Shown here: one piece after another, positions 1 to 64,000 of the stretch
Layout: every line of letters starts with the position of its first letter
How positions within the stretch are numbered: position 1 is the stretch's first letter
Source: Mycobacterium dioxanotrophicus
Lineage (GTDB): Bacteria; Actinomycetota; Actinomycetes; Mycobacteriales; Mycobacteriaceae
Direction of reading: 5' to 3'
Assembly (NCBI RefSeq): GCF_002157835.1
Contig: NZ_CP020813.1
Span: 1 to 64,000, forward strand
DNA: 64,000 nucleotides
The notes under the pieces: model-generated
Databases searched by the model: none
What the model saw: only the letters and a program-made list of their open reading frames with translations
What the model was told of the DNA's origin: nothing
Made by a program: the position numbers and the translations under genes

Positions 1-2
1 TC

Positions 3-224
3 GCGACCCTTCTCAAGCAGGGGCGCCTCCTCGTCGGGGACGTTGTTGGCGGTGACCCCGCGTACATCCAGCCGTGGACCGGAACACACGCCGACATCAT
101 CAACAGCGTCCGCGATCGCTACGTCCGCGACTACGAGAACACCCACGGGTGGGACCTGAGCATCTGGCTCTCACTCAACGACCCCGAAAGAGTCTGGGAC
201 AACACTGAATCCGCCGTTCGCTGA
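3..224 (+). CDS. 3' end of an unrecognised gene (partial)
   Basis: An open frame enters from the left edge and stops with TGA at 222-224, giving 73 residues. It is rich in Asp, Trp and Tyr (for example WDLSIWLSLNDPERVWD near the end) and codon use fits the surrounding GC-rich genes. I do not recognise the family. The gene is followed by a 57-bp gap and then a tRNA gene on the same strand. Its N-terminus lies outside the window, so the function cannot be judged here. Confidence 0.5.
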   Translation, partial: ATLLKQGRLLVGDVVGGDPAYIQPWTGTHADIINSVRDRYVRDYENTHGWDLSIWLSLNDPERVWDNTESAVR

Positions 225-281
225 CACAGACCGACAGAAAATCGGGTGCGCCCGAACACCCAAATACGTTGTAATAGAAAA

Positions 282-358
282 GCCTTGTTAGCTCAGTTGG
301 GACGAGCGTTCGCCTGAAAAGCGAAAGGTCGCCGGTTCGATCCCGGCACAAGGCACCA
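282..358 (+). tRNA. tRNA-Phe (anticodon GAA)
   Basis: A complete cloverleaf can be folded: acceptor GCCTTGT pairs with ACAAGGC, the anticodon stem TTCGC/GCGAA encloses the loop CTGAAAA with anticodon GAA, the T-arm holds GGTTCGATCC, and the CCA end is encoded at 356-358. It stands alone between two protein genes. An isolated tRNA like this is common on large actinobacterial plasmids and phages, where it may supplement the host or mark an integration site. No second copy of its 3' half was noticed in the window. Confidence 0.93.
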
Positions 359-424
359 TCACTTCCACTGAACCGACCCACCACCTTCACTGGCACTGGG
401 GGATCCGGTCCATAATCGGGATCT

Positions 425-1156
425 ATGCGCATGCTGGTTCTCGCCGACACCGAGCCCGAGTGGGGGGCCATTCCCGAAGCCGTCACCACCCACCAGGCCG
501 ACATTGTCGTCACAGCGGGTGACCTCAACGAAACCTGGCTACGCCGAGCACAACTCACCGAGGTATCAGTACCTACCTACGGTGTCTATGGGAACCACTG
601 CAACGGAAGCTACTTGGACACCCTCGGCGTCACCAACCTTCACCTCAATCGCGTTGAGGTCGACGGCACCTCATTTGTCGGGCTCGAAGGCTGCGTCCGC
701 TACAAACGGCGCGGCCGCGACATTCTCTACACCCAAGCCGAGTATGCCGAGATGGTTGCCGACCTGCCCGCCGCGGACGTCCTCGTTACGCATTGCCCCC
801 CGGCCGGCATCAACGATCACACCGACCCGGCCCATGTTGGCATCACGGCACTATGCGACTGGATCGACACCAACCGCCCACTGCTCGTCATCCACGGGCA
901 CACCTATCCCGAAAGCCCGATACGCAGCTATCGATCCAGCCGAATTGAGTATGGCTGTGTCAACCCGATCTGGGACCACGATGACGGCCTGACTGGGACC
1001 CACCTGGCACCGGCTAATCACGCCCTTGGTCTCGGTGGTCACTGCCGAGTGGCGAGGGCTATAGGTATCTGCAGACCTGATCGGGGCTACAGGTTTCGGG
1101 CTCTGGGAGGGCTGCATCGTCGCGGAGCGCAGCCACGTTGTCGCGAAGTGTTGTGA
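425..1156 (+). pseudogene. Calcineurin-type metallophosphoesterase, C-terminus replaced
   Basis: The first ~185 residues carry the metallophosphoesterase motifs in order: D8-T-E, G32-D-L-N, G56-N-H, H123 in THCPP and G158-H. In the family the first motif is usually DxH; here it is DxE. A -10 like CATAAT at 411-416 sits directly before the ATG at 425, so the transcript is probably leaderless. From about residue 190 the frame runs antisense into merR (1059-1448), and the tail is Arg/Gly-rich and not family-like. I infer that arrival of the mer segment removed the true 3' end near 1,000-1,060. Family assignment is firm; remaining activity is doubtful. Confidence 0.75.
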
Positions 1157-1448
1157 GGTCGGCGATCTGCGCGTCGATGTCGGCAAGGCGCGCGTCCAGC
1201 AGGTCACGTACGTGGCCGCAGGGAGCTTGGCCGTGGTCGCGGATGTCGAGGATCTGCTTGATCTGGGCGAGGGTGAGCCCGGCCGCTTGGCCGCGGTGGA
1301 CGAAGTCGATCCGGCTGACCGCGTCGGGGGTGTAGTCGCGGTAGCCGGCCGGTGTGCGTTCGGCCGGGGGCAGCAGCCCTTGCTCTTCGTAGAACCGCAG
1401 AGTCTTGGTGGTCGTGCCTGCCGCCTCGGCGAGTTCTCCGATCCGCAT
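1059..1448 (-). CDS. merR: MerR-family mercury-responsive regulator
   Basis: 129 residues. The N-terminal winged helix begins MRIGELAEAAGTTTKTLRFY, followed by the MerR dimerisation helix. Three cysteines remain for metal binding: C77 (APCGH), C120 and C126 near the C-terminus, matching in number the trigonal Hg(II) site of known MerR proteins. I chose ATG 1448 because GGAGG lies five bases upstream; an ATG at 1460 is an alternative. The gene diverges from merA across a short promoter with a MerR-type dyad. By family knowledge it represses and, with Hg(II), activates the mer promoter by DNA distortion. Confidence 0.9.
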   Translation of the reverse strand: MRIGELAEAAGTTTKTLRFYEEQGLLPPAERTPAGYRDYTPDAVSRIDFVHRGQAAGLTLAQIKQILDIRDHGQAPCGHVRDLLDARLADIDAQIADLTTLRDNVAALRDDAALPEPETCSPDQVCRYL

Positions 1449-1477
1449 CCCGGCCTCCATCGTGTCGCAGGTCTCGC

Positions 1478-1509
1478 TTGACCTTCCCCTTTACTGGAAG
1501 GTCCAGTAT
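1478..1509 (+). promoter_or_regulatory. MerR-controlled mer promoter/operator
   Basis: TTGACC (1478-1483) and CAGTAT (1504-1509) are separated by 20 bp, the over-long spacer typical of MerR-activated promoters. The spacer holds the inverted repeat ACCTTCC (1481-1487) / GGAAGGT (1496-1502) with 8 bp between arms. It lies between divergent merR and merA, so one site can serve both. Confidence 0.88.
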
Positions 1510-1553
1510 CGCTGCATCAGGAGCGTTTCCCAACAGTTCTGGGAGGAATCGGG

Positions 1554-2978
1554 ATGCAGACCAGGTACGACCTCGCGATCATCGGATCCGGCGGCGGTGC
1601 GTTCGCGGCGGCCATTCGTGCGACCTCTCTGGGCAAGTCGGTGGTGATGGTCGAGCGTGGCACGTTCGGCGGCACGTGTGTGAACACCGGCTGCGTGCCG
1701 TCGAAGGCACTGATCGCAGCCGCGGAGGCCCGGCACGTGGCCGCGGACGCGCCGACCCGGTTCCCGGGCATCGCCAGCGTCGCGGGCGCGGTGGACATGC
1801 CGGCCCTGATCGGCGGAAAGCAGGATCTCGTCGAGGCCCTGCGGGGTGAGAAGTACGTCGACGTCGCCGACTCCTACGGTTGGCAGGTCCGCCGCGGCAA
1901 CGCCGCGTTCGCCGGCACTCCGGATTCGCCCCTGCTCGAGGTCGCCGCGGCGGATGGCAGCGTCGAGACCATCGAGGCAGCGCAGTACCTGGTGGCCACC
2001 GGGTCCCGTCCCTGGGCCCCGCCGATCCAAGGGTTGGAGGAGGCCGGGTACCTGACCTCGACTACGGCGATGGAGTTGACCGAGGTCCCCGACTCGCTGC
2101 TGGTGCTCGGTGGTGGCTACGTGGCCCTGGAGCAGGCGCAGCTGTTCGCCCGGCTCGGGTCGACGGTGACCCTGCTGGTTCGGTCCCGGCTCGCGTCGAA
2201 GGAGGAGTCGGAGGTCTCCAAGGCGCTGCAGGAGGTCTTCGCCGATGAGGGCATCCGGGTGGTCCGCCGAGCGGTCCCGACCCGCGTGACCCGCGACGCC
2301 GCCACCGGCCAGGTGGTGGTGACCGCGGACGTCTCCGGTGGCGCGCAGGAGTTCCGCGCCGACGAGGTTCTGGTCGCTCTCGGCCGCCGACCGGTGACCG
2401 ACGGGCTCAACCTCGACGCGGTCGAGGTGAAGACTGGCGAGGTCGGCGAGATCGTGGTCACCGACCAGCTGCAGTCCTCCAACCCGCGGATCTGGGCGGC
2501 CGGTGACGTGACCGGGCACCCCGAGTTCGTCTATGTCGCCGCCCACCACGGCACCGTGGTCGCCGAGAACGCCTTCACCGACGCCGAGCGGTCGGTGGAC
2601 TACATGCGGCTGCCCCGGGTCACGTTCACCAGTCCCGCGATCGGCGCAGTCGGGATGACTGAGGCCCAAGTCCTCGCGGCCGGGATCCGCTGCGACTGCC
2701 GGGTGCTCCCGCTGGAATACGTGCCGCGAACGCTGGTCAACCGGGACACCCGCGGCTTCATCAAGATGGTCGCCAACGCCGACACCGGCGAGATCCTCGG
2801 CCTGACCGCGGTCGCCAAGGACGCCGGCGAACTGGCCGCCGCGGGCGTCCACATCATCGGCAAGACCATCGCCGAGGTCGCCGACGCCTGGGCGCCTTAC
2901 CTGACCATGACCGAGGGCATCCGGATCGTCGCGAAGGCCTTCACCACCGACGTCTCCAAGCTCTCCTGCTGCGCCTGA
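1554..2978 (+). CDS. merA: Mercuric reductase
   Basis: 474 residues of the pyridine nucleotide-disulfide oxidoreductase family; reduces Hg(II) to volatile Hg(0) with NADPH in the cytoplasm. FAD-binding GSGGGAF is at 11-17, the redox-active pair C42/C47 is in GTCVNTGCVPSK, the second nucleotide-binding loop is LGGGYVALE, and the diagnostic C-terminal vicinal cysteines are C472-C473 (LSCCA). There is no N-terminal HMA (NmerA) domain. GGGAGGAATCGGG precedes the ATG. It is the first gene downstream of the mer promoter and is followed by merB after 37 bp. Confidence 0.97.
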   Translation: MQTRYDLAIIGSGGGAFAAAIRATSLGKSVVMVERGTFGGTCVNTGCVPSKALIAAAEARHVAADAPTRFPGIASVAGAVDMPALIGGKQDLVEALRGEKYVDVADSYGWQVRRGNAAFAGTPDSPLLEVAAADGSVETIEAAQYLVATGSRPWAPPIQGLEEAGYLTSTTAMELTEVPDSLLVLGGGYVALEQAQLFARLGSTVTLLVRSRLASKEESEVSKALQEVFADEGIRVVRRAVPTRVTRDAATGQVVVTADVSGGAQEFRADEVLVALGRRPVTDGLNLDAVEVKTGEVGEIVVTDQLQSSNPRIWAAGDVTGHPEFVYVAAHHGTVVAENAFTDAERSVDYMRLPRVTFTSPAIGAVGMTEAQVLAAGIRCDCRVLPLEYVPRTLVNRDTRGFIKMVANADTGEILGLTAVAKDAGELAAAGVHIIGKTIAEVADAWAPYLTMTEGIRIVAKAFTTDVSKLSCCA

Positions 2979-3015
2979 CCCGCACCCACCCCACTCAACG
3001 AAGGAGGCATCCGCG

Positions 3016-3675
3016 ATGTCGGACCTCAGCACCCAACTGCCCCAACGACTCACCCGACCCGAGGAGACCGGCCTTGACGCCGGCCTGCTGATCCCGCTGC
3101 TGCGGCTGCTCGTCGACGGCGACCCCGTCACCGTCGAGCAACTCGCCGCGGCTGCGAGCCGCACCCTCGATGACGTACGGCGCGGTCTCGCGGCGGTGCC
3201 GGACACCGAGTACGACGATCAGGGCCGGATCATCGGCCAGGGCCTCACCCTGCGCCCCACCCCGCACCGGTTCACCGTGGCCGGTGAGGAGCTCTACACC
3301 TGGTGTGCGCTGGACACGCTGATCTTCCCCGCCCTGCTGGACCGCCCGGCAAAGGTGGAGTCGGCCTCCCCGGTCAGCGGCGAGCCGGTTCGGGTCAACG
3401 TCGACCCCACAGAAGGTGCAACCAGCGTCGATCCGCCCACCGCGGTGGTGTCGCTGGTGAACCCGGAGCAGATCACCTCGATCCGTTCCTCCTTCTGCAA
3501 CCAGGTGCACTACTTCACCTCCCCCGAGGACGCCGCGGGCTGGCTGGCCGAGCACCCCGGCGCGGAGGTGGTCCCGGTGGCCGAGGCGTGCCGGATCGGG
3601 GCCGCCCTCGCCACCGGCCTGCTCAACCGCCTCCAGGCGCCCGCCGCGGCCGACGACAGCCACAGCTGCTGCTGA
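3016..3675 (+). CDS. merB: Alkylmercury lyase
   Basis: 219 residues. MerB cleaves carbon-mercury bonds so that MerA can reduce the released Hg(II). The catalytic triad is visible as C97 and D100 (in TWCALDTL) and C161 (SSFCNQVHYF), matching Cys96/Asp99/Cys159 of the well studied plasmid R831b enzyme. AAGGAGG lies ahead of the ATG at 3016. An unusual C-terminal tail ends SHSCC, possibly an extra thiol hand-over site. Presence of merB makes this a broad-spectrum (organomercurial) operon. Confidence 0.96.
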   Translation: MSDLSTQLPQRLTRPEETGLDAGLLIPLLRLLVDGDPVTVEQLAAAASRTLDDVRRGLAAVPDTEYDDQGRIIGQGLTLRPTPHRFTVAGEELYTWCALDTLIFPALLDRPAKVESASPVSGEPVRVNVDPTEGATSVDPPTAVVSLVNPEQITSIRSSFCNQVHYFTSPEDAAGWLAEHPGAEVVPVAEACRIGAALATGLLNRLQAPAAADDSHSCC

Positions 3676-3706
3676 CCCATACCCACTGAAGGGAATGAGA
3701 ACACCG

Positions 3707-4000
3707 ATGATGTCCAACCACGACGATCGCCCGGGAGGCAGCGGCCTGCTCCTCGGAGCCGGCGCCGCGCTGCTCATGGTCGCCTGTTGCGCCCTGCTCC
3801 CCATCCTCATCGCCGGTGGCGCGATCGCCGGTATCGGCGCGTTCCTCCGCAACCCGTGGGTCATCGGCGCCGGGATCGCCCTGGCGATCCTCGCGCTGAT
3901 TGCCATCTCCCGCCGCGGCGGCGGCACCGCCGGCCACGGCTGCTGCCCGCCCATGCCCACCAACGAAAACGTCGACCCGAAGGACGAGCAGAACCGATGA
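3707..4000 (+). CDS. Small Cys-Cys membrane protein, probable mercury transporter (MerT/MerF-like)
   Basis: About 97 residues with two hydrophobic helices. A vicinal cysteine pair (residues 27-28, VACCALLPIL) lies within the first helix, as in MerT/MerF/MerE, and a second pair occurs in the cytoplasm-facing tail (HGCCPPMP). Both features fit hand-over of Hg(II) to MerA. Start choice is uncertain: ATGs at 3695, 3707 and 3710 are in frame, and GAAGGG at 3688 is too close to the first. The stop overlaps the next start (ATGA at 3997). Confidence 0.7.
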   Translation: MMSNHDDRPGGSGLLLGAGAALLMVACCALLPILIAGGAIAGIGAFLRNPWVIGAGIALAILALIAISRRGGGTAGHGCCPPMPTNENVDPKDEQNR

Positions 4001-4521
4001 GAATCACCCGCCGCCACCACGCCGCGCTCTCGATCGCCGCCGTACTCGCCGCCGGATCGCTGACCCTGACCGCCTGCGGCAACAGTGCCGACCCCGCGAC
4101 CGCCGGTTCCGGTTCACCCGCCACCGTGACCAGCGTCGATGGCCAGCAGATCAGCCTGCCCGCCAACGGGAAGCCCACCGCGGTGTTCTTCTTCTCCGTC
4201 GGGTGCGGCGAATGCGTCAACGGCGTCCGGTCCCTCGGCGAGGCCGCCACCACCGCCGAGAACGCCGGCACCGTGGCAAGCTTCCTCGCCGTCGACATGG
4301 ACCCCGGCGAATCCAAGGCCCTGATCGGCGACTTCATGGAGTCCGTCGACGCCGAACACGTACCGGCCGCAATCGACGATGGCGCGGCACTCTCCCGGCG
4401 ATTCGAGGTGGCCGCTCTGTCCACCCTGATCGTCGTCGACGCCGACGGCACGGTGACCTTCCGCGCCACCGACCCCGACGCCGCGACGATCACCGCCGAA
4501 CTGGCAAAGGCCGGAGCCTGA
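3997..4521 (+). CDS. Thioredoxin-fold lipoprotein with CGEC motif
   Basis: 174 residues. A signal peptide ends in the lipobox LTAC with the lipidated C27, so the protein is exported and membrane-anchored. The remainder is a redoxin domain with the CxxC pair C70-G-E-C73 after a VFFFSVG strand, and a C-terminal LIVVDADGTV strand typical of thioredoxin-fold proteins. It is translationally coupled to the upstream Cys-Cys protein and lies three bases before the CcdA-like gene, which probably keeps it reduced. Likely role: extracytoplasmic capture of Hg(II) or protection of thiols; this is inference. Confidence 0.75.
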   Translation: MRITRRHHAALSIAAVLAAGSLTLTACGNSADPATAGSGSPATVTSVDGQQISLPANGKPTAVFFFSVGCGECVNGVRSLGEAATTAENAGTVASFLAVDMDPGESKALIGDFMESVDAEHVPAAIDDGAALSRRFEVAALSTLIVVDADGTVTFRATDPDAATITAELAKAGA

Positions 4522-4524
4522 CCC

Positions 4525-5403
4525 ATGGGCGGACTGCTCACCCTCGCCTTCGCGGCCGGCATGGTCGCGCCCGTGAACCCGTGCGGGTTCGCGCTACTCC
4601 CGGCCTGGATCACCCACACCCTCGGCGACACCGATGCCTCAACGGTCCCGGTGCGGCTGCTGCGGGCGCTGCGGGCCGGTCTCGTGTTGGCGGTGGGGTT
4701 CGCCGGCACCCTCGCGGCAGCTGGCCTGGTAGTCAGCGCCGGCGCCCGAGGGCTGATTCGCGCCGCGCCGTCGCTTGGCCTGGCCGTCGGCATCCTGCTG
4801 GTGGTTCTCGGCCTGTGGATGCTAGCCGGACGCTCGGTCTCGGTGCGGGTGCCTCGGATCCCCGGCCGGGCAGCCGCGGGACTCCCACCCACTGCCCGGA
4901 TGGCTGCGTTTGGGGTCGGCTACGCGCTGGCTTCGCTGTCGTGCACGTTCGGGGTGATCCTCGCGGTCATCGCGCAGGCGCAGGCCACCTACAGCTATGC
5001 CGGGCTCCTGCTCGTCTTCGGTGTCTACGCTGCTGGCTCGGCGACCGTCCTGCTGCTGCTCGCCCTGGCCACCGCCGCGGCAGGCAGCGGACTCACCCGC
5101 CACGTCGCGCGATTGGCCCGCCATGGCCCACGGGTCACCGCTGTCGTCCTGCTGCTCACCGGCGCCTATCTGGCCTGGTACTGGTACCCGGCGGCCACCA
5201 GCGACGCCCCGGTCGCCGCGGGCCGTGGTGGCGGACTCACTGACGTCTCCGCGGTGGTCTCCAGCTGGATCCAGACACGGGCGACACTCATCGGCGCGCT
5301 CGCTGCCGCGTCTGCGCTGGTAGTGCTGGCGCTCGGGGTTCTCCAGCGACGCCGCCGGATCCTTCGGGGGCGCCCGATGACCACGCGGGACAGCACGCAG
5401 TGA
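4525..5403 (+). CDS. CcdA/DsbD-type thiol-disulfide transmembrane protein
   Basis: 292 residues, about seven predicted membrane helices. Two conserved cysteines lie in membrane helices: C20 in PVNPCGF and C140 in LSCTFG, the CcdA signature that relays electrons from cytoplasmic thioredoxin across the membrane. The start is three bases after the stop of the CGEC lipoprotein, its likely redox partner. The stop codon coincides with the presumed end of the neighbouring IS21-like element. It is the last gene of the mer operon. Confidence 0.82.
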   Translation: MGGLLTLAFAAGMVAPVNPCGFALLPAWITHTLGDTDASTVPVRLLRALRAGLVLAVGFAGTLAAAGLVVSAGARGLIRAAPSLGLAVGILLVVLGLWMLAGRSVSVRVPRIPGRAAAGLPPTARMAAFGVGYALASLSCTFGVILAVIAQAQATYSYAGLLLVFGVYAAGSATVLLLLALATAAAGSGLTRHVARLARHGPRVTAVVLLLTGAYLAWYWYPAATSDAPVAAGRGGGLTDVSAVVSSWIQTRATLIGALAAASALVVLALGVLQRRRRILRGRPMTTRDSTQ

Positions 5404-5451
5404 CAGCCCACCGGGTGCGGCGTGCGCACGAAACAGGCTCGGTTGATTGCG

Positions 5452-6260
5452 TCACCGCGACGCGTTCCCTGACCGGGTCGACGCCAGCCGGTAGGAGTCG
5501 GTACCAGTTTCGATGATGTTGCCGCCGAAGGTGAGGCGGTCGACGATGGCCGCGCACAGGCGCGGGTCCGTGAAGGTCTTGGTCCAGCCGGCGAAGCCCT
5601 CGTTGGACGCGATTGCCACGCTGTTCTTCTCCTCTCGCTCGGTGAGGACCTGGAAGAGGAGTTCGGCGCCGCGGCGGTCCAGTTCCATGTAGCCGAGCTC
5701 GTCAATGCAGAGCAGGTCGACGCGGCCGTAACGAGCGATCGTGCGGGCCAACTGCTTCTCATCGGCTGCTTCTACAAGCTCGTTCACCAGCCTCGTGGCG
5801 AGGGTGTACTTTACCCGGAATCCCTTTTCCGCGGCTGCGGTCCCCATGCCGATGAGCAGGTGAGACTTGCCGGTGCCGGAATCCCGATCAGGCACAGCGG
5901 CTGGCCCTTCCGCACCCACTCGCCGGTCGCCAACTGGTGGATGGTGGCGGGGTTGATGTTCGAGTTGGCGTCGAAGTCGAAGTCCGCGAGGAACTTGCTC
6001 CGCGGGAACCCGGCGCCGTTCACGCGCCGGATGGTGGACCGACGGTCGCGGTCGTCGCACTCGGCCAGGAGCAGCTCGGCGAGGAATCCGGTGTAGGTCA
6101 ACTGGTCCTTGTTCGCCGCCGCGACCGCGTCGCCAAGCAGGGCCCGCATGGTCGGGAGCCGGAGCCTCCGGCAGGCCTGGTCGACCGCCGCTACGGCGGC
6201 TTCCTCGGTCAGGCCGCGGCGGCGGCGCAAGGTGGTGGTCACGCTGGTGACTGTGCTCAT
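5452..6260 (-). pseudogene. istB: IS21-family helper ATPase IstB (frameshifted)
   Basis: The frame starting at 6260 (MSTVTSVTTTLRRRRG) gives the N-terminal half up to CLIG, and a second frame continues from the Walker A loop SGTGKSHLL to the stop at 5452, including Walker B (LLCIDELGYMEL). The switch is near 5880 and is repaired by one extra G in a GGG run. IstB assists IstA in target selection. The start overlaps the istA stop (ATGA). Confidence 0.85.
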
Positions 6261-7966
6261 CGGGGTGCTCCGCTCTCATCGGGACTCATCGGGTCGGGGT
6301 GGTGGTCGGTGCCGGTGCGGCGGCCGAGCAGTTGCTGGTATTTCTCCATCGACGGCAGCGGCCGGGTGTCGGGCGGGAGGCCGGCGATGACCGCGGCCGG
6401 GTCGAGCAGCAGGCGTTCGGTGAGGGACACGACCTTCCGGCTGCGCTTGGCGTCGCCATCTCGTCGTTCGCCATCGCTGGGCTGCGCAACGGGATGACGG
6501 TCTGAACTGGCCCCGGTGGGCGCTGCGAGGGTGGTGTGCAGGCGTGCTTCGACCGCGACCACATCAGCTGAGACTGCACCGACGCTCACTGCGGCGAGCA
6601 GCCCGGCTTCGACTTCGTCGGCGGCCATGGCGCGGTGCAGTAGGAGCACGTCGATCAGTTCCCGGGTGCCGACCGCATCCCGAGCCGCCTGCGGCGTTCG
6701 CCCAGAACGCCTCATGCGCAGGCGTGAACGCCCCGATTCGCGGGCCTGCGCCAACGCGGTGGAGCCTGGCAATGCGCCGGCTTACCCTTGAGCACCTCGA
6801 GGTAGTGGTCGAGGTTCACCGACTGGCCACCCCTTGTGATGACGCGGGCGTGCCGGGCGATCTGGAGTCGGCCGTCGAACACGACGACCTCGGATGCGCG
6901 CAAGGAGACGCGGACGCGGCGGTGGATGAACCGCGCCGGACGGAGTACCGGGCCATGCGGACGGTGATCATCGCGGAGCGGTCGACCATCGGGTTCAGCA
7001 TCAGCCCGGGGTCGAACCCCTCGACCGGGAGCGGCGCGAGGTTCTCGCGTTCGGTCGCGAAGTCCTCGCCGACGGTCCGGATCCGCGACGAGATCCGTCG
7101 GCGGTCGTCGGCGGCGTCCAAGGCACGGACCTTCTCGTTCAGCTCGTCGAGCGAGTCGACGACGGGCATGGCACGAGGTGCTGGCGGCGGAACCGGCCGA
7201 CGTCGCCTTCCACACCGCCCTTCTCATGTGCCCCGGCGATGCCCGGCTGGCAGTAGAACGCGTCGAACCCGAAGTGAGAGCGGAACAGCACCCAGCGGTC
7301 GTTCTCTACCCGCTCACGACCGCGCGCGTTGACGACCCGGGTGACTGCGGCGGTGAGGTTGTCGTACCGGACGTGCCGGGCGGGATGCCGCCGATCTCGT
7401 TGAACGCGGCGATGTGGCCCTCGAGGAACGCCTCTTGGCCTTGGGTGGCGTAGATCCGGTGCACCGCCTTCCCGGAGTAACTCAACCTGAATGTGAAGAG
7501 GAAGACCTTCGTCTTCACCCCGGCCAGGATGACGTAGAGCTCGCCGAAGTCGACTTCTGCTTCTGCGCCTGGCGCGTGCTCCTGGGGATCATGACTTCGA
7601 CCCGGCGGCCAGCTTCGAGGCCGATCTGCGTGCGGCGGATGCGGACGTAGTCGCGAACCGTCGAGTACGACACCTCAATGGCGTCGTGTTCCTCGATGAG
7701 GCGGACGTGGATCCGGCGGGCGGTGTGCCGTTGCTTCCGCGGCGCCTCAAGGTCGGCGCGGAGCATGTCGTCGATGGCCGACTTGAACGGATCCAACCGG
7801 GGCGAGGAACGCACCGGGTCTTCCGCGGCGGTGGTTCCGCGGACGTGAGGGCCCGGCGAACGGTGCCGCGTCCGACTTGGTGCTTGCGTGCGAGCGCTCG
7901 GATCGACATGCCCTCGACCCGGGCGTCCCGACGGATCGCAGCGAACAGTTCCACACGCACCCTCAT
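6257..7966 (-). pseudogene. istA: IS21-family transposase IstA (multiple frameshifts)
   Basis: Fragments in three frames align end to end into one IstA: N-terminal helix-turn-helix (MSIRALARKHQVGRGTVRRA), the DDE region ([19 protein letters not shown] and following), the middle ([20 protein letters not shown]) and the C-terminal tail reaching the istB start. About eight shifts (near 7813, 7565, 7377, 7166, 6937, 6780, 6730, 6694) are each repaired by restoring one or two bases in short G or C runs. See the finding on homopolymer contractions before treating it as biologically dead. Confidence 0.8.
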
Positions 7967-8167
7967 CCCGAAACCCACTTCCGGTGCCGCGAGGACCGCT
8001 GGATGCGGGTCCTCCTGACGCCACGGAAGTGGGTCCAGATCAAGCCGTCACGACGCCACGCCGAAGCCCGGGTGGGTCCCGAATCAGACCGTCACACTGG
8101 TCCCGAATCAGACTGTCACCGCCATGAGTACGTCAGGGGCGCCTCGGTCGTGACGCTCTGACACCTG

Positions 8168-8560
8168 CTATCCGGCCGACCCAGGCGTACCGACGTATAA
8201 CGCACCGCCGAGGTGCCACTCTGCGTGCGGCATTCCACAGTCGGGTCGATACCCCCGGCGATAGGCATTGAGCCCGCACCTGTGCTCCGTCAGGGTCGAT
8301 CCCGGCCAGATCTCGGCGATGCGCTGCCTCGCCACGCCGACGCACTCCACGCGAGCGATGGGATCGCTCGCCCACAACGTGGCGCCGGCCCTGTCGCAGA
8401 CCGCCACTCTCCAGCCTTCGGCTGTCCGCTCGGAGCCCAGGTCCCACCGCCTGAGCTCACGGCGAACATCGTCCTCGCCCAGACGATTCCACCCCAGTGT
8501 TCCGTCCGGGAGAATGGCATATCTGCCGTCGCCACTGATCCGTGTTCCTGTCGGCCACAT
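8168..8560 (-). CDS. Hypothetical protein
   Basis: 130 residues beginning MWPTGTRISGDGRYAILPDG. The sequence is Trp- and Arg-rich and has three cysteines (C in VAVCDRAG, VECVGV and HRCGL, plus DCGMPH). It starts four bases after the stop of the upstream minus-strand gene at 8565, so the two are probably one operon. I do not recognise a family. A TTG at 8605 would extend it 15 residues. The right end of IS21 element A lies about 50 bp beyond its stop. Confidence 0.55.
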   Translation of the reverse strand: MWPTGTRISGDGRYAILPDGTLGWNRLGEDDVRRELRRWDLGSERTAEGWRVAVCDRAGATLWASDPIARVECVGVARQRIAEIWPGSTLTEHRCGLNAYRRGYRPDCGMPHAEWHLGGALYVGTPGSAG

Positions 8561-8564
8561 CGCG

Positions 8565-9143
8565 CTACTCGCTCCCCGTCCGCACGCGGGCTCGCTGGCC
8601 ACCAATCGCGTCGATCTTCGACGGGTCGGCCCGGAATCGGCCTCCGTCTGCGAACACCGCTACCGCTGTTCTATGCGCGTTGCGAAGCACCGCCAGCGCA
8701 GCCTCATATCCAGCCCAGTCCACCACGCGCCACAGCACAGGCCCCATGTGCACGTCCACCCACCGCACCTCACTGCCCCCACGCTGCCGAACGCCGCACT
8801 GGGGCACCACTGACCATTCCGGCGGTCGCGTCCACGTCACCGACACCACCGACACGCCCGGCCACTCCTCACGCTGCTCCCCGAGCATCGCTGTGCCCAC
8901 AGCGCCACGCAGAGCCTCACGCACAGCACCGAACGCTTCCAGCACCGCGGACACCTGCGCCGCCGAGGTGAACCGCATCAGGACATCACCCCACTGCACC
9001 GACACCACCGCCAGGTCCGTTCGCGAATCCGACACCGAGATATGCCCCGGACTCGGTCGCACAACGACCAGCGTCTGGGTTACCAGCCCTGAGGGAATTA
9101 CCATTCGATCAACAACCCGAGAACCCAACACCGAAGCAGTCAC
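8565..9143 (-). CDS. Hypothetical protein
   Basis: 192 residues from a GTG at 9143, chosen because GGAAAGGGGA sits eight bases upstream. The sequence has alternating hydrophobic strands (for example LVVVRPSPGHISVS, GVSVVSVTWTRPP and LWRVVDWAGYEAALAVL) with no cysteines of note and no signal peptide, so a soluble alpha/beta protein is likely. No motif lets me name a function. It forms a pair with the following 130-residue gene. Confidence 0.55.
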   Translation of the reverse strand: MTASVLGSRVVDRMVIPSGLVTQTLVVVRPSPGHISVSDSRTDLAVVSVQWGDVLMRFTSAAQVSAVLEAFGAVREALRGAVGTAMLGEQREEWPGVSVVSVTWTRPPEWSVVPQCGVRQRGGSEVRWVDVHMGPVLWRVVDWAGYEAALAVLRNAHRTAVAVFADGGRFRADPSKIDAIGGQRARVRTGSE

Positions 9144-9418
9144 GACAGAATCCCCTTTCCGTGGGATACCAGGCCAGCCCAATAGCGTGCCATTACCGCC
9201 AATTCTACTGTGCTACACCGACAAAATGCGCCACACAGATGACCTCTCGATGTTCACGGCTGCCGCTGAGCGCCACCACCGCCCGCCTCCCCTCCCTCCT
9301 CCTACCCGACAGCTGTACACACGCCGCACCCTCCCCAACTCTGTGCGTGCCGGGTGGGGAGGGTGCGGCGCGGCGGGTGGTTGTCTTGCAGGCATAGCGG
9401 GGTGGTGCGATCTCGCCA

Positions 9419-10114
9419 TCAGCAGGTATCGACGTCTTCATTGTCGACGTTGACCGCTGTTGACCACCACCACACGTCGCCAAGGAGGCTCACAGCTGCG
9501 GCGGGCAAGACCATTCTGATCGTGCCGGCCGCGCTGGTGTCGGCGCCCCCGACCATGTTGTGGTTCATTGCCTGCCCATCGCGTGGTGACTCGAACCAGA
9601 AGTACTCCAGCGTCTGCCCGCCGAGCTCGTCGTAGCCCAGTTGGACGAAGTCTCCGTCCGGGTTACTCGCGAGTAGCGACCACAGCACTGGGGCGGTGGG
9701 AGGAACATCGCCGGTGTAGGTGATGGTCACCTCGGCGGTTGTGCCCTCCCATCCTGGGGTGTCTCCCACACGGACCTGCGTCGAGATCAGATCAACCGGT
9801 GCCCCAACTGTGGGCGAGGTACACATCGAGTCCTGGCCGGCCAGTGTCTTCCCGCGCGGAGGCGTTGCAGGCCCGTCTGATGTATCTGTATCCGGCGCGG
9901 CTGATCCACCTGGGGCGAGCGGTGGTGCCGGCGAACTGCTCGGCGCCATTCTCGGTGCAGCGACAGTTGTGGTCACCACTGGCGAGGAACGATCAGCCGG
10001 TGCTTCATTGCTGGTGCACGCAGCAACGAACCCGCACCCAACGACAACGGCTAGACCGACTCCGCGCAACGAATACTCCGTTCCCCGATTCAAACAAGCT
10101 ACGTGAGCCGCCAT
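9419..10114 (-). CDS. Putative lipoprotein
   Basis: 231 residues. From the ATG at 10114 a signal peptide runs to the lipobox VAAC (C33), followed by a Pro/Ser/Ala/Thr-rich linker (~60 residues) and a folded domain with beta strands and a WWWSTAVNVDN segment near the C-terminus. This is the architecture of a mycobacterial surface lipoprotein. The open frame extends upstream to 10291, but that part lacks lipoprotein features. About 300 bp without a clear gene (10115-10414) separate it from the EspC-like gene. Confidence 0.65.
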   Translation of the reverse strand: MAAHVACLNRGTEYSLRGVGLAVVVGCGFVAACTSNEAPADRSSPVVTTTVAAPRMAPSSSPAPPLAPGGSAAPDTDTSDGPATPPRGKTLAGQDSMCTSPTVGAPVDLISTQVRVGDTPGWEGTTAEVTITYTGDVPPTAPVLWSLLASNPDGDFVQLGYDELGGQTLEYFWFESPRDGQAMNHNMVGGADTSAAGTIRMVLPAAAVSLLGDVWWWSTAVNVDNEDVDTC

Positions 10115-10414
10115 CGCGAAACCGGAGGCTTGCCGATCTGCTGTCGCGGAGCAGCGGAATGGTGTGTTGGCGACGCCGCACGCCGTTCGCGACAGACCGG
10201 CTGCCTGCCGGGAGTTTCGATCACCCTTTTCGAATATGTGTGGGTACAACGGTTGCCCTGGTGTCGTCAGGCTGCTGGTGAAGACCGCCACAGGTCACGC
10301 AGTAGCCGCGCTGAACCCAATGATCAACACCGTTGGGACTGATCCACGCCCCGGTCCATGCATTGCTGTTGTTCCGCACGGCCTCGTCTTCCCCTTGGGC
10401 ACGTGGGCCGCAGT

Positions 10415-10873
10415 TTAAGTGATCCGCACCGGAGCCAGGCCACCGCTTACGCTGGGCCCCGGGCCGGCGCCCGCGGGCCCGGTGGGCAGCGGCTGAATGC
10501 TGCCCTCGGTGAAATCGCCCCAGTTAGGGTCGGCGTATCCACCAGGACCGTCGAAAGCGCCGACCGGCGTAGCCTCCACCGACCCGACTCGCTGTGCACC
10601 GTCTTGATCGGAGGTTGTGTAGCGCTGCGAGGCATCCCGGAGGTCATCTGCGTGGCGCTCGTACCGGCTGGCCACGTACGCTCCTGCCGCTTGCAGAGCC
10701 GCTTGGAACTCGCCAAACGCGGCGGTGAATGCGGCCCCGACCGGCCCGTATCCCGATTCCATCGCCGCAACCACCGAAGGGTCTGCCTGGCAATCGGCCT
10801 GGACCTCGGCGCCGACGGTCCGGCAGGACTCGGCGTAGGAGTCAACGGCGTGTGTATCGACTTCAAGCGCCAT
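10415..10873 (-). CDS. EspC-like ESX secretion-associated protein
   Basis: 152 residues. The first ~90 are a helical hairpin typical of the EspC family (for example ESGYGPVGAAFTAAFGEFQ followed by RYERHADDLRDASQRY). A Gly/Pro-rich tail of ~60 residues follows. EspC proteins are type VII (ESX) substrates or secretion partners in mycobacteria. A paralogue sharing the GYGPVGA core is encoded at 30480-30779. No ESX membrane apparatus (EccB-E, MycP) is present in the window, so export would need a host system or the neighbouring T4SS. Confidence 0.78.
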   Translation of the reverse strand: MALEVDTHAVDSYAESCRTVGAEVQADCQADPSVVAAMESGYGPVGAAFTAAFGEFQAALQAAGAYVASRYERHADDLRDASQRYTTSDQDGAQRVGSVEATPVGAFDGPGGYADPNWGDFTEGSIQPLPTGPAGAGPGPSVSGGLAPVRIT

Positions 10874-11088
10874 GGGCGGCTACCTCCCCTTGTGTGGCCT
10901 GTGGGGCCAAGTTTACCGCCATCGACCAGAAGCACCCCCGGGCTCGACCGGAGGCATTTGTTGCAACGTCGAACCCCTATCCGCGAGCCACCCCGAACAT
11001 GGCACATCTGTCAGACTGCCCAGATGAAAACGGTCCGCCCCCTCGGACCCGCCTACGCGCGGGCCCGGACGACCGCGGTGGCGACCCG

Positions 11089-12054
11089 ATGAGCGGCCGG
11101 CGCGCTTCGCCGACCTGGGCCGCAACCAGCGTCCCCGAGATCCGCCAGCGGTGGTGCAACGCTCTCGATGCAGTAGCTCACCGCTTCTCCGATGTTGGGC
11201 TAGCCCCACCAGCCCCGTTCCACGACCGCGCGTCGGCAGCCCGCCGTCAGCAGATGCAGGACCAACTAGCCGCACAGCTGCGGGTCATGCAGACCGAGAC
11301 AGCCGCCCTACGCGACGCCGAGTTGTTCTGGGTAACGCGTCCGATGGTCGATTTCATCGTCGAAGCAGCGTTGTCATTGCCGGAGTGGACACCGGCGCTC
11401 GCGATCCCTTGTCCCAACGGTCTGCTCTGCTGGGCTAAGCCCGCCGGTTTGGTGCCGTTCGGCGCGCCCGGCTCCGCGACCGCCGACGTCAACTGGGACG
11501 GGGTCTGGTGGTGGACCCGCCCCGATGGTTTCCTTCAGCTCGCGCCGGCGAGCCGGTTCGCCAAGCACGCCGACCTGCTGGAGCCGTATCAGGTGACCAC
11601 CCCACTCTGGGCGGCCACGAGCATCGTGGTCGATCCCCGCGCTAATCGCACCGCAGAGGCCAACGGCTCCGAGGATGCTCATCCGTTCATCAGTGTCGTC
11701 GGCGCTACCTGGCTATTGATGAATCAGGCCAGCACTCAGACGCGCACCCTTTCAGATCCTTCCGGCACCCGACTAGGTGAGCCGACGCGGCAGAAGGGCT
11801 CCGGAACCACGGAGCCGGCGCAGGTGACCCTTGTCGACATTCGGCACAGCACTGAGCCTGCCAATCCTGCCGAAAGCACTGACGAGTCCAATCGCCAGTA
11901 CAGCCACCGCTGGTGGGTGCGCCCCCACTGGCGCCAGCAGGCCAAGGGCCCGAACCGGAGCCTGCGCGAGCCGAAATGGATTGGCCCCCATATCAAAGGA
12001 CCCGGTGATGCGCCCCTGATCGAAAAGCCGCGGGTCAACGTCCTTCGTCGCTGA
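11089..12054 (+). CDS. Conserved hypothetical plasmid/phage protein
   Basis: 321 residues from the ATG at 11089 (MSGRRASPTWAATSVPEIRQ); ATG 10999 is a longer option. The N-terminal part is helical and the middle Trp-rich (VNWDGVWWWTRPDG). The C-terminal ~45 residues contain VRPHWRQQAKGPNRSLREPK and KWIGPHIKGPGDAPLIEK, which resemble a C-terminal module seen in many actinobacterial phage and plasmid proteins of unknown role. It is followed after ~110 bp by two more same-strand genes of unknown function. Confidence 0.6.
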   Translation: MSGRRASPTWAATSVPEIRQRWCNALDAVAHRFSDVGLAPPAPFHDRASAARRQQMQDQLAAQLRVMQTETAALRDAELFWVTRPMVDFIVEAALSLPEWTPALAIPCPNGLLCWAKPAGLVPFGAPGSATADVNWDGVWWWTRPDGFLQLAPASRFAKHADLLEPYQVTTPLWAATSIVVDPRANRTAEANGSEDAHPFISVVGATWLLMNQASTQTRTLSDPSGTRLGEPTRQKGSGTTEPAQVTLVDIRHSTEPANPAESTDESNRQYSHRWWVRPHWRQQAKGPNRSLREPKWIGPHIKGPGDAPLIEKPRVNVLRR

Positions 12055-12166
12055 CGGTCCGTTGATGCCGCAAGTTGGCGAATAGCAACTCTGGCAATTC
12101 GAATCGCCGGCCGCCGTGTGGAACGTAGTCTGATCAAGGCAACCGTGAGTGGCCCGGGGGATGCAA

Positions 12167-12754
12167 ATGACCGAGTACGACGCAGCTATTCCTGATGAGG
12201 CGTTAGCGGCCCTCGATGCCGTCCCATGGGACATCTCACGTCCACCGCGTCACACGCCCCCAGATCTGCTAGCGAAGTTCCCGGCGGCAATGGTGGTGGA
12301 CGAGACTCTGGTCTGGGCATCGATTCGGTGGCCTAAGTCCGTTGGCCGGCCAACGACGAAGCATCTTCATCAGGGCTTTGATATTCAGATGTACCGCAAG
12401 GACAAGGTCTATGGGCTGGAAAACGGGGCTGAGCGAGATTGGGATATCAATACCCCCATGGCCAGAATGAGTGTGCGAGATAGCAACGCCGACAACGATT
12501 ATCACTACGGCGTCCACATTGTCGCGCACATGCATTCCACAGGAAACAAGGACAGCAAGGGCAGAGATATGCTCTACACCGCCGAGGTGGCGCTTCTGCC
12601 TGGGATCAAATGGACTTCGCCGGCCGCATTGTTCACACAGGGCCGATACCGGACCGTTGATCCCCCAAAGCGGTGGTTCTCATTCCCGGGCCCGGTACGA
12701 CTAGACCCCTTCACCGTGCAGTTCGTCGTTCCCGAGTTTCACTTCCGGGCGTAA
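12167..12754 (+). CDS. Hypothetical protein
   Basis: 195 residues if read from ATG 12167, which has GGGGG seven bases upstream; GTG 12149 and ATG 12161 are in-frame alternatives. Composition is balanced, with many His and aromatic residues (NDYHYGVHIVAHMHSTG) that might form a metal site, and a beta-rich C-terminus ending VQFVVPEFHFRA. No family recognised. Codon use here is less GC-biased than in the neighbours, a possible sign of separate acquisition. Confidence 0.6.
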   Translation: MTEYDAAIPDEALAALDAVPWDISRPPRHTPPDLLAKFPAAMVVDETLVWASIRWPKSVGRPTTKHLHQGFDIQMYRKDKVYGLENGAERDWDINTPMARMSVRDSNADNDYHYGVHIVAHMHSTGNKDSKGRDMLYTAEVALLPGIKWTSPAALFTQGRYRTVDPPKRWFSFPGPVRLDPFTVQFVVPEFHFRA

Positions 12755-12879
12755 CGACCTGCGGGTGCGCACCAAAGCGAAAGAGGCCCACGCACTAGCC
12801 GAGGCGCTGACTTACTCCGCGAGCTAACTCGTACAGTTTTCTCCTCTCTTTCGCGGACCTACTGGCTTAGCCTGGTTTC

Positions 12880-14031
12880 ATGGGCAGCAGCGAGACCACC
12901 GGCAACGCCGGAGTCGACTTCATCAACGACCCCGACCTGCGTATACGGGATCTGTCATACACCGGCAGTCGTATGCGCCAGCTGGTTGATCTCGCCAAGG
13001 GATCGTTCGTCGACATGGGCTTCGGGCCACGCAATGGGGACTCCGACAGCTACGACGCCACCGTCGACGAGGAGTGGCCAAGAGACCGCCTAGAGATCTA
13101 CATCAAAGATAAGCCTCGTGGCCCCGGCTATGTCTGCGACATCGTCTACTACTGCGAAGATCTGCCCGTCACTGTGTATGCGGTTCTGATCAACCGCGGC
13201 CGCGGACTTGAGGTCGCCGAGCTGGAGCTGTTCCGCCGCAACTGGGGCTGCTTCGACGACCACGACAACTACCTGCATCCCGATGACCAAGACCCTATCG
13301 ACCCCGACGAGCCCACGACCCTGATCACAAGCGATACGCTGCGCCGCATCCCGCTCGGGGACATCCTCGCTCGCGTCGAACGCGACCTGCCCGATGATGC
13401 GTGGCGCAACGAGGGCATACAGCAGATGCCCGGGAACACACGCCTGCGGGTCGAGGACCTCTCCGGCGATCAGCGTCGAGCCCTGGAGAACACAGCCACG
13501 GTGACCGCGAGGCGCAAGGGGCGCCCGGAACTCAGCGACGAGCTGCTGATCGAGGTCGCCGAGGCCTACATCGATGAAGCAGCCCGCGGCCGCGGGGCGA
13601 TCGGCCGCCTCTCAACAACGTTCGACCGACCTGAACCGACCATCCGCGACTGGATAGCCACAGCACGCAAACGCGAATTCCTCGCTCCCACCACACCAGG
13701 CCGGCGCGGGGCCGCTCCCGGCCCCAAACTGCCCCGCCCGCCTCGGGCGTATGCGGCACCAGACCTCACTCGGGCACGCAGACGTACGGTGCTGCGGATG
13801 ATCGAGAGGGATCGCATTCTTGATGCCGACATCGGCGAGGACGCCTTGCTCTTGTACACCGTGTCCGGCCTGGTATGCAACGAGGTTGGGGTGGCCAAGA
13901 TGGATGCGCTGCAGGCAGCGATGCAGGACCCACAGGTGCTCGACGCGGCGCTGAACATTCTGAATAAGGCGCGGCGCCGTCACGCCGCTGCGGCCGCCAG
14001 GAGCGGCAGCAGCGCTTCTCAACCACGCTAA
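12880..14031 (+). CDS. Hypothetical protein with a helix-turn-helix-like segment
   Basis: 383 residues. A -10-like TAGCCT at 12868-12873 ends six bases before the ATG, suggesting a leaderless transcript and supporting this start. The N-terminal ~150 residues are acidic; residues ~200-270 contain an HTH-like region (RLSTTFDRPEPTIRDWIATA, then KREFLAPTTPGRRG) of the kind seen in plasmid and phage proteins of actinobacteria. The C-terminus is helical and basic. A DNA-binding role is likely, the target unknown. Confidence 0.6.
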   Translation: MGSSETTGNAGVDFINDPDLRIRDLSYTGSRMRQLVDLAKGSFVDMGFGPRNGDSDSYDATVDEEWPRDRLEIYIKDKPRGPGYVCDIVYYCEDLPVTVYAVLINRGRGLEVAELELFRRNWGCFDDHDNYLHPDDQDPIDPDEPTTLITSDTLRRIPLGDILARVERDLPDDAWRNEGIQQMPGNTRLRVEDLSGDQRRALENTATVTARRKGRPELSDELLIEVAEAYIDEAARGRGAIGRLSTTFDRPEPTIRDWIATARKREFLAPTTPGRRGAAPGPKLPRPPRAYAAPDLTRARRRTVLRMIERDRILDADIGEDALLLYTVSGLVCNEVGVAKMDALQAAMQDPQVLDAALNILNKARRRHAAAAARSGSSASQPR

Positions 14032-14147
14032 GCCGCGCAGTGGGCCCGGGTTTGCGGTGGTCTGGATAACCGCCTTTCCTCGTGAGTCAATGGAGTGAAT
14101 CTATCTGCGCCGCTATGGCTTACGTACTCACGAAGGTGGTTGCCGTC

Positions 14148-14387
14148 ATGTCTGCACACTCCCCGGCCGACGTGTTGGCGGCATCGCGGCTGAGCCTGCA
14201 CAGCGCGGTCAACGCCGAGTCCGCCGAGCGGCGACGGATGTTCTGCGTGGACGCTGGCGATCTGGCGGCGACCGTTGCACTGGATCCGACCGCCTCGGCC
14301 GCTGAGCGTGACCGCGCCGCTCTCTACGCCGACGAGGCGCGCGGCATGCTCGATGCCCTTCGCCGCTGCGGGGCCGGCCATGGCTGA
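14148..14387 (+). CDS. Small hypothetical protein
   Basis: 79 residues from ATG 14148 (MSAHSPADVLAASRLSLHSA), helical and Ala/Arg-rich, with one strong amphipathic stretch (ERDRAALYADEARGMLDALR). An earlier in-frame start exists at 14082. Its stop overlaps the start of the split sce7726-type gene (ATG 14380), so the two were probably co-translated. It could be the partner or antidote of that gene; this is speculation from arrangement only. Confidence 0.5.
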   Translation: MSAHSPADVLAASRLSLHSAVNAESAERRRMFCVDAGDLAATVALDPTASAAERDRAALYADEARGMLDALRRCGAGHG

Positions 14388-14637
14388 CTTCGGTCGCGCG
14401 CTGGCGCTAGCCTTCACCACCCGAACCATCCGCCAGCTCGCCGCCCAACATCACCCACTCCCGTCTGATCGGCTCGCCCCCGTCGCAGAGCTCGCCGGCC
14501 CGGACGACACCCTGGGGAACGCATTCGACTTGGCTTACGCCGAGCTTGCCAGCCGGTATCGCTGTGAGTACGTCTTCGTCAACAGCCTGATCCACACACT
14601 GAGCGCACCGCGGAGCACCAGCAATGCCATCAGCTGA
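14380..14637 (+). pseudogene. sce7726-family gene, 5' part (interrupted)
   Basis: The first 85 codons (MADFGRALALAFTTRTIRQL and on, including AYAELASRYRCEYVFVNSL) form the N-terminal half of an sce7726-family protein. The frame is broken after codon AGC at 14632-14634 by an IS21-family element. Removing the element and one copy of the CAGC duplication joins this frame exactly to the 3' part at 17314, restoring a ~303-residue protein. The family is often found in mobile DNA and its function is not established. Confidence 0.8.
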
Positions 14638-14776
14638 TGGCGCTAAAGAAGACTGCCCAGAGATGCTAAGCGAAATTGCCCAGTTGGCTTGAGTGGCTAA
14701 GGTTAGCAGGTTCGTCGTTGCAGGGGAACGATTGTGCCGTCGCCGGGGGTGCTGGGGCGGGCAGCTTCTGGAGTGG

Positions 14777-15001
14777 TCAGCAAAGCGACGATGGTGATGG
14801 GTTCGCCGCAATGCGGGCAGGAACGGGTGGCGGCCGGCTGTGGGCGGGTGGCCGGGCCTCGGTGACGGTGGCGGCGGTGTCGCTGTGTTTGCGTTGCTCC
14901 CAGGCGTGTTTGCGGCAGCGGTCTGAGCAGTAGATCTTGGTCGGTGTGGTGGCGGTGAATTCGGTCCAGCAGGCTTGGCAGGAACGGGTCTCAGCTGACA
15001 T
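14777..15001 (-). CDS. Small zinc-finger-like protein of IS21 element B
   Basis: About 74 residues from ATG 15001 (MSAETRSCQACWTEF), overlapping the istB stop. It has a CxxC pair near residue 8 and a C-x3-C pair (YCSDRCRKHAWEQR), a treble-clef-like pattern, followed by a Pro-rich tail. Such small accessory frames sit beyond istB in some mycobacterial IS21 elements; whether it is expressed is unknown. Confidence 0.5.
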   Translation of the reverse strand: MSAETRSCQACWTEFTATTPTKIYCSDRCRKHAWEQRKHSDTAATVTEARPPAHSRPPPVPARIAANPSPSSLC

Positions 15002-15798
15002 GGGCGGCGACCGCCTTACGCATCGTTTCGGCGGTGGCTTGGTGGTTGCGCAGCCGGTAGCTGGGTCCGTCGATACCGACCACGGTGGCGCGGTGCAGTA
15101 GCCTGTCCAACATGGCGGCTGCGACGGTGGCGTCTCCGAAAGCGGTTGCCCAGTCAGCGATCCCAACATTGGTTGTCAGAATCGTACTCGACTTCAGATA
15201 CCGTTGGTTGATCACCTGGAACAACGCGGATGCCCATCGCCGGGCAGCGGAAGGTAGCCAAGTTCGTCAATCACCAACAGTTTCGGTCCGGCGAAGAACC
15301 GCATGCAGGTGTGCCAGCGGCCTTCCAGGGCGGCTTTGTGGCAGCGGGCCGCCAGGTCGGCGGCGGTGGTGAAATACACCCGGTGGCCGGCCTCGACCGC
15401 GCCGCGGGCCAACGCGACGGCCAGCATGGTCTTGCCGACCCCGGGTGGGCCGACGAACAGCACGTTGGCCGCGTCGTCGAGGAAGCGCAGACTGGCCAGG
15501 TCGTTGATCAGTTTGGCGTCGACCCGGGCTGGGCGGCGAAATCGAAATCGGCCATGGTCCAGGGTTCGGGCAGACAGGCGAACCGCAACCGTGAGGTCAG
15601 CCGGCGGGCTTCGGTGGCGTTGACCTCGATCTCCAACAGCCGCTCCAAAGCGGCGGTCAGGGACAGGTTTTCGGCGCGGGCGGCATCGAGGATGCGGGGT
15701 AGCGCTTCGGCTGCGTCGCCGAGTTTCAGATAGGACAGATGTGCCCGGAGTTGTTGGTATCGGCGGGCTTCGCTCATCTGTGGGACGGTTTTGCTCAA
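14991..15798 (-). pseudogene. istB: IS21-family helper ATPase IstB (two frameshifts)
   Basis: Three frames join into a full IstB: N-terminus around MSEARRYQQLRAHLSYLKLG, Walker A PPGVGKTMLAVALA, Walker B LLVIDELGYLPLPG, and C-terminus from FQVINQRYLKSSTILTTN to AAHVS. The switches near 15525 and 15233 are each repaired by one G. The likely start is TTG 15798 or ATG 15778, just after the istA stop at 15803. Confidence 0.85.
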
Positions 15799-15802
15799 GG
15801 GG

Positions 15803-17162
15803 TTACTCCTGGTTCTGTTCGGTTGGATGGTGTTGGGAACAACGGATAGCCGTGCTGCGGTCGCCGCATAGACGGCCAGATCGATCACTACCTTCTGGGC
15901 GGGATCGTTCGCCGGGGCACCACGCAGCCGCGCGGCCTCGGCAACGGCGGCCACCGAGGGCGGTCGCCGGGTCTTATGAGTGCAAGGCCTGGCCGTCGAG
16001 AACCCCGATAGCACTGCCTGTTCGAGCGCGACGACGTGACCGGCATCGCGCACCACCGCGCCGCTGCCGTCGACCGCGCGGCGGTGCGCGGCAACAACGG
16101 CTCCCGATGCCGTGGTCAATTGCACGGTGTCAGAGCCCAGGCGGTGGGTGACGGTCACCGTGGCCCGGCCAGCCCCGGCGGCACCGAGTACTGATTGCCC
16201 GCCAGGACACCAACGCTTGTGGAGTGACGATGCGGTGTTCGGTCAACTCGGCCGGATACGAACCCGTCGGCAGTGACCGTAGTGGTTCGGCATCGGCCAG
16301 GGCGCCGACGGTGGTGGCCTGCCCGTCGCGGCGCCGGCGGCGCCCGTCGAGCTTCACGCACAGCCGGTCCAGCGACGCCTGGGCTTGCTCGATCGTGGTG
16401 TCGTCGGTGACGGTGCGCCACCAGCGTTGGGCGGCAGCGTGATTGGACTTCTCCACCACACCCTTGCGGTTGCCCCGTCGTGGCGGGCACACATCGACGG
16501 CGACAGCGTAGTGTTTGGCCACCCCGGCGAACGCCGCGGTGATCCGGCCCGATTCGGGATGACATACCGTGGCCATCCGGTCGAACCGCCACCGCTGGGT
16601 GACCCCACCCAACCGGATGCTGACCGCCTCGATCGCTTCCACGACGTGCGCGAAGTCCTCGGCCGGGGCCAGCGCCCGCGCCAGCGGCTCGAATGGGCCA
16701 ACGCCCCGACCAGCAGGTGGGCATGCCGGTCAGCCGCCCACGATGCTGGTGGATCGGGCAGCTCGACCCAGTCCCACTGAGTCTCGACCCCGGCGGATGA
16801 TCGATGACCGCGACGTCGCGGCCCTTGACCGACTGACACGGCTCGCAATGCGGTCGCAGCCCCAGGTTTCGGATTGCCAGGGTCAGCGACGGATACGAGC
16901 CGGTAAAACCTAGCTCGACGAGTTCGTCGAACAGGGTTGAGGCCCACAGGTGCGGATCGTCAGCCAGGCGGATCCGGCAGTACTCGACGAACGGATCGAT
17001 CACCAGCGGTTCAGAGCGTTGGCGTTGCCCGGGTACTCGTTCCCCAGCCAGATAGGCCCGAACGGTTCGGCGATTGATCCCGAGATGGCGAGCGATCGCC
17101 GATATCGACCAACCCTGCTCCCGAAGCGCATGCGCTTCCACATCACCCTCCAGCGACAGCAA
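15803..17162 (-). pseudogene. istA: IS21-family transposase IstA (about five frameshifts)
   Basis: Starts MLSLEGDVEAHALREQGWSI with an N-terminal helix-turn-helix (ISAIARHLGINRRTVRAYLA), continues through the integrase core (WDWVELPDPP region, AVSIRLGGVTQRWRFD) and ends ..EQNQE at TAA 15805-15803. Frame switches near 16790, 16696, 16204, 16165 and 15825 are each repaired by a single base in a G or C run. If those are sequencing errors the transposase is intact. Confidence 0.82.
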
Positions 17163-17313
17163 ACGACGGCCCTCCCATTCATCAGCGGAAACACAACTCC
17201 GCTGACGATGAGCAGAACCCCGACAAGCAGTCCGACGACACGCCGAACCACCGCTGCCAACTGGGCACTTTCAATTAGCGAGACTGAGCACTTTCACTTA
17301 GCGCCATCACAGC

Positions 17314-17970
17314 GGGGTGCGGGTCTCGATGTCGATCGCTGACCTGATCGTCGCCGACAAGTCTGCCGCTGCGTACGAGATCAAAACCGGCCTCGACAGC
17401 TTCACTCGACTGGACATGCAGATGCTCTGCTATAGCAAGTGTTTCGAGTATGTCAACGTGGTGACCACACGCCAGAAGGCAAGCCGGGCGGGCGCGCAGA
17501 CGGCCGCCCACATCGGCGTGGTGGCGCTCACCGATGACGGCGCTCTCGATGTGGTGCGCTCGGCCGCCGGCGGGCTGTCTCGTCTCGACATATCCTCGCT
17601 GTTTCGCGTCCTGCGTCGTGGCGAGCTACTGACAATCCTCGGCCGCCATGTCGGCTACAGCATCGATGTGCCCAGCGCCCAAATCTATCGCCGACTCAAC
17701 GCACTGTTCATGCAACTGCCGCTCGACACCGCGTACGGCGAGTTCGTCGCCGCGCTGCGTGAGCGCGACCTACGCTCACGCCAAGCTGCCCGGGACGCGC
17801 AATTGCCCGCATCGCTGAGTGCCGCAGCCTCGGGTTTGAGCCTCACTCCGCCGGGGTGGCGGCGGCTGGCCGCGCAGCTCGGCCGTCCGGCCCACGAGTT
17901 CCGGACCCGCGGCGCACAGAGCCACGGTCACGGGTCAATCAGGAACTTCAACAGCTTTTCGATCCGGTAG
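17314..17970 (+). pseudogene. sce7726-family gene, 3' part
   Basis: Continuation of the frame broken at 14634. It carries the family-typical core YEIKTGLDSFTRLDMQM and CFEYVNVVTTRQ, reminiscent of a PD-(D/E)xK-like E-x-K element, and a C-terminal helical region. A GTG at 17317 could in principle start translation of this fragment, but there is no obvious Shine-Dalgarno. The last 43 bp overlap the convergent minus-strand gene at 17928. Confidence 0.78.
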
Positions 17971-18653
17971 CCGAGTTCATAGGTGGCGGGCAGATCCCAG
18001 CGAGGAGTAATCCACTGCATGACAATCTCGTCGGCGAGAAGCTCGTAGAGGCGTTCGTTGTCGTCGTTGACCCACGCCTCGATCACCTCACCCTGAGGGT
18101 CGACATCCAGGGGTGCGTAGTCCTCTCCACCGGATTCCGGGATGCGCTTGGGGTACTCCTTGCCATTGATGATCACAAACCCGTCGGTCTCCACGCCGAT
18201 GCGCTGCGTCGGGGCGCCCGGGGGCACCTTCTCGTCGCGACGCCGTGACGGCAGCTTCGCCGCGGGATCAGCGGAGTCGCGCCAACTCCGCACACGCGCC
18301 GGTGTGGTGCCGAGCTGGCGGGCCATCTTGGCCATGCCACCAGCGCGATCGATCGCCGCCCACCGATCCAGCCATAGCTTGTCCACACCTGTCGGCGGCT
18401 GATCGCGGCGGCCGCGGCGCGCAATCGTCGCCTCCGACAGCGCTTCGGTGTCGGTGTGCTGGGCGATACGGCGGGCCATCTCCTTGCGAGCTCGCCTGCC
18501 TGCCTCGGCACGGCGCATCCGTTCGGGCATCCGTTGCCATACCCCGCGCATCTCGCTGAGGCGCCGCTCGGTGAGCACTTTGAGCGCCTCCTGAAATCCC
18601 TGGCCCTGTGGGGACTGAGGCGTCGACCCGCCGGAGAGCTTCCAGAACTTCAC
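17928..18653 (-). CDS. Tpg-like candidate telomere terminal protein (HTH protein)
   Basis: 241 residues, basic N-terminus, then a helix-turn-helix (GGMAKMARQLGTTPARVRSW) and a C-terminal alpha/beta part with QRIGVETDGFVI and GEVIEAWVNDDNERLYELLA. Its ATG overlaps the stop of the upstream 612-residue gene (ATGA). The order, coupling, size and HTH-then-VETxxF layout recall Streptomyces Tpg, the protein covalently bound to linear-replicon ends, encoded just downstream of Tap. Sequence similarity is judged by eye only; it could instead be an unrelated HTH protein. Confidence 0.5.
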   Translation of the reverse strand: MKFWKLSGGSTPQSPQGQGFQEALKVLTERRLSEMRGVWQRMPERMRRAEAGRRARKEMARRIAQHTDTEALSEATIARRGRRDQPPTGVDKLWLDRWAAIDRAGGMAKMARQLGTTPARVRSWRDSADPAAKLPSRRRDEKVPPGAPTQRIGVETDGFVIINGKEYPKRIPESGGEDYAPLDVDPQGEVIEAWVNDDNERLYELLADEIVMQWITPRWDLPATYELGYRIEKLLKFLIDP

Positions 18654-20488
18654 AGCAGCTCATCGGGGATGCTCTTGAGCCGATAACTGCCGTTGGTGCG
18701 CGTCCCGTCAGGACGCAATGGGTCCTGCAGGTCCGCCGGGTTGATCCCGTCGGGGACCCGGTAGAACCACGCATCGGCAAGGCATTCGGTCGGGTACAGG
18801 TCGAAGTCGCGGCCGATGCGCCGGGCGTAACGCAGGGCCCGCCAGCGAGTGAACCCTTCGATGGCGGCGTACCAGGCAGGCTGCTGGTGGTGCAGGTAAG
18901 GATGCTTGAACGCGCCCTCACCGGTGCCGGCGAGCCGGCCCAGGTAGCTGGTGTAGATGGCCTTGATCATGTTCTCGTAGTCGGTGCGGCCGGCCGCGCG
19001 GGCGGCAACCAGCCTGGCGCGCAGAGTTTCTCCGAACTGCTTGAGCCACTGGTGCTGTTCGGGCCACACCCAGGCCTTTTCGATCTGCAGTTCGGCCACG
19101 GCCAGACCAGCGCCACCGTTGTCCGGCGGTGCGATGAGCTGCTGGACATCGATCGTGGTGGCCCAGAACGTTGATTCTTTGGTCCACGACATGCCCGGGT
19201 GAGGCACCGGCAGCTTCGGTGACAGCCCGTCGAGGCTGTCGGCGGCGGGCACGGTGATCTGGTACAGCCCGAACGGGGGTCGCTGCTCGTCGAACACGGT
19301 TGCCTCGATGCTCTCCCACTGGGGTTTGCCGTAGCCCAGGTAGAGACCTTCAGCCGACGGTAGATACGCCGCCTGCTGGTCGAGTTCGACGTCGGTGCCT
19401 TTACCGCGACTGCGGTGGGGCTTGCGCCGCCAGCTGGCCGGGCCCCACCACTGGCTGGGAAACTTGCCGCGCTCGTCGACAGCGGCCGGCAACGGGCAGG
19501 GAAGTACCTTGGCCTGCGGATCGGTCTTGGGTTTGGGACGGGCCCGCCGCATGCCGGATTCGGCGATGTGCACACCCACACGTGTCCAGCGTGGTGCGGG
19601 CAGGGCCTCGTCGATCTCATGCAACCAGGCGATGCGATCGCCGAGCAGGTGCGCCGCGTCGACCTCATCGTCGGGCAACACGGTGTCGGTGCCTTCGATC
19701 CCGATGATGCCCCGGTCGGCGGGGCGCGCTGCCGACGGCTGTAGCGACGTTGCCGGCATCAGGATGAGTTCGATGGTGCGGTCGGTGCCGCCGCTTCCCT
19801 CTTCGGCGCTGAACTGGCAGGTGAAGTAGCCGGACTGGGCGTATTTCACTGTGGCGCCGAAGAATTCGGCGACCAGATCGGGCAGGGACGCCTCGTTGGC
19901 TTGATCGGCGGGGAAGTTCAGGGCTTCGAGTGCTTCCCCGGTTATCCAGACCTGGGGGTCGCCGTGGTCAGCGCGGCTGCTCCACCGATATTTGGTGGCC
20001 AGTTTGCCGAGGTCCCCGGGCTGGCCTAGTGGCCGTGATTTGACGTCGCCGGCCGGGGTGACGATGCCATAGCTGGTGGCTATCAGTACCCGGTGATCGG
20101 CCGCCGAGAGCGCCACGTCGTCCCACTGGCGGGAGCGCCGGGGCCAGTGCTGCGGGTCGTCGTCGGGGGCGGCTGCGTTGTCCTGGGTAGCGGTGGTGTC
20201 ATCACCGGCTGAGTCCTGACGGTCTGTGAGCAGGTATCGCTGGACGGTCGGTTCCCACCAGCCTCGGGTGGGCCCCTGTTCGGGGTCCCCGACCACGACA
20301 TCGGGGCCAGGAAAGTCCTCGGGGATGCCCCGGCCGAGCCGGGTGACAACCTGCTGTCGGGAGAGTGTGACCAGTGGGCCGTCGAGTTCGCGACAGCGTT
20401 CGGCGATGATCCAGTCGAGGATGTCACCAGCTTCGCCGTCTTCGCCAAGCTCGTATACCCGACCGTCCTTGATCACATAGGTCGTCAC
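18650..20488 (-). CDS. Tap-like candidate telomere-associated protein with polymerase-like motifs
   Basis: 612 residues from GTG 20488 (GGAAAGGGG upstream; GTGA overlap with the preceding gene). The C-terminal half has D370-QQAAY-LPS, resembling family-B polymerase motif A (DxxSLYP), K509-AIYTSYLG, resembling motif B (KxxxNxxYG), and an acidic D572 in ECLADAWFY where motif C would lie. Streptomyces Tap recruits Tpg to telomeres and was reported to add nucleotides to it. The N-terminal half is unassigned. Confidence in a real gene is high; in the Tap assignment moderate. Confidence 0.55.
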   Translation of the reverse strand: MTTYVIKDGRVYELGEDGEAGDILDWIIAERCRELDGPLVTLSRQQVVTRLGRGIPEDFPGPDVVVGDPEQGPTRGWWEPTVQRYLLTDRQDSAGDDTTATQDNAAAPDDDPQHWPRRSRQWDDVALSAADHRVLIATSYGIVTPAGDVKSRPLGQPGDLGKLATKYRWSSRADHGDPQVWITGEALEALNFPADQANEASLPDLVAEFFGATVKYAQSGYFTCQFSAEEGSGGTDRTIELILMPATSLQPSAARPADRGIIGIEGTDTVLPDDEVDAAHLLGDRIAWLHEIDEALPAPRWTRVGVHIAESGMRRARPKPKTDPQAKVLPCPLPAAVDERGKFPSQWWGPASWRRKPHRSRGKGTDVELDQQAAYLPSAEGLYLGYGKPQWESIEATVFDEQRPPFGLYQITVPAADSLDGLSPKLPVPHPGMSWTKESTFWATTIDVQQLIAPPDNGGAGLAVAELQIEKAWVWPEQHQWLKQFGETLRARLVAARAAGRTDYENMIKAIYTSYLGRLAGTGEGAFKHPYLHHQQPAWYAAIEGFTRWRALRYARRIGRDFDLYPTECLADAWFYRVPDGINPADLQDPLRPDGTRTNGSYRLKSIPDELL

Positions 20489-20796
20489 GGGTGCCCCTTT
20501 CCGGCTTCGTCGGATGTCAGCGGTGGTGGTGGTACTTGCAGGGCAAGGCTTTCGGCCAATGTGCCGCGGCGCCATTTCGCGCGCAGGGACTCGACGGCTG
20601 AGGCGGTACGGCCTACCTGGATGGCGGCTTCGGTCACCGGCAGTGACAGGTCCAGCGCGATACGGGCGTCGCCGATGGTCCAGGGGTGTCCGCGTTTGGC
20701 TGCTGCGGCGCCGGTGCGCTCGGCGCGGCGCTCGCTGTAGCGACGGCGCTCGTCGCGGGAGCGTCGCCGCGGGGGTGGTGTCGGGTCGTCCGGCAT
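20485..20796 (-). CDS. Small DNA-binding-like protein
   Basis: 103 residues from ATG 20796, with GGAAGG eight bases upstream. A basic Arg-rich N-terminus precedes HPWTIGDARIALDLSLPVTE and AAIQVGRTASAVESLRAKWR, a pattern seen in small HTH proteins of mycobacteriophages and plasmids. It is the first gene of a coupled operon (GTGA overlap with the Tap-like gene). The promoter probably includes TAGCAT at 20836-20831, within a 12-bp sequence shared with the nuclease gene upstream region. Confidence 0.65.
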   Translation of the reverse strand: MPDDPTPPPRRRSRDERRRYSERRAERTGAAAAKRGHPWTIGDARIALDLSLPVTEAAIQVGRTASAVESLRAKWRRGTLAESLALQVPPPPLTSDEAGKGHP

Positions 20797-20824
20797 AGGC
20801 GTCACCTTCCTGCGGAACCAGTGA

Positions 20825-20836
20825 GCCCTCATGCTA
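20825..20836 (-). promoter_or_regulatory. Shared promoter/operator motif, copy 1
   Basis: On the minus strand the sequence is TAGCATGAGGGC. An identical 12-mer lies at 21685-21696 upstream of the nuclease gene. TAGCAT fits a -10 box at a distance of ~35 bp from the ATG at 20796. Confidence 0.5.
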
Positions 20837-20891
20837 GGCGCGGGCGACGGCTGAGGGAGACCGGCGGCTTCTTTACGAACCGCCGCCAGCC

Positions 20892-21635
20892 TCACGGCGC
20901 GACCGCCGGGCAGGTGGCGGCGGCGATGTTGCGCTCCTCGGTGGTGATCGCCAGGCCGTAGGTCACCGCGACGGTGAGGTATCGGGCGATGTAGGGGCAG
21001 CGGTATGACGGGTTCGGCGGCAGCCATGTCAGTCCTGAGTCCGACTTCTCGCGGTTGATCGTGCCACCGACTGCGATCAGGTTCAGCGGATCGTTAGCGA
21101 ACGCGACCCTCTGGGCGAGGCCCCAATGGGCTGCCCCAGCATGCCATGAGCGCCCCAGAGCAAACAGATGGTCGATCTGGACCGCGGCCGGGTCACTGAC
21201 GTCGAAGTGGATGGTCTCAGCCGTGTATGGGTCGACGAGGACCCCGGAAAGGACCTTGCAGCCCTGCGTGCCGGGCTTGATGGAGACCTGTTCTAACTGG
21301 CTACGCAGAATCCGCGACCGCGTATCGCATCCGCTGTGATCGTTGGGATCGTTCCACGCGGGGCCGAATGAACATGCCTGTCCCCGTTTGCATCCCCGGT
21401 CATATCCGTCGACTTCGGGCAGGGTGTCGACGACGCGCACCTGCTCGAGGAGTACCGCGATCTGTTCGTCGGGCACCGCAGCCACCGGTGGTGCGGACAC
21501 TGTAGTCGGAGACGGCAGCAGCGAAGACAGTTCCTCAGGTATGCCTCCGGCCAGCACGGTCAGTGTGATCGCGGCAGCCGCGGCGATCAGCAAACGCCGC
21601 TGCAGGGACTTCATCCTCCGCTTGATCCGTGCCAT
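20892..21635 (-). CDS. Secreted HNH (DUF1524-type) nuclease
   Basis: 247 residues from ATG 21635 (AGGAAGG upstream). A basic start and a hydrophobic segment (LLIAAAAAITLTVLAGG) form a signal peptide or anchor. The domain carries VQIDHLFALG, then AFANDPLNLIAVGG and NREKSD, the D-H...N...N layout of the HNH fold, plus four to six cysteines likely in disulfides. Such proteins are exported DNases in actinobacteria. A parS-like palindrome lies 23 bp upstream of the start. Confidence 0.85.
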   Translation of the reverse strand: MARIKRRMKSLQRRLLIAAAAAITLTVLAGGIPEELSSLLPSPTTVSAPPVAAVPDEQIAVLLEQVRVVDTLPEVDGYDRGCKRGQACSFGPAWNDPNDHSGCDTRSRILRSQLEQVSIKPGTQGCKVLSGVLVDPYTAETIHFDVSDPAAVQIDHLFALGRSWHAGAAHWGLAQRVAFANDPLNLIAVGGTINREKSDSGLTWLPPNPSYRCPYIARYLTVAVTYGLAITTEERNIAAATCPAVAP

Positions 21636-21657
21636 GCCACGCCTTCCTGTGTCGTTG

Positions 21658-21676
21658 GTGATGCAGGCTGCATCAC
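21658..21676. promoter_or_regulatory. parS-like palindrome (distant copy)
   Basis: GTGATGCAGGCTGCATCAC, a 19-bp palindrome with a single central base, identical in both arms to the copies around the ParA/ParB genes at 54-55 kb. It sits in the 5' leader of the nuclease gene. Confidence 0.7.
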
Positions 21677-21685
21677 CGAGGGGTG

Positions 21686-21717
21686 CCCTCATGCTACACA
21701 CGTAGTGAGCATGAGGG
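21686..21717. repeat. Inverted repeat between dnaB and nuclease genes
   Basis: CCCTCATGCT (21686-21695) and AGCATGAGGG (21708-21717), 10-bp arms with a 12-bp spacer. The left arm is part of the shared TAGCATGAGGGC motif. It lies just past the dnaB stop at 21722, so it may act as operator, terminator or both. Confidence 0.55.
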
Positions 21718-21721
21718 GTGA

Positions 21722-23116
21722 TTATCCGCGCGCGAGGTCGCGGAACGAGGACATGTGAAGAGTTGACGCCACGGTGCACGTCCTCGTTGGCCCGTTCCTG
21801 TGCTTTGCCAGGATGAGGTCTGCTTCACCGGCCCGTGGGCTGTCCCGGTCGTAGCCGTCCGGGCGGTTGATAAGGATTACCAAATCCGCATCCTGTTCCA
21901 GCTGACCGGTCTCGCGCAGGTCAGAGAGCTGTGGAACCTTGTCGACACGCTGTTCGGGTCCGCGGTTGAGCTGGCAGACCGCGACCACCGGCACGTCAAG
22001 TTCCTTGGCCATCAACTTGAGGCTGCGCGAAAACTCCGCCACTTCTGTTTGCCGAGATTCCACCCTCTTACCTGAGGACATCAGCTGCAGGTAGTCCACC
22101 ACAATCAGCTGCAGATCCGTCTTCTGCTTGAGCCGGCGCGCCTTGGCGCGGATCTCCATCATGGTCAGGTTCGGGGAGTCGTCGATGAACAACGGGGCGT
22201 CGGAGATCTCGCCCATCCGCCGGGCCATCCGCGTCCAGTCGTCGTCGCTCATCCGGCCAGAGCGCATGTCGGCCAATTTGATGCGGGCCTCCGCCGACAG
22301 TAGTCGCATCACAATCTCGGACTTACTCATCTCCAAGCTGAAGATGACGCTCGCGTGTCCGTGCTTGATTGAGCAGGACCGCATAAAGTCAAGTGCCAGA
22401 GTCGATTTCCCTTGGCCGGGCCGGCCCGCGACGATGACCATCTGGCCGCCGTGCAGGCCGGTGGTCACTTCGTCGAGATCGGCGAATCCGGTCGGAACTC
22501 CTTGGCCTTGACCGCCGCCGGCCTGGATCGCGTCGATCTCGTCCATGGTGGGCTGCAGCAGGTCCTCCAGCGCCACCATGTCCTCACTGCCGCGGTCCTC
22601 GGTGACGTCGTAGATCTCGGCCTGGGCGCGGTCGACGACCTCGGCGATGTCGGCGCCGTCGGCGCCGGCGTAGCCGTACTGCACCACCCGGGTGCCGGCC
22701 TCCACCAAGCGGCGCAGGACGGCCTTCTCGGCGACGATGCCGGCGTAGTAGCCGGCATTGGCGGCCGTGGGAACCGTGGCGATCAGCGTGTGCAGGTAGG
22801 GGGCTCCTCCGACACGCCGCAGCACTCCGCGTCGATCGAGTTCGGCGGCGACTGTCACCGCGTCCGCCGGTTCGCCCTGGCCGAACAGGTCCAGGATCGC
22901 GTCGTAGATCTGTTGATGGTTGGGCCGGTAGAAGTCCTTGGGCCGCAGCCGTTCGAGCACATCGGCGATCGCATCCTTGCTCAGCATCATCCCGCCCAGT
23001 ACGGACTGCTCGGCCGCTAGGTCCTGCGGTGGTTGGCGAGCATCGTCGAGATCGGTGTAGGGCTCCGCCGGCCGTCGGTGCTGGGTACGCGCTGGAGCGT
23101 CGTCGAGATCGGTCAT
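21722..23116 (-). CDS. dnaB: Replicative DNA helicase, DnaB family
   Basis: 464 residues. The N-terminal domain (DLAAEQSVLGGMMLSKDAIA) is followed by the RecA-type domain with Walker A GRPGQGKSTLA, Walker B LQLIVVDYLQLM, and the DnaB C-terminal SDLRETGQLEQDADLV. It unwinds DNA at the fork 5'-3'. It lacks the intein found in some mycobacterial DnaB. Its ATG overlaps the stop of the upstream wing-helix gene (ATGA), a typical initiator/loader-helicase arrangement. This is an accessory, replicon-borne copy judged by context. Confidence 0.95.
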   Translation of the reverse strand: MTDLDDAPARTQHRRPAEPYTDLDDARQPPQDLAAEQSVLGGMMLSKDAIADVLERLRPKDFYRPNHQQIYDAILDLFGQGEPADAVTVAAELDRRGVLRRVGGAPYLHTLIATVPTAANAGYYAGIVAEKAVLRRLVEAGTRVVQYGYAGADGADIAEVVDRAQAEIYDVTEDRGSEDMVALEDLLQPTMDEIDAIQAGGGQGQGVPTGFADLDEVTTGLHGGQMVIVAGRPGQGKSTLALDFMRSCSIKHGHASVIFSLEMSKSEIVMRLLSAEARIKLADMRSGRMSDDDWTRMARRMGEISDAPLFIDDSPNLTMMEIRAKARRLKQKTDLQLIVVDYLQLMSSGKRVESRQTEVAEFSRSLKLMAKELDVPVVAVCQLNRGPEQRVDKVPQLSDLRETGQLEQDADLVILINRPDGYDRDSPRAGEADLILAKHRNGPTRTCTVASTLHMSSFRDLARG

Positions 23117-24423
23117 GCCGGGATCACCTCCTCGAATTCGGCGTCGTCTTCACCTGCGGCCAAGTCGGCAGCGATGTGCGGCCAGCACTGGTCGCACACG
23201 TTCGCCATCGACTTGAGTGGCAGTTCAGGGCGGTAAACGCCGCCCTCGGAGCCGCAGACCACGCAGTCGCAGCCACCGCTGATCGCCAGATCGATCAGCA
23301 GGTCGGTGCTCAGCGACGTCACCGCCGGAACCGGTTCCACCACGGCGGGTTCCGCGCGCTGGGCCAGGATGTCTCTGGCCCAGCGCGCCAACGCTTCCGC
23401 CAGGGGCATCTCCGGGAACATGCCGGCCACTCGACGCGCCGCCGCTGCCAACGCGGCCACCGGATCCTTCGACCGCCGCCCGAACTTCACCTCGTCGGCC
23501 CGAAGCACCTCCGCGCGCAGCTCCGGGCTGGTCACGGCCGCCACGTCGGCGTACCGGCGGGCTTTGGCGTCGTCAGCTTCGGCACGGGCCGTTGCAGCGG
23601 CTTCGGCATCCCAGGCCTGCTGCAGGGGGCGCAACCGCGGCCCGGAACCCACGACGTTGCGCTGGAGGCGCCAGACCGCCAGCTTGTACGGGCGCTGCAC
23701 GTCGGCGGGCATATCGGCGGTCAGCACGTCGAGGATCTGATCCGGGCGCCATCCCCGCTTCAACCGCTGCAGGATCTCGCTTCCGAGCTTCCACCGCAGG
23801 TGCTTCGGGAGGTTGGCCATAGGCTTGGGCAGCCCATCGAGGACCGTTTTTAGCTCCCCTTTGGGAACCTTCACCTCAGTCGGTCGCGGACCCGGCCGCC
23901 GCCTGTCGCAGCGGAGGGTAGGGAGGTACTTCGTTTGGTCTATATAAGGACGCGGCCCAGAAAAGGTGACGGAATCGGGCCGCGAATGGCCGCCGCAATT
24001 GGTGATTACCCGGCCGGAGCTGTCTCGTTCGAGCACCTCGACATCGCCCACGAACTGGCCGTGAACGGCGATCAGCGAGCGGGCACCGCGGCCCCTAGCA
24101 GGCCGATACACGATCAGGTCGGCTGCAGCTAGCCCGGCCAGCGCCCGCCCGATGGTCTTGACGTCGTAGCGCCGCTCACCGGCCGCTGCGACAAGCTCAA
24201 CGATCTGCGTCAGCGCCACCGCGTCGTCGGACAGCCTGCTCCACCCGCACAACAAGCGCAGCACGGCCGCCAGCACGTGACGGCGCGCCCCGCGTAGCTT
24301 CAAGCCAGCGGCAGCGCCTTCAACGCGTTCGCGCACCGTGGCCGCGTCGTCGAAGGCGATCCGCTGGCGCGGCGGCCTCGACGACCCCGGCCGGCGTACG
24401 CCGCGCCTGCTGGCGGCCGACAT
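23113..24423 (-). CDS. Probable replication initiator or helicase loader
   Basis: 436 residues from ATG 24423; the frame is open to 24516. The N-terminal ~120 residues look like a winged helix (GARRHVLAAVLRLLCGWSRL; YDVKTIGRALAGLAAADLIV). A middle region (GWRPDQILDVLTADMPADVQ) resembles the C-terminal helical region of mycobacterial plasmid Rep proteins, including the Rep at 49346. The C-terminus has CDCVVCG..CDQCW, a likely zinc site. Direct coupling to dnaB supports a role in loading that helicase. Confidence 0.65.
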   Translation of the reverse strand: MSAASRRGVRRPGSSRPPRQRIAFDDAATVRERVEGAAAGLKLRGARRHVLAAVLRLLCGWSRLSDDAVALTQIVELVAAAGERRYDVKTIGRALAGLAAADLIVYRPARGRGARSLIAVHGQFVGDVEVLERDSSGRVITNCGGHSRPDSVTFSGPRPYIDQTKYLPTLRCDRRRPGPRPTEVKVPKGELKTVLDGLPKPMANLPKHLRWKLGSEILQRLKRGWRPDQILDVLTADMPADVQRPYKLAVWRLQRNVVGSGPRLRPLQQAWDAEAAATARAEADDAKARRYADVAAVTSPELRAEVLRADEVKFGRRSKDPVAALAAAARRVAGMFPEMPLAEALARWARDILAQRAEPAVVEPVPAVTSLSTDLLIDLAISGGCDCVVCGSEGGVYRPELPLKSMANVCDQCWPHIAADLAAGEDDAEFEEVIPA

Positions 24424-24482
24424 GCCGACACCGCCGGCCCCCCCACGACAGGCGGGCTGGCGAACTCCGGTTGAACTGTGTT

Positions 24483-24503
24483 CAGGGTAGGAGCTACCCT
24501 GAG
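24483..24503. promoter_or_regulatory. Palindromic operator upstream of the rep-like gene
   Basis: CAGGGTAG-GAG-CTACCCTG: 8-bp arms and 3-bp spacer. Its right half plus two bases, GCTACCCTGAG (24493-24503), recurs at 28199-28209 upstream of the six-gene operon. Confidence 0.5.
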
Positions 24504-24516
24504 AACTACCTAGCAT

Positions 24517-24878
24517 GGTGTTCTCCCTGGTGGCACAGGGACCGCGATCTCACCGTCTGGCAGCGGTGGTTTCGACACGAGACTCGGAGCGCGTTACTCC
24601 GGGGATCGGATGTTCATCTCGTTCCAGACCCCCCCTTCAGGGGGGCTCTGGCTTGCGGTCCCACTATGGATTTGTCAGAAGTGGCCCCCTACTGCCGGGA
24701 ACCCGATAACAGAGTCAGATCACCCCCTTGCAATCCGTGGGATGTCACGGCGCGGCATCCGATCAGCGGGTGACGGTGGACGTTGGACGGCGCTGTGCCC
24801 TCCCCCACGGCCAAGAGGCGGGATCGGCCGCCGGGGGCGGGCGTGCCGAGCCGGCGCTCTCTCCCGACGAGGCGACTT
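24517..24878. other. Non-coding region with strong hairpin; possible origin
   Basis: No convincing gene on either strand. At 24624-24651 the sequence CCAGA-C-CCCCCC, loop TTCA, GGGGGG-C-TCTGG can form an 11-bp stem with one mismatch. The region lies upstream of the rep-dnaB operon, where an origin would be expected, but no iterons or AT-rich tract were seen. Confidence 0.35.
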
Positions 24879-25484
24879 TCAGGCACTTCTGGTCACCGTG
24901 TTGCTGACAGGGATGCTCAGCGGCGCAGCCAGGGCGACCTCGGCTGCCGAGCGCAAGACCGCCAGCATCGATTCGCCGTCGACCTTTGCGGCGAAGTCGG
25001 TGAGCGTGGTGTGCGGCGGCAACTGCGCGCGTACCGCGGCGAGCACAGCGGCGTAGGGCGCGGCCCGGCCGGTCTGCTCCCAGGCAGTTCGCAGGGCGTC
25101 GTAGATGTAGCAGTGCGCCACCGCGGAGGCATTACCGGCCAAGGCGCCCGCCGCGGTCGTGAGTACCTCACCGACCACCGTCCCGAGCTCCCCGCCTCGC
25201 GGGGTACGACCGGCACCGGTGGTTGGACCGCTGGTAGGGCCACCGACATCCACTCGCCGATAGGCCGCACGCAGGCAGGTCGCCAGATCAGCCACGGACT
25301 TGCCCTCTGTCGGCTGCATCGGCACCGTCACTGCGCCGTGGTGGCCAATGTGGACCTCCCAGCCGCGGTAAGCGACCTGAGCCGTGCGCGAGACGCCCTG
25401 CGCGGCGGTCTGGTCGATCTCCTCGACCTGGATCTCATCGTCGGAGCCCGCCTCGGGTCGGACTTCAAAGATGTTGCGTGTCAT
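24879..25484 (-). CDS. Hypothetical protein, last gene of the coupled operon
   Basis: 201 residues (MTRNIFEVRPEAGSDDEIQV). The N-terminal part is acidic and strand-rich; residues 60-195 are mostly helical with a few Cys. It overlaps the 3' end of the Dam gene by 20 bp, so it is translated from within that gene. No family recognised. Confidence 0.6.
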   Translation of the reverse strand: MTRNIFEVRPEAGSDDEIQVEEIDQTAAQGVSRTAQVAYRGWEVHIGHHGAVTVPMQPTEGKSVADLATCLRAAYRRVDVGGPTSGPTTGAGRTPRGGELGTVVGEVLTTAAGALAGNASAVAHCYIYDALRTAWEQTGRAAPYAAVLAAVRAQLPPHTTLTDFAAKVDGESMLAVLRSAAEVALAAPLSIPVSNTVTRSA

Positions 25485-26391
25485 ACGGTTTAGAACCTCC
25501 TTCGGATCGGGTGAATGTCGCCGTCATGGCCGGACGCAGCGGCCGGAACCCCACCGCATCGTCGAAACTGAGCTGTTCTGCAATGGGCCGGTTGGACCAC
25601 AGCACCTCGCAGCGCGCCGTCCGGGAGCGGCCCTGCCCAGTTTTTGCCGGTACCTCCAAGCGCGACCACCCGACCAACGCCTCGTCATAAAGCGCCGACG
25701 GGTAGCCGGAGAGGACCACAGCTGCCCGACACGCCAGCAGCGCCTCCAGCAGCTCGATGTGCTCAGCGTCGGACTTGAACTCATGGCGATACCCGGCCCC
25801 GCCGGCAGTACGGCTGGAACCCACATACGGGGGGTCGACGTAGAGGCAACAGGAGCGGTGCGCACCGTACTGGGTGATCACATCCAATGCGGGACGGCAC
25901 TCCAAGCTCACCCGGTGCAGGCGCTCGGCGGCCGCGGCCATGCGTTCGGTGTAACCGTCGAGATAACCCGGCATGCTGGTCGACGATCCCGCTGGGTCGA
26001 CATACATGCGCCACCCGGTGCGGCGCAGCGTGCCACCACGACTCTGGGAGATCTGTATCCACACCAGACGCGCGACTTCCAGTTCATTCAGCACAGTGAG
26101 GTCGGCGTCCCATGCCTGCTGGTGCTCGGCCCGCGAATGCGGAGTCAGCGCGCACAGACGCGCGAGTTCAGCTGGACGCTCACGCAACACCCGCCAGAAG
26201 GTGATCAACCGCTCGTCGATGTCATTGACCGTCTCCATCGAGCTCACCGGCTTAGCGAGCAATACCGCCAGGCTTCCGCCGAAGGGTTCGACATAGTGCT
26301 GATGGCGCGGAAGAGCCGCCGCGATCCGGGTGGCCAACCGAGTTTTTCCGCCGCGGTAGGCGAACGGCGGCGTACGCGCAGGGGTGGTCAC
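25465..26391 (-). CDS. D12-class DNA adenine N6-methyltransferase (Dam family)
   Basis: 308 residues. The AdoMet motif FAYRGGK is at 10-16, HYVEPFGGSLAVLL at 32-45, ND-x-D at 56-59, and the catalytic DPPY at 186-189. These are the D12-class (Dam/DpnM) landmarks. No restriction endonuclease gene lies beside it, so it is probably an orphan methylase acting in regulation, replication timing or protection against restriction. It starts inside the stop of the WhiA-like gene (ATGA overlap). Target sequence unknown. Confidence 0.92.
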   Translation of the reverse strand: MTTPARTPPFAYRGGKTRLATRIAAALPRHQHYVEPFGGSLAVLLAKPVSSMETVNDIDERLITFWRVLRERPAELARLCALTPHSRAEHQQAWDADLTVLNELEVARLVWIQISQSRGGTLRRTGWRMYVDPAGSSTSMPGYLDGYTERMAAAAERLHRVSLECRPALDVITQYGAHRSCCLYVDPPYVGSSRTAGGAGYRHEFKSDAEHIELLEALLACRAAVVLSGYPSALYDEALVGWSRLEVPAKTGQGRSRTARCEVLWSNRPIAEQLSFDDAVGFRPLRPAMTATFTRSEGGSKPYDTQHL

Positions 26392-27032
26392 GAGTCCATT
26401 CCGGCCGCGCGCAGGAATCGCTGCTGGTAGCGACGGTCAACGCCCGACGATCTGGTCAGTGCGCCGCCGCAGCTCAGATCCCGCATCACCTGGTACCGCT
26501 CACCGGCGCCGGCCGCGCCCAGCCGCGTCAGCGCCTCTGCGGTCTCGGCGGCCCTGACGCCTACGCGAGCGGGGTTGTCCAGCAGCGACGTCTCGATGCC
26601 AAGGCGACCCAGCACCGTCGCTAGGGTCAGCATCATTGGCACCGACGGGCAGTACACCTTCATGCCGTGCCGGGTGAACCGTGACGCCGCATGCACCGCG
26701 CCCCTGCCGATACCTTCGGCCTCAACCAGCCCGCGGCCGAACGCCCACCGGCCGTCTTCATGTAACCCATACCGCCGCAGCGTCTCTCGTGGCCTCGGAA
26801 CGTGAACCACGCCTGGCCGCGGGGAACACACGGTTGGCTCGACCAGGGTGTCGAGCACCCATCGCGCGGTGGCCTGGTGAGCGAACTCGAACTGCAGCCC
26901 ACCGCCTACCCGCCGGTGCGGGGTGAAGGCCAGCAGTGCCCCCAGATGCACGACACGCACTTGGGCGCTCGACGATAACCGGCACAGCTCGACACGCACC
27001 GCGGTTGCGAGCTCATCCATCGCCTCACTCAC
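26388..27032 (-). CDS. WhiA-like regulator
   Basis: 214 residues. The opening MSEAMDELATAVRVELCRLS, then the segment AASRFTRHGMKVYCPSVPMM followed by LATVLGRLGIETSLLDNPAR and AAETAEALTRLGAAG, parallels the LAGLIDADG-fold N-terminal domain of WhiA. It ends shortly after, with only a short basic tail (YQQRFLRAAG), and may lack the full C-terminal HTH domain of chromosomal WhiA (~325 residues). It overlaps the whiB gene upstream by 8 bp. WhiA and WhiB co-activate promoters in Streptomyces, so the pairing is suggestive. Confidence 0.55.
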   Translation of the reverse strand: MSEAMDELATAVRVELCRLSSSAQVRVVHLGALLAFTPHRRVGGGLQFEFAHQATARWVLDTLVEPTVCSPRPGVVHVPRPRETLRRYGLHEDGRWAFGRGLVEAEGIGRGAVHAASRFTRHGMKVYCPSVPMMLTLATVLGRLGIETSLLDNPARVGVRAAETAEALTRLGAAGAGERYQVMRDLSCGGALTRSSGVDRRYQQRFLRAAGMDS

Positions 27033-27366
27033 GCCGGCATCCCTTGCCAGGGCGGGGTGAGGCCGCGCCCGCTGACACCGCGGCGATCTCGCGCAACTGA
27101 TTCATCGCTGCGGCCCAACCTTTGCTCTTGCGGCGCTCGGGGACGAACACACCCGCATAGATCCCGGACTGCTGCTCGGCGGCGACGGCCTCGGCCGCGC
27201 ACCGTCTCCGAACCGGGCAGCGCTGGCACATCTGTTGCAGATAGGTCCACACCGGCTGCGCGGGCCTCCGCTCGGATGTCCAGAGCTCAGGAGCATCGGG
27301 AGTCTCGCGAAAGCACACCGCCTCGGCTCCCCAATGCTCCTCCGTAACCGCGGGCAGTGATGTCAT
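27025..27366 (-). CDS. WhiB-family iron-sulfur transcription factor
   Basis: 113 residues from ATG 27366 (ATGA overlap with the MazG-like gene). The four cluster-binding cysteines are C18, C47, C50 and C56 (C-x28-C-x2-C-x5-C). The turn usually written GVWGG is GIYAGVF here (68-74), a departure that may alter the partner surface contacting the sigma factor. A basic tail follows (ERRKSKGW), as needed for DNA contact. Confidence 0.88.
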   Translation of the reverse strand: MTSLPAVTEEHWGAEAVCFRETPDAPELWTSERRPAQPVWTYLQQMCQRCPVRRRCAAEAVAAEQQSGIYAGVFVPERRKSKGWAAAMNQLREIAAVSAGAASPRPGKGCRRE

Positions 27367-27893
27367 CGCACCAGGCCCTGCATGGGCGACCGCCCGGAAA
27401 TCTCGGCGATGAACCGAACCGCCATCGCCGCCACACGAACCGCGGCCGGGCGCGCCGGGTCGTCGAAGCGCACCGCCGACCACAGGGACTCGTATTCGCG
27501 CTTGAGATAACCGAACCCTTCATGACTGGACGCCAATGTCCGGCCGACCGGCCCGACATCACCGATGGCGCAGTGGCATTCCCGCGCGGCCGCCGCGTAG
27601 CGCTGCGATGCTGGCCCACTCTCGTAGAGGTCGGCAACGAACCGCAGCGCCATAGCGCCGACCTGCACTGCCTCGGCACGCGCTCTGCCGATCCGGTTGG
27701 CCCGGACCTCGTCCCAAAGCTCGTCGACCTCCTCAGCCAGCACCATCGCCGCTTCCTCGGCCGAGCAGAAGACGCCCGGGAATGCCTCCAGCGCCGCGCG
27801 TAGTTCATCACCGATCGCCAGTTCGGCATTGCGGCAACGGTCTTCGGCGTCGATGGTGGCGCAGGCGCTGAACATCAGGCGCGGAGTTCTCAT
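27363..27893 (-). CDS. MazG-like (all-alpha NTP pyrophosphatase-like) protein, duplicated
   Basis: 176 residues from ATG 27893. Two similar helical units are visible: LAEEVDELWDEVR followed by EAVQVGAMALRFVADL, and REYESLWSAVRFDDP followed by VRVAAMAVRFIAEI. The first has the E-E-x-x-E metal-binding pattern of MazG-like phage proteins; the second is degenerate. A house-cleaning or alarmone/dNTP hydrolase role is inferred. Coupled on both sides by ATGA overlaps. Confidence 0.6.
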   Translation of the reverse strand: MRTPRLMFSACATIDAEDRCRNAELAIGDELRAALEAFPGVFCSAEEAAMVLAEEVDELWDEVRANRIGRARAEAVQVGAMALRFVADLYESGPASQRYAAAARECHCAIGDVGPVGRTLASSHEGFGYLKREYESLWSAVRFDDPARPAAVRVAAMAVRFIAEISGRSPMQGLVR

Positions 27894-28228
27894 GATCCGA
27901 CCAGCTCTCGCACCGGGTGGAGCAACGCCATGCACCCCGCGCAGGCGTCATCACCGGGAACGCTGGGGGACCCACATACCGTGCACGCTGCGGTGCACGT
28001 CCAGCACGCCATCTGTCCCTCGATGCGTACCGGGTCAACGGGCAATCGCCCACACATCGGGCAGGTAGCGAACACCGATGGCACCGCACGGCGGCGATGA
28101 CCAGCGGCCACTCCGTTGTGCAGGCCCAACGCGCACGCCGGGGCGGCGACTACGGCAGATAAATCAGCTTCTCGGGTTGATTCGGCTGTAGAGCAGCCGC
28201 TACCCTGAGTATGACCGTGCAAAGTCAA
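27890..28228 (-). CDS. Zinc-ribbon protein, first gene of the coupled operon
   Basis: Up to 112 residues; the real start is uncertain (TTG 28228 or a downstream GTG). The C-terminal half has four CxxC knuckles (CPMC, CWTC, CTVC and CAGC), giving two zinc ribbons likely to act in protein-protein or nucleic acid contacts. The stop overlaps the next start (ATGA). An operator-like GCTACCCTGAG (28199-28209) lies at the very 5' end. Confidence 0.6.
   Translation of the reverse strand: MTLHGHTQGSGCSTAESTREADLSAVVAAPACALGLHNGVAAGHRRRAVPSVFATCPMCGRLPVDPVRIEGQMACWTCTAACTVCGSPSVPGDDACAGCMALLHPVRELVGS
28199..28209. promoter_or_regulatory. Shared operator half-site
   Basis: GCTACCCTGAG, identical to 24493-24503. 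TTGACT on the minus strand at 28228-28223 could be a -35 element 14-20 bp upstream of this motif. Confidence 0.4.
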
Positions 28229-28449
28229 CTCCTCTCAGTGGGAGACCCGGGACGCAGAAGTTGCGGTCTGTCGTCCTAACCCAGATCAGCCCTCCGTTTT
28301 CGCCGGGGGGTTGGTCTATTTCTGGGCCCGGGTCATCGCTATGAAGATGTCCGATTGACGGCTCCTGGGGTCAGCGCCCGGCTCCGCCATCGCTCACAGA
28401 GGCAGCGGCATCACCTCATTCGCCAACCGTGGAGCGTGCTGCGCGCTCA
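28229..28449. other. Intergenic region between winged-helix gene and operon
   Basis: About 220 bp with no supported gene. It holds GC-rich short palindromes (for example around CCCGGG at 28246 and GGGCCCGGG near 28326) and is where the promoter of the six-gene minus-strand operon must lie. Confidence 0.35.
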
Positions 28450-28788
28450 TCACCGCCGCCCTCGTTTATCGGTGCAGCCCTCGACGTGGCGGCGCGCTTG
28501 CTCGGAGGCCACTGACGGCCGCGCCCAATACACCGTGCGGCCGCGGCTTTCCACGCGTTCGACGACTCCATGTCGACGCAGACGCACCAGCGTCCGGTAG
28601 ACACCTGACTCGACCGCCCACGCACCGAACCCAGCCTCAAGGGCCCGGTGCCGGAACTCCGCCGTCGAAATCGCCCGCCCGGCAGAGCCGTCGATGACAG
28701 CCTGCAGGAATGCACCCAACTCGGCCCTCGGTTCATCGCCGAGGTCAGGGGCGTGATGAGGCTCCCACTGGGCCGTCGCAGTCTGCAT
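28450..28788 (-). CDS. Winged-helix DNA-binding protein
   Basis: 112 residues. The core ISTAEFRHRALEAGFGAWAV followed by GVYRTLVRLRRHGVVERVES and a basic TVYW wing reads as a winged helix-turn-helix of the PadR/IclR size class. It lies 13 bp downstream of the second whiB gene and is probably co-transcribed. It may regulate the adjacent operon; target unknown. Confidence 0.6.
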   Translation of the reverse strand: MQTATAQWEPHHAPDLGDEPRAELGAFLQAVIDGSAGRAISTAEFRHRALEAGFGAWAVESGVYRTLVRLRRHGVVERVESRGRTVYWARPSVASEQARRHVEGCTDKRGRR

Positions 28789-28801
28789 TTCTGTGGTCCG
28801 G

Positions 28802-29347
28802 CTATCCGGTGGGTGCGTGCGCGGACATCGCCAGGGTCAGCGGCAACACCAGCTGTGCCTCCGCTGCACCCCGCGTCGGCGTGTAGTCCGCCAGCTCGAT
28901 CACCTCGGCGCCGACTCCATCACTGCCGCTGCTGTCACCGGCCGGCTCTGGGGCGTCAACGTCCTGCACACCCTGCGCGTCACCGACGCTCTCAGAGCAC
29001 GCATCACCTGCGGCACGGCGAGACAGGACCTGCGCCACTTCCGCTCCCGGTGAGCGCGCCGGACCGATGTCCAGGCCGGCGATGATGCGTAGTTCCTTGC
29101 GGTTGCGTTTCAAGCCGGGGCCTGGCGCCAGCCGATATCCGCCCCAGACGCCATGCTCGGGCTGCGGATCCAGGGTTAGGGCGCGCAGGGCGCAACGGGA
29201 CTGATAGAAGCACGACCAGCAGTCCGCGGCCGCTTCAGCGTCGGGCAGCTGCCCCTCGGGGAACCAGCGCTCGGGATCACCCTGGAAGCACGGGGTCATC
29301 TGCTCGGGTTCAGTGTCACGCATCTGGTGTTTGGTCACCTTGTGCAT
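28802..29347 (-). CDS. WhiB-family iron-sulfur transcription factor, long form
   Basis: 181 residues from ATG 29347 (GGAGG seven bases upstream). Cysteines C20, C43, C46 and C52 (C-x22-C-x2-C-x5-C) and the GVWGG turn at 66-70 are canonical. The ~100-residue C-terminal extension is acidic and unusual for the family. Two WhiB genes plus a WhiA-like gene within 3 kb point to a dedicated regulatory block. Confidence 0.9.
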   Translation of the reverse strand: MHKVTKHQMRDTEPEQMTPCFQGDPERWFPEGQLPDAEAAADCWSCFYQSRCALRALTLDPQPEHGVWGGYRLAPGPGLKRNRKELRIIAGLDIGPARSPGAEVAQVLSRRAAGDACSESVGDAQGVQDVDAPEPAGDSSGSDGVGAEVIELADYTPTRGAAEAQLVLPLTLAMSAHAPTG

Positions 29348-29677
29348 GGGGGCGCCTCCATCGTGGTGAAGGCGCTGATGAGCGCAGAGTTGGGCACGAC
29401 AAAGCTCCTCATGTGTCAGAGATTGGTGATCGCCGAAGCGTCGGGGCGTCCAGGCGCGACGAAGACAGCACTTCCTGGTGCGCGGAAATGGTTCCTGTGC
29501 AAGCGAATTCGTGATCGAGATTCGTTCCCCGGGTTCGGCTGCTGACGGCCTGCTGGCCGCTTGAGTGCGAACGTGTTACCCGGGGGTGGTTACCAGTGAC
29601 TCCTCAGCGGGCGCTCCCTCCGGTCTGTGTGACCTAACGCCCCGAACGTATCAAAGCACCGAACACGTTGGCAACAT
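29348..29677. other. Intergenic region
   Basis: About 330 bp, lower GC than its surroundings, with no supported gene. It separates the WhiB gene from the XRE repressor; both run on the minus strand. I see no clear terminator or operator. Confidence 0.35.
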
Positions 29678-30379
29678 TTACCGAGAAGTCGTTGTGTCGT
29701 GCACTTCTGATAGTCGCCTGACCAGTGACATTGCATATGAGCGCTCGGATACCGGGAGCTGCGGAATCAAAGGTGCCAACAAAGTCAGCGTTTGCTCGAC
29801 GCGACCCTGAATCTCCGTGAACATCGCGAGACGAGCTGACTCGGCCACACCGTCGGCTCGCGCCATCTGCACCGCACTCTCGGCAAATCCCAGGACCGCC
29901 TCCGCCATCTGCAAGGTTGCGTCAGCCGCTGGCGGCACCACCCCAGCCCCGGATGTCTCACCACCGGTGATTGCCTCCCGAAGGTCTGATTCGGGAACGC
30001 CGTATAGGTCGGCGAGCACCGGACGTAGCGCCGCCGGCGGGGAGTACTTGCCGAGCTCCCATCCCGAGACCGCCGAGGGTGCCACATTGATGCGCTTGGC
30101 CAGCGCAGCCTGGGTGAGGCCGGCCGCGATCCTGAAGTGCTTGAGCTCCCAACGCTGCCGCGCCGGCATCTCCAGAAAGTCGACGAGATCGCCACCGAAA
30201 AAGTCCACGATCTTGGTCAGCAGCTTCAGCGACGGCGTGGAACGACCGCTATAGAGACTGCTCAGCGTCGTTGGAGTCACGCCCAGGCCGGCGGCGATCG
30301 CCTTCTTGGTCATCCCCGCCTTGTCGCAGGCCTCGCGAAATGCTTTGGCGGAGAAAAAGTCAGAAGTATTGTCTGCCAT
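29678..30379 (-). CDS. XRE-family repressor with two HTH domains
   Basis: 233 residues. Two Cro/C1-type helix-turn-helix domains stand in tandem: MTKKAIAAGLGVTPTTLSSL at ~23-42 and LTQAALAKRINVAPSAVSGW at ~88-107. The C-terminal half is helical and may dimerise. Tandem XRE domains recognising two sites are typical of prophage and conjugative-element switches. It lies at the left border of the transfer region and is a candidate master repressor for it; that role is inference. Confidence 0.8.
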   Translation of the reverse strand: MADNTSDFFSAKAFREACDKAGMTKKAIAAGLGVTPTTLSSLYSGRSTPSLKLLTKIVDFFGGDLVDFLEMPARQRWELKHFRIAAGLTQAALAKRINVAPSAVSGWELGKYSPPAALRPVLADLYGVPESDLREAITGGETSGAGVVPPAADATLQMAEAVLGFAESAVQMARADGVAESARLAMFTEIQGRVEQTLTLLAPLIPQLPVSERSYAMSLVRRLSEVHDTTTSR

Positions 30380-30479
30380 CAGCGGGTCATCCGACCCGGG
30401 CAGTCACTGCCGAAGCCGACCAACCTGGTCGCACAGGGAACCGTGGCGCCAGACCGTGACTTCACGAGCCGTGAAGCCT

Positions 30480-30779
30480 TCAGTAGCCATGGATCGCGGC
30501 AGCGCTGCCCTGATCGCCAGCGACATACCTCCCGGCCGCGGCGCGGAGGTCCTCGGCATGTTTGGCGAAGTGTTCGGCCACCGCGGTCCCCGAGGCCAGC
30601 ATGGCCTGCTGGAACTCGCCGACCGCAGCCGTGAACTCCGCGCCCACCGGTCCGTATCCGGTCTGCATCGCTGCAAGCAGCTCGGCGTCGGGCTGGACGT
30701 TGGCTGCAACCTCGGAGGCCACCAGATCGTTGGCCGCCGCGAACTGCAGTATGTCCTGATCATCGACGCGCAGATTCAT
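30480..30779 (-). CDS. EspC-like ESX secretion-associated protein
   Basis: 99 residues from ATG 30779 (MNLRVDDQDILQFAAANDLV). It contains MQTGYGPVGAEFTAAVGEFQ, closely matching the EspC-like protein at 10415-10873, followed by EHFAKHAEDLRAAAGRYVAG. It is compact, without the Pro-rich tail of its paralogue. The gene borders the transfer cluster and its membrane proteins, consistent with a secreted or surface partner of that machinery. Confidence 0.75.
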   Translation of the reverse strand: MNLRVDDQDILQFAAANDLVASEVAANVQPDAELLAAMQTGYGPVGAEFTAAVGEFQQAMLASGTAVAEHFAKHAEDLRAAAGRYVAGDQGSAAAIHGY

Positions 30780-30874
30780 GGCAAAAAGGCTATAGCTGTA
30801 ACTCAGCTGCAAGCAAGACCACCCAAAGCGGGCTCCACCAGTATGAACAGGCGCCACGCAGCGCCGGACGCTGA

Positions 30875-31537
30875 TCACGAGTGACTTGACCACCAGGTGT
30901 ACAGCTCCGCGAGCGCGCGATCAGTCGGCGCTCCGCGCGCCACTACCAGCAGCGAGCGCGCTGTGTCAGTCCATGCCACCGTTGAGGCCTGGGCGTCGAG
31001 ACCGCAGACCAAGGTGCCGACCGGTTGGCCGGCACCACTGCGACGCCACGGCCCCGGCGACTGGATGTTGCCGGGGCAAACCACCACATCAAGACCCTCG
31101 ACGACGCTGCCAAAGGCTGCATCGAGGTCGGCGCGCTCAGTGATCGCGGTGTAGGTCGAGGTAGCGGGCCCGCCCGGGTCCAAGTTGCGCGCACAATCGA
31201 CCGTGGCCGCCGCCGACGGCGCAGGTTCGACGGCAGCGCACGCCTGCGAGGGATACCCAGCCGGCAGCAGTGCCATCACCTGATCGGCCTCCGACTCATC
31301 GGAGCTGGTATCCACCGCGGACTCCTCGACCGCCACCCGCGGGCTGTCGGCCGCGTCCTGCGAAGATCCGGGAGAGCGGACCATCAGCCACCCGCCGGTG
31401 ACCACCGCGGCAACCACCACACCGGCGGCGACGCCCGCCCACAGCAAACGTCCCCCCCAACGTGGACGCGTCGGCGAGTCGTAGAATCGCTGCCACGGGT
31501 TGTCCCCGTGGGCGGGTCCAGGAGAGAGTCCGGCCAT
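30875..31537 (-). CDS. Single-pass membrane protein with extracytoplasmic domain
   Basis: 220 residues. A cytoplasmic N-terminus (with NPWQRFYDSPTRPRWGG) precedes a membrane helix at ~31-52. The outer domain has four cysteines and a C-terminal SLLVVARGAPTDRALAELYT followed by WWSSHS, a layout seen in mycobacterial sensor-like outer domains. It diverges from the 31612 gene across ~75 bp. Probable envelope accessory factor of the transfer region. Confidence 0.6.
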   Translation of the reverse strand: MAGLSPGPAHGDNPWQRFYDSPTRPRWGGRLLWAGVAAGVVVAAVVTGGWLMVRSPGSSQDAADSPRVAVEESAVDTSSDESEADQVMALLPAGYPSQACAAVEPAPSAAATVDCARNLDPGGPATSTYTAITERADLDAAFGSVVEGLDVVVCPGNIQSPGPWRRSGAGQPVGTLVCGLDAQASTVAWTDTARSLLVVARGAPTDRALAELYTWWSSHS

Positions 31538-31611
31538 GCCTGCCAGTATGACCGATGTTACCGCAGCAGTGGCTCTGGAGAACGCGTGTCCACACTGCCA
31601 GCATTGAAGTC

Positions 31612-32760
31612 ATGACCAACCCGCTCCAGACAATCCTGGCCGACCCGGAATTACGCGTGTGGCCCACCCGGAATCACACCGCGGAACCGGACGGGACGCA
31701 CGATCTGGACGCGCAGAACATTGCCGCAGAAAGCAATGATCAGACCGGTTCGCAGGTAGGCAAAGATGTGGACGCTGAAGCGGCTATTTCGCGTATAAAC
31801 GCGTTACTGGAGCCTGCGTCAGAATTCGACAGGGCGACCAATACCGCGCCAAATCTGCAGCCCGCCGCTGAGGTTGTCGAATTTAATACCTCGGCGCCTG
31901 CAGATTACGCTCCCGACCCGGACGCACAATCTGGCGCGGACTCTCAGTCTTGTCCTTCGGAGGAAGGCACCACCTCGCCGCGCGGGTTCGACGATATCGC
32001 CGCCAAACCGAATGCTGTCGCAGACAGGGTTGCGCAATTCCGGGAATGGCTGAGCGCCGGCGGCTGGAAGAGTCCTAAAACGCTGGGTTCGGTCGCCGCG
32101 GTCGCCGTGGTGCTGGTGACTATCGCGTTGTCAGGCTCCGGCACGGACCCGGCGGCACCGTCGGCACAGATTGCCGCCGAGCCGCCTCCGATCGCCCAGA
32201 GCTCGCCGGGGCCTGCAGCTGCACCAGTAGGTTCCGACGTCCCCTTGGGCCCCGAATCGGTGTTGTCGGCGACCGCCCGGTGCCCGGCTCCCAGCTCGGA
32301 TCCGATGAATGCCCTGCGCCCTGAGAGCACGCAGCCCTGGGTGTGCGTCCGGGCCTGGCAAGTCGACGGCCAGCTACTAGAGATTGTCTTCGACCGGCCC
32401 TATGTCATCAGCTCGGTTGGGATCATGCCCGGCGCAAGCACTGAGGTCGACGGTCAAGACCAGTGGGTCAAGTACCGCACGGTCAGCCGGCTCACGTGGA
32501 GCTTCAACGACCCCGCTCGAACGAAGGTCTCCCAGACAACCGGGGATCGCCGCGAACTCATGGTCACTCCGGTCGCCGCGACAGGTTGCAGGTCCGCTCC
32601 GGACTGTCCCGTAATCGCCTCGGCGGTCACCATCACCATCGAAAAGACCAGCGAGCCGTCCAACCCGGGCAGTCTGCAGTCTCCGGGATCAGGTCTGGGT
32701 GCGGACTACACGGCATTCGCAGTCAGCCACCTGGAAATCGTGGGGCACCCGGCCGGCTAA
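31612..32760 (+). CDS. Membrane-anchored protein with discoidin-like domain
   Basis: 382 residues from ATG 31612. A long acidic, polar cytoplasmic region (~150 residues) is followed by a membrane helix (TLGSVAAVAVVLVTIALSG) and an outer domain with WVCVRAWQVDGQLLEIVFDR and YVISSVGIMPG, a pattern similar to galactose-binding/discoidin-like domains. It is the first plus-strand gene ahead of the T4SS cluster. A role in cell-surface contact is possible but unproven. Confidence 0.6.
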   Translation: MTNPLQTILADPELRVWPTRNHTAEPDGTHDLDAQNIAAESNDQTGSQVGKDVDAEAAISRINALLEPASEFDRATNTAPNLQPAAEVVEFNTSAPADYAPDPDAQSGADSQSCPSEEGTTSPRGFDDIAAKPNAVADRVAQFREWLSAGGWKSPKTLGSVAAVAVVLVTIALSGSGTDPAAPSAQIAAEPPPIAQSSPGPAAAPVGSDVPLGPESVLSATARCPAPSSDPMNALRPESTQPWVCVRAWQVDGQLLEIVFDRPYVISSVGIMPGASTEVDGQDQWVKYRTVSRLTWSFNDPARTKVSQTTGDRRELMVTPVAATGCRSAPDCPVIASAVTITIEKTSEPSNPGSLQSPGSGLGADYTAFAVSHLEIVGHPAG

Positions 32761-33147
32761 CCGCCGGCGGGCCTCAGCCGCTAGCCATGTTACCCATCCC
32801 CGTTGCCGTCATGGCCGCATACCTGCAACCGGGCTCGGTAGCACGTTATCTACGCAGCTCAGCTAGATCGGCAGCAGACCACCCATGCCTGAAAGCCATG
32901 AAGCTGGCCGTGTTGGACTCCTCGCATGCCAGCCGGGCGTGCTATCCAGAATGCTAGCAACTTATCAGCTAACGACCCGTGTCAGCGTCTCGGCTCCTCG
33001 CTTGCCTCCGGCCGCTCAGTGCCGAGCGTAGCACATGGTGTCAAGCATAGCGAACGATTCATATGCCGCTACCGCCTCGGCCAACCCCGGAGTCGCCAAG
33101 GTGAGCTCCTCTGGAAAACGACCGGCACCAGCGGCATCGTCTTAAGC
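32761..33147. other. Region without a supported gene before tcpC
   Basis: About 390 bp. The TcpC frame is open through part of it (from 32926), but that extension is not protein-like and lacks a ribosome site. The region likely holds the promoter of the T4SS operon; AT-richer patches occur near 32,940-32,970. Confidence 0.35.
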
Positions 33148-34122
33148 GTGAGCTTCCGACCCACCGCCGCAGACCGACTCCACCGAGCCTGGGCCCGCCG
33201 CCATGCCCACCGCCGTACCGTGCAGCGGGCGGCTACCGTCACCTGCCTAGCGTTGGGCGCCATCGGTGGACTCGGAACGTTGGCGGGCGCTTGCTCCCCC
33301 GACACCTCTGTCACGGCCGAGCAGATGGCGGTCACTCTCAATCGATCGGTAGCAGTCGAAGGCTTCGCCGATGCCTTCATCAACGCCTATCTCAGCGGCG
33401 CTAAAGGCCCCACTGCGCTGCCGCTGACAGCATTCACTTCCGTCCCCATCACCGCACCCCCGGTGCCAGTGAGCGTGATCAAGACAGCCCCCTGGTCAGC
33501 CCGGCCACAAGACAGCGGCTACGCCAATATCGACTACTGGTCGGTCGTGATCGGCGCCTTCGTCAAACCGCTCGGCAAATCGCCGCAGCTGTGGTTCTAC
33601 CAAGTCCCAGTCGCCGTCGTCGATGGAGCACCGCGGGTCACCTCGGCCCCCGCATTCCTCAACGGGCCACCCCCCGGATACGACCCCGAACTGGCCTACC
33701 CCGTCGACGTCCTCGCCCACAGCGACCCAGCCGACACCGTGACGGGATTCCTCGAATCCTGGCTGTCTGGAACCGGTGACATCACCCGCTACAGCACCGC
33801 CCCCGGCATCAGCGCCTTCCCGGAAACCCCATTCACCCGAATCACCAGTACCTCACTCAAATCCACCACCGAAATACCCACCCGACCTGCCGAGGGATTC
33901 AGCACACAAGTACTTGCCACAATTACCGCACAGGACCGAGACCGAATAACTCAAACACTCAGCTACCCACTGACAATCTCCTACCGCACCAACAAATGGT
34001 TTGTCACCGATATCGACCTCGCACCAAAACTCGGAGGACGACTGAGTGAAACCGCCGCAACCACCGCGGCCAACACCCCGACTACTACGCCGCCCTATTC
34101 ACGACCGACACTCCCGCGGTAA
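33148..34122 (+). CDS. TcpC/VirB8-like conjugal transfer protein
   Basis: 324 residues from GTG 33148. A basic N-terminus and one membrane helix (TVTCLALGAIGGLGTLAGA) are followed by two NTF2-like domains (for example VEGFADAFINAYLSGAKG and DPADTVTGFLESWLSGTGD), the hallmark of TcpC of Gram-positive conjugation systems. The protein forms part of the transfer channel on the outer side of the membrane. It heads a run of closely spaced transfer genes. Confidence 0.82.
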   Translation: MSFRPTAADRLHRAWARRHAHRRTVQRAATVTCLALGAIGGLGTLAGACSPDTSVTAEQMAVTLNRSVAVEGFADAFINAYLSGAKGPTALPLTAFTSVPITAPPVPVSVIKTAPWSARPQDSGYANIDYWSVVIGAFVKPLGKSPQLWFYQVPVAVVDGAPRVTSAPAFLNGPPPGYDPELAYPVDVLAHSDPADTVTGFLESWLSGTGDITRYSTAPGISAFPETPFTRITSTSLKSTTEIPTRPAEGFSTQVLATITAQDRDRITQTLSYPLTISYRTNKWFVTDIDLAPKLGGRLSETAATTAANTPTTTPPYSRPTLPR

Positions 34123-34160
34123 TTACGGCCACCGACAACAGCCCGAAAGGAACAATAACC

Positions 34161-34412
34161 ATGAGCGGAATCACGCAAGTACTCTTGAACCTCTCCACCG
34201 AGGTCCGCGGAATCATCATCGCAGTTATCACCATCATCGCCCTCATAATGAGCGCGGTCGTCTTCGCACAATCACGCGGATCGGTCACCAAAGTGCTCGT
34301 CGTTCTCGCCTCATCGGTCGTCGCGGGAATCGTTGTGTGGCAGCTGCCCGACCTCATCCGCCTGGGCGTCAGCGACGCGCCCAACCTCACCGGCATCAAC
34401 AGCCGCTACTGA
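34161..34412 (+). CDS. Small two-helix membrane protein (VirB2/TrbC-like)
   Basis: 83 residues with two membrane helices (IIIAVITIIALIMSAVVFA and VLVVLASSVVAGIVVWQL) joined by a short basic loop. Size and topology match pilin-like VirB2/TrbC proteins or small channel subunits of Gram-positive T4SS. GAAAGG precedes the ATG. It lies between tcpC and the VirB3-like gene. Confidence 0.65.
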   Translation: MSGITQVLLNLSTEVRGIIIAVITIIALIMSAVVFAQSRGSVTKVLVVLASSVVAGIVVWQLPDLIRLGVSDAPNLTGINSRY

Positions 34413-34423
34413 GCCCGCCCCCT

Positions 34424-34840
34424 ATGAGCTCGACCATCGACGTCACCGTCTACACGCTCGCCCGCAAATTCCCCAAGCTGATCGGGAAGTTCGCGAACGG
34501 CAAACCGGTACCCCTAGGCCCCTATACCTATCTGCAGGTCGCAACCCTCATCGTCGGCGTCGTCACACTGCTGACGATCGTCGGCGTGTTCGACCCGCCC
34601 AAGCTGCCCGCCTTGTTCGTCGGAGCCGCCATCATCGGCCCCACTGTGGTCGCTGTACGCCGCATCGGGTTCAGCATGGCGCGTACCAGCTCGCGGATGA
34701 TCTGGACCAGCCGAGCGTGGACACAGCGCAAGCCACTGAGCACCGGCGGCCGCGAAATCACCGCCCCCCATTCCGGACGGGCACCCCTGACCCCAACTGG
34801 CGGCCGCCGTGACGTCTTCGAAATGGACACGACCCACTGA
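34424..34840 (+). CDS. VirB3/TcpE/PrgI-like membrane protein
   Basis: 138 residues from ATG 34424. A short N-terminal segment (VYTLARKFPKLIGKFANGKP) precedes two adjacent membrane helices (~40-80), then a basic cytoplasmic tail. Position directly ahead of the VirB4 ATPase, with TGATG overlap, is that of VirB3/PrgI proteins. It probably docks VirB4 to the membrane. Confidence 0.65.
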   Translation: MSSTIDVTVYTLARKFPKLIGKFANGKPVPLGPYTYLQVATLIVGVVTLLTIVGVFDPPKLPALFVGAAIIGPTVVAVRRIGFSMARTSSRMIWTSRAWTQRKPLSTGGREITAPHSGRAPLTPTGGRRDVFEMDTTH

Positions 34841-37296
34841 TGCTGAAACTGACCCAACCCACCCTCGCGGTCACCGGGAACCTGCGCTGGACCCTCACTG
34901 GCGTCGTCTACGCCGAGTGGCTACTGTCCCCGCGGCCTAACGGCCACGAACGCCCCAGTGACAGGCGCGAGGTCGTCAAAGACCACCGCGACCTGTTCAC
35001 CGATATCCCCGAGACCATCTTGACCACCGTGGTCGCGCCCCTCGACGTCGCCAGCATCGCCGCCCGACTTACCGCCACAGCCCGCACAGACAGCCAGCAC
35101 TCAATCGGCTCGTTCCTCCAACGACACCCCGACTACACAGTCGAGGCGTCGGCACAGCTCAACGCGATAGAACTGCAGGCTCGGCCCCCCCACGAACGGA
35201 TCATGTGGCTGTCGGTTCCGCTGTGCGGACCGTCGCGCACCGGAGACCTACCTTCTGATTTCATCCCCTCGGACAAACACCGCGAGCAATTCGACGCCCT
35301 CGCTGACGAGATCCGACGCAAGATCCCGGCCTCGTTCGCACCCACCGCGGTCAATGCCACCCAGATGCACTGGCTTTGGGACCGGGCCCATACCCGCGGC
35401 CTCGCCCTGGACCACACCGCCGCCGACCCATCGGCACCGCGTCCCTTTCCCCACAACCGCACCACCACCACACGGCGGGGACGCATCCGCGGGTTCCGAC
35501 TCTCTGGAGAACTCGACGAGACTCTGGCCACCGACGACCGCAAGCGTCGCACCCTGACCCGCGCGATCAAGACCTACTACACCGACAGTGAGCTCGCCCC
35601 GTCCTACCAACAGTTTCTGGTCGTCGACGACTTCGCTACCCGGATGCCCTGGCCAGGCGTCGCCGACCAGATCTTCGCCGTCCTCAATCATTTCGAGGGC
35701 GCTGGCATCGACTTCACCATCCACACCCGCAAGCGGGACCGATCCGAAGCGCTGGCCGCCAACGCGCGAGCTCTGCGCCAACTCTCCGAGCAGATGGACG
35801 AACGCAGCGACGAAGTCAGCTTCGCGCAGAACTTCCTGGTCCACCGCGGACAACAACTGGCCCAATACGACAATCACCTCGAAAGCAGGCCCTCGGAAAC
35901 CGAAATCCAGTTCTGCCCCATCATTGCGATCTCCGCGCCCAGCTTCGAAGAGCTCGAGGACCGCTCGCGCGAGGTGATCCGCACCTTCAATAGCACCGGC
36001 GTGAAACTGGTCGCCCCCTACGGCGCCCAAGCCGAGCTCTGGGCCGCCAGCCAACCCGGATATCCCGAGACCCGCGCGCGCAGCGACTACACCCATTTCA
36101 TGCCGACCGACACCTTCGCCTGTTTCATGCCGGTCACCGCACCGCAGATCGGCGACGACTCCGGCCCGTTGATCGCAACCAACCGGCTCTCCGGCTTCCA
36201 CGAGCCCGTGCACTTCGACCTACTAGGGGCCACCGAGCGCGACAAGTCCGCCAGCTTCGCCATGACCGGCGACCTCGGTTCGGGTAAGTCCGTGGCCCTC
36301 AAGGTGATCTCAGGGATGGTCGTCGACCTCAGCGGACAGGTGTTCGCCGTGGACCGTTCCAAACTCGGCGAGTACCTGCTATTCGCCCAGGCGGTGGCCA
36401 ACGCGGTAGTCATCGATCCGGCAAACCCCACCTACACCATGGACCTGCTGCGCGTGCTGCCTACGGCCGACGCCGCCGAACGCATCCTGCCGGTGTTGAT
36501 GCGGTTGTTCCAGATCAAAAGCGGATCCCCAGAGGCGGCCCTGCTCTCGGATCTGATCGAACCCAACTACCGGGCCCGCCACCGCATCCGCGGCCTGCCG
36601 GACCTGGTGAACCACACCATCGCACTGGCCCGCGACCACACCACCAACACCCCAGCGATCGAAACGCTGGCCGGCCAGCTGCGGTTCTGGTCGCAACGCA
36701 CCTACGCGCGTGCACTATTCGCCGACGACCTACACCCACTACCCCTCGACGCACCGATGGTCGTGCTGCGCACCCACAGGCTGCAGCTGCCCGCCGAAGA
36801 AGAACAACCCGCCGACGACCCGACCAAACTGTTCGGCGAGGTGATCTACGCCCTCTACGCCACCATCGCCCGAGAGGCGTTGTTCGCCAGCCAAGCGCGA
36901 TTCGGTCTCCTCGTGCTCGACGAGGCCCTGCACCTGACGCGTTCCGTCGTTGGCCAATCGATCATCAGCGAGTTCGTCGTCGATGGTCGCAAACACAACG
37001 CCGCCATCGGCATCGCCTCCCAGGATCCCGCCCACTTCGGTCGATTCCGCCGACTCATCCCGACGCTGTTCATGTTCCGGCAGAGCGACGAGGTGTTGGC
37101 AGCCGACAGCCTCAAGATGGCCAGCGAGGACGCAGCAGCCGACCATCTCGTGCAGCAGATGACCCGGTTTAGCCCTGGTGAGTGCTTCATGAAGGACCTC
37201 AAGCAACGACTCGGCTCGGTCAAGATCGCCCTACCGGCGCATCCCGACCGCGCTCGCGCGGTGCTGACCACCCCCACCCGAGAAGCGATCGCGTGA
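34840..37296 (+). CDS. VirB4/TcpF-like conjugation ATPase
   Basis: 818 residues. Walker A is GDLGSGKSVALK (477-488) and Walker B FGLLVLDEALHL (~687-698). The C-terminal half matches the VirB4/TraC motor fold, with an N-terminal ~400-residue docking part. It powers assembly and transfer of the T4SS at the inner face of the membrane. Overlaps both neighbours by one to four bases (TGATG at 34838, GTGA at 37293), so it is a core operon member. Confidence 0.93.
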   Translation: MLKLTQPTLAVTGNLRWTLTGVVYAEWLLSPRPNGHERPSDRREVVKDHRDLFTDIPETILTTVVAPLDVASIAARLTATARTDSQHSIGSFLQRHPDYTVEASAQLNAIELQARPPHERIMWLSVPLCGPSRTGDLPSDFIPSDKHREQFDALADEIRRKIPASFAPTAVNATQMHWLWDRAHTRGLALDHTAADPSAPRPFPHNRTTTTRRGRIRGFRLSGELDETLATDDRKRRTLTRAIKTYYTDSELAPSYQQFLVVDDFATRMPWPGVADQIFAVLNHFEGAGIDFTIHTRKRDRSEALAANARALRQLSEQMDERSDEVSFAQNFLVHRGQQLAQYDNHLESRPSETEIQFCPIIAISAPSFEELEDRSREVIRTFNSTGVKLVAPYGAQAELWAASQPGYPETRARSDYTHFMPTDTFACFMPVTAPQIGDDSGPLIATNRLSGFHEPVHFDLLGATERDKSASFAMTGDLGSGKSVALKVISGMVVDLSGQVFAVDRSKLGEYLLFAQAVANAVVIDPANPTYTMDLLRVLPTADAAERILPVLMRLFQIKSGSPEAALLSDLIEPNYRARHRIRGLPDLVNHTIALARDHTTNTPAIETLAGQLRFWSQRTYARALFADDLHPLPLDAPMVVLRTHRLQLPAEEEQPADDPTKLFGEVIYALYATIAREALFASQARFGLLVLDEALHLTRSVVGQSIISEFVVDGRKHNAAIGIASQDPAHFGRFRRLIPTLFMFRQSDEVLAADSLKMASEDAAADHLVQQMTRFSPGECFMKDLKQRLGSVKIALPAHPDRARAVLTTPTREAIA

Positions 37297-39404
37297 ACTC
37301 CAGAATTCGCAAATCCGCCCGCCGGCTGACCTTGCTGCTGACCCCAGCTGCTTACAGCCTGATCACGGCTGCCCCAGCGTGGGCCGCAGTGGGACTAGGC
37401 GTCGGGGCGTTATGGATCGGGGTGACCGACGGCGACGGCGTGCCGATCGGCACCTATGGACTGTCGTTGGACAACGGAAGCCTGACCAACCCGCAGGCTG
37501 CACCCTCAGCCATGGTCCACCACTGGCTCTACAGTGTGTTTCTCACCATCATCGGTCTGGCCCTGTGGCTCATCGACAACGTGCTCAGCTTTCAGTGGCT
37601 CAGCATCATCGCCACCCCCATCGACTTCGTCGGCCAGAAGGTCGCCGCCCTGGTGGTCAGCCCCGCGGTGCTGCTCTTCGTCGCGACGCTGGCCGCAGGT
37701 TTCATCGCCGTCAACGTCCTGACCGGCAAGCTGAGCCGCGCGGCCGTACAGATCGGCACCGCGGTGATCCTCGCGCTGCTCGCGGTAACGCTGGGCAGCA
37801 AGCCCCTCAGCGACCTTGTAGGCCCCGGTGGCGGACTGGCCATGGGCCGCGACATCGGCATCGACCTCACCACTGAGCTGTCTGGAAAGTCCTCCACAGG
37901 GGAGCAAGCGCTCTCCGACTTCACCACCTCACTGGCCGACAACTTCGTCCGCACCCCCACCCTGGTATGGAACTTCGGCGCTAATCTCGACGCCGCCCCC
38001 TACAACTGCGGCAGCGCTTGGTCAGCCGCCGTGCAGGTCGGTGACATCGACACGGTGAAGGACGCCGTACAGGGCAGCTGTCCCGGCGGCGAGCAGCTGC
38101 ATCAGTTCGCGATGAACGACTCCAGCAGTAAAGGCGCCACAGCGCTGATGTCGATCCTCTTCGCGCTGTGCGTGCTGGCCGTCTTCGGCTACCTCTGCTA
38201 CCAGGTCGTATTGCTGGCCCTGTCGGCGTTGTTCTGGGCGATCGTGGCGATCGTCGCCCTCATCGCCGGAATGGTCCCAGGATCACCACAGGGGTTAGCC
38301 ATCAAGTCCGCCCTCGATGCAGTGTTCGCGATCGCCGGAATGACCTGCTACGTCGCCATTCTCGGCCTGACCGGCGCGCTCACTTCCGCCATGTTCACCC
38401 TCGCCGGAGACGATGTGATCATGGCGATGCCGCTGGTCTCGCTGCTGCTGGTAGCCCTTGTGCTGGCACTGCGCAAGGTCGGAAACGGCCTCGTCGCGGT
38501 CCGAAATCGCGCCGCCCAACGGGCAGCCTCATTCGGCGGGGGAAGCGACGCCCTGGGGGGCAATGGGCTCACCAGTCAGAACAACAGCCCTGGCCTCCTG
38601 GACCGCCTCGATCCCCTCACCGCGGTCCCCCATGCCACGCACACCCTTTCGGCGCGGAGCAAGAGCGCCGCCACGACCGCCGCGAAGCTCGGCGTGGCTA
38701 CCGCGGCACCAGAGGTCGCCCCGTTCATCGGGGCCGCCGACGCGCTGATGTCCAAGCAAGCCGCCAGTCAACAACGCAGGAAGCGCACGGAATCGACTGC
38801 GGCCGAGTCCCGCTCACCTCGGCCCCCGCGGCAATCCCACGGGCGCCCGCAGTCCGCCACCTCGCCCCCGAGCATCGGCTCAGCAGACCTGACCGGTGAA
38901 TCGAACGCTGAGAGCACGTCCCGATTCGCACCCCCGGCCGCGCCACCTGACACGCCGTCGAACCCCGCTTCGAGCGCCGAGCCCAGCCCAGGCCCGCGCT
39001 CCCCCACCGCGGCGTCCACGTTGTCTCAGCTCACCCAACCCCCGGCGGACAACGGTGCATACACACCGACAGGGTTGCCCGCGCGAGAGCACCGCTCAAC
39101 CGGGACCGACGCCGCATTCCTCATGGCCAGACCGGCTACCGTCGAAGAAGCTCAGAAACGATTCCCAGCCCTGTGCGGGCATCTGACCACACGCGGGGAC
39201 TACTGCATCAACCCTGCGGACACCTGCCCTCATCACCCGCGGCGCACCAGCGCGGCGCCCGCGATGCACCCGGCCCTGGCCGACCTGGCGCGCGGCGACG
39301 GCGGCTCAGCCTCGACCCCGGACGGTTTGGCGAGACCGGCCGACTCGCGCGACGTGCGCACCGAGTTGATGATGGGCAACGCTTCAGCCGACCGGCAACG
39401 ATGA
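37293..39404 (+). CDS. Polytopic VirB6/TcpH-like channel protein
   Basis: 703 residues from GTG 37293 (GTGA overlap). A signal-like N-terminus (LTLLLTPAAYSLITAAPAWA) is followed by about six to eight membrane helices to ~residue 395, then a long polar, Pro/Ser-rich cytoplasmic tail. Near the C-terminus C-G-H-L..D-Y-C..D-T-C-P-H-H forms a possible zinc knuckle (~627-650), also seen in other actinobacterial homologues by layout. The membrane part resembles VirB6/TrbL channel subunits. Confidence 0.75.
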   Translation: MNSRIRKSARRLTLLLTPAAYSLITAAPAWAAVGLGVGALWIGVTDGDGVPIGTYGLSLDNGSLTNPQAAPSAMVHHWLYSVFLTIIGLALWLIDNVLSFQWLSIIATPIDFVGQKVAALVVSPAVLLFVATLAAGFIAVNVLTGKLSRAAVQIGTAVILALLAVTLGSKPLSDLVGPGGGLAMGRDIGIDLTTELSGKSSTGEQALSDFTTSLADNFVRTPTLVWNFGANLDAAPYNCGSAWSAAVQVGDIDTVKDAVQGSCPGGEQLHQFAMNDSSSKGATALMSILFALCVLAVFGYLCYQVVLLALSALFWAIVAIVALIAGMVPGSPQGLAIKSALDAVFAIAGMTCYVAILGLTGALTSAMFTLAGDDVIMAMPLVSLLLVALVLALRKVGNGLVAVRNRAAQRAASFGGGSDALGGNGLTSQNNSPGLLDRLDPLTAVPHATHTLSARSKSAATTAAKLGVATAAPEVAPFIGAADALMSKQAASQQRRKRTESTAAESRSPRPPRQSHGRPQSATSPPSIGSADLTGESNAESTSRFAPPAAPPDTPSNPASSAEPSPGPRSPTAASTLSQLTQPPADNGAYTPTGLPAREHRSTGTDAAFLMARPATVEEAQKRFPALCGHLTTRGDYCINPADTCPHHPRRTSAAPAMHPALADLARGDGGSASTPDGLARPADSRDVRTELMMGNASADRQR

Positions 39405-40558
39405 CCGCCTTGACGAAACTGACCCTGGCCGCGGCCGCGGCCGGCGTGATCGCCGTCCTGGCCGCTCCCGTGCTTCTGATCGTGCTCCTGATACCCGGGC
39501 AGACCGCGCAGGACTTCTACCAGGCCTGCATCACCGCGCGGGGACCCCGCGCCACCGTGCTGGCAAACCCTCCATCGACAAACTTGAGTCGCGATGAAGT
39601 CCTGTTGAGAATCGTCGATACCGCCACAACACTGGGGTTCGGTAGACAGGGAGCAACCGTGACTGTGGCGATCTCACTTCGCGCGACCGGGTTAGCGAAC
39701 GCCGCGAACCCCACCGTGCCCGACACTGTGCGCTATGCGCATAGCGCCGTCATCGACGGCGACGGTGTGGGGGCGCTTGGCCTGCCCTCTGCCTGGGGCA
39801 CCGCCGCCGAACTGATGACCCCTGAAGTGTCCACCGCCCTGGCGCTCGACCGCATGGTTGACCGAGCGCCGAAATGGCGCGACACCGACCCAGCTGAGCT
39901 GGCCTCGCTGATCACCGGTATGCCCACCGAGGCCTTCCATGGCCCCGTCCAGACAGCACAAGTACTCCTTGACCAGCACCGCCCCACCGTCGAAATCGGC
40001 GCCCCGACAATGCGTTCATTGCCCTCGCCTTCGGCTACGCCCACTTCCACCGCCGTGGCCACAGCCAGCGCGTCAGTGCTCGTGTCCTTGGCCGACGCGC
40101 AGTCAGTCGCCTCCACCGCCCCCGAGGCCGCCTCCTGTGCCACAGCGCTGAGCACCCCGATCCCCGGGCTCACCGACCACCCCAACCCCGTCGGCCCGGC
40201 GATCGCCGGCGCAGCACAACGCCACACTGGCACCGCCGCACAAACCGATGGTCAGACCGACGCCGCTGCACCGCCCACCGACAGCGCCCAGTTCGTGGCC
40301 TTGGTGCTCACCGACGCTCTGCGACAGCACTTCCCGGCCACGGTCACCGGACTGCTTGAGCACGGCCACCGCGCCGACGCGCCCATCGCCGGAGACCTGA
40401 TCTTCACCGACATCAGCGCCAACGAAGGGCCCCACCTCGTCGGAATCGCCGTCGACCCCACAACCATGATCACGCTGCTACCTGGCCGACTCACCCCCGA
40501 ACCCATCGAGATCGGACCGGCCCGACTTATCCGGCGAATCGAGGTGCCCACACCGTGA
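39401..40558 (+). CDS. Membrane-anchored, apparently degenerate cell-wall hydrolase-like protein
   Basis: 385 residues from ATG 39401 (ATGA). After an N-terminal helix (AAAAAGVIAVLAAPVLLIVL) comes a region resembling the transglycosylase-like module that precedes NlpC/P60 in Gram-positive T4SS (GVGALGLPSAWGTAAELMTP). The C-terminal part resembles NlpC/P60 (AGDLIFTDISANEGPHLVGI), but the expected catalytic Cys is replaced in DSAQFVALVL and the His is not obvious. Probably structural rather than catalytic. A working NlpC/P60 enzyme follows directly. Confidence 0.6.
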   Translation: MTALTKLTLAAAAAGVIAVLAAPVLLIVLLIPGQTAQDFYQACITARGPRATVLANPPSTNLSRDEVLLRIVDTATTLGFGRQGATVTVAISLRATGLANAANPTVPDTVRYAHSAVIDGDGVGALGLPSAWGTAAELMTPEVSTALALDRMVDRAPKWRDTDPAELASLITGMPTEAFHGPVQTAQVLLDQHRPTVEIGAPTMRSLPSPSATPTSTAVATASASVLVSLADAQSVASTAPEAASCATALSTPIPGLTDHPNPVGPAIAGAAQRHTGTAAQTDGQTDAAAPPTDSAQFVALVLTDALRQHFPATVTGLLEHGHRADAPIAGDLIFTDISANEGPHLVGIAVDPTTMITLLPGRLTPEPIEIGPARLIRRIEVPTP

Positions 40559-41982
40559 ACACAGTCCTTCCGACGCAGGGCCCGCTGGATCCCACCGGCG
40601 GCGACCTTCTCGGCGACCCCGACGGCGACGAGCAGGCCGACCAGACCACCACGACACCGCCTCCCCTCGGTGACGAGGACACCCAGTCCGGCCCCGTACC
40701 GATCCGCGTTCCCCCACTGGGGAGCGCCGCGCATCCGCCCGCCACCGGTTCCGCAGTGCCCGCCGCCACGACGAACACCGCAGCTCCGCCAGCTCCGGGC
40801 GGCCCTGCCGCACCGACGCCCACCACCACAGACACCCCCGCTGCAGCGCCAGACGCAGAATCGACGACCGACGCCGACGCCGACGCCGACGAGGGCCAAG
40901 CCATCTCCGACTCCGAACCTGAGACCGAACCCGATGCCGACACCGGACCGGAGATCCCTCAGGAAGCACTGGACGCCCTCAACGGCCTGGCCACTCTCGG
41001 CCCGCAAATCGCCTCGCCCCTGCTCAACGCAGCCACCGGCATCCCCGCCGCCGCCCTGCAAGGTGCCGGCGGACTCGTCCCCGCCCTCACCTCCGCCGTT
41101 CTGCCCCAGCTGGCGGCCATGCTCGACCAACTCGGCACCACCGCACCCCCCGGATCGCCCGCAGCACGCATCGGTACAGCTGGCGCCGACGGACTGGCTG
41201 GCGCCCTAGGATCACTGGCCGGAGATGGCAGGGCGGCCGACGCCGCGCGCGCCACCAACCAAACGCTGGCCCGCCAAGTCGGAGCATTGCGCGACGTGGA
41301 ACAACAGCTCGGCGACATCCTGGGGCTGTCCTCGGCACGCACCGAAGCTGACAGAGCCAAGATCCAAGGCATCATCGACGACGTGGAAACCGCTCTCACG
41401 TCCGCCGGCGTGCAAGGCAACACACCCGAAGCCCAAGCTGCGGTGCTATCTGCACTACGCAGCGCCCTCGACGAGGCCGGCGATGTGGTCAGCGGCGCCG
41501 CCCGGGACAAACTCAGCGACGCCGAGTTCGTCCGAGAGCTGATCAGCAACTACCTCAACATTTCCAGCGAGCTCGACACCCTCCACGCCGGTGTCACCGG
41601 CAGCGGCACCGGCGCCAGCGCCGCCCGCGCCGCCCATGAGGCGCTCGGCCTGCCCTACGTCTGGGGCGGCGGCGGCGCCCTGGGCCCAACCGGGGGCGGA
41701 TTCGACTGCAGCGGCCTCACCCAGTACGCCTACGCCCAGGGGTCCGGCGGGCGCATCATGCTGCCACGCACCACCTACGAACAGATCAAGGTGGGCCGAC
41801 AAGTCCCGATGGGCGCGCTGGCTCCGGGCGATCTCGTGTTCAGCAACTTCTCCGCGCCGGGGGTTCCCGAGCACGTGGGCATCTACATCGGTGGCGGCCA
41901 GGTCATTCACGCACCCCAGCGTGGCCAGGACGTGCAGATCAGCTCCGTACCGTCCGGCGGGCAAGCACGGCGGGTGATGTGA
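40555..41982 (+). CDS. NlpC/P60 peptidoglycan hydrolase of the transfer cluster
   Basis: 475 residues from GTG 40555 (GTGA overlap). The first ~120 residues are Pro/Thr/Asp-rich, then a helical Ala-rich region, and the C-terminal ~115 residues form an NlpC/P60 domain with catalytic Cys in GGFDCSGLTQ, His in PEHVGIYIGGG and a third polar residue in VIHAPQ. It would open the cell wall for the transfer channel. A close paralogue of this domain lies at 48960-49322. Confidence 0.85.
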   Translation: MNTVLPTQGPLDPTGGDLLGDPDGDEQADQTTTTPPPLGDEDTQSGPVPIRVPPLGSAAHPPATGSAVPAATTNTAAPPAPGGPAAPTPTTTDTPAAAPDAESTTDADADADEGQAISDSEPETEPDADTGPEIPQEALDALNGLATLGPQIASPLLNAATGIPAAALQGAGGLVPALTSAVLPQLAAMLDQLGTTAPPGSPAARIGTAGADGLAGALGSLAGDGRAADAARATNQTLARQVGALRDVEQQLGDILGLSSARTEADRAKIQGIIDDVETALTSAGVQGNTPEAQAAVLSALRSALDEAGDVVSGAARDKLSDAEFVRELISNYLNISSELDTLHAGVTGSGTGASAARAAHEALGLPYVWGGGGALGPTGGGFDCSGLTQYAYAQGSGGRIMLPRTTYEQIKVGRQVPMGALAPGDLVFSNFSAPGVPEHVGIYIGGGQVIHAPQRGQDVQISSVPSGGQARRVM

Positions 41983-42004
41983 GCGGAAGCCAGAAGGGTC
42001 GACC

Positions 42005-42847
42005 ATGCCACCGTTGCGCTGGGACAATGACGCTATGACCGCCGCCGAGGAACCCACCAGCCACGATGGATTCGAGATCAGCGTCGACGAAGCGGCATAT
42101 CTCGTCGAGTATCTGGACCTCATCGGGTTGCTGCCGGAGGTCCTTGCGGTCTACAACCCGATGACCAGCGCTGAGCTGGTCGACGGCTGGAAGGCTCATC
42201 AGCACCAACGGCTGACCGAGCGCGGCATCCTGACCTCCACCGGCGCCCTGCCCGAGGTTGCCGAACAGATGCGTACCCTGGCCCACTCGCAAGAAACGTT
42301 GGCGATCCGGATCACACCACTGCAGCAGGCAGACACCATGCTGAGGCTGGCGATCGCCACGCGCTACGGCCGGTTCGTCGTCGCGAGCCGCACACGCGAC
42401 ATTTTCCTCGTTCAGTCGGTTCCGGTAAACGCCTGGCAAGACGCCGTGCGGATGACCTTGGATACCAACCTCGGAACGGCCGAGCCGGCACCCTTGAGTC
42501 AAACGCTGCAACTCAGCGTCGCCGACGTCAACAAGATCGGCGCAGCGTCGGCAGGGGAGGTGTCCGACCTACTTACCGAGATGGGAATCCACCCCCGTGA
42601 CGCGGCAGTCCTCAACGCCGCCTCAACCCCTACGGTAGCCACCGAGATCACCGCGGCCCGCCGCGTCGACGGCATTGTGCGACGCTCAGCCACCGCCGTG
42701 ACGATCCTGGATACGACACACGGCCGGGTGATGGCCTGGCCGCACATTGGTCCCGATCGCAGCACATGGATCTCTTACGCCGCCGGTGAACCCCACCGAC
42801 TCCGGACAGCGATTGCCGGCCTACTTGAACAGTTCGACGCCGAGTAG
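42005..42847 (+). CDS. EspG-like ESX secretion chaperone
   Basis: 280 residues; AGAAGGG lies six bases before ATG 42005 (ATG 42035 is also possible). The length, the LPEVLAVYNPM opening and RYGRFVVASRTRDIFLVQSV segment match the EspG family, cytosolic chaperones that bind PE-PPE pairs for type VII secretion. No PE or PPE gene is in the window. A link between EspG and a T4SS-like cluster suggests the transfer system handles ESX-type substrates. Confidence 0.7.
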   Translation: MPPLRWDNDAMTAAEEPTSHDGFEISVDEAAYLVEYLDLIGLLPEVLAVYNPMTSAELVDGWKAHQHQRLTERGILTSTGALPEVAEQMRTLAHSQETLAIRITPLQQADTMLRLAIATRYGRFVVASRTRDIFLVQSVPVNAWQDAVRMTLDTNLGTAEPAPLSQTLQLSVADVNKIGAASAGEVSDLLTEMGIHPRDAAVLNAASTPTVATEITAARRVDGIVRRSATAVTILDTTHGRVMAWPHIGPDRSTWISYAAGEPHRLRTAIAGLLEQFDAE

Positions 42848-42937
42848 CCCGAACGCCAAAATCGCTGCACCGCAACGGATACGCGTCAGCAACGAGTCCT
42901 CTTGAGAAGCGCTGACACTGCATCGAGAGTGGTAAGG

Positions 42938-43165
42938 GTGAAAAGCTGGCCAGCCACTGCTGTCATGATTGTGCTCGCTTCCGCCGTCGCAGTAGCGGTA
43001 GGACTGCGGCGGGCCGCGGCGCCGACGAACTCGTTCCGGGTCGCCGCAGACGCGCTCCCGCCGGTCGTCATCGACCGACTCCGCCATCCCGGTGCGCCGA
43101 CCTACATGGTCAGCTGGGACCGAGTCGATCGCGTCGCTCTGTGGAGGCCGGTCGAACGCCGATGA
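42938..43165 (+). CDS. Small membrane protein
   Basis: 75 residues from GTG 42938. One hydrophobic helix at the N-terminus (TAVMIVLASAVAVAVGL) is followed by a basic polar tail. The stop overlaps the start of the FtsK/TcpA-like gene (ATGA at 43162), so it is probably an accessory subunit of that coupling ATPase. Confidence 0.6.
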   Translation: MKSWPATAVMIVLASAVAVAVGLRRAAAPTNSFRVAADALPPVVIDRLRHPGAPTYMVSWDRVDRVALWRPVERR

Positions 43166-45111
43166 AGAGCACCAGCAACACCGACAGCGGTACCGGATTC
43201 GAATTGGCCATCAGCCTTTTGGTGCTCGGCGCGGCCGGCGGTTGGTTGGGCTACCGATACCTCTCCGATCACCCCACCGCCCTGACGTCGCTGGACTTGA
43301 CCATGCTCGCAGTGATCGGGCCGGCCATCCTCGTCTCGCTGGTCAGCTGGGGCCTGGTCTGGCGGGCCCTCCGCCCGGGTGTCCCCGCCGACGATGAACT
43401 CGACCGCTGGCAGCTGCGATTCCCGGTCCGCGCGGCCACAGTGGGTACTGCTGCCGCGGCCTTTGCCGCCGCGGCAATCCTGATCCGCTGGAAACTCAGC
43501 ATTGCATTCTTGCCTAACGTTGGGATCGCGGCCGCTGCGGCCATCGTCGCAGCAGCATTCACCATTGAGAACCACCAGCTCCATGGTCAGCGAGTGCGGG
43601 TGCGCAGCAATTTGATTCAGGCCCTCTACGGCCCTCTGGGACACAAGGTTCCCTCGGAGGCTGTCGTCCGCGATATTTGCTGGCAGCCGAGATCGGCTGT
43701 GCCTGAGACGATCACGATCCGCGCCAGCAGGCCGACCAACACCCGCCTCACCTACAGTGAGGACCAAACGCTCGACGACGATCCCAAGACCACAGGGCGT
43801 ACCGACGCTGCAACAGTCATCCGCCGCGCCCTCAAGACTCACTGCGGGGCTCACTACAAAGTCAGCGCCGACCCATCGGGACTGCGCTTCCAGGCCACCC
43901 ATCACGTCCCCGAGCAGCTCGATGAGGACCTCGCCGAGCTCACCCGCAAGGTCCGCGAGTTCTTCGGGCCCACAGCCACGGTGACCGGCAACCTGGCCTC
44001 AGGCTTCACCATTACCCACAGCGTCGCCACCAAGATGACAGGCGAGTTCCGCAAACGGGTAGCCGAGCAGAACCTCACAGAGCTGATCGGGGGAAACTGG
44101 GTCACCACATGGGACATGCAGCAGGGCACGGTGGTCTTCGCCCCCAAGCCCGACCTACCCAGAATCGTCTACCCCGCCCCTGTGCCCGAAGTGACCTCAA
44201 TCGACCAGGCAATCGCCGAGTACAAGCAGACGCGCCTGCCCTACGGCATCGATCTCGACCTCAACCCCCAGGAGTGGGACCCTCTCGACGCTCCGCACAC
44301 CCTTGTCGGCGGCAAGACCGGCGCGGGCAAGACGGTGTACCTACGCGCCAAGATCATGCAGGCCGCCCGCCGTGGCTGGGCAGTGGTCATCGTCGATTTC
44401 AAGGGCGGATCCTTCTCGGACCTGGCCGGCTGGCCCAACGTCCACATCATCAGCAGCGATCCCTTCGAGTCCATCGCCACCATCCACCGCATGTACAAGC
44501 TGATGGACGAACGCAACGCCAAGGCCCGCTGGAACCCCAAGAGCTGGGAGAAGAACCTGCCCTACCTGCTGGTCATCGACGAAGCCGCGCAGTTCAAGGT
44601 GATTCTGACCCGGCTCTGGGAGTCTGGCCTCAAACCCAAAGGCGGCCCCAAGGAGCCACCCACCGTCACCGAGATCGCCGAACTCGAACGACTGTCGCGT
44701 ACCGCCCGTATCCACCTCGAACTGGGCATGCAGCGCCCCGATCACGACCTGATCGACACCGAGGCGCGCGACAACTTCGGCAACAAAGTTTCAGTCGGTC
44801 CGATATCGCGGATCGCCGCCGAAATGCTGTTTGAGGACAGCTATACCGGCCGCAACGTACCCCGGATCAAGGGCCGTGGAATGTCGCTGGGCACCCACGA
44901 GACGCCCCGAGAGACCCAGTACTACTTCTGCCCCGCCGCCGACACCACCAACCCCGACGAGCAAGCCGTGATTGCCTCCATGCGCCCATCCCGGACGCTG
45001 ATCCCGCGCTACGTTCCTGAGCTGCCCGCCGACCTGGACTCCTGGACGAGATCGCCGACGCCCCTTGGTTCGATCTGGCCGCACGCCCGGACCTCGATCC
45101 CGCCCTTGTGA
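43162..45111 (+). CDS. FtsK/TcpA-type coupling ATPase
   Basis: 649 residues from ATG 43162. Four membrane helices in the first ~140 residues are followed by a cytoplasmic FtsK/SpoIIIE-type motor with Walker A VGGKTGAGKTVY (382-393) and Walker B LLVIDEAAQF (~470-479). In TcpA-class systems this protein recognises the DNA substrate and drives it through the channel. Overlaps with both neighbours tie it to the operon. Confidence 0.9.
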   Translation: MKSTSNTDSGTGFELAISLLVLGAAGGWLGYRYLSDHPTALTSLDLTMLAVIGPAILVSLVSWGLVWRALRPGVPADDELDRWQLRFPVRAATVGTAAAAFAAAAILIRWKLSIAFLPNVGIAAAAAIVAAAFTIENHQLHGQRVRVRSNLIQALYGPLGHKVPSEAVVRDICWQPRSAVPETITIRASRPTNTRLTYSEDQTLDDDPKTTGRTDAATVIRRALKTHCGAHYKVSADPSGLRFQATHHVPEQLDEDLAELTRKVREFFGPTATVTGNLASGFTITHSVATKMTGEFRKRVAEQNLTELIGGNWVTTWDMQQGTVVFAPKPDLPRIVYPAPVPEVTSIDQAIAEYKQTRLPYGIDLDLNPQEWDPLDAPHTLVGGKTGAGKTVYLRAKIMQAARRGWAVVIVDFKGGSFSDLAGWPNVHIISSDPFESIATIHRMYKLMDERNAKARWNPKSWEKNLPYLLVIDEAAQFKVILTRLWESGLKPKGGPKEPPTVTEIAELERLSRTARIHLELGMQRPDHDLIDTEARDNFGNKVSVGPISRIAAEMLFEDSYTGRNVPRIKGRGMSLGTHETPRETQYYFCPAADTTNPDEQAVIASMRPSRTLIPRYVPELPADLDSWTRSPTPLGSIWPHARTSIPPL

Positions 45112-45386
45112 GTCGCACGATTACCCGATGGGATGGCGACGCCACGCTCGGCTTCGACACCGACACCGAGGCCCAGGAGAACCTCACCGTGTGCGCGCGT
45201 GACCTCCAGCCCAAGGATTCGGTGGTTATCGACGGCTTCAGTGGAGAGATCGACGGCATCGACGTCGACGACGACGGCACCGTCACGATCATGTGGCAGA
45301 AGGACGACGACGGACTTCTCTGCATGTCCAGCACGTCGGCGGGGTCCCACTTCGATATCACCCGCGCGCAGATCAACTCCTCTTGA
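45108..45386 (+). CDS. Small acidic protein downstream of TcpA
   Basis: 92 residues from GTG 45108 (GTGA overlap). Very acidic, with SVVIDGFSGEIDGIDVDDDG and GTVTIMWQKDDDG suggesting a small beta barrel. No family recognised. The acidic surface might mimic DNA or regulate the coupling ATPase; that is speculation. Confidence 0.55.
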   Translation: MSRTITRWDGDATLGFDTDTEAQENLTVCARDLQPKDSVVIDGFSGEIDGIDVDDDGTVTIMWQKDDDGLLCMSSTSAGSHFDITRAQINSS

Positions 45387-45425
45387 GAATGCCCAGTCTG
45401 GGCCCATAGCGTCATAGCCGGACCT

Positions 45426-45438
45426 GGTGTACGACACC
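45426..45438. repeat. Inverted repeat GGTGT-ACG-ACACC
   Basis: A 5-bp-arm palindrome in the 86-bp gap between the small acidic gene and the DUF4226-type cluster. The gap breaks an otherwise overlapping operon, so a second promoter may lie here. Confidence 0.3.
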
Positions 45439-45472
45439 ACACGACGGCTACGAGAGGAGCTCCAGCGCCATC

Positions 45473-46837
45473 ATGTCGATCGATCTGGGCCCCTTCGGCA
45501 GTTTCCCGTTCTTCGTCGGCCCCGCGGGTGCGATCGCTAAGTCTGCATTCGACAAACTCATCGAGGAGGCGCAGGACCTGTTCGGCACCGGGGAACAGCC
45601 GCAACTCCCCGGACCCCCTCAAGCGATCTTGCCACAGTCTCCCGACGGCCAAGGACCAGCTCAAGACCGCATCGACGAGCTCAATCAGATGGTGGCTGAG
45701 CTGCAGAAGCGCCTCGACGAGCTGCACAAGGCCGGCGACGAGGCCACCTCAGCGACCGGTGAGAACTCCACCCAGGGCCGAACTGCGCATGACCAGATTG
45801 TCAGTGACGGTGCGCTACTCGGGTCCGGCCTGGCGCCGCAGGGCAGCGTGCCCGAAGCCGACTCCGGGATGCTGGCGGCGATGCAGCAGCAGATCGACGA
45901 GCTCACTCGAAATGTCGAGGACAAAGCTACGGCCGCCAATGGCATCGCCGACAGCCTGCGCGACATGGGCATGGGCATGCCCGGCCTCGGCGGCCTCGGC
46001 GGTGGACCTGGCATGGGCATGCCCGGGCTCGGTGGAGGTATCCCCGGCTTGTCCTCGTTGGACGGGGGCGGGATGGATGTCCCTGAGGTCAGTTCGCTCG
46101 GCGACAACGACGCATTGCAGCCTCCAGAGGTGGCATCGACCTCAGATGACGCACTTGCTCCACCTGAAGTGGGCGCCGCGGGTATGGCCGCTCCAGAGGT
46201 CTCCCCCGGGCCGGAACCCATGCCAGTAACCGCGGCGCCAGCGGCGCCGGCACCAGCGCCCGCGCCGCCGCCGGCAGAGGCGCCCGGCGAGCCCGCCGCA
46301 AGCACCTCCGAGACATCCAGCGAAATCACGCTGCCGTCCGGCCAGGTTGTGACCGCACCGAACCCGCAGGCCGCCGCCGCGGTACGGAATGCACTCAACC
46401 GGCCCGCCGGCGCCGGCGACGTCGCTACTACCGCCTACACGGGCACCGACGTCGAATTGCCCACTGACGGTGCTGATCCGGGCCGCAAGATTGACCCGTC
46501 TGACGTCAAGCCCGGCGATATCGTCGTCTTCGACGACCACACGGCCATCGTCGCCGGCAACGGACAGCTCATCGGGCCTGACGGCAAGCTTGAACCCCTG
46601 GGCATCATCAATGACAGCCCCGGGTTCAAGGGCTTCTTCCGCCCCACCGAGGACGCAGACGACCTCGCAGCACCCTCATCGGCCACGATTCCCGCAGCCC
46701 CCACCACCGCCGCCCCGCCGCCGACAACCACATTGTCGGCCGCCGTCCCCGATGACGGTGAACCCGACGAAGCCCCTGCTCCTGCTGCTGATCCCGGATT
46801 CGGGCTGTCGACAGTCCCGCCCACCCATGAGCGTTGA
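45473..46837 (+). CDS. Large surface-type protein, ESX-associated architecture
   Basis: 454 residues (GAGAGGAGC upstream). A helical N-terminus with coiled-coil heptads (DELNQMVAELQKRLDELHKA) is followed by Gly/Met-rich repeats (GMGMPGLGGLGG), a Pro/Ala-rich linker, and a short degenerate NlpC-like piece (KPGDIVVFDDHTAIVAGNGQ). The layout recalls secreted ESX-associated proteins such as EspB-like and DUF4226 members. It overlaps the next gene by 11 bp. Confidence 0.6.
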   Translation: MSIDLGPFGSFPFFVGPAGAIAKSAFDKLIEEAQDLFGTGEQPQLPGPPQAILPQSPDGQGPAQDRIDELNQMVAELQKRLDELHKAGDEATSATGENSTQGRTAHDQIVSDGALLGSGLAPQGSVPEADSGMLAAMQQQIDELTRNVEDKATAANGIADSLRDMGMGMPGLGGLGGGPGMGMPGLGGGIPGLSSLDGGGMDVPEVSSLGDNDALQPPEVASTSDDALAPPEVGAAGMAAPEVSPGPEPMPVTAAPAAPAPAPAPPPAEAPGEPAASTSETSSEITLPSGQVVTAPNPQAAAAVRNALNRPAGAGDVATTAYTGTDVELPTDGADPGRKIDPSDVKPGDIVVFDDHTAIVAGNGQLIGPDGKLEPLGIINDSPGFKGFFRPTEDADDLAAPSSATIPAAPTTAAPPPTTTLSAAVPDDGEPDEAPAPAADPGFGLSTVPPTHER

Positions 46838-47603
46838 ACAGGCTGTCGACGACTATCTCGACGCCGCGCGAGACATCCTTGGAACCACGCAGCCACCCAC
46901 GGTCCCCGGCGCCCCCAGCAGGGTCGAGACCCTGCCCAACCCGGAGTGGACTGGAAACGCCCACGAGGCTGCAATCGCAGCGACCCGCACATTGCAGCTG
47001 GCCCGCGACCGGCTACAGGCCGCGGCCGCCAATGCCGCCGGCTACACCGAGTCGGCCAATCAGATTGCCCAGCAGGCAGCGCTGGACCTAGACGCCATCA
47101 CCTCGGAGTGGGCCACTACCAAAAACAGCATCGCCGCGATGCCACCCGGCCCCACCCGCGACGTAGCCCTACTGACCGCTGCCCAGCAGCGCATCGCCGA
47201 AGTGGTGACCCTGATCTCGGCAACCACCGCACGCTACAACGAGGAAGCCGCCAACCTGCGCGCAGAGATGGCTGGCCTGCCCCAGCCTGACACCACCCAC
47301 GGCGGCGAAACCCTTCCGGCACCGGCCCCGAACACCCCCCCGTCGCCCACTGCCCCGCCGCCCCCACCCACCGAGATGCCGCCACCAACGATGGACGCCG
47401 CAGCGACGCCGATGCCGGGGGCACTGCCGGCGATGGCCTCGCCAGCCAGGGCCGCGCCGGCGGCCACGGCACCTATGGCCACTGCCCCCCGCCGCGGCCG
47501 TGAGCCCGCTGAGCTCCCTGGGATCGCTGGCCCCTTCGCAAACCAACCGCCGCGGCGCAGCTGTCACTCCACAGCCCGGCGGCGGAAACCCGCTACGCGG
47601 TGA
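46827..47603 (+). CDS. DUF4226-like ESX-associated protein
   Basis: 258 residues from ATG 46827. The N-terminus (MSVEQAVDDYLDAARDILGT) and the W-T-G-N-A-H-E-A helical hairpin resemble DUF4226/WXG-type proteins of ESX loci. A Pro-rich tail follows, ending in a short Arg-rich piece. The last ~100 bp overlap the next gene in another frame across a C6 run near 47487; a frameshift fusion is possible but not required. Paralogous N-terminus at 48060. Confidence 0.6.
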   Translation: MSVEQAVDDYLDAARDILGTTQPPTVPGAPSRVETLPNPEWTGNAHEAAIAATRTLQLARDRLQAAAANAAGYTESANQIAQQAALDLDAITSEWATTKNSIAAMPPGPTRDVALLTAAQQRIAEVVTLISATTARYNEEAANLRAEMAGLPQPDTTHGGETLPAPAPNTPPSPTAPPPPPTEMPPPTMDAAATPMPGALPAMASPARAAPAATAPMATAPRRGREPAELPGIAGPFANQPPRRSCHSTARRRKPATR

Positions 47604-48063
47604 TTTCGGCGCCTTGGGAAAACTGACACCAGACTCCACCCCGGGCGAAGTCTTCGCCGCGGTCCTCGCCGAAGCCAAGGCCCGCGGCTACACCCTTGAA
47701 GAGGGATTGGCCTGCGCCGCGACGATGCTGCAGGAAAGCTCCGGCAATCCCCGCGCGGTCAGTAGCAACGGCCTATGGGTGGGCCCCTTCCAGCAGGACA
47801 CCAGCTACCCGGGACGTAGCGACCCCAATACCGCGATCGCCGAGTTCTTCAACCGCCTCGACGAGAAGCGCGCCTCCGCCGGCGCCAGCAGCGACATCTG
47901 GAAGAACATCTTCTGGCTCCAACAACGACCTGGTATCTCCACTGCCGAGGAAGCTTTCTCCGGCGGCCGCCAGGACTACCTCACCGAGATCCAGAGCCAG
48001 CTACCCCGCGCCACGCAGATGTACCGGGATCTGTCCGTCGTCCAAGAGCGAGTCCGTGCATGA
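47500..48063 (+). CDS. Lysozyme-like cell-wall hydrolase
   Basis: 187 residues from GTG 47500. The core EEGLACAATMLQESSGNPRA and SNGLWVGPFQQDTSYPG resembles lysozyme-like/transglycosylase domains with a catalytic Glu in QESSG, as in some mycobacteriophage lysins. It likely cuts glycan strands during transfer. Its stop overlaps the next start (ATGA). Confidence 0.7.
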   Translation: MSPLSSLGSLAPSQTNRRGAAVTPQPGGGNPLRGDFGALGKLTPDSTPGEVFAAVLAEAKARGYTLEEGLACAATMLQESSGNPRAVSSNGLWVGPFQQDTSYPGRSDPNTAIAEFFNRLDEKRASAGASSDIWKNIFWLQQRPGISTAEEAFSGGRQDYLTEIQSQLPRATQMYRDLSVVQERVRA

Positions 48064-49322
48064 GTATCCAAACCGCAATCGACGCCTACCTGCGGGACGC
48101 CCGCGAACTACTAGGCACCGGAGCCGCACCGGGCAACTCCCGGCGCCCGCGCACTGACATGCGCCCGGCCCAACCCCAATCCTGGATCGGGTCAGCCGCC
48201 GACTCTGCTGGCGCCACCGCCGACCGCCTCGACAACGACCGGGGAAAGCTCGGTAGCGCCCACGACCGAGCTACCCAAGCCCTCGACGCGGCAGCCAGCA
48301 TCGCTCACGACGCACACGCCGGAATGACGACCATTGAGAACGCCTGGCACAGCGACAAACTTGCCCTCGGACCGTTCTCCAACACTCCCCAAGGCCAGGC
48401 CGCTCTCCTCCAAGCCGGGATGCAGCGTGTGTCCGAAACGCAGTCGTTGGTCTTCGGCGTCACCACCCGCTTCGGAGACCTCGCCACCAATGTCGGCGAC
48501 GCCATCACCGAACTACCGACCCCGCTCGACGCAGAAACCTCCACACCCCCTGAAGACACCCCAGCCGACGCCGACGAAGACTCGGGAGCCGACGAAGACA
48601 GCAGCCAGACCGCGCAGACCGAAGAATTCAACGCGCTGGGCGGCCCACTTGAAGACGAACCCACTACATTCCCGTCATCAGCGACCGATGCCGCCCCGAT
48701 AACCACGTCCGCCGGACTCGGATCCGGATCGCCCATGGAATCGCTGCTCAGCAGCATGGGTTCCGGCGGCACGCCTTCGATGGGCCAGCTCCCCCTCAGT
48801 GGTGGAGTGCCCGGCGGCGGCGCCGCCGGACTGTCCTCGCTGCTGCAGCCGCTCATCGACGCCGCCGGATCCACCGACAGCACATCAGAGGGCGACGGCA
48901 GCGCCGAAGACGACAACCACGCCGGCGTCGCGTGGAACGGCACCGAGGCCCAGCGGGCGATCAAGACCGCCGAACAGGCGCTGGGACTGCCCTACGTGTG
49001 GGGAGGTGGCGGCACCGCGGGTCCATCCGGCGGCGGCTTCGATTGCAGCGGCCTGACCCAATGGGCGTTCGCCCAGGCCACTGACGGCCGCGTCGTCCTG
49101 CCTCGCACTACCTACGACCAGATCAACATGGGACAGAACGTCGCCCCCGCCAACATCCGCCCCGGTGATCTCGTGTTCAGCAACTTCTCCGCCCCTGGCG
49201 TGCCTGAGCACGTCTCGCTCTACGTCGGCGACGGCAAGATCATCGAAGCCCAGCAGACCGGCGTCCCCGTCAAGTACTCCGCGGCGCCCACGGGCGATAT
49301 CGTCGTCAGGCGCGTCCTGTAA
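48060..49322 (+). CDS. DUF4226-like plus NlpC/P60 cell-wall hydrolase
   Basis: 420 residues. The N-terminal hairpin (MSIQTAIDAYLRDARELLGT; SWIGSAADSAGATADRL) is paralogous to the 46827 gene, then a Ser/Pro/Asp-rich linker, and a C-terminal NlpC/P60 domain with catalytic Cys in GGFDCSGLTQ and His in PEHVSLYVGDG. The domain is close to that of the 40555 gene. It is the last gene of the transfer block, converging on rep. Confidence 0.82.
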   Translation: MSIQTAIDAYLRDARELLGTGAAPGNSRRPRTDMRPAQPQSWIGSAADSAGATADRLDNDRGKLGSAHDRATQALDAAASIAHDAHAGMTTIENAWHSDKLALGPFSNTPQGQAALLQAGMQRVSETQSLVFGVTTRFGDLATNVGDAITELPTPLDAETSTPPEDTPADADEDSGADEDSSQTAQTEEFNALGGPLEDEPTTFPSSATDAAPITTSAGLGSGSPMESLLSSMGSGGTPSMGQLPLSGGVPGGGAAGLSSLLQPLIDAAGSTDSTSEGDGSAEDDNHAGVAWNGTEAQRAIKTAEQALGLPYVWGGGGTAGPSGGGFDCSGLTQWAFAQATDGRVVLPRTTYDQINMGQNVAPANIRPGDLVFSNFSAPGVPEHVSLYVGDGKIIEAQQTGVPVKYSAAPTGDIVVRRVL

Positions 49323-49345
49323 GCCAACGCGTGTTCCCCAGCGTC

Positions 49346-50395
49346 TCAGCGTTGAATCCGACCGCGCCGATGCGCACGGAAGTACTCCATGGCCTCAGCG
49401 CGGGTCTTGGCACTTGCCGGCGGCGCGACTTCCCCGGCGACGGCGGCCGAGGTACAGCGGTCCTGGGAGCGAGGGGCCGCCACAGGAATCCGCGGCAACT
49501 CACGCAGCCGAACAGCCAGGAATCCAGCAGGCCGCAGCAGGGAATCCGGCCACGTCCTACCCGTTCGCCGCATGTCAGCATTGAGCGCATCGACGATCTG
49601 CGCACCAGTCCAGGTGTCCAGGTCTAACCCCGATCGGGTGAGAACCTCGCAGATCTGGCCGGGATGGACGGTATCGAGGCCTCGGCAGCGGGAGATGACA
49701 CGCGCGGCAAGCAATTGGAGTTGCAGCGGGCGGGGTTCGCCCCGCCCCGCGGTGTCTGGTTGGGGAGAATTCGTCGACGTGGGCCGGCAACGGCCCTTTG
49801 GTGAGTTCTTTCCAACGTGAGTTACCCGCCTATCCCTACGGGATGGCGGTAGGTCGCAAACCGCCACGTTATCCACAGGCCTGCGCCGGCTCACCAAATG
49901 CCACACCGACGGCCGCCGATACCGCTGAGGGGACGCCATCGACCCGGTGCCGCGACGAACTTCCACAGCAAGACCGGCTTTAGCGAGGACCGCGCGCACG
50001 GTCGTCACACTGCGCTGGGAGCATCCCGCAGCCTTGGCCGCGGCCGCGTTGGTTACTGCGCAGTGCCGGCCAGTCGCGTGATCGGCGCGCGCGGCCAGCG
50101 CCACGCAGACCTTGAGCAGCATCGACTGGCTCAGGTTCACGCGCGTGAGAACCGCAGAGCCAGAGGCCGTTTCGGCCCAACAATCCACTTCCTCGATCCA
50201 GCCGGCGCGGCTGGTCCACATCGATGTCGTGGGTGAAGTCGCTCCGGCGACGACGATCCATTGCCGCCGCTGTTCCCGTTGCTTGATGCGAGCTATACGA
50301 GCCGACACCGGCGGTCTGCAAGCATCGGCGAGATCACGAAACAGCGCGCCATCGTGTCCGTGCAGTAGGCGTGCGCTATCGTGGTACCTGTCCAT
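49346..50395 (-). CDS. Plasmid replication initiator (Rep)
   Basis: 349 residues from ATG 50395, with AAGGGG upstream. A winged helix lies at ~100-180 (AAAKAAGCSQRSVTTVRAVL). The C-terminal half, with HPGQICEVLTRSGLDLDTWT and RPAGFLAVRLREL, matches the pattern of Rep proteins of mycobacterial theta-type plasmids. A hairpin (50467-50500) in its leader could control expression. The gene converges on the transfer block. Confidence 0.75.
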   Translation of the reverse strand: MDRYHDSARLLHGHDGALFRDLADACRPPVSARIARIKQREQRRQWIVVAGATSPTTSMWTSRAGWIEEVDCWAETASGSAVLTRVNLSQSMLLKVCVALAARADHATGRHCAVTNAAAAKAAGCSQRSVTTVRAVLAKAGLAVEVRRGTGSMASPQRYRRPSVWHLVSRRRPVDNVAVCDLPPSRRDRRVTHVGKNSPKGRCRPTSTNSPQPDTAGRGEPRPLQLQLLAARVISRCRGLDTVHPGQICEVLTRSGLDLDTWTGAQIVDALNADMRRTGRTWPDSLLRPAGFLAVRLRELPRIPVAAPRSQDRCTSAAVAGEVAPPASAKTRAEAMEYFRAHRRGRIQR

Positions 50396-50466
50396 GGAGA
50401 CAAGTCCCTTCGGGGAGGGGCGCGAGCCCACCGAGTCGAGGGCCAACTCGACTCGAAAACTTCAGA

Positions 50467-50500
50467 TTCGAAGCCCTCGGTTGCCGCCGGGGGCTTCGAA
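50467..50500. repeat. Hairpin in the rep leader
   Basis: TTCGAAGCCC (50467-50476) and GGGCTTCGAA (50491-50500), perfect 10-bp arms with a 14-bp loop, ~72 bp upstream of the rep ATG and in its transcript. Such elements often control Rep synthesis by attenuation or antisense RNA. Confidence 0.6.
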
Positions 50501-50896
50501 TGTTTGAAGGCGGCGGGTTCGCGCCGGACTATTCAGGTGTGGTGCCGACTGGTCAGATACGTGCTCCGCCAATGAGTCTCAGGTGGAGTGTTGTCTGGGG
50601 TCGACAGGTGATGTGGGGTCTCTTCTCCTTTCGATGTGACCGCATGCCAGACACGGCCAGCCGGGATGCTGGCCGGTACCGATCGTCAGGCCCAAGGCGC
50701 GCGTCATCGTGAGGTGTACCGGAGATCCGGCAACCCGTCGCTACGGTCGTCGAATCACGCCATCACAAGTGCTGGCGTGAGAGGTGTTGTAAAGAAAGGG
50801 GATTCGCGCGTGAATGTTGGTGATGCGCTACCGAGCGGGTCGTCCCATGCAGCCTCCGGTTGTCATTGGTGTGTCTGGAGGGATCGTTGCACGGCC

Positions 50897-50936
50897 CGCG
50901 CGGGTATCCGCGCATCGACACGCGGATACCCGCGCG
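50897..50936. repeat. Perfect 16-bp hairpin
   Basis: CGCGCGGGTATCCGCG (50897-50912) and its exact complement (50921-50936), loop of 8 bp. No T-run follows, so an intrinsic terminator is less likely than an origin, oriT-type or RNA-control structure. Confidence 0.6.
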
Positions 50937-51010
50937 CGAGTACTACGACGGAGAAACTACAGATTCACGCGCGACGGCCCCCGATGGGGCTCACCACGCG
51001 GCGCCGGCGG

Positions 51011-51361
51011 TCAGGCCACCGCGGTCGGGGTCGAGGTCAACGCCCTCAGCAGTAGAGCCTGCACTTCAGAGATCCCGTGCTCGCGCGCGAGAGCGCGCAC
51101 CGATTCACGGTCTTCGGCCAGGGTGACCAACGCCTCTGGCGACATCAGCGGTTGACAGGCCTCAACGATCAGTTCCTGGACACTTTTCTTATTGAACCCA
51201 GCGGCCACCGCGGCCGCGACATCCGCTTCCCGCGGCAGCAGCCGCAGGGCCATCTGGGCGGAGCGCTTGCGTGTCTCGGTCCCCCGGCGCGTCTTTTGTT
51301 GCCGCGTCGGGGGCACGTCTGCAGCGACCTCGCCTGGAGCCGTATCCAAAGTGGTCGTCAT
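51011..51361 (-). CDS. Small MobC-like/ribbon-helix-helix protein
   Basis: 116 residues from ATG 51361 (GAGGAGG upstream). The central RSAQMALRLLPREADVAAAV and KSVQELIVEACQPL recalls MobC/RHH accessory proteins that bind origin or nic regions. It diverges from the 51553 gene across a region with two direct copies of CAGGATGCGCCAT. No relaxase gene was found, so a mobilisation role is unproven. Confidence 0.5.
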   Translation of the reverse strand: MTTTLDTAPGEVAADVPPTRQQKTRRGTETRKRSAQMALRLLPREADVAAAVAAGFNKKSVQELIVEACQPLMSPEALVTLAEDRESVRALAREHGISEVQALLLRALTSTPTAVA

Positions 51362-51415
51362 CGCGTCCTCCTCCGCTGAGCTCGCGCGGGTAGCCGCGCA
51401 AGCACCACGGTAGCG

Positions 51416-51521
51416 CAGGATGCGCCATAGTGCGGGATTACGGTGCGAACGTGCGTCGCGTGTTGCGTGATCATGCGCTGGGGCGCGGGATGGTGCGCTG
51501 AGATCCGCCAGGATGCGCCAT
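51416..51521. repeat. Direct repeats in a divergent promoter region
   Basis: CAGGATGCGCCAT occurs at 51416-51428 and 51509-51521 (93 bp apart), with several TGCG-rich copies between. They lie between two divergent regulatory genes, as expected of an autoregulated control region. Confidence 0.5.
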
Positions 51522-51552
51522 GGCACCGCGCAGTGTCGTACATTGTGGGGCT

Positions 51553-52173
51553 ATGGCGACCCCCGATGGCCCACCCGGCGCCATCGACCCAGACTCGCTG
51601 CTGACCGCTGACGGCATTGCCGAGCTGGCCGGCGGCATGGTCAAGCCCAACACGGTGCGCTCCTGGTGGCGCAACGGGTCCCTGCCGTATGAGGTCTTCC
51701 CTGAACTGGGCGCCAAGTCGAACAAGCGCACCCGCCGCAGAGATGCCGAGCGTTTCCTGCGGCGCAAGCTCGGAGGCCTCCCCGCGGCTCCCCTTGCGGA
51801 AACCTCCATGGCTACGCCCACGGAATCCGACGAACCGCACGCCAACTCCTCCCCCACCCCGCCGTCGGCGAGCAGCGCCGATCTGCTCGACACGTTGGCC
51901 TCACTCAAAGCCGCGGCCGACTCGGCAATGCAGGCGCTGATCGCTGAAGCCGAACATCACGCCGAGATGGCCGCCGCTCAGGCCGCTGTCTCTCGCGCCC
52001 AGGCCGAGGCTGACACGATCCGCGCTCAGGCCGACGCCAAACGCGTCGAAACCCTCAAGCATCTGCAGAATGTGTTCCGCGGCTACGACCTGGCCCTCGC
52101 CACACACCTGCAGCCTGCCTACCCGCCGCATTTCGACAGGACCGCGGAGCAACCCCACACTCCCCAGCGCTGA
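51553..52173 (+). CDS. MerR-like HTH protein with coiled coil
   Basis: 206 residues from ATG 51553. The N-terminal ~75 residues form a MerR-like winged helix (LTADGIAELAGGMVKPNTVR; SWWRNGSLPYEVFPELGAKS). Residues ~120-180 are Ala/Glu-rich with coiled-coil character. It lacks a metal-binding C-terminus. Such proteins on plasmids can bridge replication origins or regulate partition genes. Confidence 0.6.
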   Translation: MATPDGPPGAIDPDSLLTADGIAELAGGMVKPNTVRSWWRNGSLPYEVFPELGAKSNKRTRRRDAERFLRRKLGGLPAAPLAETSMATPTESDEPHANSSPTPPSASSADLLDTLASLKAAADSAMQALIAEAEHHAEMAAAQAAVSRAQAEADTIRAQADAKRVETLKHLQNVFRGYDLALATHLQPAYPPHFDRTAEQPHTPQR

Positions 52174-52712
52174 TCGCACCGCGCCGCATCGCCGCCCCAC
52201 GCAGGTCACGGCCCGTCCATCTGTCCGATTCGCGGCCACGGCCGAGGTCGCCGCGTCGGTTACGCGACGTCCCGTGCGTCGGCCAAGAGATGACCGGACG
52301 TTGGGTGCGAGCCTTGGACTATAGTCCGTGAAAAGGGCGCTGACCTGCAAAATACGGGCCTATCACGGACAATCACACGGGCAGGCGCCGGGCAGACGCC
52401 GGGCAACACACGCCCTAGAGCACGCCGATCCGCACGTCCGTGTCAACGAGCGATCATTCGCCATCAGGCCCGACCCATTACTGAGGCGTGTCAACGCCCC
52501 GACAACCATGTTGGCGTACACCGTGACTCACGCGGCACGGTACTGACGTTGATCCGCTCGCACCCACTCACGCATCCCACAGCGTCACGCCTGGCGTTGA
52601 CCAGCACCGTGCGCCGTGGCACCACACGCCACAACAACCACACGAATAACAGTTCGGACTCACCCGGGTGCGTCGCCGAGAGGCCACGGACGAACAGACC
52701 TACGGTGCATGC
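52174..52712. other. Intergenic region upstream of parA; candidate centromere
   Basis: About 540 bp without a supported gene. Notable are GGACTATAGTCC (near 52315, containing -10-like TATAGT), two tandem GCCGGGCAnAC-type repeats near 52386-52400, and two copies of GTGTCAACG (near 52442 and 52488). These direct repeats upstream of parA are suitable for a partition-complex site. Confidence 0.45.
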
Positions 52713-53642
52713 ATGACGATGACCGGACCGGCCCGAACAATCCTCGTGGCCAATCAGAAAGGCGGCGTCGGTAAATCGACCACCGTTGCCGCGGTTGCGG
52801 AGATGATCGCCACCGCCGGAAAGCGGGGTCGGCGCGTCCTGGTCGTTGACGGTGACCCACAGGCCAACGTGACCGTCGAGGACCTTGGTGTCGACGGCGA
52901 CCGTGGCCAATCACTGGCCGCCACGCTGCAGTTCGGGACCCCGCTGACGCCGGTACGCGACGTGCGCACCCACCTCGACGTCATCGCTGGGGGACCGCAG
53001 CTGGCCGTCGTAGGCGCAGCAGCCAACACCATCGCCGAGAACGGCATCGACATGGCCACCAACATGCAGACCCAACTTCAAGCACTGTGCGACGCCGAAG
53101 GCTACGACGTCGTGCTGATCGACTCTGGGCCCGGAGACGTGCCCCTCCTGGACACCTATCTGTCGGTTGCGAACTATTTGCTCATTCCGACCCGGGCAGA
53201 CCAGGCCAGCCTTGGCGGCGTCGAACGCCTGGCTCGCCGCTTCTGGCGAGCCCGCAAACATGGCGCGTCCATCCAACTGCTCGGCGTGCTGCTCTTCGAT
53301 GTGAACCCTCGGGCTACCAAACGCAACGAGGAAGTGTTTGCACAGGTCAACGACATGCTGGCTGGTAGCGGCACAAGCCCCTTCGACATCACCATTCGAT
53401 CGGCTCCGGCCGCGGCGGTGGACATGCGCACGCTGCACCGGACTGCTGGCGAGCTCGTGGCGCTCGCTCATGACGAACGGCGCAGTCGACTGACCAGACT
53501 GCGCGACAAACAGCGCCCCGAACGGGCCTTGTGGTCAAGCGACCCGACTGGACTGGCCGCCGACTATCAAGAGCTCGTGCGCCAGATCGTGTCCCGCCTG
53601 GTGAGCTATGAAGCGGCGGCCGTGGGGGAGAGGGTCGGATGA
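52713..53642 (+). CDS. parA: ParA-family partition ATPase
   Basis: 309 residues from ATG 52713. The deviant Walker A QKGGVGKSTT (15-24) keeps the signature Lys, followed by LVVDGDPQANVTVE and a VVLIDSGPGDVP Walker B. Downstream is a coupled small DNA-binding gene, its likely partner. Together they form the first of two partition loci. Confidence 0.92.
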   Translation: MTMTGPARTILVANQKGGVGKSTTVAAVAEMIATAGKRGRRVLVVDGDPQANVTVEDLGVDGDRGQSLAATLQFGTPLTPVRDVRTHLDVIAGGPQLAVVGAAANTIAENGIDMATNMQTQLQALCDAEGYDVVLIDSGPGDVPLLDTYLSVANYLLIPTRADQASLGGVERLARRFWRARKHGASIQLLGVLLFDVNPRATKRNEEVFAQVNDMLAGSGTSPFDITIRSAPAAAVDMRTLHRTAGELVALAHDERRSRLTRLRDKQRPERALWSSDPTGLAADYQELVRQIVSRLVSYEAAAVGERVG

Positions 53643-54316
53643 GCACGCCTACACGCCGCAAAGCCGTCTTCGACCCTAACGCTCTCGACGACGACCTCGA
53701 CGATCTTTGGCCAGCCCGCCCCGCGAAGCCCCGGGATGAACCCGCCCCGGAGCCCGCCGCCGAGACCGAAGCGCCACCGAAATCGCCGCCGCAACCACCG
53801 GCAGAAGCGGTGTCGGAACCACGTACTCGAACGGCGCCGCGACGCCCCTCGGTGCCGTCGCCGGGCACACGCCAAAGTGTTCGAGACGCGGAACCGGCAG
53901 GGCGTCCCCCATCGAAACGGCACCGCCCACCTGAGGCCCTGCTATCCGCCGAGGTCTATGACGAGCTCTACCGGGTGCAGAACGCTGAGAAGAAAGTGCG
54001 GCGGGGTTTGGCCAGGACCATGGGCGCCATCGTCCTGGACGCGATCGAAGCCCACGCCCACCGGCTCCAAACCACCTGGACGGTCCCTCAGACAACGATC
54101 GCCGAGGGACAGCTCTTCGAACGTCCATCGGCAACAGCGGTACCCCCGCGACGGCGGCACCTGACCGCGCCACGCACGGTCGTCCTGTCCGGTGTCACCG
54201 CCGGCAACGCCGAACGTCTCGACGACCTCGTGCAGCGGTGGGGTGCAGGCACCCGCAGCGCTCTGGTAGAGCAAGCGCTGCGCTACGAGTTCGGACTACT
54301 CCCGGAACCGCAGTAG
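53639..54316 (+). CDS. ParA partner, putative DNA-binding protein
   Basis: 225 residues from ATG 53639 (ATGA overlap with parA). The N-terminal half is Pro/Glu-rich and disordered; the C-terminal half (LSAEVYDELYRVQNAEKKVR and SGVTAGNAERLDDLVQRWGA) looks like a helical, possibly ribbon-helix-helix DNA-binding module. It is probably the centromere-binding protein of this parA locus, though it is not a classical ParB. Confidence 0.6.
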   Translation: MSTPTRRKAVFDPNALDDDLDDLWPARPAKPRDEPAPEPAAETEAPPKSPPQPPAEAVSEPRTRTAPRRPSVPSPGTRQSVRDAEPAGRPPSKRHRPPEALLSAEVYDELYRVQNAEKKVRRGLARTMGAIVLDAIEAHAHRLQTTWTVPQTTIAEGQLFERPSATAVPPRRRHLTAPRTVVLSGVTAGNAERLDDLVQRWGAGTRSALVEQALRYEFGLLPEPQ

Positions 54317-54338
54317 CAGCCACACACCTGAGGCGATG

Positions 54339-54357
54339 GTGATGCAGCCTGCATCAC
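54339..54357. promoter_or_regulatory. parS-like palindrome
   Basis: GTGATGCAGCCTGCATCAC, in the gap between convergent partition genes. Same sequence as the copies at 55534-55552 and 55570-55588. Confidence 0.75.
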
Positions 54358-54380
54358 CGCCCCCTCACGCCGCCGGGGAT

Positions 54381-54635
54381 CTAGCGTCGCCGGCCCGGCC
54401 CCAAAGGCTCATCGTCCGGGTAGATCTCAGCCCCGCGGTTGTAGTCGCGCGCGATGACGGCCAGCTGGGCAATGAACGCCTCACGAACGAACTGCGCGAA
54501 GGTGTACGGCCGCCCCGTGACCCGCTGCACAATTCGCACCGCCGCGCGCGCACGCCGGTGTAGGTCCCGTGGAATGTTGACCTTGCTGACCTCGGTGGAA
54601 TCCCCGGCGCGACGCTGGGAATCTTGATCAGGCAT
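54381..54635 (-). CDS. Small ribbon-helix-helix-like protein
   Basis: 84 residues. VNIPRDLHRRARAAVRIVQR and GRPYTFAQFVREAFIAQLAV fit a ribbon-helix-helix DNA-binding fold (MetJ/Arc type). It overlaps the 3' end of the atypical ParA gene by 8 bp, so is probably its regulatory or centromere-binding partner. Confidence 0.65.
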   Translation of the reverse strand: MPDQDSQRRAGDSTEVSKVNIPRDLHRRARAAVRIVQRVTGRPYTFAQFVREAFIAQLAVIARDYNRGAEIYPDDEPLGPGRRR

Positions 54636-55497
54636 GGATGGATGCGGGCCGGAACATCCCCTGACTCTTCATGTGATCGACAACGGCCTGATAGTCGTGG
54701 GTGACGTCTTTGGCTCGGTAGCCGTACAGCGGCACCGGCGTGTAGTTCGTGTACGCCTCGTCCACGATGGAGCTACGTCGAACCGCGGGGGTCACCTTCG
54801 CATCGAAGCCCTCATGTAGATACTCCATCTGCTGGCGATACACGGTCCCGCTGGAGGGCACAGCGCAGGGCACGATGGCCAGTAGCGGAATGTCGATCCG
54901 ATAGGTCTTCTTAAGCACCGCAAGCTCACGCAGCAAGTCCTGAATGCCCTCTGCTTCCTTGCCTGAGGGCTTCGTGCACGTAATCAGGCCCCAGGAGCCC
55001 GCCGGGCCCTCTTCCTCGGTCGAGGAGGCAATCAGTGCCGTCGTCACGAGCGCACTGTTCGAGCCGGGGGAGTCGATGAGCGTGACGTCGACCGGCGCCG
55101 CGGACTCCATGGCCTCACGCAGCCGTGTCACACCACCGGTGACCGCCGGCAGTTCCACCATGAGCTTGTCGAGGGTCGATCGTGCCGCCGGGACCACCGT
55201 GAGATTGGGAATCTGCCCTTCGGTGGCGTCGGTGTACACCGGACCTTGATCGTCGTAGTCGGCCAGGACACGAGCAGGACGCTCGATGTCGTCGATGGTG
55301 CAGTTCAGACGCAGGACATCAGCCACGGTGGATCCGCTGATATCGGGATAGCCCAGCCAGGTGCTCGCGTTCGCCTGCGGATCGAGATCAACAACGCGGA
55401 CACGCAGCCCCGAGGCGGCGAGAAGGACGGCGGTAGTGACCACGGTGGTGGTCTTACCGACACTGCCGGACATGTTGGCAACGGTGTAGGTGGGCAT
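54628..55497 (-). CDS. Atypical ParA-family ATPase
   Basis: 289 residues. The nucleotide loop reads ANMSGSVGKTTT: the signature Lys of ParA (KGGxGKT) is Ser10 and the second Gly is Ser12. DLDPQANASTWLG and VTLIDSPGSNSAL remain canonical. Such a substitution would affect dimer-dependent hydrolysis. It lies between parB and an RHH gene, with parS-like sites on both sides. Confidence 0.85.
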   Translation of the reverse strand: MPTYTVANMSGSVGKTTTVVTTAVLLAASGLRVRVVDLDPQANASTWLGYPDISGSTVADVLRLNCTIDDIERPARVLADYDDQGPVYTDATEGQIPNLTVVPAARSTLDKLMVELPAVTGGVTRLREAMESAAPVDVTLIDSPGSNSALVTTALIASSTEEEGPAGSWGLITCTKPSGKEAEGIQDLLRELAVLKKTYRIDIPLLAIVPCAVPSSGTVYRQQMEYLHEGFDAKVTPAVRRSSIVDEAYTNYTPVPLYGYRAKDVTHDYQAVVDHMKSQGMFRPASIHA

Positions 55498-55533
55498 CGA
55501 AGGTTCTCCTGTCTCAGGCGGTGGGGCGATGCC

Positions 55534-55552
55534 GTGATGCAGCCTGCATCAC
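55534..55552. promoter_or_regulatory. parS-like palindrome
   Basis: GTGATGCAGCCTGCATCAC, in the gap between parA (54628-55497) and parB. Confidence 0.75.
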
Positions 55553-55569
55553 GATCGGCGGGGTGGGCG

Positions 55570-55588
55570 GTGATGCAGCCTGCATCAC
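55570..55588. promoter_or_regulatory. parS-like palindrome overlapping the parB stop
   Basis: GTGATGCAGCCTGCATCAC, 36 bp from the previous copy (start to start), reaching into the last codon of parB. Confidence 0.75.
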
Positions 55589-57249
55589 GGGCGAGCAGCG
55601 TCGAGCTGGCGACGTTCCCACTCCGTGGGTTGGTAGCCGACGCGGTCAATCAGTCGTTCAATGTGGGCAACCGCATCGTCATCCCACATCTTGTCCTTCA
55701 ACTCGGCGGTGTGCAGTTCGTCAGCGGCCACCGCACGATGCCATGCCATCGTGGAACGAGCCTTGTCCGAGTTGCCCTCGACGTGGGAGTCCCAGTCGCG
55801 TAGCAGGGCCCGCACCGCTGAGGTTTGGCACCGCACCGCCACCCCGGATAAGTACTGCCGTACGAGGGTCTTGAGTAGCTCTGCGTTGGTAGGTGCAAGT
55901 CCGATGAGCGTGGAGCAGGCTTGCCGGCGATGTGCCTGGGCCGCCGCGGCGGCCGCGACGTCTTCGCTGCGCCGAGCCGTCTCTGGGTCGACCACAGCCG
56001 GTTCTTCCTGGAGGTCGTCGCGGACCTCCGGCGGAGGTGGATCACTGGCGGCTCCAGCCGACTCCGGACGCTCCGGCGCCGACTCCGGGGGTGCATGGCC
56101 GCTGACGGGGCCGAGGCCGCCATCATCACCATCGCCGTCGGACGGCGGCGATGGAGACTCATCGGGGACCGCCAGTGAGCGCACATAGAGATCGAGGTAT
56201 CCCGTACCGGAATTGATCGCTCCCACCACGTCGGCGCCCGGCTGGTACTCGTCACGGCTGATGCGATGGTCGATGTAGTGCTCACCCAGCTCGGCACGGG
56301 GATCGTCGACCAAGACGACTCCGAGGCCACGCGCTTCGGCGCGCGCCTCCCGTTCAGCGATGACGCGTTCCGCGGCTCGTGATGCCGTCCAGTTGTGCTG
56401 CACGACGAGCCGCTGGGCCTCAACCTGCTCGGCTCGGCGACGATCGCTGCCTTGGTCGGGGTCCTTGCTCTTCTGCCAGCGACGCGGGGGACCGTAGGGC
56501 AGCATGCCGGACAGGATGGCCGCTTCGGCGCTGGGGAGACGTCCGGTCTCCACAGCCTTGCGCACCTCGGGGGCCAGCAGAAGCAGCGCCAGACGCCGCG
56601 AAACCGTAGCCTGGTTGACGCCCAGCCGCTCGGCGATCGCACGCTGGGACAAACCAATATCGGAGTACCTCGCGAACAGCTCAGCCTCAGCAAGATCGGG
56701 GAGATCCTCGCGACCAAGGTTCTCCGTAGCCATAGCATCGAGGTCGCCGTGGTCGGCGAGGACCGCGTCGTCGACGACCACGGGGACCGACTGCCGGTCG
56801 GCCTCCAATGCGGCGATCCGGCGCCGATGCCCGTAGATGAGCACATATCGATAGCCGTCGTCGATAGACGAACCGGCCTCAGGCCGTGCGGCAACGAATG
56901 CTTCCCGGCTAACGGCCAGCAGCGGCAGCCGTACCCCGTTTGCACGCACGGAGGCCAACAGCTCTTCCCATTTCGGGTCGTCGGGCTGAGGCTGGGAGCG
57001 TTCGGCGGCGTTGAACGGGTGGGGCGCGATCTCGCTGACGGACAGCTGCAGGACCCGGTGGGCGCTGCCGGCGGCGATGGCCGACATTCCACCGATGAGC
57101 CCGGAGACTTCGGTCGATCCCTCGACGGCGGGGGAAGGGATGTCGGCGGCGTCTCCCCCGGCGAACTGGGCGAAGCGGTTCGCGGTCTTGCGCTTCCCGG
57201 CGGCTTTCGCGGGCCGGCGTGGCATGCGGGCGGTGGGCGTCTCTGTCAC
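55585..57249 (-). CDS. parB: ParB/RepB/Spo0J-family partition protein
   Basis: 554 residues. The ParB N-terminal (CTPase) domain spans ~65-180, with YRYVLIYGHRRRIAALEADR and DAMATENLGREDLPDLAEAE; the HTH follows (GLSQRAIAERLGVNQATVSR). The protein is longer than typical ParB because of an acidic, Pro-rich linker and a C-terminal helical part. AGGAAGGAG precedes the ATG. Flanking parS-like palindromes are its likely binding sites. Confidence 0.9.
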   Translation of the reverse strand: MTETPTARMPRRPAKAAGKRKTANRFAQFAGGDAADIPSPAVEGSTEVSGLIGGMSAIAAGSAHRVLQLSVSEIAPHPFNAAERSQPQPDDPKWEELLASVRANGVRLPLLAVSREAFVAARPEAGSSIDDGYRYVLIYGHRRRIAALEADRQSVPVVVDDAVLADHGDLDAMATENLGREDLPDLAEAELFARYSDIGLSQRAIAERLGVNQATVSRRLALLLLAPEVRKAVETGRLPSAEAAILSGMLPYGPPRRWQKSKDPDQGSDRRRAEQVEAQRLVVQHNWTASRAAERVIAEREARAEARGLGVVLVDDPRAELGEHYIDHRISRDEYQPGADVVGAINSGTGYLDLYVRSLAVPDESPSPPSDGDGDDGGLGPVSGHAPPESAPERPESAGAASDPPPPEVRDDLQEEPAVVDPETARRSEDVAAAAAAQAHRRQACSTLIGLAPTNAELLKTLVRQYLSGVAVRCQTSAVRALLRDWDSHVEGNSDKARSTMAWHRAVAADELHTAELKDKMWDDDAVAHIERLIDRVGYQPTEWERRQLDAARP

Positions 57250-57269
57250 TAGACACTAGCTCCTTCCTA

Positions 57270-57281
57270 AATACCGGTATT
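57270..57281. promoter_or_regulatory. Palindrome in the parB promoter region
   Basis: AATACCGGTATT, perfect 12-bp palindrome ~20 bp upstream of the parB start, next to TACCGTA. Likely autoregulatory operator. Confidence 0.5.
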
Positions 57282-57343
57282 ACCGTATGGATCGTTTGAA
57301 ACGTACGCAAGAGGACCTCCCGGCGTTTCGTTGATCAATGCGT

Positions 57344-57360
57344 TGATGCACGGTGCATCA
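57344..57360. promoter_or_regulatory. parS-like palindrome, variant spacer
   Basis: TGATGCA-CGG-TGCATCA: the same arms as the other four sites but a different 3-bp spacer. Lies ~100 bp upstream of parB. Confidence 0.6.
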
Positions 57361-57606
57361 CCCGAGCGGCCGCCCTACATCCGTGCCGTCACGTGACGAA
57401 ATGAGCCCCGATAGAGCGTATGCGAATCAGTCGAACTAGCCTCGATTTTTCGTCCAAGGTGATTGCGGTGGAGCGTTGGGGCAAGATGGGCCGTGAGGTG
57501 GCTTCTGCGGTCACGGGGCGTGGCGGGGTGGTCCCTTATCGCCGGGCTGGGCGGGCTTTCCCAGGGCCAGTGGGCCTTTCGTCAGTTGGATCAGATGAGC
57601 TGTGGA

Positions 57607-59008
57607 TCAGTCGAAGGCGGTGCGGATGTGCTGCCAGGCGGTCGCGATCTGGGCGGCCCATCGCCAGGTGGCGTCGAGACGTAGGCATGTTTGGCGGGCG
57701 CTGCGGGTGATGCGGGCGGCGACGTGGAGGACCCGGTAGCGGAAGGTGGCGATCTCGGTGCGGGCCAGGCCCGGGTGGGTGCGGAATCCGATGAGTCGGC
57801 ACCAGGTGACCAGGTCGGCGGCGGTGAGGGCGATTTCCAGCCATGCGGCGTTGGCCCAAAATGAGTGGCAGGGCAGGTTGCGCAGGCCGGTGGCTTTGAG
57901 TTCGCGGATGCGGTCTTCGACGCGGGCGTGCTGACGGTGGCGCAGTTCCAGGCCGGCGACCTGTCCTGACACGACGCCGGGTGGTGTGTCGGTGATGAAC
58001 GCTGTGATCCGCATCCCGTCGGCGTCGGTGAATCGCAGCTGGGCGCCCGGATGCGGCCTTTCTTTGCGCAGGATCAGCCGCGTGCCCGGTGGCCACGACG
58101 ACAGGTTGACCAGGGTGGTGGCTTCGGCGATCCAGGCGCCGTCGCGGAGACCGCCGGCGGTGCCGATCGCCGGGTACCAGCCCTCGGCGAGGTTGAGGGT
58201 GTCCACCGCGTCTTGGACGCGCCAGTCGACGGGTAACCGAAGGAGAACCCCACCCGGCGGCCCGGCAGGCGTCGGCGAAGGTGTGGGTGGCTCCGGCGGT
58301 GTCGCAGCGCACCAGCACCTTGGGCTTGTCGGGATGATCGCCAGCCCTGGGTCGGGTCGCCAGGCCGCGGGCAGCGCTGCCAGCGCTTGGGCCAGCACGA
58401 TGACGTGGTCGCTGGCGGTGTTGGAGCCGGCGTTGCCGGTGCGTAGCAGCCCGGCCAGGGCTTCCCGCCGGCGATCTCGGGCGGTCCAGAAATGCCAGCA
58501 GCGGATGGTGCCCGAACGACTTCTTCCAGGTCGGCGTCGCACCGCCTTTGTTGTCGGAGTGATCGATCACCAGGGTGGCGTCGATGTCGATGTGCAGCCA
58601 GTCACCCGGAGCGGGGGCGGCACCGGCGGCCCAGGCCGCCGCCCGCGCGCCCGCTCGGGCCGCCCGCACCGCGGGTAGGTGTGCGGCGTCGATGCGCTCA
58701 TCGACCAGCCGCCACATCGTGGTCGTCGAGGCTTTCGCACCGAAGGCGTGCTCACGGTCGCCGCAGAGCTGGCCGACCCCGTCGATGCAGTCCGCCCCGT
58801 CAGCAACCGCAGCCGCCAGATCAGCGAACACGTCTCCGGGCGCATACACCCACGGCCCGCGGTAGGTGTCGGCCAAAGCAGCCGTGACCTGCGCCGATAA
58901 CCCGGTCCGATCGGCCAGTTCACGTAGCAGGCCCATCCCGGCATGCGACACGACGCCATGGCCGTCGGCCGACACTTTCACCCGCGATGCGGCCGCGATA
59001 TTCTTCAC
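57607..59008 (-). pseudogene. IS1380-family transposase (about five frameshifts)
   Basis: The frame from 59008 (MKNIAAASRVKVSADGHGVV) and that ending at 57607 (..WQHIRTAFD) join to one IS1380-type DDE transposase (for example DIDATLVIDHSDNKGGATPT; YPVDWRVQDAVDTLNLAEGW; LRNLPCHSFWANAAWLEIAL). Switches near 58482, 58467, 58334, 58250 and 58232 are each repaired by one G or C in a homopolymer. Ends of the element were not resolved. Confidence 0.82.
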
Positions 59009-59113
59009 CTGCGAAGTGCCTTCCCGTCAGGATCTTTGAACCGTAGAGAAGTCCAATTATCCCTTGCAGGACAGGCACTTTCGCTTATCTACACACCGCC
59101 AAAGGCAACATTC

Positions 59114-59272
59114 CGCGAAAAATTCGGGTTAGCTCCAGGGGTATCGACCGCAGAGTCGGCGCGGGTCAAGGAACTCGAGCAAGAGAACCGAGAACTCAAG
59201 CGCGCCAACGCGATTCTGAAGCGAGCGGCCAGTTTCTTCGGGGCGGAGCTCGACCGCCAACACAAGAAATAG
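59114..59272 (+). pseudogene. IS3-family OrfA, 5'-truncated
   Basis: Only the C-terminal ~50 residues remain (VKELEQENRELKRANAILKR leucine-zipper region, ending AELDRQHKK). The N-terminal HTH has been lost, probably through arrival of the neighbouring IS1380-like element. Confidence 0.75.
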
Positions 59273-60189
59273 TCGACTTCATCGACGACAACCGCGAGGA
59301 GTTCGGGGTCGAGCCCATCTGCACCGTCCTGCGATCAGCAGGGGTGTCGGTGGCTCCGAGCACCTACTACGCGGCCAAGTCCCGCGGTCCGTCGCAGCGG
59401 GCCCGCCGTGACGCCGTGCTGGGTCCGGCCCTGGTCGGGTTGTGGAAGGACAACTACTGCGTCTACGGGGCGCACAAGCTGTGGAAAACGGCACGCCGGG
59501 CCGGTCACGATGTGGGCCGCGATCAGGTGGCCCGGCTGATGCGGGCCGCCGGCATCGAAGGGGTGCGTCGCGGCAAACGGGTCCGCACCACCAAGGCTGA
59601 CCCCGGCGCTGGGCGGCATCCCGATCTGGTCAAGCGCAACTTCACCGCGACTGCCCCCAACCAGTTGTGGGTCACCGACCTGACCTACGTTCCGACCTGG
59701 GCCGGCGTGGCGTACGTCTGCTTCATCACCGACGCGTTCAGTCGGATGATCGTCGGCTGGCGGGTCGCGTCGAACATGCGGACCACGATGGTGCTCGACG
59801 CGATTGAGATGGCCCGCTGGTCACGCGGAAATACGTTGCCGGGTTTGACATGTCACTCCGACGCCGGATCGCAATTCACGTCCGTTCGCTACGGTGAACG
59901 CCTCGCCGAGATCGGTGCGGTGCCCTCCATCGGATCCGTCGGGGACAGCTTCGATAACGCCCTCGCGGAGACGGTGAACGGATACTACAAGTCCGAGCTG
60001 ATCTACGGGCCGGCCCGCACCGCCCCCTGGAAGACCGTCGAGGATGTCGAACTGGCCACCCTGAGCTGGGTGCACTGGCACAACACAGCGCGTCTGCACG
60101 GCTACCTCAACGACCTACCGCCCACAGAGTTCGAAGCCATCTTCTACGCTACGAAACGGACCGACCAACCCCTGGTCGAAATCCAATAG
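59263..60189 (+). CDS. IS3-family transposase OrfB
   Basis: From the orfA overlap (expected -1 frameshift at AAGAAAT near 59264-59270) or an internal GTG 59344. The rve core holds D112 (TDLTY), D173 (HSDAGSQF) and E209 (numbered from GTG 59344), i.e. D-x60-D-x35-E, the IS3 pattern. The reading frame is intact. It is followed directly by an IS21 istA remnant. Confidence 0.88.
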   Translation, partial: QEIVDFIDDNREEFGVEPICTVLRSAGVSVAPSTYYAAKSRGPSQRARRDAVLGPALVGLWKDNYCVYGAHKLWKTARRAGHDVGRDQVARLMRAAGIEGVRRGKRVRTTKADPGAGRHPDLVKRNFTATAPNQLWVTDLTYVPTWAGVAYVCFITDAFSRMIVGWRVASNMRTTMVLDAIEMARWSRGNTLPGLTCHSDAGSQFTSVRYGERLAEIGAVPSIGSVGDSFDNALAETVNGYYKSELIYGPARTAPWKTVEDVELATLSWVHWHNTARLHGYLNDLPPTEFEAIFYATKRTDQPLVEIQ

Positions 60190-61017
60190 CCCGAGCCGCC
60201 ACCGGAACCAGAGCGTCTCAAGGACTTCACCGATCTGGCCGACGCCCAGCACCGGGCCCGGCTGTGGTGCGCCCAGAAGGCCGGCTTGCGCATGCACGGC
60301 ACCACGTGCGCGCAACCGGCGGTGGTGTTCGCCGAACGGGAGGTTGAGCATTTACTGGCGGCTCCGACGGCCCGTTACGCGGTTCCGGTGTACGCGCAGG
60401 TGAAGGTGGCCCGCGACTACCACGTGCAGCTGGCCAAGGCGTTGTACTCCATCCCGCACCAGTTGCGCGGACAGACGCTCACCGCCCGCGCCGACGCCGA
60501 GTTGGCCAAGTTCTACCACCGCGGGCAGCTGATCAAGACCCATCCGCGTCAGCCCGCGGGATCGCGGTCCACCGATCCGGTCGATCTGCCGCCGGACAAG
60601 ACCGGCTACGCGATGCGGGATCTGCAGCCGCTGATCGCCACCGCCGCCGGACACGGCCCCGACATCGGCATCTACGCCGAACGCCTGCTCGATCACGACC
60701 TGCCCTGGACGCGGATGCGGCAGGTGTATCGGCTGCTCGGGCTGGTCAAACGCTACGGTCCGGATCCGGTGCAGGCCGCCTGCGGCCGGTCGTTGGAGCT
60801 CGACGTGGTGTCGGTGACCAAGATCGCCGCCATGTTGGAGCAGGCCAGCGAGAACAGCCCGGTCCCGCCGCCGCGGGCCGCCTCGGGATTGGCCGCAGCG
60901 AGGTTCGCCCGAGACCCCCGCGACTACCGGCCCACGTCGCGATCGGCCCGTCCGGACTGGTTGCAGGTCATCGACGGCGGCGCCACCGACGAGCAGACCC
61001 AGGAGGGGCTGTGGTGA
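60190..61017 (+). pseudogene. istA: IS21-family IstA, C-terminal remnant (element C)
   Basis: An open frame directly after orfB encodes the C-terminal part of an IstA (VFAEREVEHLLAAPTARYAV; KVARDYHVQLAKALYSIPHQ), ending at TGA 61015-61017. The N-terminal part is missing, replaced by the IS3 element. Confidence 0.82.
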
Positions 61018-61060
61018 ACAAAGCTGCCAAGACGCTCTCACCGACCCGATCTCGGCGGAC

Positions 61061-61657
61061 ATGAAGAAGGTGATGCGTCAACTCAAACTCTCACCCATGC
61101 TCGACACGCTGCCCGAAAGGCTGGCCCTGGCCCGCCAACAACACCTGTCCCACGCCGCGTTCCTCGAACTAGTCCTCGCCGATGAAGCTACCCGCCGCGA
61201 CGCCAGCTCCGCAGCCCGCCGGGCCCGCGCCGCGGGCCTGGACCCGGCTATGCGTATCGACACCTGGGACGACCACGCCAAGGTGCGCTACGACCGCACG
61301 GTGTGGACCGATCTGACCAGTCTGCGGTTCCTCGACGCCGCGCACGGGGCGGTCATCCTGGGTGCGGTCGGGGTCGGCAAGACCCACCTCGCCACCGCAC
61401 TCGGCCACATCGCAGTGCGCCGCCGGATCCCCACCCTCATGCTGCGTGCTGATGCAATGTTCAAGCGGCTCAGAGCATCTCGACTCGACAACAGCACCGA
61501 AGCCGAGATGCGGCGCCTCGCCCAAGTCCGCCTGCTCATCATCGACGACTTCGCACTGCAACCACTGGATGCCACCGCCACCGCCGACTTCTACGAACTC
61601 GTCGTCGCACGCCACCAACGCAACGCCACCATCGTGACCTCCAACCGCGGCCCCGAC
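61061..61657 (+). pseudogene. istB: IS21-family IstB, 3'-truncated (element C)
   Basis: MKKVMRQLKLSPMLDTLPER to IVTSNRGPD, with Walker A GAVGVGKTHLA and Walker B LLIIDDFALQPL. After ~61657 the frame continues but no longer matches IstB (the usual EWL.. C-terminus is replaced), because the recombinase module begins there. Confidence 0.82.
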
Positions 61658-61697
61658 AAAGCGCACTTGTTCGCGCGAACCTGTGCGGAAGTGGCGT

Positions 61698-61715
61698 CGA
61701 AACGTGACACGTTCG
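61698..61715. repeat. Inverted repeat at the edge of the recombinase module
   Basis: CGAAACGTG-A-CACGTTCG, with TTCGCGCGAA at 61670-61679 nearby. Position at the istB truncation suggests a crossover or terminal site. Confidence 0.4.
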
Positions 61716-61721
61716 CACTTA

Positions 61722-63363
61722 TCAGGGTTCAGCGAGATGGTCGGGCAGTCGGCCATCGTCGAGGTGATCGGCGAGGTAGATCATCGCTCCTTCGGGTCTC
61801 ATCCCGAACGCTGCCGCGACGAGTTTCGGGTCGATCGTATTGACCAGGTCGGCCAGTCGGGTCGTGCGCAGCATCTTGGCCGGCAGGCCGCACGGATCGA
61901 GCAGATGACTCATGTAGGCCTCGGACGCTGCTCGCCGGTCGGCCTTGGTACCGCGGGTGACGATCACATGCGGGTTGTTGGTGCGCAAGGTGTCGCGGTG
62001 ATGGAGGCTGCGTTGCAGAGCGGTCCAGCTGACCGGGTCCAGCGGCACCCGGTGGGGCGCTTGCCGAGGTGGATCGAGCGATCACTCGCGTCGATATGGT
62101 CGACCTCCAGCAGGCGCAGCTCACGGCTGGAGACACCGTGCAATATGGCGAGGAGCCCGAAGAGGGCCTCGTGCGGATGCGCCGCGGGTCGGCGCTCCAG
62201 CGGCGAAACAGCGCGCGCTGTTGCGTGATGGCGAGGGTGCGGCCACGAAATCCCCTGTACCGCTTGGCCGACATGCCTCGCGTCGGGTCGACGAGCACCA
62301 CGCGGCGATTGCGGGCGAACCGGAAGAACTGGCCCAACACAGTCAGACGTCGAGCTCGGTTGTTCGGCAACTCAGCGAGGAACGCCTCAATATCGGCGAC
62401 GTCCACGAGTGCCCAATCCCGCTTGCCGCGTTGGGTATCGAGGAAGCAGGCCAGATCGCGCACAATTGCCAACGCCGACTCGATGGTGCGGTCGGCGCGG
62501 GGCCGGGTGCCCGCACGCCGAGCCCGATCGCGAGCGCGCAGCATCGACTCGGCGAAGGCCGCGACAGCGGCGCGCATCCCGGCTGGTGCGCCGTCGATCC
62601 GCTTCTTGCGCCGTCCGGAGGCGAGCCGCTGGTCCTGGTCGGTGGCCATCGCCAGGCCGCGCTGGGTGAAGAACGTCTCCAGGGCACGCGCCAGTGACCC
62701 CATCGACCGGCCAGGTCGGCGGGCCCGCTCGAGCACGCTCTGCGGGTGGTTAGGGTGCTCGTCCTCGAGCAGCCGAGACAACGTAGTGATCAGCACGCAG
62801 GAGCGAGCGGGGCAGTGGTGAGCGGCCAGATACGCGACGAAATCTTCAAGCCAGTCCGGCGGTTCGGCGAGCCGAGCAGCGAGCGTCTCGCCGCGCACGA
62901 ACGGCCGGTCCGGGTGGCGCTGCCAGCATCGCCCGCACATACCGCGCCCGGCGTGGCGACGCAACTCGCCGCAGCTCGCACAGATGCGGGGCGGATCCTT
63001 TGACGGGCCGGGACGAGAGCACGAGCCACACCACCCAGTCGTTTCCCGCAGATAGCCCGGCTTCCCGCAACGCGGGCACGGCGACTTCGCGGCGGCGAGC
63101 TCGGCCCGCTTCCGGCACGGCCGGCACACCGTCTCACCGCGGAACCGGATCGGCCCGCCGCATTCGCGGCAGCGGCGCGAGCACAGCACGCACCGGCCCG
63201 TCTGCGACAGCAGCATCCGGTCCCGACCGCAGCCCGGGCATCGCGCCTTGGCCACCTGCGCCCGTAACCGGCGGGTGCACCGGCAACAGTGCTCGCGGCC
63301 GATGTATCCCACCGGCGCACCGCAGTCGACGCAGTCTCGTTGCCGTTTCCCCATCAGCCCCAA
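61722..63363 (-). pseudogene. Tyrosine recombinase with zinc-ribbon N-terminus (two frameshifts)
   Basis: The N-terminal ~150 residues hold about six CxxC zinc knuckles (CVDCGAPVGY, CPGCGRDR, CRECGGPIRF and others), followed by a tyrosine-recombinase fold (RTIESALAIVRDLACFLDTQ; HGVSSRELRLLEVDHIDASD) and a C-terminus ending around YLADHLDDGR with a possible catalytic Tyr in MIYLADH. Switches near 62185 and 62053 are repaired by one C each. It probably acts with the second recombinase upstream on the same strand. Confidence 0.75.
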
Positions 63364-63387
63364 CCCGTTCCGAAATCTGCGTGGGGT

Positions 63388-63702
63388 TTACATCGGCGGC
63401 ATCGACCGGCCCCGCGCAGTGGCCGTCTTCGGCTCCGACGCGACCGGCCGCGGAGGGACCACGAGCCGTTCGACCGGGGTGGTGTCGACCTCGAACAGGT
63501 CGTCCGGGGTGCAGTCCAGCGCGGTGCACAACGCGATCAGCGTTGAGAGCTTGATCTGGCTGGGCTCCTTGGTCAACAGCGCCGACACCGACGCCGCCGA
63601 CAACTCCAGACCCGCTCGCTCGGCCAACAGCCGCCGCAGCTCGGTGCCGGTCCACACCTCGCGCTGGGCCGCGGCCATCCGCAGCCGCCATCGAATCTTC
63701 AT
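63388..63702 (-). CDS. XRE-family regulator of the recombinase module
   Basis: 104 residues from ATG 63702. An HTH of Cro/C1 type (ELRRLLAERAGLELSAASVS; ALLTKEPSQIKLSTL) with a short C-terminus. Its start overlaps the upstream recombinase stop (ATGA) and it is 25 bp from the zinc-ribbon recombinase, forming a three-gene module. Confidence 0.78.
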   Translation of the reverse strand: MKIRWRLRMAAAQREVWTGTELRRLLAERAGLELSAASVSALLTKEPSQIKLSTLIALCTALDCTPDDLFEVDTTPVERLVVPPRPVASEPKTATARGRSMPPM

Positions 63703-64000
63703 GCCGTCCCGTCCTCTCCGCTCAACTCGGCCAGCGTCGAGGTGACCGCACGCCGGTAGGCGTCCTCGATGAACGTGGCCGACGGACGCACATACCGCAT
63801 GGTCGAACTCACCGTCCAATGACCCAAAAGCTGTTGAATCGCAACCAGATCCACACCACGCTCGTAGTTGTGGGTGGCGCACGCGCGGCGCAGCGCGTGC
63901 GGCTGAACCGCTCGGTAGCCGGTCGGCCTCCAGCTCCATCAGATACCGCAACCGGTTGCGGATCGTGCCACGATGCAATGGGCCGCCGGACTCGTCGGCG
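63699..64000 (-). pseudogene. Tyrosine recombinase, C-terminal part (partial, frameshifted)
   Basis: Runs in from the right edge. Box II (HALRRACATHNYERG), LLGHW and the catalytic Tyr (STMRYVRPSATF) are present, ending LSGEDGTA at 63699-63701. Two switches near 63926 and 63900 are repaired by one base each. The N-terminus lies outside the window. Confidence 0.75.

Follow-up and report, generated by a model that had tools for sequence, protein, structure and literature searches.

Three minus-strand genes, encoding proteins of 103, 612 and 241 aa, lie one after another in the window (the whole stretch of 64,000 nucleotides that was analysed) and are coupled by overlaps of 4 bp, as described in the original prediction (Table 1). 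The 612-aa gene starts with GTG at 20488 and stops at 18650. Translation from an ATG further upstream would yield 641 aa, but P0002, a relative with 97% identity, is likewise 612 aa long. The listed ORF of the 103-aa gene has a possible start further upstream (180 aa). Its product had no Pfam or NCBIfam family match at E ≤ 1, and a homologous ORF lies directly upstream of the 612-aa type gene in a plasmid of M. paragordonae (L009, E 6e-31), with another close to that gene in genome G195 (L021, E 4e-24). Homologs of the HNH / GmrSD_C nuclease-like gene occur a few kb or less from the pair of 612- and 241-aa genes in L075 and L021, and it is uncertain whether the nuclease-like protein is part of the module. 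In pGD21-2 a DnaB homolog (E 2e-226) is found immediately upstream of the pair, as is, in M. paragordonae, a homolog of the 467-aa protein (E 1.6e-106) on the upstream side. The 467-aa protein also matched, weakly (E 3.9e-5), an ORF of pCLP that overlaps the annotated rep in another frame.

Table 1. Positions of the genes and predicted motif codons at the locus
Feature	Position	Strand	Evidence or remark
103-aa gene	20485..20796	-	Overlaps start of candidate polymerase gene by 4 bp; product perhaps DNA-binding
612-aa gene, putative Tap-like, phi29-fold (protein-primed family B-like) polymerase	18650..20488	-	AlphaFold2, Foldseek/VIA, Tap superfamily homology
241-aa gene, candidate terminal protein	17928..18653	-	28 homologs, AlphaFold2, stepwise profile link to Tpg
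D370 codon, predicted motif A aspartate	19379..19381	-	Conservation in aligned relatives
K509 codon, predicted motif B lysine	18962..18964	-	Conservation in aligned relatives
D572 codon, predicted motif C aspartate	18773..18775	-	Conservation in aligned relatives
HNH / GmrSD_C nuclease-like gene, between DnaB gene and cluster	20892..21779	-	PF07510, E 7e-14
DnaB-type replicative helicase gene	21722..23116	-	TIGR00665, E 2e-151
467-aa gene, 4-bp overlap with dnaB; Rep-like by position and relatives	23113..24516	-	

The original prediction had placed D370-QQAAY, K509-AIYTSYLG and D572 of the 612-aa protein like the motifs A, B and C of family B polymerases. All three were found at these residues, and the AlphaFold2 model (pLDDT 86.2) has the layout of the polymerase motifs, i.e., D370 ends the strand 364-371, K509 is within the helix 502-518, and D572 sits between the strands 568-570 and 573-579. 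D370, G517 and D572 are identical in all 47 aligned relatives, and K509 in 36; when the sequences were clustered at 90% identity, the counts were 40/40 and 30/40. The two aspartates and the lysine are also present in the SAP1 Tap, pAL1, pAP13 and Microbacterium sequences. Judged from these alignments, the three motifs are beyond chance. Motif C reads ADAWFY, without the canonical DTDS, and no DxE of a 3'-5' exonuclease was seen in the aligned strand, the register of which is approximate. Sequence searches of Pfam, NCBIfam, PHROG and PDB gave no fitting match for the 612-aa protein, and no significant match to any polymerase family. Across 37 members of its family no fitting Pfam match for an N-terminal HTH was found; phrog_597 ("DNA binding protein") matched four of the 37 (best E 6e-5), the window protein not being among them.

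In the structural comparison the match to a polymerase was clear, so that the first of the two results which together would have spoken against the original prediction did not arise. The phi29 polymerase ranked first in both Foldseek and VIA, by a wide margin, with modest Foldseek TM-scores of 0.33-0.36 by query length. The spacing between motifs A and B is also similar, with 139 residues in the window protein and 134 in phi29 polymerase. The model stops approximately 40 residues past motif C and is too short for a full thumb. When the 612-aa family was aligned by hhalign with 19 phi29/tectivirus polymerases, no significant sequence similarity was found (E 0.6); K509 is paired with the motif B lysine of phi29 in this alignment, which is itself not significant. 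As a refinement of the original prediction, the predicted fold suggests that the likeness is to the protein-primed family B polymerases. Unlike that of phi29, the candidate polymerase gene of the window lies beside a DnaB gene, which makes the filling of ends likelier than whole-genome replication.

The reading of the 612-aa protein as Tap was borne out by profile searches. The Tap-superfamily profile, run with positive controls, matched the 612-aa gene alone in the window genome (E 1.1e-15); in the reverse direction, Tap ranked first among 384 SAP1 ORFs searched with the 612-aa family (E 1.2e-6). The bridged hhalign comparison between the 612-aa family and Tap, run with controls, gave E 2.6e-12, while unbridged profile matches were weaker (E 8e-6 and 1.3e-4; A1 alone 1.4e-3 with a probability of 17). 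The profile of 17 Streptomyces Taps alone gave zero matches in the window genome. The gene order also agrees with that of tap-tpg, as had been proposed, with the 612-aa gene directly upstream of the 241-aa gene here and in relatives. Provided that the 241-aa product is a terminal protein, the 612-aa gene stands upstream of a terminal-protein gene, as tap does.

The 241-aa protein could be tied to Tpg only step by step. Its AlphaFold2 model (pLDDT 83.8, pTM 0.52) consists of a helical part with an HTH at approximately residues 92-126, followed by a beta-rich C-terminal domain, and had no PDB structure match. The predicted HTH was recovered as a weak match below curated cut-offs (YdaS and carph-isopro, E 4e-5 each). 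Direct comparison of the 241-aa profile with Tpg gave a weak match in the HTH only (probability 4-8), and Tpg was not found among the SAP1 ORFs with the partner profile. A stepwise link through intermediates was found, from the 241-aa family to the rhodococcal partners (E 3.8e-11, HTH region), then to the pAL1/pAP13 group (E 3e-7) and to Tpg (E 4.8e-7). No equivalent of Tpg T114 was matched by eye in the 241-aa protein. Y167 is nearly invariant, and its role can be only guessed at.

Compared with Streptomyces Tap/Tpg, the window pair shares the gene order, a homologous polymerase part in which the three motif residues line up, and a candidate terminal protein with an HTH. However, the window protein is smaller than SAP1 Tap (612 against 752 aa) and has no recognisable N-terminal XRE HTH domain, its partner is larger than Tpg (241 against 185 aa) and connected to it through intermediates only, and a small separate gene lies upstream in the window cluster. 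The "telomere-associated protein" of pAL1, a linear plasmid of Arthrobacter sp. Rue61a, is 1,707 aa long; its C-terminal part belongs to the superfamily with conserved motif residues, and its HTH partner follows in the same gene order. It has approximately 1,100 further N-terminal residues, whereas the window protein is close to a minimal core. Kolkenbrock et al. in 2010 reportedly described partly conserved family B motifs for pAL1 and deoxycytidylation of the terminal protein. Rhodococcus WAY2 plasmids are described to carry distant homologs of tap and tpg, the pair being located at a plasmid end (PMC7276702), so the general kind is already known in Rhodococcus.

Relatives with the pair are mostly linear replicons, with exceptions, and the linkage of the pair to linear replicons is frequent. 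Terminal inverted repeats were present in five of the seven relative records compared, and in three of the five records with the pair that are labelled circular. pMyong2 and NZ_CP025548 have terminal repeats, and in each the sole superfamily member is of the 612-aa type. pCLP, in which the polymerase gene is split, carries the pair and terminal repeats as well; the annotation of pCLP and pMyong2 lists these genes as hypothetical proteins. The ends of pMyong2 are described as covalently closed hairpins (PMC4378964), and therefore a terminal protein would not be needed there.

For the plasmid of the window itself we infer linearity. The 69.9-kb contig C5, which holds the window, had no shared ends in either orientation and no telomere-like end, and its ends may be incomplete. 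The pair could accordingly be a relic or passenger on a circular or integrated element, no longer serving telomeres, and in line with this the terminal repeat of pCBMA213_3 gave matches of only 26-29 bp, on C1, and no terminal repeats were found in CP049837 and NZ_CP084587, which hold the gene. However, the reading frame is open with D370, K509 and D572 intact, and C5 may be incomplete: its positions 1881-8126 repeat the right end of contig C4 in inverted orientation at 99.6% identity, a pattern that would also result if the two were long terminal repeats of a single plasmid. We consider such a relic unlikely.

A telomere role could also be questioned from the location of the pair. In pBD2 and pREL1 the window-type pair, annotated as hypothetical protein, lies mid-plasmid, in contrast to the pair at the plasmid end in WAY2, and a separate Tap with a stronger Tap-profile match is located 6-9 kb from an end. 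Because these plasmids hold the pair in addition to a near-end Tap, the telomere role is one that we infer. The pair could instead be an internal replication or copy-control module, in which an initiator with a polymerase fold acts with its HTH partner at a central origin. That genes for DnaB and/or a Rep-like protein are its neighbours in the window, pGD21-2 and M. paragordonae would fit this, as would a 1,088-aa protein of M. intracellulare, in which an intact Tap-like core is fused to a copy with D370, K509, G517 and D572 all replaced. An internal module is quite improbable, however, as the 612-aa type is the only superfamily member found in the window genome and in pMyong2 and NZ_CP025548, both with terminal repeats, and of the 13 records from mycobacteria in the best rows 7 have the pair within 10 kb of a record end (three of the seven are plasmids of 18-23 kb, for which this has little meaning, and ends of circular-labelled records may be arbitrary). 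That the protein with the polymerase-like fold has no catalytic activity and serves only as a scaffold binding telomere DNA and the terminal protein, as motif C without DTDS, the incomplete conservation of K509 and the degenerate M. intracellulare copy might suggest, is very improbable given that D370 and D572 are identical in all aligned rows as well as in the relatives from Streptomyces and Arthrobacter, and that Streptomyces Tap with Tpg alone is described to add nucleotides in vitro, making short protein-primed DNA (PMC4513846).

Taken together, the results support the Tap/Tpg interpretation: the 612-aa gene probably encodes a small, divergent, protein-primed polymerase of the Tap kind and the 241-aa gene its terminal protein. 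Replication would be started internally by the Rep-like protein and DnaB, and forks reaching the ends would leave 3' overhangs. The polymerase, presumably catalytically active and perhaps together with the 103-aa protein, would hold the terminal protein at the folded overhang and place the first nucleotides on a hydroxyl of its priming residue. A host polymerase would then finish the fill-in, with the terminal protein remaining on the 5' end.

With less confidence, we also favour the broader view that the entire Tap superfamily of actinobacteria, whether on linear chromosomes of Streptomyces or on plasmids of mycobacteria and rhodococci, represents a branch of the phi29/tectivirus-type protein-primed polymerases that is invisible in sequence. 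The 612/241-aa pair would then be its near-minimal form and would be the pair so far missing for end replication in mycobacterial linear plasmids. A 2015 paper states that Tap is without a DNA polymerase motif (PMC4513846), and the present results suggest a possible structural reason why it nevertheless adds nucleotides to Tpg. The terminal proteins of M. avium linear plasmids of the pS2b type are called "as-yet-unknown" in a 2026 paper (PMC12803027); the previously unnamed genes described here provide concrete candidates for both the terminal protein and the polymerase that primes from it in mycobacterial linear plasmids. Since terminal inverted repeats occur even in circular-labelled carriers, the gene pair may also help in practice to recognise linear replicons.

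The three minus-strand genes coupled by 4-bp overlaps were found at the positions claimed in the original prediction. Upstream of them on the same strand are genes for an HNH/GmrSD_C protein (possibly a member of the module), a DnaB helicase and a 467-aa protein, called Rep-like because it weakly matches (E 3.9e-5) a pCLP ORF lying across the annotated rep gene in a different frame. The window covers the first 64,000 bases of contig C5 (69,875 bp, in a genome of 8.08 Mb in five contigs). C5 further encodes ParA, a ParB-like HTH protein, TcpC, NlpC/P60 proteins, an FtsK-like ATPase and an AAA_10 ATPase judged to be VirB4-like, a gene content suggesting that it belongs to a conjugative plasmid. 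The IS21-like element directly downstream of the 241-aa candidate terminal-protein gene has copies of >99.5% identity in other contigs (two in C2, two in C3, one in C4), and a lone tRNA-Phe gene lies close to the left end of the plasmid-like C5.

Features of the gene cluster and its surroundings in the window
Feature	Position	Strand	Remark
tRNA-Phe gene	282-358		
IS21-like element	14626-17309		IstB match
241-aa gene	18653-17928	minus	last of the three overlapping genes
612-aa gene	20488-18650	minus	4-bp overlap with 241-aa gene
103-aa gene	20796-20485	minus	4-bp overlap with 612-aa gene
HNH/GmrSD_C gene	20892-21779	minus	

The 612-aa protein had no match at E <= 1 in Pfam, NCBIfam or PHROGs, and 37 relatives of it had no fitting Pfam family; a PHROGs 'DNA binding protein' family matched four of the 37 (best E 6e-5), the window protein not among them. 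When its profile was searched against PDB sequences, nothing was found but one chance match (E 0.67). The Tap likeness that had been proposed for this protein was recovered by homology in both directions. Among 384 ORFs from the first 50 kb of the Streptomyces plasmid SAP1, a family profile made from the protein and seven plasmid relatives ranked Tap first (E 1.2e-6; runner-up 0.42). The product of the SAP1 gene taken as Tap is the same, residue for residue, as one that public sources call telomere-associated protein Tap, and the gene lies before a 185-aa gene; this is at odds with a statement that SAP1 is one of the plasmids lacking Tap and Tpg (PMC8743542). On linear plasmid pAP13 the family profile matched a 1,719-aa protein in its C-terminal part (E 2e-24); its further matches were a Microbacterium 'telomere-associated protein' (E 1e-23) and a 1,088-aa protein of M. 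intracellulare (E 4e-70). With the pAP13 and Microbacterium proteins added as a bridge, it aligned to 72 Tap sequences over 370 columns (E 2.6e-12, score 105), as against scores of 19.4 for the reversed Tap profile and at most 23.1 for 20 column-shuffled profiles; unbridged, the match was weaker (scores 54, 46 and 37; E 8e-6, 1.3e-4 and 1.4e-3). The candidate motif residues D370, K509 and D572 align to D445, K605 and D675 of Tap, respectively.

The converse profile, built from SAP1 Tap and the pAL1, pAP13 and Microbacterium proteins with no member of the window family, had a single match in the window's genome, the 612-aa gene (E 1.1e-15), and as positive controls it found two places each in pBD2 and pREL1 and one each in NZ_CP025548 and pMyong2. 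Neither a profile restricted to 17 Streptomyces Taps nor the pAP13 piece by itself found anything in this genome, so diverse profiles are needed for the link. The pAP13 core matched 553 plasmid records by tblastn, 387 of them from Streptomyces, and also the pAL1 'telomere-associated protein' (E 5e-85). The converse search and its positive controls strengthened the family link to Tap, which is strong, and the polymerase fold of the 612-aa protein is well supported by prediction.

From the 241-aa protein, suggested to be a Tpg, a stepwise chain of profiles leads to Tpg; the direct match is confined to the HTH. The protein has 28 relatives and a weak HTH match, and its AF2 model (pLDDT 83.8, pTM 0.52) consists of helices, including the HTH, followed by a beta-rich domain; no PDB structure matched this model at E <= 0.001. 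Its family profile found 8 of 11 partner proteins of the plasmid relatives (E 3e-123 to 5e-5), missing those of M. intracellulare ZUERICH-2 and Microbacterium as well as SAP1 Tpg (E 0.04-0.5), and did not single out Tpg among the SAP1 ORFs. Direct alignment of the family with Tpg was weak (probability 4-8). The three steps of the chain connect the window family with rhodococcal partners (E 3.8e-11, 71 columns in the HTH region), these partners with the pAL1/pAP13 group (E 3e-7, 126 columns) and the group with Tpg (E 4.8e-7, 126 columns); for the last step a reversed control with three of the four group members gave E 0.6. The priming residue of Tpg is T114 (PMC3572947), for which no counterpart could be assigned in the 241-aa protein.

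The protein search returned 39 relatives of the 612-aa protein, all unnamed or labelled hypothetical protein. By tblastn it matched 128 plasmid records (Rhodococcus 92, Prescottella 11, Mycobacterium 10, Mycolicibacterium 7, Gordonia 4, four other genera 1 each) and no phage record. At least 80% of the query was covered at one place in only 12 of the 128, so some of the remaining records may hold other Tap-like genes. Seven of 298 sampled genomes of the order matched, the window's own included and some only partially. M. paragordonae has, one after another, a counterpart of the 467-aa protein (E 1.6e-106), an unannotated counterpart of the 103-aa gene (E 6e-31) immediately before the polymerase gene, the polymerase and a terminal-protein candidate, and in pGD21-2 a DnaB homolog lies upstream of the pair. 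Homologs of the HNH/GmrSD_C gene lie no more than a few kb from the pair in M. intracellulare (L075, E 1e-55) and genome G195 (L021, E 2e-45). Several cases fit less well. The Rhodococcus linear plasmids pBD2 and pREL1 each carry two superfamily members, this pair mid-plasmid and a second one, annotated telomere-binding protein, close to an end. In an M. intracellulare plasmid (L075, 4974-8240; 1,088 aa) an intact Tap-like core is fused to a copy of the core in which D370, K509, G517 and D572 are replaced and which, judging from these residues, is apparently dead. In pCLP (L010, 17407-21371) the polymerase-like gene is in pieces in different frames flanking an IS607-family element, and the terminal-protein candidate matches in two frames.

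Among 12 records carrying this type for which the topology label was looked up, seven are labelled linear (pCLP, pBD2, pREL1, pGD21-2, pRHL3, pVAPN2012 and pNSL1) and five circular (NZ_CP025548, pMyong2, pCBMA213_3, CP049837 and NZ_CP084587); plasmids with other types, i.e., pAP13, SAP1 and pAL1 (linear) and those of Microbacterium and M. intracellulare ZUERICH-2 (circular), were left out of this count. Comparison of the record ends in seven of the 12 revealed terminal inverted repeats in pCLP (43 bp, 84%), pMyong2 (474 bp, 87%), pCBMA213_3 (489 bp, 100%), pGD21-2 (at least 595 bp, 99.8%) and NZ_CP025548 (about 205 bp, 78%; the first 60 bases the same at both ends, with nine C at the start), and none in CP049837 and NZ_CP084587. 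When about 200 pairs of 600-bp pieces were drawn at random from the interior of C2, 1 pair reached E <= 1e-6, so these five repeats are not due to chance. MN587875.1 (pCBMA213_3), NC_020276.1 (pMyong2) and NZ_CP025548.1, labelled circular but with terminal repeats, are probably linear. By eye and in a pattern run, the left ends of pCLP, pGD21-2 and NZ_CP025548 have in common a C-rich start, a small TTCG-loop hairpin and GGGAG soon after; by eye, the pMyong2 and pCBMA213_3 records apparently start just inside this hairpin. pMyong2 was published as linear with covalently closed hairpin ends (PMC4378964), for which no terminal protein would be needed. On pMyong2, pCBMA213_3 and C5 the same single gene is picked by the family profile and by the one from pAP13, pAL1 and Microbacterium.

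Terminal repeats or a closed circle had been named as the check for the parent contig, and C5 showed neither a telomere nor an end overlap. Its positions 1,881-8,126 (6.25 kb) are an inverted 99.6% copy of the extreme right end of C4, which would fit a single linear plasmid with long terminal repeats, and also two plasmids with a common segment. A further stretch, of 3.3 kb, is shared in direct orientation between C5 (61631-64900) and C4 (5326-8594).

Linear plasmids of M. avium were shown to be protein-capped, with as-yet-unknown terminal proteins, and two proteins of unknown function are common to them and pCLP (PMC12803027, 2026). Distant tap and tpg homologs are reported for Rhodococcus linear plasmids (PMC7276702), so the Tap/Tpg kind was already known in that genus. 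Tap is reported to perform protein-primed synthesis and stated to have no polymerase motif (PMC4513846). Among the literature matches listed, none by its title or opening lines gave Tap a phi29-type fold or named these mycobacterial proteins. Kolkenbrock et al. in 2010 reportedly saw family B motifs partly conserved in the pAL1 protein, so the polymerase idea is not wholly new. We infer the activity and telomere role of the 612/241-aa genes, which form a compact Tap/Tpg-like pair with a predicted phi29-like polymerase fold.
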